A DNA stretch of 64,000 nucleotides from Mastigias papua (Eukaryota > Cnidaria > Scyphozoa > Rhizostomeae > Mastigiidae). Below the pieces are notes generated by a model. It had not been told where the DNA came from. It ran no database searches and saw nothing but the letters and a program-made list of their open reading frames with translations. Both the position numbers and the translations under genes were made by a program. This document shows positions 1-64,000 of this stretch, piece after piece; position 1 is the first letter of the stretch; every line of letters starts with the position of its first letter. Location: positions 16,319,093 to 16,383,092 of the forward strand of contig OZ025272.1 of assembly GCA_964019165.1 (NCBI GenBank), in the 5' to 3' direction.

Positions 1-469
1 CAAACTTCCATGCATCAACTTTGCAAGTCTGCATGCAATCTACTCTCTGTGGAGGCTGTTTGTGAAAATCAGCATCTGAGAATTAGATAGCATATAGTAA
101 TATTATGCAATGCGGAAATTCTGCGTGGTACCTGAATATTATGATGCAGTTTGCCATTAAAAAGAAAGAATGTCTTTAATGTTAAAATATAAAGAATATA
201 TACTGTTGAAGTTATGTGTAATCAGAGTGGTAAATTCTTCACTCCCATTTTACATAAACAAGATTTTTTCACATTTATCTCCTTGATTTCTTGAGAATGG
301 TACTTTGGAGATGCTTCCATGCAAGTACCTGTAGCCAGTAGCCATATTCTTGTTGCTAGTTGACTTGAGTTGTATTTTTTATGTTTCACCTCCAAACCAT
401 GCTTCTCAGTACATTATCATTTTTGCAAGTTGCAATCGTGAAGCATTTTTTCTTTGCATTCCCACTTAG
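1..469. other. No coding exon seen; probably intron of the ankyrin gene
   Basis: No ankyrin-like frame bounded by splice sites is visible here. The stretch ends in a pyrimidine-rich tract and a TTAG acceptor that opens the first visible exon at 470, so it is most simply an intron of the gene that follows. Confidence 0.5.
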
Positions 470-6690
<6,221 letters not shown>

Positions 6691-6713
6691 AATAGTATGT
6701 TGTATGGTTAGTA

Positions 6714-6719
6714 AATAAA
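6714..6719 (+). promoter_or_regulatory. Polyadenylation signal AATAAA of the ankyrin gene
   Basis: A canonical AATAAA lies 24 bases after the stop codon at 6690. It supports 6690 as the true end of the gene and implies a very short 3' UTR. Confidence 0.6.
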
Positions 6720-7061
6720 GATAATAATGTTAGAATTAGTGCGGAGCATTTGACATGAAAATACCATGTTTGTTTGCTATCCATCTGGTTAAGTAATGGT
6801 AGAGTTAATTATAAAATCTTCAGCCTACACTGTGTCTGTTGACAACTGAAGCGTTATCAGAATATACGCACAGGTGACTAGTAGATTTCAAAACTTTTGA
6901 ATAATTTTCCACCAATAAAATCAAAGTGAAAACCTATCTATCCACTGGTAATTGGAAACAAACTGCATCACGCAAATTGCACGGATGATCAAACTTACAG
7001 GTGTACACAGTTACAAACTAAATCACATTAAATTGTTGTCTGAGTATAAACTGCCAGATTC

Positions 7062-7220
7062 CATCATTATCACAATCATAACAATCATCATCACCATATT
7101 TGCCATCAACATCACCATCATCATCACCACAATCACCATCATCATCACCATCATCATTATCATCATCATTATAATCATCATCACCATCATCATCATCATC
7201 ATCATCACCATCATCATCAT
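7062..7220. repeat. Imperfect (ATC)n/(ATT)n trinucleotide repeat
   Basis: About 160 bases of CATCATCAC-type triplets with scattered single-base changes. Open frames here translate to poly-I/T, poly-D or poly-M and are not genes. Confidence 0.9.
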
Positions 7221-7503
7221 AAGTCTCATTTAATGACACCAGAAGTGGATACAATTACCAAAACAAAAACACCATTAATTCATGTCTTTGGCTAAGAATT
7301 CATGCTGTAACTTCATGCCTTCGCTTATAGCCATTCAGGCTTACTGTTCAGTTTAAATGGAACAATACCATCCACCTGTTGAATATTCTATGGAATAAAA
7401 CCGTTGAGTTACAAAACATTAAGACCATTAGAACAGAGAGCTCATACTATGACTACTGGCCTAATGACAAAGTCTACTGATGACTGGAAATGTGTTAATG
7501 CCG

Positions 7504-7807
7504 TAAATACTTGAAGTAGCCCCCTGGGAGCTTATTTTTTTATATATTTTTTGAGTGGTGGCTTATTTGAGGGGAGGGCTTATTCAAGGGGGGCTTGTAA
7601 AATTATTTGACATATGTCATATAAAAAGCTCATTGTTTCAGCTCCTATTCTACATAACAGTCTGAAGTTAAGCATTTGTATTTATCAAAGTTTTCATCAT
7701 CATCTGGGATGGGGGCTTATTCAAGGGGGGCTTATTAACAATTTGATGTTCTAGCATAGGGGCTTATTTGAGGAGGAGCTTTTTCAAGGGGGGCAACTTG
7801 AGGGTCT
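7504..7807. mobile_element. Diverged copy of a MITE-like element
   Basis: It shares a chain of motifs with 37969-38284 in the same order: AGCCCCCTGGG, GAGGGGAGGGCTTATTC, GGCTTRTAAAATTATTT, CATCATCTGGG and a closing GGGGCTTATT block. The ends (AAATACTTGAAGTAGCC and a decayed complement near 7800) are worn versions of the terminal inverted repeats intact in the other copy. It has no coding capacity. Calling it a non-autonomous DNA transposon is inference from the second copy's ends. Confidence 0.7.
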
Positions 7808-8966
7808 AAGGTAGCTAAACAAGATAAATTCAGTTCTCAGTTCTCAAAAGCTCATTCCTGTGGACTTGAATAGAAGGGATTGCTATACTTTATAGTAGAT
7901 AGACAAAACTATGAAAAAATACTTAAAGAGTTTGAATATTTTGGAATTGAACTTTTCAGTTGAGAGAACTGGACTGCAACTTTTGAGAATTATGTGAAAA
8001 AGGTCAAAGCACAACAAATGGGAAAGCATAGAAAACAGGCAAAGAAATGTGAGATAAACTTTGGATTGTTGCAGATGCATGGTTGAAGGGCAAAGAACAT
8101 GATGACTGCTTTACTTTTTCCTACCTGAATCTTTCTGGCCTTGTTAGACCTCTAATAATATTACTAGGGGGACAAGGAATTGGGGCCTAAAATACATGTG
8201 CACCTGACTTGCTCGTGGAGTTGTAAATTGAAACTGTGAATCTGTAAGTATAGATTTGTAAATAAAGCACATCTATATGTAAATGAAAGAAGGCTATCAA
8301 AACTAAGACAAATTGGCAGATGGAATTCAAATTTATTAATTTACTTTTTAGATAAATTGCTAGTTTTTGGCTTCTGCCATACCTTTTGTGTAATTCCAAA
8401 CAAAAGACCACATCCACTTTACAAAAGTGTGGGTATGTAAGCATTCTTATTTTAGGCTCTGCAAAGTCTTCTCAAATACCCACTGGAAGACCTGTGCCAA
8501 AATAGAATGTAACAATCATTTAGCTACAAGGATACCAATAAACACATTTCCAGCCATAAAAGCTACATTCTTTTGGAACACAAGAATAAAAAAATATACA
8601 TCAATGGAAATATATTATTCAGGATTCATTGATGTTTAATAAAAGATACTATTGCTAAACTTAGAAAATAACATTCAAATCTGAATTTAGCCTCATTCTC
8701 TATTACAAGTGCAATTCTAGTACACCTAAAGTAAAAGCTATAGTTTTTTTCTTGTCATAACAGCATTGTAGCTTCCATGACTTTCAAACATTGGAAAACT
8801 AAAACAAGACTGTAAATCTCTTGTAATTTAGCAATAGTAAGATAAACCTTCTAGCAGAAACACTGCAAAATGGGCAAAAGCCAGTAGCATCATCTGATGC
8901 TGTGTTTCAAATTACTAGGAGTAATTTAAATTACACTTTGTTCTGATTGTCCTCTCAGGCTAGTTA

Positions 8967-9728
8967 CTACCTATAGTCAACTCTGTCTGCAGCAACTAGA
9001 AGTTCATCTCCTTTTTCAATCACATTAAGTCCAACAGGCCCTACTTCACAATCTGCACAACACAAGTATTTGATTCCATCCACTGCTCTTGTGAATCCAA
9101 CATTTTCAAACTCCATGGGACTCCTTAACAGCCAGAATGCACTTGACTCCTCCACTGTATTTGTTCCTTCATGTTTCTTGTGCATGGATGGCATTGAGAT
9201 CTGAAAATGATACAAAACATGTATGGTAAATATTTTTGACAGTCCAACAGAACCATGCCTATTCAGAAAGCAACCAATCTCTGTACAGAGGAGGCCCTTC
9301 AACCACTTTCACTATTTAAAGTAAAAAGAATGGAACTCAATACTAATATGATAAATAACAAATACCCTTTTCCTGCTACAAGAAAATGTAGCCAATACAG
9401 CTTAGAATAATCCATGGATTGGCATAATTCATGATGAATAAAAAATCCCAAAGAAGAAAAATAAGCATACGATACGTACCTTTCTATCGTAAATCAGCAC
9501 TGCTACAGACTCCCTAACAATCTTTGATCCACACCTCTTACAGCAAATGCACTTAGCGTTTAACTTTGTGTCTGCCCTAATAAGACCGGAATACCTTACT
9601 TCTATGGCTTGCTGCTTTTCTACAGCCTGCTCCTCTACCTCCTTTCTCTCTAAACTAGTTTCTCCTGTGACTTCCATAGTATCCTTTTCGAATGCAGAGT
9701 CAACCATTGACGTTACCCTCTCATCCAT
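8967..9728 (-). CDS. RABIF: RABIF / MSS4, Rab-interacting guanine-nucleotide exchange factor
   Basis: Two exons on the minus strand, 9480-9728 (ATG at 9728, donor GTACGT) and 8967-9200 (acceptor TTTCAG, stop TAG), join in phase 0 to give 160 residues. MSS4 proteins bind nucleotide-free exocytic Rabs (Rab8/10/13 group) in the cytosol and act as weak exchange factors or chaperones. The family's two zinc-binding pairs are present, CKRCGS (Cys63/Cys66) and CADCE (Cys131/Cys134), together with the Rab-binding segment FENVGFTRAVDGIKYLCC, close to the vertebrate FENVGFTKDVGNIKFLVC. The human protein is 123 residues. The extra length is an N-terminal stretch of about 50 residues rich in E, K and T with no counterpart I know. 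Met1 is the first in-frame start; a start further in cannot be excluded. Confidence 0.95.
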
Positions 9729-10161
9729 AGAGGGACATCACAGGATAACGAGGCTGGCAATTATCGCTTGTAGCGGAAAGGGTCATAGGATAGTGGGGTC
9801 ACAGGTTTTCGGACGGAGCCCCTGGGACTACACCTGTTAAATATTGGGTGCCTTCCTTTCACAATAGAGATACAACATAGAGGTACACCATTTGCATATA
9901 GAAGCGGCATATGAACTCATTGATATGTCTGTGAGAACCTTCAATTGTTCTTATTCATTTCATTTCATACTCAATTATTTATCACGGGTAACGTTTACAA
10001 CGAAAAGTTAATTTACAACCTGCTCTGTCAAAAAACTGTTTACACTGCTTTCATAGTATAAAAGTAAATAAATAAATTAATACATCACTTAAAATGTATC
10101 AGTCAAAGGGAAAATTATAATTGCAACGAAGGGACATACAAGTTGTCATAGTGGCATCATA
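9729..10161. other. RABIF upstream region, then flank of a LINE remnant
   Basis: Upstream of the RABIF start there is no clear TATA box or ORF. The part from about 9950 is AT-rich and abuts the 3' side of the minus-strand LINE remnant, so it may be LINE 3' untranslated sequence or host DNA. Confidence 0.4.
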
Positions 10162-10860
10162 TTAGAGCCCATTTTCATAAATTGGATTTGAACGCCAAAA
10201 ATGTCTTAGCTGTTGTTGCCTCATTGCTACGGTCGTTCCAGATATGTGCTCCTCTAAAAGTGACTGAAATTGAATTTCAACTACTTTGATTTCCATGAAA
10301 GATGCATTCAACTTGTTTATGGTTTTATTGATCTCAGTAAGTAGCAGCTGTAAATTCCTCTGGTGAACAGACACTGAATTACTTTTAATTAGTAGTTCCT
10401 GAAAATTTGAAGTACTATCTTTGTGTATGATTCTCAGGGCTCTTTCATGGATCTTGTTTATCTTATTATACAATTTCCTTTCATGAAACATCCAAACAAA
10501 TGGACATTAACTGAAATGTGACATTACAAAAGAAGTCATTGTTAATTCTAACTGTGACCGTTCCATATATTTTGACACTCTTGCCAGAGCATGTAGCTTT
10601 TTGCTTGTTTTCTTGCAAAGATTATTGACATGATTTTTGAAACTCAATGTTTTGTTGAGTGGCACACCTAAAAGTTTCTCTTCCTCATTTTCCTGTATCA
10701 AAGATCCAGAAATACTTACAGATACCTCATCATCTTTACTCCCGAGGACAAGCAAATGGCTTTTATCCTCAGTCATCTTCATATAGTTATTTTCAAACCA
10801 AAGAGATAACGAAGAGGCATCCTTTTCAAGTGATTTTAAAGATTGAACATTTTCAGAAAT
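10162..10860 (-). mobile_element. LINE remnant (CR1/jockey-type reverse transcriptase C-terminus)
   Basis: Minus-strand frames 10507-10860 and 10162-10491 carry the post-catalytic end of a non-LTR retrotransposon polymerase. Landmarks are EEKLLGVPLNKTLSFKNHV, CKKTSKKLHALARVSKYM, NKINKIHERALRI and SVSVHQRNLQLLLTE. The frame breaks between the two parts. After the residues NASFM the family sequence stops: the next bases are the 33-bp satellite core (10261-10293), and the rest of the frame is not LINE-like. The related copy at 40 kb continues with DIFVENHNNYNLRS. The catalytic domain is missing, so the element is dead. Confidence 0.88.
10261..10293 (+). repeat. Isolated 33-bp copy of the satellite core
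   Basis: These 33 bases, from TGACTGAAATTG to CTACTTTGATTTC, match the middle of the 107-bp satellite unit exactly and in the same orientation as the array. The match ends abruptly on both sides (GTGACTG here against ATGACTG; TTTCCATG here against TTTCAGAT). It is the only copy I see outside 17716-36528. Confidence 0.93.
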
Positions 10861-10912
10861 TCTTGCATACGACGGTTATGGATTTACTTGTCGTATGCAA
10901 GAATTTCTGAAA
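10851..10912. repeat. Perfect 23-bp inverted repeat (fold-back) at the LINE edge
   Basis: The arms 10851-10873 and 10890-10912 are perfect reverse complements over 23 bases (TTTCAGAAATTCTTGC...), with a 16-bp loop. The left arm belongs to the LINE frame. The right arm is an inverted copy, after which LINE similarity ends. Confidence 0.95.
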
Positions 10913-11280
10913 TTGATCACTCACAATGAAATATCGCAGGAGGAATGGCTTCAATGTTACGACACGATTGGTAATATAATGAATAAAGAAAAAGAATAAT
11001 TTGGAAATCGTTTTAACACTGCAAATTCATGACATAGCAAAAAAGCTGAAACTAGATATGCGATTACGAACGGATGAAGAAAAGAAAATGGACCTTCTAT
11101 GTTCCTGTGTGATATAGCAGGTCGCAAATTGTGTGCAGCAAGAAGAGAAATAAATTTAGACGAACTAAGAGTATGAGAACAATTGGTGGATAATGATTCA
11201 CTTTCATCTCGAATACCATCAGACTCAGAAGATGAATAGAGACAAAATCAACGTAAATTCGAATAGACTGGCATTTATAA

Positions 11281-11634
11281 ACTTGCATGTATAGTGAGTG
11301 GATGTATGATTGTACAGTTTCAGAAAATGTACGTAAATATAATCAGAATAATGATTTTGGATATAAGGATAGAAGGGGTTATTTTCGGTGCAATAGTTCT
11401 ATATGACGGCACGCGAAGGTTGCGAATTTCCATCTGAGTTATGTAGATTGCGTAGACGATATGAACGATGGATGGTGGAGTCCGTGGAAAAAGGAGTTCT
11501 TATTGCAAGAACTTAAGGACATATCAGAATGTTTAGCTGATATGGAATGGATAAGATGTTATGATTTATTTTTAAAAAGGGAATATGGTAGAAAATATAT
11601 AACTGATGAATGTATGAAACGGCAAGGAGGTTGA
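11281..11634 (+). pseudogene. Unrecognised decayed coding-like frame
   Basis: One plus-strand frame runs 117 codons with a single internal TGA (11404-11406) before its end. It is rich in Trp, Cys, Tyr and charged residues (for example DGWWSPWKK and MEWIRCYDLFLK), unlike AT-rich noise. Another plus-strand frame near 10897-11000 contains EEWLQCYDTIG, resembling MEWIRCYDLF, so the two could be remnants of one gene or of a repeated domain. I do not recognise the family. It lies among transposon debris, so a dead mobile-element gene is most likely. Chance remains possible. Confidence 0.25.
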
Positions 11635-11639
11635 AGTCA

Positions 11640-13524
11640 AGAGCAATACATGCAAGATTTGCAGGCATTCAATTTCTAAGACAGAAGAGACGCAGATCAT
11701 TAAGTATATGAAATGAGCTCCAGCGGTCTAATCAAAGTATATAGCAAGAAAAGAAACGGATTTTCTAAGTTATAGTTACATGAAATAATTCTCATCAGGG
11801 TGATTATAGTAAAACAACACGAGGGGGCATGAAACTCTATAAAGAAACTCTGTAATGTTTCAAAGTTTTATCCTAAACCAAGTTATCATTCACAGCGACG
11901 TACGAAGTTATACAAAGATATATGATGACACATACCTCAGAATATTTGTGAGCGAGTTTCAGTTGGGAGAAGCATTAGCAGATAACATAATTTCCTTATT
12001 GATCCCGAATTTACCTAGTAAGTATACGGTTGCTGGAGGTTATCTTCTAACTTTGTCTTCTGACTTCATCCATTAAGTTCAATAGGATTGCGTTCACCAA
12101 ATGCATTTTTTGCTGAAAAATCAACGTATGAAATTATCTTTCAGATTTGCGAGTACGAGTTCTAACTGTTAAGGAAACAGTTTCAATACCAAAGATGCTC
12201 GATTCAATCTTTTTTAGGTCAGTGCATGCAATGGTTTGTCATGACTTCGTCAACGTGACCTAACTAGCCAATCAGAATACTTAATTTGTATTGTACAGCG
12301 GTAGCGTCAGTAAAGGTCGTAACGTTTGATTGTGTGCTGTGATTGGATGTTGGGCCATGGCTTCATCGTCTTGTTGTTGCCACGCATGCTCAAGAACGAA
12401 TCACAAACGCGTTCTTCGTGGAAACTTTGGTTGGAGATGTATTTACGGGTATAAGGTACATTGGTACATTAAATTTAATGTGTAGTTTTCTAACTGTGCA
12501 GTTTTTAGGAGTTGAAATATGCTCCACAGTGATCTGTTTTGTTTATTCTTCCATTAAGAGTCTAACTCATATGTAGCAAAGCAGAAAGTTAATTTTTATG
12601 TTTAGGCCTCATACCAGACTGTAAAGTATTTTCTGTGCCCTGGGAATGAGTTTCTCTTCCGCTGTGCTTGCGCGGGCACGTTGCAAAATAACAGATTGGA
12701 TCCTGCGGGATTTCATATTCAAAATGTTTGTTTAGTTTTTGTGCTTTATCTTGATTTTGGTTTATCTATACACGTCTTTCACGGGCCACAGTCGATTGAA
12801 GTGCCTGTAGTGCAGTGCTTTATATTGCTTGAAGAGTAGAACATTCAAATTTAAATATTATTAGATATTACTCTCAATTCAGAAAAATGCGCATTATTGC
12901 GTTCCCTGCACATACCCAAACTTTGCAATCTGGGCCTCATGTAGTCATGAGAACGTAAATACATATTCACTCTATGAGCAATTCAACATAGAAACAAGCA
13001 ACCATGAATAAAACATTTGCTTAGCGCAGTGTCGTTAGTGAGGAAGGACTATACATGATGAAGCTGAGAAGGCGTTGCCCACCTTTTCCAGCAGTCTTGC
13101 TAGCAAGAAAGTTTGTTTATATAAATCAGAATTCAGCATTTGTTTTGAGGTACTAGATGCGAATTTTTGATAGCCGTAGCAGGACGTCATAACGAGGATC
13201 AAAAGAGTATCGACTCAAAGATAAGGAAAACAATAACCACATACTTGGATGGCCAGGCATAGTTGTATACCATGGAGGGGCACTAGCTGACAATTCAGAT
13301 ACCCAAGAGAATGCTGAGGGGAATGACCCTGACATACTGCTACCAGAAACTCATGAGGCTAGATTTGAGAGGCAAATCCAAATTGAGGAATTGTGATCAC
13401 CAGCGTCTATTAATTATGATTAATAAATGCTGGTAGTCACCATTCATCAACTTGGATTTACAACTCATGGCATATCACGTTTTGTAGTCACCTATGACCT
13501 ATAAGCCAAGACATGAATCATTGC
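11640..13524. other. No supported gene
   Basis: Only short open frames. A plus-strand frame ending near 13397 (ILGWPGIVVYHGG ... DPDILLPETHEARFE) looks somewhat protein-like and could be another transposase tail, but I cannot name it. No RNA gene or simple repeat stands out. Confidence 0.4.
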
Positions 13525-13932
13525 CTATAGGAGAATAGTACATGAAATCATTGGATTTGCATAATATGTAGGAGATGACGGCTTTTGCGTAAGATGATGT
13601 AGAGTTTTCATTGGTCTTGAAGGTGTTCTTGTCATCATTGTGAGGCAAATTTGTTGGTTGGTGCCCTTGAGTTCAGATTTTGTTGGGAGGTTCTCACTGC
13701 TCATGGGAAGCTGACTTTTGATGGCAGCATAGAATGAATCAAGTGTATTACTGAGCACAAAGACATCCTGGCGCGCAAAACAGAACATCTTGAATAATGC
13801 CAACAGCATACTGTAAAACACAATGAACTTTGGCTCATTGATTGGTTCTGTACCCACATCAACACTATGACAGAGAAAGAGCAAGTTGGCTTTAGTATTG
13901 CATTTGTAAGTATTGACATTGAATCTAGGCAT
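13525..13932 (-). mobile_element. Possible DNA-transposon protein fragment
   Basis: A 135-codon minus-strand frame contains EPINEPKFIVFYSMLLALF. I associate the EPKFIVF-x(3-4)-L-x-LF pattern with THAP/Kolobok-like transposon proteins common in invertebrate genomes, where a Cys-rich stretch follows. Here that part is altered (KMFCFARQD). There is no catalytic triad and the frame is short, so at best it is a dead fragment. The family name comes from memory. Confidence 0.35.
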
Positions 13933-13939
13933 AAATTGT

Positions 13940-14980
13940 ATTTATGTATATACACAATATCCAAACATATTCACTTAGGAGAGTACCCCACATACTTTTT
14001 GATGCCCCTATACTTGGGAAACTGTAACATTAAAGATATCTTGAAATTGGTCTAATTTGCTTATTAAAACTATGCTATTTGCTTTGGTGAAATGCCCAAT
14101 ATTAGAAGAATGAATGTTACTTGTAAGTGTACCTTACAAAATTTCGTGAGCAGAACTGATTATCATCATTATCATCTTCTGTATCATCACAGGCATCAGC
14201 AACATCACCATCTTCATCAAAGTACTAATCATCTTCAGCAAGAAGTTCCCCCTCATGCAATGCGTTATTGTCATCAATATCACCAAGAGTTTCTTTTTGC
14301 ATATCTTGTGCATTTGATATTAATTTATCCTCATTAATCTCCCATACATGTGAAAAGTAGCATTTTAAAGGGAGAATCAAGTTGAAAGTTGTTTGGTATT
14401 TGTTCTGATACAGTATGGAAATTAGTTTCTGCTGTATCATACCTCTAAAACAATCCTTAGAAAGTAGAACATATCTATTATATGGAAACATTCATATCAA
14501 CTAATTCTTTAGTATTATGAAAGGACAACACTTTTTGAAAATAATTTTTTAAAAATAACCTTTGAAACTGACTCACAGAACCCCCAGGGCCCGATCAAAC
14601 CCAGGTTATAAGCCACTTGTCTAAAACTTGGTCATTTGCTGAAGTATTGTTTCAATATAATGGCAAGGAGTTATACTGAATTGCAAGAAAACCTTGTGGT
14701 CTTTCTTGTAATTCAAAACAGGCACCAAGATACAAAACAGATTATATTGCTTAATGTAATAGAAATTGGTTGATAAGGAGATCAAAGTCAATTTTTTATG
14801 AGCACAAACAGTTGCAAAACAATTTTGAGCACACTTTCAAAAGATTTTAATTTTTTGTCTTTATTTGACTTTTCTCATATGATTGCAAATTGTTGTTAGC
14901 AAACTGATATTCTTCTGTGATTCACTGTCACCCCTTGTGATTACTATATAATCAGACTTTGATTTAAATTGCTTTATATC
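13940..14980. other. Non-coding stretch upstream of the 587-residue ORF
   Basis: It holds a short degenerate CAT/ATC triplet run (about 14160-14222) and AT-rich sequence. No ORF, RNA gene or clear TATA box was recognised, though it must contain the promoter or an upstream exon of the next gene. Confidence 0.45.
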
Positions 14981-16744
14981 ATGAATCTAGGGTATTGGCT
15001 CTTGATTCTCATAATTACAGAAAATTGTTCTCTTATTTGTAGACCAGCCATGATGAATTGTAATTACCCTGTGATTTTTGATTACTATACTTTGCGACAT
15101 GGTGGTAATGTTGCCATTCACCAGAGCCAATTCCTGTTGCCATCCCACCTCAAATTTCAACATATGAAGGTCACACCTGTGACCACTGATAACTTCCTGA
15201 TGGAAATATCCAAATGTGTTGCGCAGTTCTTGGATACTGCTATACCTAAAGTTCCTTGCAACCACTTCCCTCCTATTATAATACAAGAGACAATCATATA
15301 CACTTTTATTGCATCCAGTCCTCCATTTTCACCAAGTGAACTCAATCCTCCACCATTTGATGAGGAGGGTTTGTTTCCAGGAACCTTTCCACATGCTCCA
15401 TCCATATATGACATTCTGCTAGAGTTAAATGCTGCTCAGCTATATTGCAATAGGCTAATTGAAATGCTTCAAAAGAAATCAGATCTGGCTGATACAATAG
15501 ATGGATTGCGGAATTTAAAGAAATATCTAATTGAATTTTCCATGTTTATTGACAAAGTGCTTCAAAGCTATATCCATGATAGTTGCGCCCATCCAGTGGT
15601 CGAGGAGCTCAAGAACATTAAAAACACGCTAACTGAATTAATATCTGGGGCAAGTATTGATAAAATCAAGGAAGTGTTTGAAAATGGACTTACTGCTTCT
15701 GATTTTGATCTTGTAACTGCTGCGCTTGGCCTGGATGGGACTGTTTCATCAGCAATGTTTGAAATCAGGCAGGGTTCTTGCAACCATCAAACTGATAAGT
15801 ACCACATAACAGACATAGTCTGTAAAGCTGTGGAAGAGAATTGCCTTAGATATGATCCGGTCAAAGAGATGATGGATATCCTTGTTGCTTCTGGGTTCTC
15901 TAATGCAAGAGCATCCATTCTTGCTGAGAAACTGCAGCAAGATGAGCTGTCTTCATTGCAGCCATTGACGTATTGGGTGGAATGTTATTTTGATTACATG
16001 TTTGAATATGATCTCTTTCTCAACTCTGAATACACATGTTTTCCTTTCAATTCTGATAAAGTTAATGAGTGGTCTGTGGCACCGAGAACTCTTGATAATG
16101 AATCTGCAGACGAAGTGGATGGCTCTTTTGCCCATGTACACATATACAATACAACTAATGGATTAGATGCTATTACAAGAGGTGGAGTTCCTTTTCCACC
16201 TAGGGAAGTAGAGGAGAATGTGTGGTATCATGCAACAGATCACAAATCTGCACATGACATTTTAGTGGATGGTATTAGCCTAAAAGAGGGAAGAGCAAAG
16301 CAAGACTTCTCACATGAGGATGGGTTTTATTTGACTCCATATTTGGGCTTTGCAAAGGAATGGGCATTGAAAAAAGGTGGCCCCAGTGAAGGAGCTATCA
16401 TTGTTTTCAAGCATAAAATTGATGGCAAAGCTTATAAGGGCCTGGATCTTTGTTTAGAGGAAAGTTTTGATAAGTGGAAGAAAGTTGTCAAGTATTATCG
16501 ATCTGGACAAAAGTCAAGGTTATTTGCTTGTCCAAAGACCCTAGTTGCAGAGCTAGAAATAACAGATTTCATTGAAGGCCCAATGAGTGGGGATCAGACA
16601 AGATGCATGAATGCTGATTGGCAACCAACTTTAAAGAACGGGGACTCTAATCAATTATGTATTAAATCTAAAAAGCTGGCACGTGAATTCAGTTACGGAA
16701 TTGATTCGGTCATTTTTCTATCAACAAATAACAACTATCATTAA
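14981..16744 (+). CDS. Single-exon protein with DUF3990/ADP-ribosyltransferase-like C-terminus
   Basis: An uninterrupted 587-residue ORF starts at ATG 14981. The N-terminus (MNLGYWLLILIITENCSLIC) has a hydrophobic core like a signal peptide or anchor. Residues about 110-135 are Pro-rich, and 150-360 are mostly helical and Cys-containing without a family I know. Residues about 414-580 show the DUF3990 pattern: WYHAT (416-419 region), an A-x-x-IL-x-x-GI helix, DFSHEDGFYLT (about 443-452), AKEWA, a hydrophobic strand AIIVF, then FIEGPMSG and QLCIKSKKL near the end. DUF3990 belongs to the ADP-ribosyltransferase fold; the His of YHAT and the Tyr of FYLT would be the H and Y of an H-Y-E-type site. 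Enzymatic activity is inference. The lack of introns contrasts with its neighbours and suggests a retrocopy, a transferred gene or a lineage-specific gene. Confidence 0.7.
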   Translation: MNLGYWLLILIITENCSLICRPAMMNCNYPVIFDYYTLRHGGNVAIHQSQFLLPSHLKFQHMKVTPVTTDNFLMEISKCVAQFLDTAIPKVPCNHFPPIIIQETIIYTFIASSPPFSPSELNPPPFDEEGLFPGTFPHAPSIYDILLELNAAQLYCNRLIEMLQKKSDLADTIDGLRNLKKYLIEFSMFIDKVLQSYIHDSCAHPVVEELKNIKNTLTELISGASIDKIKEVFENGLTASDFDLVTAALGLDGTVSSAMFEIRQGSCNHQTDKYHITDIVCKAVEENCLRYDPVKEMMDILVASGFSNARASILAEKLQQDELSSLQPLTYWVECYFDYMFEYDLFLNSEYTCFPFNSDKVNEWSVAPRTLDNESADEVDGSFAHVHIYNTTNGLDAITRGGVPFPPREVEENVWYHATDHKSAHDILVDGISLKEGRAKQDFSHEDGFYLTPYLGFAKEWALKKGGPSEGAIIVFKHKIDGKAYKGLDLCLEESFDKWKKVVKYYRSGQKSRLFACPKTLVAELEITDFIEGPMSGDQTRCMNADWQPTLKNGDSNQLCIKSKKLAREFSYGIDSVIFLSTNNNYH

Positions 16745-17715
16745 CAGTAACCAGAACTGTATTTGTATAAATGTTTGCTTTAGCATCCAATAATATGTTC
16801 CATTGTAAAATGCGTGTCCATAGACTATACTACAGGTACAAAACTTGACCTGGATAGAATGAATTATGAATGTATGTATGGTATTCATCTTTCAACCTCC
16901 ATTGCAGCATATGTCCTGGTATATGTTTTTTATTTTTCTTATACTTTTACTGTTCTCTTCGTGTCTTCTCTTTATTATATTCTAATATCTTTTGAACTGT
17001 TTTAGCTGTTCCCGGATTGTAGGTCCGACTTCTTATTCCTCATTTTCTACTTTTTCTTGTATTTTTCGCACAAACATACACCATGGGTATGTGCAAGCCA
17101 TCCTCTATCCATTCTGCTCAACTCTGACATGACTCAGATAATATTTCAACTATCCAAAATACTTTTTTTATATCATCTCGTATCGCCTGCGCAATTTCAT
17201 ATATTTTCTCCATCAACTCCTTATTCACAACTTGCTTCAGCCTTTCATGATCTATCATCGTCATATGACCTCTTTGTTTCACAACACCGAAATCTATCTT
17301 TATATCCATTCTTCTATTCAATTAACACTCTTTTCCGACTTGGGTAATAATTCGTCCATCTTCCTCAACTCACCGTTACAAATGATCTATAAATTCAACA
17401 CTACCAATAATTTATTCTCTTTCAAAATGCACTTCAAGATCGTTTTCTTCATTTTGCTACTTTCGTCTACTTCCATCGACCAATGGAGAGGACGCACAAG
17501 AGTTGTAAAATTCACCATTCAACCTATACAATGTAAATCTGATTTTATTATATTTAGAGGAGGTAGAAGGAATAATACATATCATTTTCAATTTTGTTTA
17601 TTCGTTTTTTCAATGTTTTCAATGCAGATTTACCGTACCCTTAACATTAGTTGTTTCTCTCTCTACTTACCACCTAACACATGACGTATCTACAATTAAC
17701 ATAAGAACCATTCTC
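16745..17715. other. Spacer between the ART-like gene and the satellite
   Basis: AT-rich sequence with small overlapping frames on both strands. A minus-strand frame of 67 codons (17118-17321) is Lys/Glu-rich and helical-looking but has no homologue I know and no splice context. No canonical AATAAA was found close to the stop at 16744. Confidence 0.45.
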
Positions 17716-20700
17716 ATAGCCTTGGTATTTTGCCCAAACATGACTGAAATTGAATTTCAACTACTTTGATTTCAGATTGAAAAGTGATGAAAATGAGCCA
17801 ATTTTGGCCGAAAAGTAAGGCTATAGCCTTGGTATTTTGCCCAAACATGACTGAAATTGAATTTCAACTACTTTGATTTCAGATTGAAAAGTGATGAAAA
17901 TGAGCCAATTTTGGCCGAAAAGTAAGGCTATAGCCTTGGTATTTTGCCCAAAAATGACTGAAATTGAATTTCAACTACTTTGATTTCAGATTGAAAAGTG
18001 ATGAAAATGAGCCAATTCTGGCCAAAACGTAAGGCTATAGCCTTGGTATTTTGCCCAAACATGACTGAAATTGAATTTCAACTACTTTGATTTCAGATTG
18101 AAAAGTGATGAAAATGAGCCAATTTTGGCCGAAAAGTAAGGTTATAGCCTTGGTATTTTGCCCAAAAATGACTGAAATTGAATTTCAACTACTTTGATTT
18201 CAGATTGAAAAGTGATGAAAATGAGCCAATTTTGGCCGAAAAGTAAGGCTATAGCCTTGGTATTTTGCCCAAAAATGACTGAAATTGAATTTCAACTACT
18301 TTGATTTCAGATTGAAAAGTGATGAAAATGAGCCAATTTTGGCCGAAAAGTAAGGCTACAGCCTTGGTATTTTGCCCAAAAATGACTGAAATTGAATTTC
18401 AACTACTTTGATTTCAGATTGAAAAGTGATGAAAATGAGCCAATTTTGGCCGAAAAGTAAGGCTATAGCCTTGGTATTTTGCCCAAAAATGACTGAAATT
18501 GAATTTCAACTACTTTGATTTCAGATTGAAAAGTGATGAAAATGAGCCAAGTTTGGCCGAAAAGTAAGGCTATAGCCTTGGTATTTTGCCCAAAAATGAC
18601 TGAAATTGAATTTCAACTACTTTGATTTCAGATTGAAAAGTGATGAAAATGAGCCAATTTTGGCCGAAAAGTAAGGCTATAGCCTTGGTATTTTGCCCAA
18701 AAATGACTGAAATTGAATTTCAACTACTTTGATTTCGGATTGAAAAGTGATGAAAATGAGCCAAGTTTGGCCGAAAAGTAAGGCTATAGCCTTGGTATTT
18801 TGCCCAAAAATGACTGAAATTGAATTTCAACTACTTTGATTTCAGATTGAAAAGTGATGAAAATGAGCCAATTTTGGCCGAAAAGTAAGGCTATAGCCTT
18901 GGTATTTTGCCCAAAAATGACTGAAATTGAATTTCAACTACTTTGATTTCAGATTGAAAAGTGATGAAAATGAGCCAATATTGGCCGAAAAGTAAGGCTA
19001 TAGCCTTGTTATTTTGCCCAAAAATGACTGAAATTGAATTTCAACTACTTTGATTTCAGATTGAAAAGTGATGAAAATGAGCCAAGTTTGGCCGAAAAGT
19101 AAGGCTATAGCCTTGGTATTTTGCCCAAAAATGACTGAAATTGAATTTCAACTACTTTGATTTCAGATTGAAAAGTGATGAAAATGAGCCAATTTTGGCC
19201 GAAAAGTAAGGCTATAGCCTTGGTATTTTGCCCAAACATGACTGAAATTGAATTTCAACTACTTTGATTTCAGATTGAAAAGTGATGAAAATGAGCCAAT
19301 TTTGGCCGAAAAGTAAGGTTATAGCCTTGGTATTTTGCCCAAAAATGACTGAAATTGAATTTCAACTACTTTGATTTCAGATTGAAAAGTGATGAAAATG
19401 AGCCAATTTTGGCCGAAAAGTAAGGCTATAGCCTTGGTATTTTGCCCAAAAATGACTGAAATTGAATTTCAACTACTTTGATTTCAGATTGAAAAGTGAT
19501 GAAAATGAGCCAATTTTGGCCGAAAAGTAAGGCTATAGCCTTGGTATTTTGCCCAAAAATGACTGAAATTGAATTTCAACTACTTTGATTTCAGATTGAA
19601 AAGTGATGAAAATGAGCCAAGTTTGGCCGAAAAGTAAGGCTATAGCCTTGGTATTTTGCCCAAACATGACTGAAATTGAATTTCAACTACTTTGATTTCA
19701 GATTGAAAAGTGATGAAAATGAGCCAAGTTTGGCCGAAAAGTAAGGCTATAGCCTTGGTATTTTGCCCAAAAATGACTGAAATTGAATTTCAACTACTTT
19801 GATTTCAGATTGAAAAGTGATGAAAATGAGCCAATTTTGGCCGAAAAGTAAGGCTATAGCCTTGGTATTTTGCCCAAAAATGACTGAAATTGAATTTCAA
19901 CTACTTTGATTTCAGATTGAAAAGTGATGAAAATGAGCCAATTTTGGCCGAAAAGTAAGGCTATAGCCTTGGTATTTTGCCCAAACATGACTGAAATTGA
20001 ATTTCAACTACTTTGATTTCAGATTGAAAAGTGATGAAAATGAGCCAATTTTGGCCGAAAAGTAAGGCTATAGCCTTGGTATTTTGCCCAGAAATGACTG
20101 AAATTGAATTTCAACTACTTTGATTTCAGATTGAAAAGTGATGAAAATGAGCCAATTTTGGCCGAAAAGTAAGGCTATAGCCTTGGTATTTTGCCCAAAA
20201 ATGACTGAAATTGAATTTCAACTACTTTGATTTCAGATTGAAAAGTGATGAAAATGAGCCAAGTTTGGCCGAAAAGTAAGGCTATAGCCTTGGTATTTTG
20301 CCCAGAAATGACTGAAATTGAATTTCAACTACTTTGATTTCAGATTGAAAAGTGATGAAAATGAGCCAATTTTGGCCGAAAAGTAAGGCTATAGCCTTGG
20401 TATTTTGCCCAAAAATGACTGAAATTGAATTTCAACTACTTTGATTTCAGATTGAAAAGTGATGAAAATGAGCCAAGTTTGGCCGAAAAGTAAGGCTATA
20501 GCCTTGGTATTTTGCCCAAAAATGACTGAAATTGAATTTCAACTACTTTGATTTCAGATTGAAAAGTGATGAAAATGAGCCAATTTTGGCCGAAAAGTAA
20601 GGCTATAGCCTTGGTATTTTGCCCAAAAATGACTGAAATTGAATTTCAACTACTTTGATTTCAGATTGAAAAGTGATGAAAATGAGCCAATTTTGGCCGA

Positions 20701-23700
20701 AAAGTAAGGTTACAGCCTTGGTATTTTGCCCAAAAATGACTGAAATTGAATTTCAACTACTTTGATTTCAGATTGAAAAGTGATGAAAATGAGCCAATTT
20801 TGGCCGAAAAGTAAGGCTATAGCCTTGGTGTTTTGCCCAAAAATGACTGAAATTGAATTTCAACTACTTTGATTTCAGATTGAAAAGTGATGAAAATGAG
20901 CCAATTTTGGCCGAAAAGTAAGGCTATAGCCTTGGTATTTTGCCCAAACATGACTGAAATTGAATTTCAACTACTTTGATTTCAGATTGAAAAGTGATGA
21001 AAATGAGCCAATTTTGGCCGAAAAGTAAGGCTATAGCCTTGGTATTTTGCCCAGAAATGACTGAAATTGAATGTCAACTACTTTGATTTCAGATTGAAAA
21101 GTGATGAAAATGAGCCAATTTTGGCCGAAAAGTAAGGCTATAGCCTTGCTGTTTTGCCCAAACATGACTGAAATTGAATTTCAACTACTTTGATTTCAGA
21201 TTGAAAAGTGATGAAAATGAGCCAAGTTTGGCCGAAAAGTAAGGCTATAGCCTTGGTATTTTGCCCAAAAATGACTGAAATTGAATTTCAACTACTTTGA
21301 TTTCAGATTGAAAAGTGATGAAAATGAGCCAATTTTGGCCGAAAAGTAAGGCTATAGCCTTGGTATTTTGCCCAAAAATGACTGAAATTGAATTTCAACT
21401 ACTTTGATTTCAGATTGAAAAGTGATGAAAATGAGGCAATTTTGGCCGAAAAGTAAGGCTATAGCCTTGGTATTTTGCCCAAACATGACTGAAATTGAAT
21501 TTCAACTACTTTGATTTCAGATTGAAAAGTGATGAAAATGAGCCAATTTTGACCGAAAAGTAAGGTTATAGCCTTGGTATTTTGCCCAAAAATGACTGAA
21601 ATTGAATTTCAACTACTTTGATTTCAGATTGAAAAGTGATGAAAATGAGCCAATTTTGGCCGAAAAGTAAGGCTATAGCCTTGGTATTTTGCCCAAAAAT
21701 GACTGAAATTGAATTTCAACTACTTTGATTTCAGATTGAAAAGTGATGAAAATGAGGCAATTTTGGCCGAAAAGTAAGGCTATAGCCTTGGTATTTTGCC
21801 CAAACATGACTGAAATTGAATTTCAACTACTTTGATTTCAGATTGAAAAGTGATGAAAATGAGCCAATTTTGACCGAAAAGTAAGGTTATAGCCTTGGTA
21901 TTTTGCCCAAAAATGACTGAAATTGAATTTCAACTACTTTGATTTCAGATTGAAAAGTGATGAAAATGAGCCAAGTTTGGCCGAAAAGTAAGGCTATAGC
22001 CTTGGTATTTTGCCCAAAAATGACTGAAATTGAATTTCAACTACTTTGATTTCAGATTGAAAAGTGATGAAAATGAGCCAATTTTGGCCGAAAAGTAAGG
22101 CTATAGCCTTGGTATTTTGCCCAAAAATGACTGAAATTGAATTTCAACTACTTTGATTTCAGATTGAAAAGTGATGAAAATGAGCCAATTTTGGCCGAAA
22201 AGTAAGGTTATAGCCTTGGTATTTTGCCCAAAACTGACTGAAATTGAATTTCAACTACTTTGATTTCAGATTGAAAAGTGATGAAAATGAGGCAATTTTG
22301 GCCGAAAAGTAAGGCTATAGCCTTGGTGTTTTGCCCAAAAATGACTGAAATTGAATTTCAACTACTTTGATTTCAGATTGAAAAGTGATGAAAATGAGCC
22401 AATTTTGGCCGAAAAGTAAGGCTATAGCCTTGTTATTTTGCCCAAAAATGACTGAAATTGAATTTCAACTACTTTGATTTCAGATTGAAAAGTGATGAAA
22501 ATGAGCCAAGTTTGGCCGAAAAGTAAGGCTATAGCCTTGGTATTTTGCCCAAACATGACTGAAATTGAATTTCAACTACTTTGATTTCAGATTGAAAAGT
22601 GATGAAAATGAGCCAATTTTGGCCGAAAAGTAAGGCTATAGCCTTGTTATTTTGCCCAAAAATGACTGAAATTGAATTTCAACTACTTTGATTTCAGATT
22701 GAAAAGTGATGAAAATGAGCCAAGTTTGGCCGAAAAGTAAGGCTATAGCCTTGGTATTTTGCCCAGAAATGACTGAAATTGAATTTCAACTACTTTGATT
22801 TCAGATTGAAAAGTGATGAAAATGAGCCAATTTTGGCCGAAAAGTAAGGCTATAGCCTTGGTATTTTGCCCAAACATGACTGAAATTGAATTTCAACTAC
22901 TTTGATTTCAGATTGAAAAGTGATGAAAATGAGCCAATTTTGGCCGAAAAGTAAGGCTATAGCCTTGGTATTTTGCCCAAAAATGACTGAAATTGAATTT
23001 CAACTACTTTGATTTCAGATTGAAAAGTGATGAAAATGAGCCAATTTTGGCCGAAAAGTAAGGCTATAGCCTTGGTATTTTGCCCAAAAATGACTGAAAT
23101 TGAATTTCAACTACTTTGATTTCAGATTGAAAAGTGATGAAAATGAGCCAATTTTGGCCGAAAAGTAAGGTTATAGCCTTGGTATTTTGCCCAAAAATGA
23201 CTGAAATTGAATTTCAACTACTTTGATGTCAGATTGAAAAGTGATGAAAATGAGCCAATTTTGGCCGAAAAGTAAGGCTATAGCCTTGGTGTATTGCCCA
23301 AAAATGACTGAAATTGAATTTCAACTACTTTGATTTCAGATTGAAAAGTGATGAAAATGAGCCAATTTTGGCCGAAAAGTAAGGCTATAGCCTTGTTATT
23401 TTGCCCAAAAATGACTGAAATTGAATTTCAACTACTTTGATTTCAGATTGAAAAGTGATGAAAATGAGCCAAGTTTGGCCGAAAAGTAAGGCTATAGCCT
23501 TGGTATTTTGCCCAAACATGACTGAAATTTAATTTCAACTACTTTGATTTCAGATTGAAAAGTGATGAAAATGAGCCAAGTTTGGCCGAAAAGTAAGGCT
23601 ATAGCCTTGGTATTTTGCCCAAACATGACTGAAATTGAATTTCAACTACTTTGATTTCAGATTGAAAAGTGATGAAAATGAGCCAAGTTTGGCCGAAAAG

Positions 23701-23930
23701 TAAGGCTATAGCCTTGGTATTTTGCCCAAAAATGACTGAAATTGAATTTCAACTACTTTGATTTCAGATTGAAAAGTGATGAAAATGAGCCAATTTTGGC
23801 CGAAAAGTAAGGCTATAGCCTTGGTATTTTGCCCAAACATGACTGAAATTGAATTTCAACTACTTTGATTTCAGATTGAAAAGTGATGAAAATGAGCCAA
23901 TTTTGGCCGAAAAGTAAGGCTATAGCCTTG

Positions 23931-25070
23931 GTGTTTTGCCCAAAAATGACTGAAATTGAATTTCAACTACTTTGATTTCAGATTGAAAAGTGATGAAAAT
24001 GAGCCAATTTTGGCCGAAAAGTAAGGCTATAGCCTTGTTATTTTGCCCAAAAATGACTGAAATTGAATTTCAACTACTTTGATTTCAGATTGAAAAGTGA
24101 TGAAAATGAGCCAAGTTTGGCCGAAAAGTAAGGCTATAGCCTTGGTATTTTGCCCAAAAATGACTGAAATTTAATTTCAACTACTTTGATTTCAGATTGA
24201 AAAGTGATGAAAATGAGCCAATATTGGCCGAAAAGTAAGGCTATAGCCTTGTTATTTTGCCCAAAAATGACTGAAATTGAATTTCAACTACTTTGATTTC
24301 AGATTGAAAAGTGATGAAAATGAGCCAAGTTTGGCCGAAAAGTAAGGCTATAGCCTTGGTATTTTGCCCAAAAATGACTGAAATTGAATTTCAACTACTT
24401 TGATTTCAGATTGAAAAGTGATGAAAATGAGCCAATTTTGGCCGAAAAGTAAGGTTATAGCCTTGGTATTTTGCCCAAAAATGACTGAAATTGAATTTCA
24501 ACTACTTTGATTTCAGATTGAAAAGTGATGAAAATGAGCCAATTTTGGCCGAAAAGTAAGGCTATAGCCTTGGTGTTTTGCCCAAAAATGACTGAAATTG
24601 AATTTCAACTACTTTGATTTCAGATTGAAAAGTGATGAAAATGAGCCAATTTTGGCCGAAAAGTAAGGCTATAGCCTTGTTATTTTGCCCAAAAATGACT
24701 GAAATTGAATTTCAACTACTTTGATTTCAGATTGAAAAGTGATGAAAATGAGCCAAGTTTGGCCGAAAAGTAAGGCTATAGCCTTGGTATTTTGCCCAAA
24801 AATGACTGAAATTTAATTTCAACTACTTTGATTTCAGATTGAAAAGTGATGAAAATGAGCCAATATTGGCCGAAAAGTAAGGCTATAGCCTTGTTATTTT
24901 GCCCAAAAATGACTGAAATTGAATTTCAACTACTTTGATTTCAGATTGAAAAGTGATGAAAATGAGCCAAGTTTGGCCGAAAAGTAAGGCTATAGCCTTG
25001 GTATTTTGCCCAAAAATGACTGAAATTGAATTTCAACTACTTTGATTTCAGATTGAAAAGTGATGAAAAT
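23931..25070 (+). repeat. Six-unit (642-bp) higher-order repeat inside the satellite
   Basis: From 23931 the variant order is GGTGTTTT, GTTATTTT, an AAGTTTGG unit, a unit with TTTAATTTC, AATATTGG and another GTTATTTT. The same order restarts at 24573, exactly 6 x 107 later, and holds for about four to five units before diverging. Confidence 0.8.
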
Positions 25071-28000
25071 GAGCCAATTTTTGCCGAAAAGTAAGGCTAT
25101 AGCCTTGGTATTTTGCCCAAACATGACTGAAATTGAATTTCAACTACTTTGATTTCAGATTGAAAAGTGATGAAAATGAGCCAATTTTGGCCGAAAAGTA
25201 AGGCTATACCCTTGTTATTTTGCCCAAAAATGACTGAAATTGAATTTCAACTACTTTGATTTCAGATTGAAAAGTGATGAAAATGAGCCAATTTTGGCCG
25301 AAAAGTAAGGCTATAGCCTTGGTATTTTGACCAAAAATGACTGAAATTGAATTTCAACTACTTTGATTTCAGATTGAAAAGTGATGAAAATGAGCCAATT
25401 TTGGCCGAAAAGTAAGGCTACAGCCTTGGTATTTTGCCCAAACATGACTGAAATTGAATTTCAACTACTTTGATTTCAGATTGAAAAGTGATGAAAATGA
25501 GCCAATTTTGGCCGAAAAGTAAGGCTATAGCCTTGGTATTTTGCCCAAAAATGACTGAAATTGAATTTCAACTACTTTGATTTCAGATTGAAAAGTGATG
25601 AAAATGAGCCAATTTTGGCCGAAAAGTAAGGCTATAGCCTTGGTATTTTGCCCAAAAATGACTGAAATTGAATTTCAACTACTTTGATTTCAGATTGAAA
25701 AGTGATGAAAATGAGCCAATTTTGGCCGAAAAGTAAGGCTATAGCCTTGGTATTTTCCCCAAACATGACTGAAATTGAATTTCAACTACTTTGATTTCAG
25801 ATTGAAAAGTGATGAAAATGAGCCAAGTTTGGCCGAAAAGTAAGGCTATAGCCTTGGTATTTTGCCCAAAAATGACTGAAATTGAATTTCAACTACTTTG
25901 ATTTCAGATTGAAAAGTGATGAAAATGAGCCAATTTTGGCCGAAAAGTAAGGCTATAGCCTTGGTATTTTGCCCAAAAATGACTGAAATTGAATTTCAAC
26001 TACTTTGATTTCAGATTGAAAAGTGATGAAAATGAGCCAATTTTGGCCGAAAAGTAAGGCTTTAGCCTTGGTATTTTGCCCAAACATGACTGAAATTGAA
26101 TTTCAACTACTTTGATTTCAGATTGAAAAGTGATGAAAATGAGCCAATTTTGGCCGAAAAGTAAGGCTATAGCCTTGGTATTTTGCCCAGAAATGACTGA
26201 AATTGAATTTCAACTACTTTGATTTCAGATTGAAAAGTGATGAAAATGAGCCAATTTTGGCCGAAAAGTAAGGCTATAGCCTTGGTATTTTGCCCAAAAA
26301 TGACTGAAATTGAATTTCAACTACTTTGATTTCAGATTGAAAAGTGATGAAAATGAGCCAAGTTTGGCCGAAAAGTAAGGCTATAGCCTTGGTATTTTGC
26401 CCAAAAATGACTGAAATTTAATTTCAACTACTTTGATTTCAGATTGAAAAGTGATGAAAATGAGCCAATATTGGCCGAAAAGTAAGGCTATAGCCTTGTT
26501 ATTTTGCCCAAAAATGACTGAAATTGAATTTCAACTACTTTGATTTCAGATTGAAAAGTGATGAAAATGAGGCAATTTTGGCCGAAAAGTAAGGCTATAG
26601 CCTTGGTATTTTGCCCAAAAATGACTGAAATTGAATTTCAACTACTTTGATTTCAGATTGAAAAGTGATGAAAATGAGCCAATTTTTGCCGAAAAGTAAG
26701 GCTATAGCCTTGGTATTTTGCCCAAACATGACTGAAATTGAATTTCAACTACTTTGATTTCAGATTGAAAAGTGATGAAAATGAGCCAATTTTGGCCGAA
26801 AAGTAAGGCTATACCCTTGTTATTTTGCCCAAAAATGACTGAAATTGAATTTCAACTACTTTGATTTCAGATTGAAAAGTGATGAAAATGAGCCAATTTT
26901 GGCCGAAAAGTAAGGCTATAGCCTTGGTATTTTGCCCAAAAATGACTGAAATTGAATTTCAACTACTTTGATTTCAGATTGAAAAGTGATGAAAATGAGC
27001 CAAGTTTGGCCGAAAAGTAAGGCTATAGCCTTGGTATTTTGCCCAAACATGACTGAAATTGAATTTCAACTACTTTGATTTCAGATTGAAAAGTGATGAA
27101 AATGAGCCAAGTTTGGCCGAAAAGTAAGGCTATAGCCTTGGTATTTTGCCCAAAAATGACTGAAATTGAATTTCAACTACTTTGATTTCAGATTGAAAAG
27201 TGATGAAAATGAGCCAATTTTGGCCGAAAAGTAAGGCTATAGCCTTGGTATTTTGCCCAAAAATGACTGAAATTGAATTTCAACTACTTTGATTTCAGAT
27301 TGAAAAGTGATGAAAATGAGCCAATTTTGGCCGAAAAGTAAGGCTATAGCCTTGGTATTTTCCCCAAACATGACTGAAATTGAATTTCAACTACTTTGAT
27401 TTCAGATTGAAAAGTGATGAAAATGAGCCAAGTTTGGCCGAAAAGTAAGGCTATAGCCTTGGTATTTTGCCCAGAAATGACTGAAATTGAATTTCAACTA
27501 CTTTGATTTCAGATTGAAAAGTGATGAAAATGAGCCAATTTTGGCCGAAAAGTAAGGCTATAGCCTTGGTATTTTCCCCAAACATGACTGAAATTGAATT
27601 TCAACTACTTTGATTTCAGATTGAAAAGTGATGAAAATGAGCCAAGTTTGGCCGAAAAGTAAGGCTATAGCCTTGGTATTTTGCACAAAAATGACTGAAA
27701 TTGAATTTCAACTACTTTGATTTCAGATTGAAAAGTGATGAAAATGAGGCAATTTTGGCCGAAAAGTAAGGCTATAGCCTTGGTATTTTGCCCAAAAATG
27801 ACTGAAATTGAATTTCAACTACTTTGATTTCAGATTGAAAAGTGATGAAAATGAGCCAATTTTGGCCGAAAAGTAAGGCTATAGCCTTGGTATTTTGCCC
27901 AAACATGACTGAAATTGAATTTCAACTACTTTGATTTCAGATTGAAAAGTGATGAAAATGAGCCAATTTTGGCCGAAAAGTAAGGCTATAGCCTTGGTAT

Positions 28001-31000
28001 TTTGCCCAGAAATGACTGAAATTGAATTTCAACTACTTTGATTTCAGATTGAAAAGTGATGAAAATGAGCCAATTTTGGCCGAAAAGTAAGGCTATAGCC
28101 TTGGTATTTTGCCCAAAAATGACTGAAATTGAATTTCAACTACTTTGATTTCAGATTGAAAAGTGATGAAAATGAGCCAAGTTTGGCCGAAAAGTAAGGC
28201 TATAGCCTTGGTATTTTGCCCAAAAATGACTGAAATTGAATTTCAACTACTTTGATTTCAGATTGAAAAGTGATGAAAATGAGCCAAATTTGGCCGAAAA
28301 GTAAGGCTACAGCCTTGGTATTTTGCCCAAACATGACTGAAATTGAATTTCAACTACTTTGATTTCAGATTGAAAAGTGATGAAAATGAGGCAATTTTGG
28401 CCGAAAAGTAAGGCTATAGCCTTGGTATTTTGCCCAAACATGACTGAAATTGAATTTCAACTACTTTGATTTCAGATTGAAAAGTGATGAAAATGAGCCA
28501 AGTTTGGCCGAAAAGTAAGGCTATAGCCTTGGTATTTTGCCCAAAAATGACTGAAATTGAATTTCAACTACTTTGATTTCAGATTGAAAAGTGATGAAAA
28601 TGAGCCAATTTTGGCCGAAAAGTAAGGCTATAGCCTTGGTATTTTCCCCAAACATGACTGAAATTGAATTTCAACTACTTTGATTTCAGATTGAAAAGTG
28701 ATGAAAATGAGCCAAGTTTGGCCGAAAAGTAAGGCTATAGCCTTGGTATTTTGCCCAAAAATGACTGAAATTGAATTTCAACTACTTTGATTTCAGATTG
28801 AAAAGTGATGAAAATGAGCCAATTTTGGCCGAAAAGTAAGGCTATAGCCTTGTTATTTTGCCCAAAAATGACTGAAATTGAATTTCAACTACTTTGATTT
28901 CAGATTGAAAAGTGATGAAAATGAGCCAAGTTTGGCCGAAAAGTAAGGCTATAGCCTTGGTATTTTGCCCAAACATGACTGAAATTGAATTTCAACTACT
29001 TTGATTTCAGATTGAAAAGTGATGAAAATGAGCCAATTTTGGCCGAAAAGTAAGGCTATAGCCTTGTTATTTTGCCCAAAAATGACTGAAATTGAATTTC
29101 AACTACTTTGATTTCAGATTGAAAAGTGATGAAAATGAGCCAAGTTTGGCCGAAAAGTAAGGCTATAGCCTTGGTATTTTGCCCAGAAATGACTGAAATT
29201 GAATTTCAACTACTTTGATTTCAGATTGAAAAGTGATGAAAATGAGCCAATTTTGGCCGAAAAGTAAGGCTATAGCCTTGGTATTTTGCCCAAACATGAC
29301 TGAAATTGAATTTCAACTACTTTGATTTCAGATTGAAAAGTGATGAAAATGAGCCAATTTTGGCCGAAAAGTAAGGCTATAGCCTTGGTATTTTGCCCAA
29401 AAATGACTGAAATTGAATTTCAACTACTTTGATTTCAGATTGAAAAGTGATGAAAATGAGCCAATTTTGGCCGAAAAGTAAGGCTATAGCCTTGGTATTT
29501 TGCCCAAAAATGACTGAAATTGAATTTCAACTACTTTGATTTCAGATTGAAAAGTGATGAAAATGAGCCAATTTTGGCCGAAAAGTAAGGCTATAGCCTT
29601 GGTATTTTGCCCAGAAATGACTGAAATTGAATGTCAACTACTTTGATTTCAGATTGAAAAGTGATGAAAATGAGCCAATTTTGGCCGAAAAGTAAGGCTA
29701 TAGCCTTGCTGTTTTGCCCAAACATGACTGAAATTGAATTTCAACTACTTTGATTTCAGATTGAAAAGTGATGAAAATGAGCCAAGTTTGGCCGAAAAGT
29801 AAGGCTATAGCCTTGGTATTTTGCCCAAAAATGACTGAAATTGAATTTCAACTACTTTGATTTCAGATTGAAAAGTGATGAAAATGAGCCAATTTTGGCC
29901 GAAAAGTAAGGCTATAGCCTTGGTATTTTGCCCAAAAATGACTGAAATTGAATTTCAACTACTTTGATTTCAGATTGAAAAGTGATGAAAATGAGGCAAT
30001 TTTGGCCGAAAAGTAAGGCTATAGCCTTGGTGTTTTGCCCAAAAATGACTGAAATTGAATTTCAACTACTTTGATTTCAGATTGAAAAGTGATGAAAATG
30101 AGCCAAGTTTGGCCGAAAAGTAAGGCTATAGCCTTGGTATTTTGCCCAAAAATGACTGAAATTGAATTTCAACTACTTTGATTTCAGATTGAAAAGTGAT
30201 GAAAATGAGCCAAGTTTGGCCGAAAAGTAAGGCTATAGCCTTGGTATTTTGCCCAAAAATGACTGAAATTGAATTTCAACTACTTTGATTTCAGATTGAA
30301 AAGTGATGAAAATGAGGCAATTTTGGCCGAAAAGTAAGGCTATAGCCTTGGTATTTTGCCCAAACATGACTGAAATTGAATTTCAACTACTTTGATTTCA
30401 GATTGAAAAGTGATGAAAATGAGCCAATTTTGGCCGAAAAGTAAGGCTATAGCCTTGGTATTTTGCCCAAAAATGACTGAAATTGAATTTCAACTACTTT
30501 GATTTCAGATTGAAAAGTGATGAAAATGAGCCAATTTTGGCCGAAAAGTAAGGCTATAGCCTTGGTATTTTGCCCAGAAATGACTGAAATTGAATTTCAA
30601 CTACTTTGATTTCAGATTGAAAAGTGATGAAAATGAGCCAATTTTGGCCGAAAAGTAAGGCTATAGCCTTGGTATTTTGCCCAAAAATGACTGAAATTGA
30701 ATTTCAACTACTTTGATTTCAGATTGAAAAGTGATGAAAATGAGCCAAGTTTGGCCGAAAAGTAAGGCTATAGCCTTGGTATTTTGCCCAAAAATGACTG
30801 AAATTGAATTTCAACTACTTTGATTTCAGATTGAAAAGTGATGAAAATGAGCCAAATTTGGCCGAAAAGTAAGGCTACAGCCTTGGTATTTTGCCCAAAC
30901 ATGACTGAAATTGAATTTCAACTACTTTGATTTCAGATTGAAAAGTGATGAAAATGAGGCAATTTTGGCCGAAAAGTAAGGCTATAGCCTTGGTATTTTG

Positions 31001-32453
31001 CCCAAACATGACTGAAATTGAATTTCAACTACTTTGATTTCAGATTGAAAAGTGATGAAAATGAGCCAAGTTTGGCCGAAAAGTAAGGCTATAGCCTTGG
31101 TATTTTGCCCAAAAATGACTGAAATTGAATTTCAACTACTTTGATTTCAGATTGAAAAGTGATGAAAATGAGCCAATTTTGGCCGAAAAGTAAGGCTATA
31201 GCCTTGGTATTTTGCCCAAAAATGACTGAAATTGAATTTCAACTACTTTGATTTCAGATTGAAAAGTGATGAAAATGAGGCAATTTTGGCCGAAAAGTAA
31301 GGCTATAGCCTTGGTATTTTGCCCAAACATGACTGAAATTGAATTTCAACTACTTTGATTTCAGATTGAAAAGTGATGAAAATGAGCCAAGTTTGGCCGA
31401 AAAGTAAGGCTATAGCCTTGGTATTTTGCCCAAACATGACTGAAATTGAATTTCAACTACTTTGATTTCAGATTGAAAAGTGATGAAAATGAGCCAATTT
31501 TGGCCGAAAAGTAAGGCTATAGCCTTGGTATTTTGCCCAAACATGACTGAAATTGAATTTCAACTACTTTGATTTCAGATTGAAAAGTGATGAAAATGAG
31601 CCAATTTTGGCCGAAAAGTAAGGCTATAGCCTTGGTATTTTGCCCAAAAATGACTGAAATTGAATTTCAACTACTTTGATTTCAGATTGAAAAGTGATGA
31701 AAATGAGCCAATTTTGGCCGAAAAGTAAGGCTACAGCCTTGGTATTTTGCCCAAACATGACTGAAATTGAATTTCAACTACTTTGATTTCAGATTGAAAA
31801 GTGATGAAAATGAGCCAATTTTGGCCGAAAAGTAAGGCTATAGCCTTGGTGTTTTGCCCAAACATGACTGAAATTGAATTTCAACTACTTTGATTTCAGA
31901 TTGAAAAGTGATGAAAATGAGCCAATTTTGGCCGAAAAGTAAGGCTATAGCCTTGGTATTTTGCCCAAAAATGACTGAAATTGAATTTCAACTACTTTGA
32001 TTTCAGATTGAAAAGTGATGAAAATGAGCCAAGTTTGGCCGAAAAGTAAGGCTATAGCCTTGGTATTTTGCCCAAAAATGACTGAAATTGAATTTCAACT
32101 ACTTTGATTTCAGATTGAAAAGTGATGAAAATGAGGCAATTTTGGCCGAAAAGTAAGGCTATAGCCTTGGTATTTTGCCCAAACATGACTGAAATTGAAT
32201 TTCAACTACTTTGATTTCAGATTGAAAAGTGATGAAAATGAGCCAAGTTTGGCCGAAAAGTAAGGCTATAGCCTTGGTATTTTGCCCAAAAATGACTGAA
32301 ATTGAATTTCAACTACTTTGATTTCAGATTGAAAAGTGATGAAAATGAGCCAATTTTGGCCGAAAAGTAAGGCTATAGCCTTGGTATTTTGCCCAAAAAT
32401 GACTGAAATTGAATTTCAACTACTTTGATTTCAGATTGAAAAGTGATGAAAAT

Positions 32454-33870
32454 GAGGCAATTTTGGCCGAAAAGTAAGGCTATAGCCTTGGTATTTTGCC
32501 CAAACATGACTGAAATTGAATTTCAACTACTTTGATTTCAGATTGAAAAGTGATGAAAATGAGCCAAGTTTGGCCGAAAAGTAAGGCTATAGCCTTGGTA
32601 TTTTGCCCAAACATGACTGAAATTGAATTTCAACTACTTTGATTTCAGATTGAAAAGTGATGAAAATGAGCCAATTTTGGCCGAAAAGTAAGGCTATAGC
32701 CTTGGTATTTTGCCCAAACATGACTGAAATTGAATTTCAACTACTTTGATTTCAGATTGAAAAGTGATGAAAATGAGCCAATTTTGGCCGAAAAGTAAGG
32801 CTATAGCCTTGGTATTTTGCCCAAAAATGACTGAAATTGAATTTCAACTACTTTGATTTCAGATTGAAAAGTGATGAAAATGAGCCAATTTTGGCCGAAA
32901 AGTAAGGCTACAGCCTTGGTATTTTGCCCAAACATGACTGAAATTGAATTTCAACTACTTTGATTTCAGATTGAAAAGTGATGAAAATGAGGCAATTTTG
33001 GCCGAAAAGTAAGGCTATAGCCTTGGTATTTTGCCCAAACATGACTGAAATTGAATTTCAACTACTTTGATTTCAGATTGAAAAGTGATGAAAATGAGCC
33101 AAGTTTGGCCGAAAAGTAAGGCTATAGCCTTGGTATTTTGCCCAAACATGACTGAAATTGAATTTCAACTACTTTGATTTCAGATTGAAAAGTGATGAAA
33201 ATGAGCCAATTTTGGCCGAAAAGTAAGGCTATAGCCTTGGTATTTTGCCCAAACATGACTGAAATTGAATTTCAACTACTTTGATTTCAGATTGAAAAGT
33301 GATGAAAATGAGCCAATTTTGGCCGAAAAGTAAGGCTATAGCCTTGGTATTTTGCCCAAAAATGACTGAAATTGAATTTCAACTACTTTGATTTCAGATT
33401 GAAAAGTGATGAAAATGAGCCAATTTTGGCCGAAAAGTAAGGCTACAGCCTTGGTATTTTGCCTACACATGACTGAAATTGAATTTCAACTACTTTGATT
33501 TCAGATTGAAAAGTGATGAAAATGAGGCAATTTTGGCCGAAAAGTAAGGCTATAGCCTTGGTATTTTGCCCAAACATGACTGAAATTGAATTTCAACTAC
33601 TTTGATTTCAGATTGAAAAGTGATGAAAATGAGCCAAGTTTGGCCGAAAAGTAAGGCTATAGCCTTGGTATTTTGCCCAAACATGACTGAAATTGAATTT
33701 CAACTACTTTGATTTCAGATTGAAAAGTGATGAAAATGAGCCAATTTTGGCCGAAAAGTAAGGCTATAGCCTTGGTATTTTGCCCAAACATGACTGAAAT
33801 TGAATTTCAACTACTTTGATTTCAGATTGAAAAGTGATGAAAATGAGCCAATTTTGGCCGAAAAGTAAGG
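32454..33870 (+). repeat. Five-unit (535-bp) higher-order repeat inside the satellite
   Basis: The marker GAGGCA recurs at 32454, 32989 and 33524, spaced exactly 5 x 107. Between markers the units read GAGGCA, AAGTTTGG, AATTTTGG, AATTTTGG, then AATTTTGG with GGCTACA. The third period loses the pattern near 33870. A related block starts at 31277, 11 units upstream. Confidence 0.85.
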
Positions 33871-36528
33871 TTATAGCCTTGGTATTTTGCCCAAAAATGA
33901 CTGAAATTGAATTTCAACTACTTTGATTTCAGATTGAAAAGTGATGAAAATGAGCCAAGTTTGGCCGAAAAGTAAGGCTATAGCCTTGGTATTTTGCCCA
34001 AAAATGACTGAAATTGAATTTCAACTACTTTGATTTCAGATTGAAAAGTGATGAAAATGAGCCAATTTTGGCCGAAAAGTAAGGCTATAGCCTTGGTATT
34101 TTGCCCACAAATGACTGAAATTGAATTTCAACTACTTTGATTTCAGATTGAAAAGTGATGAAAATGAGCCAATTTTGGCCGAAAAGTAAGGTTACAGCCT
34201 TGGTATTTTGCCCAAAAATGACTGAAATTGAATTTCAACTACTTTGATTTCAGATTGAAAAGTGATGAAAATGAGCCAATTTTGGCCGAAAAGTAAGGCT
34301 ATAGCCTTGGTGTTTTGCCCAAAAATGACTGAAATTGAATTTCAACTACTTTGATTTCAGATTGAAAAGTGATGAAAATGAGCCAAGTTTGGCCGAAAAG
34401 TAAGGCTATAGCCTTGGTATTTTGCCCAAAAATGACTGAAATTGAATTTCAACTACTTTGATTTCAGATTGAAAAGTGATGAAAATGAGGCAATTTTGGC
34501 CGAAAAGTAAGGCTATAGCCTTGGTATTTTGCCCAAAAATGACTGAAATTGAATTTCAACTACTTTGATTTCAGATTGAAAAGTGATGAAAATGAGCCAA
34601 TTTTGGCCGAAAAGTAAGGTTATAGCCTTGGTATTTTGCCCAAAAATGACTGAAATTGAATTTCAACTACTTTGATTTCAGATTGAAAAGTGATGAAAAT
34701 GAGCCAATTTTGGCCGAAAAGTAAGGCTATAGCCTTGGTATTTTGCCCAGAAATGACTGAAATTGAATGTCAACTACTTTGATTTCAGATTGAAAAGTGA
34801 TGAAAATGAGCCAATTTTGGCCGAAAAGTAAGGCTATAGCCTTGTTATTTTGCCCAAAAATGACTGAAATTGAATTTCAACTACTTTGATTTCAGATTGA
34901 AAAGTGATGAAAATGAGCCAAGTTTGGCCGAAAAGTAAGGCTATAGCCTTGGTATTTTGCCCAAAAATGACTGAAATTGAATTTCAACTACTTTGATTTC
35001 AGATTGAAAAGTGATGAAAATGAGCCAATATTGGCCGAAAAGTAAGGCTATAGCCTTGTTATTTTGCCCAAAAATGACTGAAATTGAATTTCAACTACTT
35101 TGATTTCAGATTGAAAAGTGATGAAAATGAGCCAAGTTTGGCCGAAAAGTAAGGCTATAGCCTTGGTATTTTGCCCAAAAATGACTGAAATTGAATTTCA
35201 ACTACTTTGATTTCAGATTGCAAAGTGATGAAAATGAGCCAATGTTTGCCGAAAAGTAAGGCTATAGCCTTGGTGTTTTGCCCAAAAATGACTGAAATTG
35301 AATTTCAACTACTTTGATTTCAGATTGAAAAGTGATGAAAATGAGCCAATTTTGGCCGAAAAGTAAGGCTATAGCCTTGTTATTTTGCCCAAAAATGACT
35401 GAAATTGAATTTCAACTACTTTGATTTCAGATTGAAAAGTGATGAAAATGAGCCAATTTTGGCCGAAAAGTAAGGCTATAGCCTTGGTATTTTGCCCAAA
35501 AATGACTGAAATTGAATTTCAACTACTTTGATTTCAGATTGAAAAGTGATGAAAATGAGCCAATTTTGGCCGAAAAGTAAGGCTATAGCCTTGGTATTTT
35601 GCCCAAACATGACTGAAATTGAATTTCAACTACTTTGATTTCAGATTGAAAAGTGATGAAAATGAGCCAATTTTGGCCGAAAAGTAAGGCTATAGCCTTG
35701 GTATTTTGCCCAAACATGACTGAAATTGAATTTCAACTACTTTGATTTCAGATTGAAAAGTGATGAAAATGAGCCAATTTTGGCCGAAAAGTAAGGCTAT
35801 AGCCTTGGTATTTTGCCCAAAAATGACTGAAATTGAATTTCAACTACTTTGATTTCAGATTGAAAAGTGATGAAAATGAGCCAATTTTGGCCGAAAAGTA
35901 AGGCTATAGCCTTGGTATTTTGCCCAAAAATGACTGAAATTGAATTTCAACTACTTTGATTTCAGATTGAAAAGTGATGAAAATGAGCCAATTTTGGCCG
36001 AAAAGTAAGGCTATAGCCTTGGTGTTTTGCCCAAAAATGACTGAAATTTAATTTCAACTACTTTGATTTCAGATTGAAAAGTGATGAAAATGAGCCAAGT
36101 TTGGCCGAAAAGTAAGGCTATAGCCTCGGTATTTTGCCCAAAAATGACTGAAATTGAATTTCAACTACTTTGATTTCAGATTGAAAAGTGATGAAAATGA
36201 GCCAATTTTGGCCGAAAAGTAAGGCTATAGCCTTGGTATTTTGCCCAAAAATGACTGAAATTGAATTTCAACTACTTTGATTTCAGATTGAAAAGTGATG
36301 AAAATGAGCCAATTTTGGCCGAAAAGTAAGGCTATAGCCTTGGTATTTTGCCCAAAAATGACTGAAATTGAATTTCAACTACTTTGATTTCAGATTGAAA
36401 AGTGATGAAAATGAGCCAATTTTGGCCGAAAAGTAAGGCTATAGCCTTGGTATTTTGCCCAAAAATGACTGAAATTGAATTTCAACTACTTTGATTTCAG
36501 ATTGAAAAGTGACGAAAATGAGCCAATT

Positions 36529-37175
36529 GTGACGAAGTGAGTTGGTGTAGAGCGATGTTATGTGGCCTAAAATGTGCTTAAGTGAGTATGAACGAGGTTT
36601 ATGTCAGACTGAAGAAGTAGAATGATTGGTGGGTTATGAACGGGTCATCGTGTTGTAAAATGACTAGGATGTAGCATAGCAATTTGAGGAAAATCAGCAG
36701 CTCGATCATGAGTGAACTTCGAAGAAAAGTCACGTAATGTGAAATTACTGTATGTCGTTGTGAAATGCCACTACTGAAGGCTTACTCTTATTGAGAGATG
36801 AGCGGAATGATATCACTTGTCAACCTCCAAGCAAAGGCGATAGATTTACAGCGTAAAAATGCAAGAAAGAATAAGTGATGGAGTGATGGACAAGTGATGG
36901 AGACTTAAGGGAAATTTCTGTATCAGAGGTAAATTGGACAACTCAATGGGCTGAAGGATCGAGATACTAAGTAAAATGAGTTGGTAACATTTGTATTACG
37001 GTAATATTATCTTCTGACAGTTATTTAATCTTAAGTCAAAGACAACAATATATGATCTTCCCAATGATGGGTTGAAATGCCTACAAACCATACAGAAGTT
37101 AACAGATTATCGAACGATTTTCCTAGTAAAACATCCAGTCGTTATCACTTACTTTGCATAGTATAAATCAATATG
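36529..37175. other. Right flank of the satellite; no gene seen
   Basis: The satellite match stops at AGCCAATT and is followed by unrelated purine-rich sequence with frequent stops in every frame. The part next to 37175 should be the 3' UTR of the minus-strand gene. Confidence 0.5.
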
Positions 37176-40100
37176 TCAAAACTGGCCAGAGTCTTGAAGC
37201 CTTTCTAAAATCAACTGTCCTTTCTCTAATCGATGCCTTCTTAGATCCTCAAGTGGCAGGGCATAAAACCTCCCTATAGATAACGTTAAGTTCTCCACAA
37301 GACTATTGTCTATAATACAAGGTGTAGCAACGTTTTCGTTCGCGGCAAGTATCAGAACGCACACGTGTCCAGAAGGAATAGGGTGACCGTTAAGACTATC
37401 CTGTTCAAAATATGGAATCCCCACCGCCAAGCTTCGTCCATCTTTTACGTAAGTGACTCCTGAAAAGCAAATTTTATTAACTACTAAATGAGAGAAGAAG
37501 CTATAATTGATAATTATAACTAATCAAATCAAATGAATACCGTTTAAAAGCAGCTTCATGTGCTTAATTCCTACCATCCCACCATCCCTCGAACCTAAGA
37601 TCTTCTGCACACAAGGTATTCTTAGGTCCCTAATAAACGGGGGGATGCATATTAATTTTTCATGTTTTTTCCGACCACCTTGGAGCTTCTTAGCACCTAC
37701 GTCTACCAAATTTCAAGGAATGAAACATGGTATGGAGGTTTTCTCAGTAAGAAAAGAAATTTCTTCGTTCACTAAGTGATAGTGCTTCTGTCACTAATTG
37801 AATGCATTTTTTTATGTTTGTGATAAGCACAATAGGCAGTTAAATTTCCATTCGATTTTAGAAATATTTCCAACCCCCCGCCGCTTATTAGGAACCTAAA
37901 AGCAAGCACCCCAACATTAGATCATTGTGGCAGTACGTTGCAATTGTAGATATAATGTAATGTACCGTAAATCCTCGAATTAGCCCCCTGGGGGCTTATT
38001 TATTTTTGGTGCTTTTTGGGTGGGGGACAATTCGAGGGGAGGGCTTATTCGAGGGGGCTTATAAAATTATTTACACATGTCACATAAAAAGTTTATTGCC
38101 AATGCTCCCATTCTCCATAATATTAAACTAACAGTCTAAATTTAAGCATTAGTCTTTATCAAAGTCTCCATCATCATCTGGGGAGGGGGCATATTCCAGA
38201 GGAGCTTAGTAACAACTTGAAGTTCTAGCATGGGGGCTTATTCGAGGGGAGGGGCTTATTCGAGGGCGGCCAATTCGAGGATTTGCGACATTTATGTCTA
38301 CACCATTCGCAGAATAACCGCCACCAGGATACAGCGAATATTCGCAAATTAACATCGTGCACTACAGAATTTTCATATTGACCGAAGAAGAGGAAACACT
38401 CTGTAGCATATAGTGAAATTTAAAGTGATAGTGCGAGGAAACAACCAATCCAAGCTGGATTCGAACTCAAGACCTCTGACTCTGCACATGTTGTGAAACT
38501 ACATTTTTCGTTCGACACTCATCAAGAATGAAACGCCTGATTATTACCAAAAGGTGGACAAAAGTACATTACTAGATGCCGATCAAACAGCCCCGTTCAA
38601 ATTTTCAGTTAATATCTCACGATTTGTAATATGATGAGTGTCAAATGAAAAAAGTTTTCAGTATGCTACGAAGTCTCTCCGCTCTTTCCAGCAATGATGA
38701 ATGAATGAAAATGTTCAAAATGAGAAATAATAGGTTACCTTGGCTGGCTATGTCTGGTGTTGCACTGTCTACGAAGGAAGTAGAGTCAAGAATTCAAGTT
38801 GTGGCATCAAATATGCGTACATTAAAAATCATATCAATCTATCACTGCTAAAAGAAGACAATAAAGTCATTGCTAAAAACCTATCGTATTACCTTTATGC
38901 TTGTAAGATGTCTGCTGGTCTTCTAGCAAACCTAACAGAACGATAAAATTCGAATCGCCGAATCACTTAAAAATTTTGTGGGGATAGTTTATTCTATGTT
39001 TTAAAATAACAGTCTAGTTATGATAAAAACCTGAAGTGGAAGTAAGATTATACTGGAAAGTTGATAGAAAAAGAGAGGAAGAATAGCAACGGTAGTTGCA
39101 GGTGAAATGGAAATTGAATCTGAGCGAATTTATGAGTTGAGTTGACAAAGTCAAAAATTACGGTCAAGTTTACATGAATGTGAAGAGGCATTAATAGTCC
39201 AGCGTAACTATCAAATGCTTGACTGCTTGAGAGCACTGACCAGGCAAGCGACCAATCATCAAGCAAGATCGGCCTAAACTTTGCTGTGGAACGTACTTCT
39301 GGTCAGAATCCTGCATGATGATTGGTCAATTAGGCTGGGAGAAAATAGACCTAGTCAGATCTCTCAACCAATCAAACATTCAGTGGCTATGGCTACCAGA
39401 CTCTCTTCAACTGCATACAATGTAAGACTGAAAAAATAGTTATATATGATTGGCTAGGCAATGGAGAGTACAATATCGTACATATGGGATGCTGTTTCCC
39501 TAATACCTTAACTTCAACTTCTTGTTCAACTTAATAACATAAAATGTGGCTTAATAACTGACCAACTTCATTTGTAGGACTGCCAGACAAGGCCTTTACA
39601 TATTCAATCGAAGCTGAGAGGATTTTGTTCATTTCGCTTACTGGCATAGTTGGCAGCCCACGTCCTCTTTTGTTTGGAGATCTGAACTCAACATCTCTTG
39701 GCCACCAAAGTGGTTTTGCAGTCTTCCAGTTTCGTTTTTGTGCCATATCTGAGAAAAAGAGGAATCAAAACAAGAAAGGTGTACATATGCACAGGCCTTT
39801 CAATGAGACGCGCGCAATCGCGCACGAGCGCGCAGGCACGCCTCCAGCTCAGTTCACGCGCTCGATTTGTAGCTCGCGCCAGCTTTATCAAAAATACACA
39901 TCCAAGTATGTATATATACTTCTTTACAGTTGGCTTTTTAAAATAATAAACAGAAAAAAAAAACGTAGCATATTAATGCTAATTAAGGCCAACTTCTACT
40001 ACAATTTAAATACGGAAAGATAAAATAGATAAAACCTAATTACAATGATGCTTATTTACAAAAATCCTACGCCTAATATAAAAACTTTACACAACCTGCA

Positions 40101-43100
40101 GTTGCAAATATTTCCTTCCCATGATATTAAACGTCTCTTGAACTCAGTTAGAGTACTAGAATTTTTTCTGTCTTTCGGTAGAGAGGACCACAATATATAG
40201 CCTCTGTACATGACATCTTCGGTACCATACCTTGTGGTCACAATTTTTGGCAATCGCAAATGATTATCACTTCGAAGGTTGTAATTGTTATGGTTTTCGA
40301 CAAAAATATCCTTCATGAACTCAGGACTGATGTTGTGTTTTGCTTTATAAATTTCAATCATTAGCAATTGCAGGTTGCGCTAGTGATTACTTAAATTTTT
40401 TTCTCTTTCTACTTCTACTTCTCTTCCACTATCTTTGCATACCAGTTTTAAGGCTCTTTCCTGAATTCGATTTATTTTAGAATTGTTACCTCTGTCATGG
40501 AACATCCACACATAAAGTGCTAAGGAAAGCTCACATAATTGACTCTTCAGCGCGCGCAAACGATCCCACGTGCGCAATTGGCAGCGCGCGTCTAATTTAC
40601 TCATTGAAAGGCCTGCATGTATATTTTCCCTAGACTAATGAACCTGTAAATGAAAATAAAGTTGTATCATAATGAGCAAAACATATATGAAGCAGTGGCA
40701 GTTTTTGGGTGGGGATGTGTGTGTAAATGCTTCCTGGATCAGATTAAGTTACATTTTGGTATATAATGGGAGCCCTACAGGAACAAAAGTATATTTACCA
40801 CTGATACAAAGACTTACAAAAATCTGCCACTGATACCAAAAGTGGAATATAATATCATAGTAATCAGATGTTCATGCCATGGTGCCTTGATGTATTGAGC
40901 ATGTGAATGCAAATATTTCTGCTTCTTGTACACAGATGATAGAGTTGCCAAATTACAATACAGTTGAAAGGATACCAAAAGAGCCTACCATGGCCAGTTA
41001 TAATCTGTGTTAGTAGCCTTCTTTTTTCATCTATACCAAAGCTCAAAACATCTTCACTCAGTAGGACATTTGAAGTCACTCTATCAATACCTGAGAGTAA
41101 ACAACAAATAAAGACTTAACACAAAATACTACAGAATGACTATGAAGACTTTTTAAAGAAAATCTTTTGAACTGATATAAATTTCTCAAGCATGATATAA
41201 ATACTAATGAGATAGAAAACAGCATGGAGTCAAAAATGATGCAAAAAATACAATCACTTAGATTAGAACATGTCTTACACAAGTAATGTGAAAAAACTGA
41301 TGGTTATGAAAGTGGAAAAATCTGTCATGTTACAGTACATAAAAATAGTATGAAACATTGTGATGACTAAGAAACCAACATACTATGGTTTTCATTGTAT
41401 CTGGCTTCATTCTGTTCACTTAGCAGCTCTGCCCTATTTGCATCCATATTCTTCAACACAATATCAGTAAAAACTTTTGCCACATGCTCATTCAGACCAA
41501 ATTCTTCAAAAATTGATGGGCCTAAAGCAAAACAGAAACAACCTTACATGATATAAATTGAAACACATGAGTTTAACTCTGGTTATTGTAAAAAATTTTG
41601 ATGAAAATTGGCTTATACAGGTGGTACCAACAATTACATTTTGAACAAAAAATTAAACTCAAAGATGGCTGATCATTTCTGGGCATTCACTTTGTTAATG
41701 AACATATTGCATATAAAACTTGAATTTAATCATCATCATAACCTCCAAAATCAACATCATTATCATTGTTATCATGACAATCATGATAATTATATCAGAT
41801 ACACATAGGCTAACCTTCGGTTTCCCAATAATCTGTTGCTATATTGTTGGAGATAAGAGTCCCTGAAGTTCAAGACCTATCATTCCCAAAAGGGAATCTA
41901 TGAGAATATGCAGAGCCATAATTTCATTTTGCTCGTGGCAATGCAAATCTATCACCAGGATTGTGCATGGCACTAGATTCCCTGGACAATGGTTGGCTTA
42001 TTAGAACGTCACCAGCCTAACAGTTGGCTTTAACAAAGGGGCTATCCTCAATAACATAGCTGATTCCACAAAATTTACTTCACAAATTCCTTTTGCATGC
42101 TACCAGCAACTACATTTCATAACTAAGCATTCATCAGGAATGTACAAAAATGAGAATGAACTACAAGGAATATACCTGAGTATTTTACAATCAAAGTTCC
42201 ATCCTTCGTAGGTAATAGTGTTAAAGCACAAGTTGGCACTTTGGTTCTAATGTACCAATTGTTGAGCTAGTGAGGAGAGGGGCAACTCATCAAATTTGAC
42301 AACTATATACATAGATTATGACAACATAAAACATTGAATTGCAATTCATACAGTTTGCAATGGACATGCAACCATTTGAACATATTCTATAGTTGGTTTT
42401 AGGTGATGAATAAATGGGGGATAAGAATAAATGGGGATCAAAGGCTTCTCTAACATTTGATAAACATGGGTTTTTCTAAAAATAAGCTCTTACCATATAA
42501 CAGTTACATTCTACAGTACAAATGTTGACATTACTCAAGGTTTTTATTAAAATGAAAGTCAGCAAACTACCCTACCATACTGTCCAGCATTCTGAGCTTT
42601 GTCTTATTCACTCTACTTCGTACTCTCCTTCTACTTTCATAAATGTTTACATTGTACTTTCGCTGAAATAGATTCGTAATAGATTGAAATGAACATACTC
42701 TTGAAGCAGCCCATGGATAAATATAAACACTTTATGCCTATAATTTTCCCTAATATTATGTAACAATTCATAGTTTCGTATGGGGGTGCTTTCTACTCAA
42801 CTAGCTCAATGCTTAAGAAATTTCTTCCTCAAGAATCCCTCTTTACCTGTTTTTCTTCCTGTCAAAACTAGATATTAAAGAAATGGATTGAACTAAGGCC
42901 TAAGGCCTAAATTCAAATCAAATTACAATTTAGGTCTAACCCTCTGTGCATCCCATGCAGCCTACGCTAGGTATACCCGGCATGGCCGTCTCTTTTTCAG
43001 GTACTGGCGTAAGGAAATGTAATTTCAGCGCTACCATCCGGGGATATGACAGTAAAGTGACCTTTTTTGTGCACCTTGGCGTGAAAGCAAAAGTAACTGA

Positions 43101-43293
43101 ATGAATCTCCAGCTGGAGTTTACACGGAATGCACCCTGGGCCGCCTAACTCACTGAACTTTGCCCCACACGGTTTTAAATCCAGACGGTTCCATAGCAAG
43201 CAGCATAGTGTGAGAAACATATCGAGAAATTGCACATACTTTATGACCAATGAAATTTTTAGGAGACTTCACAGCTGTGGAATCGGACGCCAT
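37176..43293 (-). CDS. Divergent NRF1 / P3A2 / Erect-wing family transcription factor
   Basis: Eight minus-strand exons join in frame with GT/AG borders: 43240-43293 (ATG), 42576-42662, 42176-42266, 41384-41521, 40989-41090, 39563-39748, 37541-37702 and 37176-37459 (TGA), giving 367 residues. The order follows the NRF1 DNA-binding domain: a basic GHKRKYNV...ESRRRVRSRVNKTKLRMLD segment (compare KKRKRPHVFES...LLRKLRATLDEY in vertebrate NRF1), LTLLPTKDGTLIVKY, an FEEFGLNEHVAKV helix, and KPLWWPRDV at 169-177 (vertebrate KPIWWPEDI). NRF1 proteins are nuclear dimeric activators of GC-rich promoters. The vertebrate C-terminal activation domain is absent; the last two exons encode about 150 residues I do not recognise. 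Joins 39563 to 37702 and beyond are the least certain, and the last two exons could belong to another gene. Family by eye: likely; orthology: open. Confidence 0.72.
37969..38284. mobile_element. MITE-like element with 17-bp terminal inverted repeats
   Basis: The left end AAATCCTCGAATTAGCC (37969-37985) and right end GGCCAATTCGAGGATTT (38268-38284) are inverted repeats with one mismatch. The 316-bp element is non-coding and full of GGGGCTTATTCGAGG motifs, and it sits in an intron of the NRF1-like gene. A worn copy lies at 7504-7807 in the same orientation. A clear target-site duplication was not found. Confidence 0.85.
38457..38468 (-). other. tRNA-like B-box, possible SINE or tRNA relic
   Basis: On the minus strand GAGTTCGAATCC matches the Pol III B-box/T-arm consensus (GGTTCGANTCC) at all but one position and sits in a plausible T-stem context (GGTCTTGAGTTCGAATCCAGC). 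I find no convincing A-box, acceptor stem or anticodon arm, so this is not called as a tRNA gene. Confidence 0.25.
39792..40615. mobile_element. 824-bp segment bounded by perfect 16-bp inverted repeats
   Basis: CAGGCCTTTCAATGAG at 39792-39807 and its exact complement at 40600-40615 bound a segment inside an intron of the NRF1-like gene. Just inside both ends are GC-rich alternating tracts (ACGCGCGCAAT, GCGCGC), foreign to this AT-rich region. The middle holds a minus-strand LINE remnant. A DNA element that received a LINE, or a rearranged LINE flank, would both fit. Confidence 0.6.
40056..40560 (-). mobile_element. LINE remnant, same clade as the 10-kb copy
   Basis: Minus-strand frames give WMFHDRGNNSKINRIQERAL, then (after a break) RNLQLLMIEIYKAK, EFMKDIFVENHNNYNLRS, TTRYGTEDVMYRG and LWSSLPKDRKNSSTLTEFKR. 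This is the conserved C-terminal tail of a CR1/jockey-like polymerase. Part of the middle is deleted and the reverse-transcriptase core is absent, so it is inactive. Confidence 0.9.
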
Positions 43294-45093
43294 TATAACG
43301 CATTAAGTTTCCCGCCGCAAAATTCTCAGCTGAATGTGCAACAACCACTGATTTGGAAATCAGTGGCAACAACACATTTCTTCAAGCAGCAGACAACAAG
43401 AACAACGATCATTGATAGAAGATTGGCTACACTACTTCTTCCATAAGCATAACGGCTACAAGCATATTTAGGGTACGATTGGGGAAATGAACCAAGCTAT
43501 TGCTACCCTATACTGCAATACAAAGAAAATTTTCAAAATTGCCATTGATGTTCCATCCAGATTCGTTGAGATTCTACACATTCAACCCTAATGAATACAT
43601 AAATGGAAATTGATACTGAATAAAACATTGTATTGCAAATTGACAAAGTGAATTTAAACAATATCTTAACAAGACTTATCCTGAAAGAATTTGAACTGAC
43701 TGTCGATTAGAAGCATACAACCACATACCCTACCGTAAATAACACAGAAACATAAGCATAGGAATAAGCAATATTTTAGGGTAAAATGGTAAAGAAAACA
43801 ACTAAGCACAAATACGGCAAGGCTGAGCCAGAGCTATGCTTATAAAAGGTAATGTAACAGAGGTGTCCCTCTCATCAGGGGGCGAAAGGGGTACAATCCG
43901 GTCATACCTGTCCTTAACTGAAACTCGACATTTAATCAGAAATATGTATTACCATTTAGAATATAAGATTGCCTTCAAATATCTTACCAGTGCAATATAC
44001 AATATCAATAATAAAGTCTCAATCATTCACTAAGTTTACTTAGAAGAGTTTGCTACCGAGAGGGGAACCCGGAATGTCACACAAAAAGCAACACATCTGT
44101 GAGCATATAAATTAAATTCTGAAAATTGAAATTAAATAACAATCATTTCTTCAGAAATACAAAAAATCTTCAGATCTCAAAGGATCTCATCATAAGACAA
44201 ATAATGACTTGACTTTCACTATTCTCTCGAGCAACACATTTAATAAGGCCTTCGCGAATCAAATGCTCTGCCATTACGCAAATTACAAATTGCATTTATT
44301 CAGTGGATACTCGTTGAAGTACAGCTTGCATGCCAGTAGTTCGACATTTGCAATTTCATTGTATCCCATAAAGTGCGCTGGGTTAATTCACTAAGATGCA
44401 ACAAGCGCAAGCATGAACATCACTCTGCAGCAAGAAGCCCATTTAAAAACATGGCTGCTACGCAGAGCGGGAAGCAGCTGGAGTCACTATGTAAGACTAG
44501 AAATTATACATTACAAATAACAAGTTTTGCATTTCAAATTTCAAAGAAAGCTAATGCCAATTCAATCCTTTAATAAAATTGAAAACAAAGAGACTAAAAT
44601 CAGGGACGCCGGAAGAATAGTTGAGCAAGAGAGGCCAACAGGGCTGCGAGGCCACAGAAGACCACATGTGAGCGAAGCTAGCTGCAAAATTGGACCTCTA
44701 GGCTTAATTCTGCTGTAATCCTTCAACAAAACGCAAACATTTTTGTGACAGAAGGTCACTTCAGAACGTCCTGCTGCCTTCTTAATAAAAGGCTTGCTCC
44801 CCCGCTCCTCCATCTCCAGCGTCTATGATTATAAATGAGTCTCATTTCTTACTAGCTTATCACAAAACTACATATATAGGACTTATCTCTGATATCTGCT
44901 ATAGGTCTATCTCTCCTTTGCTCACGAACAATGACTATCCTAGACAACCCAAATCAATAGTTACCTACTGGAAATAGTAGCTTACTATAAAAATAGAAAA
45001 ATTCTAACAAAGCAGGTTAATATACCTATACCCAGCTTGGAAAGATTATGGGGTGTCATTAATAAGATACAAAATTTACTCCATAATGAGGTG
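43294..45093. other. Spacer between the NRF1-like gene and VAC14
   Basis: It contains the presumed promoter of the NRF1-like gene (GC-rich CCGCCGC just upstream of its ATG) and the VAC14 3' UTR. Several short frames on both strands look like chance. No RNA gene or repeat family was recognised. Confidence 0.5.
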
Positions 45094-58241
<13,148 letters not shown>

Positions 58242-59364
58242 TGCTATTCCTCTAGTCACCCCATCTGTGCAGCCTCTTTTTCCCTTTGCTCCGGATGACC
58301 TACATCGTTGAGATCACATGACAGCTAACAAATACTAAAGCCTTCTGACTGCGTGAAAGCTAACGCTAGATTTAAAAAATGTGGGTTTTCTGCGTAATTT
58401 TGTGCATGGACAAAACATCTACGTCCTCAGATACTGAAGATTACAGGTCAGCGAAGGGATCCGACAAATTGGAGCTCTCGATTTAAGTCTGGGGAACAAA
58501 AAGGAAGTGCATCTACAGTACTGTATATTGGAAAATATGAATAAACGAACAAGCTACAATATCTAGCACCTTTAGTTTCCTTAGAGAATTAAATGCACAG
58601 AGTCCAGAAAAAGTCACGGCTCCACGGCTCTGAGCCGGAGGAAAATTTTGCTCTCTATGTCGTACTTGAGGAAGGTTTTGAAATTTATATCAACAATCCA
58701 GTTTCAGCAAAGTTTTCAGATAATGCGACATCGACTGTGAAAGGCATAGCCCATTTACAGTAAAAGCTTCCGAGACATACACAATGCAGAGTTCAAGAAC
58801 TTTGGCTAGTTCTTATAGTCTTAAGAGAGGAAGGTTTATGATGAAAATCTGACAGCCGGAGGAAGGTTGGGCATCTTTCTGGACTCTGTAAATGCACTTC
58901 GCAAACAATGGCTGGTAACTTCTTTAAAAAAATTGCCACCTTACCCTTAATTGGGTTCAGCTTCCACCGTTATTGAAATAAGCCGAACAATATGAAGTTT
59001 GTTTTAAAACTTTAACAATCTCTAACAAATAATGCAAGATACTTACTTCTGGGAGATTAAGAAACACTTTAAAATTCAAAATGACTAAGAATGGTTCTTC
59101 TAGTCAACATCTTCAAATATCAGCTGAACCTATAACGCAACAAAATAACAAAAGACTGGCTGTTGAAAATACATGATATATACTTCATCATGTATCATAT
59201 ACTTCATTCATCATGTATATGACACATTGAGATACAGTATTTTGCAAACTTTAGGGAATAATAAGAAATCAAACAAAACTGTTTAACGTCCCCAATCAGC
59301 CGGTTGCAAGTCTTTCTTTCTTTTTAGACGATAATCTACAAGAGGTAATATAACCAGAAAGAAT
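58242..59364. other. VAC14 upstream region; no gene seen
   Basis: No TATA box, ORF or RNA gene that I can support. It includes the VAC14 promoter and one side of the divergent spacer toward the EF-hand gene. Confidence 0.45.
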
Positions 59365-59562
59365 GGCATAAAAAAACTTGCACTATGTGGGACAATTGAA
59401 GGGAGAAGAAGTAGAGGCAGACAAAGAAAATTATACATGGATAGCCTAAACACCTTTGCAACAAAGCAACAAATGACCAACATTGAACCTATCCACCGGA
59501 GTGACAATAGAGAAGACTGCAAAACCTTGATCGTCAATGCCTGTACCAGGTCCGACACTTGA
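59365..59562 (+). mobile_element. LINE remnant, GRxRGRxR-type C-terminal tail
   Basis: The plus-strand frame reads KLALCGTIEGRRSRGRQRK, YMDSL and CKTLIVNACT before a TGA. This is the well-known end of many LINE polymerases (G-x-I-x-G-x-R-x-RGRPR-x-x-W-x-D-x-L ... V-x-NA). The opposite-strand 91-codon frame over the same bases is its shadow. Only the last part of the element remains. Confidence 0.75.
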
Positions 59563-60565
59563 GAAAGAAGAAGAAGGTGAAGAAGAAGAATCTACAAGAT
59601 GGTAGATGCAAATCTCAGTCTGCTATGAAGAGAAAGTTCAAATCGCACAAATGGATGTCACAATTGTTTTTGACCATGTTTGATAAAATATTGTATGTAT
59701 ATCAGTAATTGCACCGTCAAGACCTAAAATTTAACATCAGCGTTACCCTAGAGGTACTATCTATTTAGTTTCAAAGGGATCATGTAGCAAAAATCCCACT
59801 CATTGCCCCCCCCCCATTTACAAGGTGACGAATGTCACATGACAGATAGAACTTGTCCATTCCTGCTGCTTACTGGTTCTACGCGAAGGAAAGTATGGGG
59901 TGTCAATGCTGCGATACAATGGCTTACTTTCATCTGTTTACAATCAAAAGCAGCAATGTTAACGGTGCTTGGGTTTACATATCTAGCTAACATGTTTGGG
60001 ATTTTTGCATAGTAACTAGTATTTCGCATTGCCCCATCTCTCCAACGTCCGCCATCTGTGGGTTTCTCTCGCATGCTTCACCCAAACAGCTTTAAGCTGG
60101 CCTAGACTGCACCGCTAAAATGACCTTGAACACCATCCATAAAGTGCAGAATAATATCACATGTATTTATGCATATCAGCTCTTTGGAGATTATCACATA
60201 GCTGGTAAACTGTTTCTCGCTTCTCTAGCAGGGGGAAGGAGGGTAACGTTGAAACGATGTAATATCCAAGGTTACGTTGCAAGCACGTTGCCAGGAAATA
60301 TTTACGACCAGCAATTTACTAGACTTTACCATGTCTTGTTATTATAGCTATCTGCAATGAAAACTTAGCGTAACAACAACAAGAGATGAGATTCAATTGT
60401 TGCTAACTTCTGTGTAAACCTACGGTGCATCGAGGCTGTGTTGTGGTGCCTACAAGCGAAAGATATACCCGGTGTTGTTTATGTGTGACCAATTCTTATT
60501 TATCTTGCAGTCAAGTGAGAAAAGCTCTAGTCCCGGGGGCTCTGTGTCTCAAAACATAACAGAAG
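59563..60565. other. Spacer upstream of the EF-hand gene
   Basis: It contains a short poly-C tract near 59808 and small frames on both strands that I judge to be chance. A TCTTGCAG near 60510 could be the acceptor of an exon carrying the 5' UTR of the next gene. Confidence 0.4.
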
Positions 60566-62911
60566 ATGGCAACGAACTTGCGCCCAGATCTAACACCTTC
60601 CCACATAAGTGATATGCAGAAAAATATGCAGTTTAGCCATAGCATGCATGGTATAAGTTTTCAACAGATAACCAAAGGAAGCATGAATCCTCCAAGTCAC
60701 AGGTAGGTCTCCAAGTGGTTCGAGGGCCCTGGCCTAAATTGACTATGAGGTCTCTCACAGCAATGGGGACAGACATCTGGCAACGCATGATACCACAAAA
60801 GAGTTACTTGATAAAAGTCCCCACCTCCCATCACTTTGTAAATTTCTCTCTGATGTTGAAATTTGGAAACTTGTCTAAGAAAGATCTTAGGATTATAATC
60901 TTTCTAGGTTTCATATTTAGGGTTTAATACCCAAGTATAGCTATGGCGTCAGTATCAATATGAAAACGAGGCCGAAAATATGCGCTAGAATACTTATCAT
61001 CCCCTCTACTTAGTTTTTCTAGATTAATACCCATGAAAACTTTTACCAAAATAAATGAGATGTCATAAACATAAGATGATCTTCTTCACCCATTATTGTC
61101 AATAGTATTTTTCATTAGATCCTCGGTATTCAAATTGTTCTACACCACTAACTTTTCTTTTTCGAATTTGAGCAAAATTGGTTGGCCATCTATGTGAGTT
61201 GGAGGGGAGATTGTACCTCCTTTCCTGGCGACGCGACGCTGTCAGATAATTGCAGCGGTGTTAGAATGAAGCGGCGTCATCTAATTTGGCAAAATGACTA
61301 AAAGACTTTCGCTTATTTTCTATTGTTTGAAGAGTAACTGGAAATCAATAGCGAAAATTCGAGAGAAAGCAATGCCAAATAACAAAAATGCAAAGAATGA
61401 GAGTCGGTGTTGCATCTGAAAGCTTCCAAAGCAATATTCATTGAAATCATAATCTTTATCAAATCAAACTATTACCGGAGAAATGTCGTGAGAGATTTCA
61501 TTTTACTCAAGGGGAGACAGGGAGGTTTGTATTTCTAGCGCATGGAGACTAAAACTCTTGTCGACATCAATCTGTGGTCATTTACTCCGTGGCTGAGTGT
61601 TTATCTTTATCAAAAGCTATCCTAGGGCGTTTTAGCGCACAGTTCTACACAAAATGTGGAGTTCTGGGAATGGTTCCGGACAAGGCACTGCCAAACAAAA
61701 AGTGGGGGCTACACATAGAAAGTGGGTGGCTACAAACAAAGATTGCTTGATAAAAACAAGAAAAACCACTGGCTGGCAAAAAGCCCCCTCTGGCCCCCTA
61801 TTGGTTGACACCATGCCTAGGTGTGTGTATGAGCTTTTATTATAAGGAATCTAGCTCAAAGCCAAGTTACAGAAGTTCCTTATTTTTGGACCTCCAATGG
61901 CTAAATTGTACTACTAGAAGCTCCATACGAAACATTTGACACAAGAATAGCAAACAATCTATGCTGGTTTTGGATGCAAATTAATAGAACCGGCTTCCTA
62001 ATTCTTGATAGTTTGCTGTTATAAAAATTTTTCAGATCGAAAAGTTCTTTAGGAATTGTCCTTTAGTAGTATAAGTTCTTTAAATATTTTAGCATTCTAC
62101 ACGTAGGTTCCTTATAAAAAGAGCGTGTAGTTCCTAAGAGTAATATGTGCAGATTACACAATGCAATCGTTTAGAAAAATTCCGTTTTGAAGTATAATGC
62201 TGCACATGAATCTTACTTTCCATAAGTACCATATAAGAGCTTAGAAAGTGTACCCTTAGCTTACCCCCTGGATATTGATATGTTGCTTTGAACAAACGTT
62301 ACCAGCAAATCTTTAATCAAACAGATTACATATCAACATACAGACGAAAAATTGCTTGCTTTACGAAATTTCAATGAAAAGAAACGAGTATCTTGATTAT
62401 ACCGAGCTGACTCGAGAACCTTTTCGACCTAGGTTTAAAAATCAGCGTGAGACAATGAACGAACGGGATTCTGGAATTAGGCTAGTAGCTGAAAAGACTG
62501 AAGCTAGAAAAACCAAACCCGACGAGATTATCTGCGATGAGGAAAATCAATCACATAATAAAACAGCAAAGTTGGAAAAGTCTCAAAATATAAAACCAAA
62601 ACGTGATATTTCAAAGACCACACTCTCGCGTGCCTATGGTGACAAAGAAAGACATGCTGTACAAAATGGAGAGCCTGCAGATGAAAACTCTGAGTACTTC
62701 TCTAAACTTGGGGAAATAGGGACATCAAATATAATGAGTCTGCGATCGAAAGAATTGCACCCAGAAGATATAGAAGAATTATGGAAAATGTTTGGGGTGT
62801 TTGATCAAGATGGTAATGGAGTCATAACTGCCAATGAATTGAGAACAATAATGAGCTCTTTAGGGCAGTCAACAACAGAAGCTGAAGTCATGGATATGGT
62901 GAATTCTATCG
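60566..62911 (+). CDS. EF-hand (calmodulin/centrin-like) protein, 3' end not in window
   Basis: Exon 62325-62911 ends at donor GGTAAAAT and encodes a complete EF-hand: LHPEDIEELWKMFGVFDQDG, loop D-x-D-x-N-x-V-I-T-x-x-E, then ELRTIMSSLGQSTTEAEVMDM. This is very like the first hand of calmodulin and centrin. Before it lies a charged, probably disordered region of about 130 residues, unusual for calmodulin itself. A first coding exon is proposed at 60566-60702 (ATG in good context AAGATGG, donor CAGGTAGGT); its phase fits acceptor CAAACAG at 62324 and adds 46 residues. If that link is wrong, translation could begin at ATG 62374. Ca2+ binding is inferred from the intact loop. The remaining EF-hands should lie beyond 64000 or in exons I could not see. 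Confidence 0.7.
61690..61810 (+). repeat. Dispersed repeat, copy 1 of an inverted pair
   Basis: The stretch GATTGCTTGATAAAAACAAG ... CACTGGCTGGCAAAAAG resembles the complement of 63240-63330 (GATAGCTTGACAAAGGC ... CACTGGCTGGCAGAAAG). When translated both give x-TRKxTGWQK. Family unknown; it lies in the presumed intron of the EF-hand gene. Confidence 0.5.
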
Positions 62912-63189
62912 GTAAAATAGCTTGTACTTTTGTTAATCTAATAGGATTTTTAGCTAAAGTATTTGAGTTCAACAATTGCTAAGATCACATTCGAGGTAGT
63001 TACTAGTGGGTGTTAACCATGGATGTAGGAAATATTTGGAAACATTTGAAAATAGGGGAGGGGTCAGAAGACTTACTTCACGGACAAGTTGAGCCGAACC
63101 CAATGCTAATGCAGCGAGACTCAAGCATACCCCGGCGGGGAAACTATAATTAGTATCCTTGTTATTATCTAAGTAGCTATCTGTAGACT

Positions 63190-63390
63190 ACCTTTTTTCA
63201 AACGAGCTTTACAGTTGTCAAGCACGGCGTTGGTAGAAGGGCTGGGGGGGGGGGGTTTCAGCTCCCCAACCACTTTCTGCCAGCCAGTGCTTTTTCTAGC
63301 CTTTGTCAAGCTATCAACTATGATGTACTGCTTACATACGGACAGGCAACTATGCCATACTGTTTTGTTTACGGGTTGCAACCAGAGGCA
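63190..63390 (-). repeat. Dispersed repeat, copy 2 of an inverted pair
   Basis: Minus-strand counterpart of 61690-61810, with a poly-C/G tract inserted (plus-strand G run near 63243). It carries an open frame with KARKSTGWQK, but that is shared repeat sequence rather than evidence for a gene. Confidence 0.5.
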
Positions 63391-63767
63391 ATTTGTCAGC
63401 TACGACATGTAAATAAATGTAGGAACTTACTGCAAGCCAGGACTCTGCAAAAATGGCCAGATGGGACAAAAAGATTTAGAAAAACCAAGGGAAGCTAGTA
63501 AAACTGAATAGATAATCATTGACATATTTCCTACAGTGTGTCTCAAAAACTCATTGTTAGAACACTATAACAAAACTGTAAGGTGACCGTAATAATATCA
63601 ATGATAGGTGCGAAAAATAGAAACGAAGCGCTGCGAAATGTTGATATCTCATTGCAAAGCGGTTGCGGGCGCACGCAAGTTTTAGAGTCTGGAGCCCACC
63701 GACATGTATTTATATAAGGAACCACTTTTTACACCGACTAGTCGAAAGCCATAGAAAAACGCGAGGA

Positions 63768-63938
63768 GCCTGTAGTACTGAAGGTAAAATCGCCAAGAAA
63801 TTGTCTAATGTCAAATTCTGCTACCACTGTAAACAGCTGCGAAGTAGTAAGCAAAATTCGCTTGGACTTTGGTGCAGCAAGTGTTTCATAGAGGGGGTAG
63901 CAATCGAAACTTACAATGTTCATAGTGACATGTCTTAA
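63768..63938 (+). CDS. Possible small zinc-ribbon-like exon (uncertain)
   Basis: A plus-strand frame ending in TAA contains FCYHCKQLRSS followed 12 residues after the second Cys by CSKCF, a CxxC-x(12)-CxxC arrangement that could bind zinc. I recognise no family. No clear acceptor was confirmed upstream; it may be chance, an exon of the EF-hand gene's neighbour, or a transposon piece. Confidence 0.2.
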   Translation, partial: ACSTEGKIAKKLSNVKFCYHCKQLRSSKQNSLGLWCSKCFIEGVAIETYNVHSDMS

Positions 63939-64000
63939 TACTTAACACACACAGTGTCTATAGAGTAGTAAATGTACAGTCAAAATTACGGAACGTTTAA

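What the first reader, a model, noticed from the sequence alone, without database searches (positions are those of the whole stretch)
17716..36528. 18.8-kb satellite of 107-bp units with zero net indels over 175 periods
The distance between first and last anchor is exactly 175 x 107, and every intermediate point sampled is in register. Substitutions are present (several recurrent two-state sites), so the copies are not freshly identical, yet length is kept to the base. That suggests homogenisation by conversion or unequal exchange in whole units, selection on length or phase, or an assembly built from in-register reads. The unit family is one I do not recognise.
Basis: seen in the sequence. 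Interest (0 to 1): 0.8.

Follow-up and report, generated by a model that had tools for sequence, protein, structure and literature searches.

The report
Locally homogenised 107-bp satellite DNA array
A stretch of DNA repeats one 107-letter unit 175 times without a single inserted or lost letter; similar arrays sit on other contigs of the same animal-like genome, and the perfect spacing can come from recent copying of whole units, although the array edges that were read share an odd strand bias that is not explained.

Summary
Positions 17716-36528 hold 175 full 107-bp units plus 86 bp, with no internal indel (not just no net indel), a mean of 1.23 substitutions per unit, and 40 distinct unit sequences. 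The window lies in a 347-Mb genome. At least eight further arrays of the family lie on seven contigs, one of them the window's own. Three of these are almost free of length variants (C13 0 of 37 units, C22 1 of 160, C8 2 of 132); others hold up to 54 of 298. So 107 bp is not strictly enforced. The array turns over in whole-unit blocks, one of 5 units being present four times, and 715 of 763 distinct units are nearest only to units of their own array. It is a locally homogenised, gene-flanked satellite: a new member of a known kind.

By-product: at all 15 array edges read (of 18), the first 100 bp read outward are G-rich and C-poor (mean GC skew +0.48), although 12 flanks tested are unrelated in sequence. 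Seven of the 15 flanks also hold decayed satellite. The skew is strong in these data and unexplained.

The parts
17716..36528 (+). Satellite array: 175 full 107-bp units plus 86 bp, head to tail, no indel
31198..33979 (+). Units 127-152, holding four copies of a 5-unit higher-order block (starts 31198, 32375, 32910, 33445), 0-6 differences between copies (random 5-unit pairs average 10.5)
36547..36618 (+). Decayed unit in register with the array just beyond its right edge: 39 of 72 bases match, best of 107 phases (next best 35), 0 of 2000 shuffles
36725..36847 (-). Probable inverted decayed unit (local score 46 in the first 400 bp of the flank, 0 of 100 dinucleotide shuffles)
16916..17715 (.). 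Left skirt, C-rich and G-poor on the + strand: GC skew -0.54 in the 100 bp next to the array, +0.08 in the next 100, then -0.38, -0.57, -0.28 in 200-bp steps
36532..36931 (.). Right skirt, G-rich and C-poor on the + strand: GC skew +0.61, +0.32, then +0.31 for 200-400 bp
10256..10293 (+). 38-bp copy of unit positions 21-58 (window type, 97% identical) inside a LINE reverse-transcriptase remnant, where about 37 codons of the element are missing and its frame resumes beyond: looks like templated filler

Best explanation
The array is one locus of a dispersed satellite family in a eukaryotic (probably animal) genome. Each locus evolves mainly on its own: blocks of one to several whole units are duplicated or lost by unequal exchange, conversion or replication slippage, so that a few founder variants spread through the array. 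The 215 mismatches to the consensus are copies of only 32 mutation states, so few independent mutations are represented, and no indel is among them. Shown: exact register, recurring blocks, array-specific variants, length variants in sister arrays. Inferred: the recombination mechanism and the recent homogenisation of this array. It most likely has no length-dependent function.
For: Gapless 107-bp register with 40 unit types. Repeated runs of variant units against 0 of 300 shuffles, and a 5-unit block four times. Nearest neighbour only in own array for 715 of 763 distinct units, ties 41, elsewhere 7 (done before the last 16 kb of C11 and C15 were fetched). Eight sister arrays with the same period; their consensus sequences are 8-11 of 107 sites from the window's and 1-7 from each other. 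Length variants in 7 of 8 sister arrays, 139 of 1675 units. The least diverse sister array, C13 (0.51 substitutions per unit), also has none.
Against: The pooled sister rate predicts 4.65 indels in W (P of none 0.010), so W is cleaner than the average sister. C8 and C22 are more diverse than W yet almost free of indels, so youth alone does not order the arrays (Spearman of diversity against share of indel units 0.41, P 0.27, 9 arrays). The inner 57 bp of the unit is nearly free of variation in W (5 of 57 columns against 23 of 50 outside; 9 of 20000 permutations), which whole-unit homogenisation alone does not explain.
Confidence: 0.85

Rival explanations
1. Unit length or phase is under selection (for example an ordered protein or nucleosome lattice), which removes indels.
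For: 107 bp is the modal spacing in all 9 arrays; W has fewer indels than the pooled rate predicts (P 0.010).
Against: 7 of 8 other arrays hold length variants of 103 to 116 bp, several of them amplified; 54 of 298 units in C15.
Confidence: 0.08
2. The array length or its uniformity is an assembly artefact (in-register collapse, or polishing that removed indels).
For: A sister array (C1b) has a run of N at its left end (149 N in L032), though N can also mean withheld sequence; many indels of C11 and C15 are seen in one unit only (24 of 31 and 22 of 37) and might be consensus errors, so consensus quality may differ between arrays.
Against: The window array is crossed without N; it has private variants, block structure and its own core sequence, which a consensus of mixed reads would hardly give.
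Confidence: 0.07
3. The satellite descends from, or still travels as, a small transposon with terminal inverted repeats or a Helitron with central repeats.
For: The unit's ends form an inverted repeat that meets in a perfect 14-bp palindrome AAGGCTATAGCCTT (1524 of 1728 junctions of the 9 arrays hold a perfect palindrome; 51 of 5000 mononucleotide shuffles of the unit reach 14 bp; the junction finder itself favours this motif); arrays lie on seven contigs.
Against: Array ends fall, as far as I can tell by eye, at many different unit positions and only a few near the palindrome; 12 flanks are not related to one another, so no shared element ends were found.
Confidence: 0.15

Closest known systems
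Dispersed satellite DNAs such as those of Crassostrea gigas (PMC8268682; abstract and section 2.3 read)
   Same: Arrays of tandem repeats scattered over the genome; the longest standalone array there is about 40 kb.
   Different: There, 9 of 11 inspected satellites are mostly found with Helitron end boxes; here no shared flanking box was found in the flanks compared.
Grapevine 107-bp centromeric repeat (PMC10199708; passages read)
   Same: Same unit length; multiples of the unit also occur.
   Different: Used there to define centromeres, 1.4 kb to 3.8 Mb in total per chromosome, in a plant; here arrays of 4 to at least 44 kb, two each on contigs C1 and C8, the window's next to genes. The grapevine unit was not aligned.
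Locally evolving satellites with higher-order repeats (alpha-satellite type; recalled, nothing read)
   Same: Block duplication of several units, array-specific variants.
   Different: Only a short 5-unit order in part of the array.

Membership tests
satellite DNA | long head-to-tail array of a non-coding unit | tested here: met
   175.8 copies; stops in all six frames of the repeated consensus
satellite DNA | concerted evolution: units more alike within than between arrays | tested here: met
   715 of 763 distinct units nearest only to own array
satellite DNA | several arrays in the genome | tested here: met
   at least 8 further arrays on 7 contigs
centromeric satellite | CENP-A binding | not testable with these tools
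   needs ChIP or CUT&RUN
centromeric satellite | one main array per chromosome, away from genes | tested here: not met
   two arrays each on C1 and C8; the window array starts about 1 kb after an uninterrupted 591-aa frame with a DUF3990 domain and close relatives. The genome was not fully surveyed.
MITE-derived tandem array | terminal inverted repeats of the unit | tested here: inconclusive
   14-bp palindrome at the junction, wider 24-nt arms 75% complementary
MITE-derived tandem array | solitary copies with target-site duplication | not tested
   genome search did not complete
Helitron with central repeats | shared end boxes around each array | tested here: not met
   12 flanks (first 250 bp) show no mutual similarity above shuffles; masked flanks share only a few scattered matches
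hammerhead-ribozyme satellite | hammerhead or other Rfam motif | tested here: not met
   no Rfam match at gathering score in the window

The most novel reading that the evidence does not exclude
Satellite arrays of this family sit at, or create, a switch point of strand composition: on both sides the strand leading away from the array is G-rich and C-poor for some 200-400 bp, although the flanks share no sequence. This would point to a process tied to array ends, for example arrays seeded at, or acting as, replication initiation sites, outward transcription with R-loops, or strand invasion that prefers GT-rich DNA.
Probability: 0.25. Interest if true: 0.6.

Novelty: new member of a known kind. 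Interest (0 to 1): 0.3.

Why it matters
The headline property, zero indels over 175 units, does not need a special mechanism, which is useful for reading satellites from assemblies: register alone says little when most variants are copies of few mutations. Nine arrays in one genome, homogenised to different degrees, are a good set for measuring satellite turnover. The strand-biased edges, if they hold in a full survey, would be a testable clue to where satellite arrays start and stop.

Tried and rejected
The unit's core was sought as an exact 26-base pattern in prokaryote genome contigs and viral contigs, a 428-bp stretch by blastn in plasmids and phages, and four short strings in open-access papers: no match (the tools warn that records of the window's own genome may be left out). 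Rfam and tRNA scans of the window: none. Naming the organism through its assembly size in papers failed. Two proteins of the window have 98-99% matches in unnamed ENA records, so the species stays unknown; 'animal' is my inference from gene content.

Readings of the edge skew. As decayed satellite: relics of the unit do lie within 400 bp of 7 of 15 edges (C1b_R, C5_R, C8_L, C22_R, C1a_L, C1a_R, W_R; score not reached by any of 100 shuffles), so the arrays often sit in older satellite; but the other 8 edges show no relic and share the skew, in-register identity falls to about chance within one to three 30-bp steps at all edges but W_R, and the left skirts have the opposite sign to the unit. An A/G-C/T reduced alphabet gave scores above most shuffles at C5_R, C8_L and C22_R only, weakly at C1b_R (13 flanks). 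As telomere repeats: TTAGGG occurs once outward, none inward. As C deamination alone: T is not raised against 400-600 bp out. As a shared element: no similarity above shuffles. As an effect on anything next to satellite DNA: the two edges of a 1368-bp insert inside array C1b show none, though that insert may be young.

Exchange between arrays as source of the window's variants: 30 of 32 states also occur among 967 units elsewhere, but 77% would be expected for random states, so this is weak.

Full report
Observation. TRF finds one array, 17716-36528, period 107, 175.8 copies, no indels. Cutting every 107 bases leaves 175 units with 0-5 mismatches each to the consensus, mean 1.23. There are 28 variable columns, 32 non-consensus states and 40 unit types, 41 units being identical to the consensus.

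Where it is. The window is G000:C8:16319093-16383092 in a 346.8-Mb genome of 172 contigs. The array lies between an uninterrupted 591-aa frame with a DUF3990 domain (14969-16744, + strand) and sequence with a 115-aa open frame on the - strand (37176-37523, no Pfam match, so its being a gene is not shown). Ankyrin and EF-hand frames lie further out. This is gene-bearing DNA, not a gene desert.

Sister arrays. One DNA search gave 189 matches in the genome. It scored only part of its candidates and listed only part of its matches, so this is a lower bound. The listed matches fall in eight other places, on C1 (two), C5, C8, C11, C13, C15 and C22. Fetched and measured, all have modal period 107. 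Spans seen: C1a 23.2 kb, C1b at least 20.4 kb with a stretch of N at its left end, C5 31.7, C8 14.2, C11 at least 43.7, C13 4.1, C15 at least 32.4, C22 17.2 kb. From positions and contig lengths, all nine arrays lie within 24% of a contig length from the nearer end; nine uniform places would do so with a chance of about 0.001 (my arithmetic; two pairs share a contig, the survey is incomplete, and I do not know that contigs are whole chromosomes).

Why there are no indels. In the eight sister arrays 139 of 1675 units hold an indel, with 89 distinct indels against 612 distinct substitution states (spacings outside 90-130 bp and units with N were left out). Some have spread: a 4-bp deletion in 11 units of C1a, a 9-bp insertion in 10 units of C1b, a 1-bp deletion in 12 units of C11. 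A 107-bp length is therefore not enforced in the family. At the pooled ratio W would be expected to have 4.65 indels (P of none 0.010; Fisher 0.024). With the smaller part of C11 and C15 that I had first, the figure was 2.2 (P 0.11, Fisher 0.25). I report both, because the ratio is very uneven: 0.32 and 0.27 in C15 and C11, where 22 of 37 and 24 of 31 distinct indels are seen in one unit only and may be consensus errors, but 0.013, 0.015 and 0 in C8, C22 and C13. W belongs with the clean arrays. I judge that the result does not require selection on length, but it does not exclude a mild form of it.

How the array changes. Runs of variant units recur: the longest exact run has 5 informative units, and 9 runs have 3 or more; none of 300 shuffles of unit order reaches either value (in an earlier set of 500 shuffles the largest run also reached 5 at least once). 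Units 127, 138, 143 and 148 start copies of one 5-unit block (0-6 differences; random 5-unit pairs average 10.5). Of 763 distinct 107-bp units over nine arrays, 715 have their nearest relative only in their own array, 41 tie and 7 lie elsewhere; one unit sequence is shared between two arrays, C5 and C22. This is local concerted evolution by whole units.

The window's own subfamily. Its consensus differs from the common consensus of the others at positions 30, 40, 43, 45, 46, 47, 49, 57 and 95; six of these nine fall in 10 bp (15 of 20000 permutations). Some of the window's states also occur elsewhere (position 43 in most units of C8 and C11, position 57 in C11, position 95 in many of C5), but those at 40, 45 and 46 were seen in no other unit. 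Within W the columns 26-82 hardly vary (5 of 57 variable, against 23 of 50 outside; Fisher 1.6e-5; 9 of 20000 circular permutations; the stretch was chosen by eye). In other arrays the contrast is weaker or absent: none in C8 and C5, 1.2- to 2-fold in C1a, C11, C13 and C15, about three- to fourfold in C1b and C22, about twentyfold in W. I cannot explain it; a block-wise event in the core followed by recent spread is my guess.

A piece of the window-type core, 38 bp at 97% identity, stands at 10256-10293 in a LINE remnant. A related copy at C5 has about 37 codons there that the remnant lacks, and the remnant's LINE frame resumes beyond the piece (the codons were counted by eye). This reads as filler copied from the satellite during repair of a break; the direction is inferred from the LINE relative, which lacks it.

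Dyad symmetry. Units meet in AAGGCTATAGCCTT; a perfect 14-bp palindrome is found at 153 of 175 window junctions and 1371 of 1553 others (the search for junctions used this motif with up to 6 substitutions, so the count is biased upward). Single strands of the unit fold better than most shuffled ones (z -2.0 to -3.3 over six folds). Dyads are common in satellites (recalled) and prove no function.

Array edges. I could read 15 of 18 edges; C1b left, C11 left and C15 right were not reached. Reading outward, GC skew in the first 100 bp is positive in 15 of 15 (mean +0.48), in the second 100 bp in 14 of 15 (+0.27), then 12 of 15 and 10 of 14, and 6 of 14 at 400-600 bp. Over 200 bp the mean is +0.379 against 1222 background windows with sd 0.170; no resample in 300000 came above +0.209; 9 of 15 edges are at +0.4 or more, against 1.4% of background windows. 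Twelve edges gave rise to the idea; C22_R (+0.65 over 200 bp), C1a_L (+0.14) and C1a_R (+0.67 and +0.44 in the first two 50-bp bins) were read later and agree in sign, one of them weakly. The flanks are not related (mean pair score 18.89; shuffled 18.96, sd 0.34; 12 flanks). GTG, GGT and TGT are over-represented, CCC nearly absent, the A/T balance is about even.

Relics of the unit lie within 400 bp of 7 of the 15 edges, in either orientation (no shuffle of 100 reaches their score); beside the window array one is in register (39 of 72 bases, best of 107 phases, 0 of 2000 shuffles) and one inverted. So these arrays often stand in older, decayed satellite, as expected if homogenisation does not reach the ends. 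The other 8 edges have no relic and share the skew, so relics do not explain it in general. Because the two flanks of an array show it in opposite strands, a gene reading through cannot explain both; in the window the left-hand gene points towards the array. Target preference, an origin-like or outward-transcribed array, or GT-preferring strand pairing (recalled from work on Rad51; not tested, and the listing gave no paper with that term) remain. One search of papers for satellite DNA, flanking, GC skew and strand asymmetry found none with all four terms, which says little.

Literature. The C. gigas satellitome (PMC8268682, abstract and section 2.3) shows that scattered satellite arrays are known. 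The grapevine genome (PMC10199708, passages) has a centromeric repeat of the same length. The review PMC10048060 (passages) treats tandem repeats in euchromatin as common. Other papers were seen in search listings only.

Verdict. The finding is true but ordinary in kind. The part worth following is the strand bias at the edges.

Noticed in passing
15 edges of 9 arrays; in the window 16916-17715 and 36532-36931: The outward-reading strand is G-rich and C-poor at every array edge read, decaying within about 400 bp; the flanks tested are unrelated in sequence.
   Followed up: partly
window 17716-36528, unit columns 26-82: The inner 57 bp of the unit is almost free of variation in this array although the outer 50 bp vary at a level within the range of sister arrays.
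   Followed up: partly
window 10256-10293: 38-bp piece of the window-type unit inside a LINE reverse-transcriptase remnant, likely templated repair filler.
   Followed up: partly
L010/L011 (G000:C1:2114201-2115568 and 2118264-2119631): A 1368-bp reverse-transcriptase fragment inserted in array C1b is present twice, 100% identical, 4063 bp apart: an insert amplified together with satellite units.
   Followed up: partly
L011 (G000:C1:2121177-2121796): About 620 bp of older, diverged satellite in inverted orientation beyond the right edge of array C1b.
   Followed up: no
window 14969-16744: Uninterrupted 591-aa frame with a DUF3990 domain; 11 relatives of 46-99% identity found, all in unnamed ENA or JGI records (the search scored the best 7997 candidates only).
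   Followed up: no
window 37958-38280 and 7496-7803: Two copies of a repeat, 78% identical; the first contains several GGGGCTTATTCGAGGG-like stretches.
   Followed up: no
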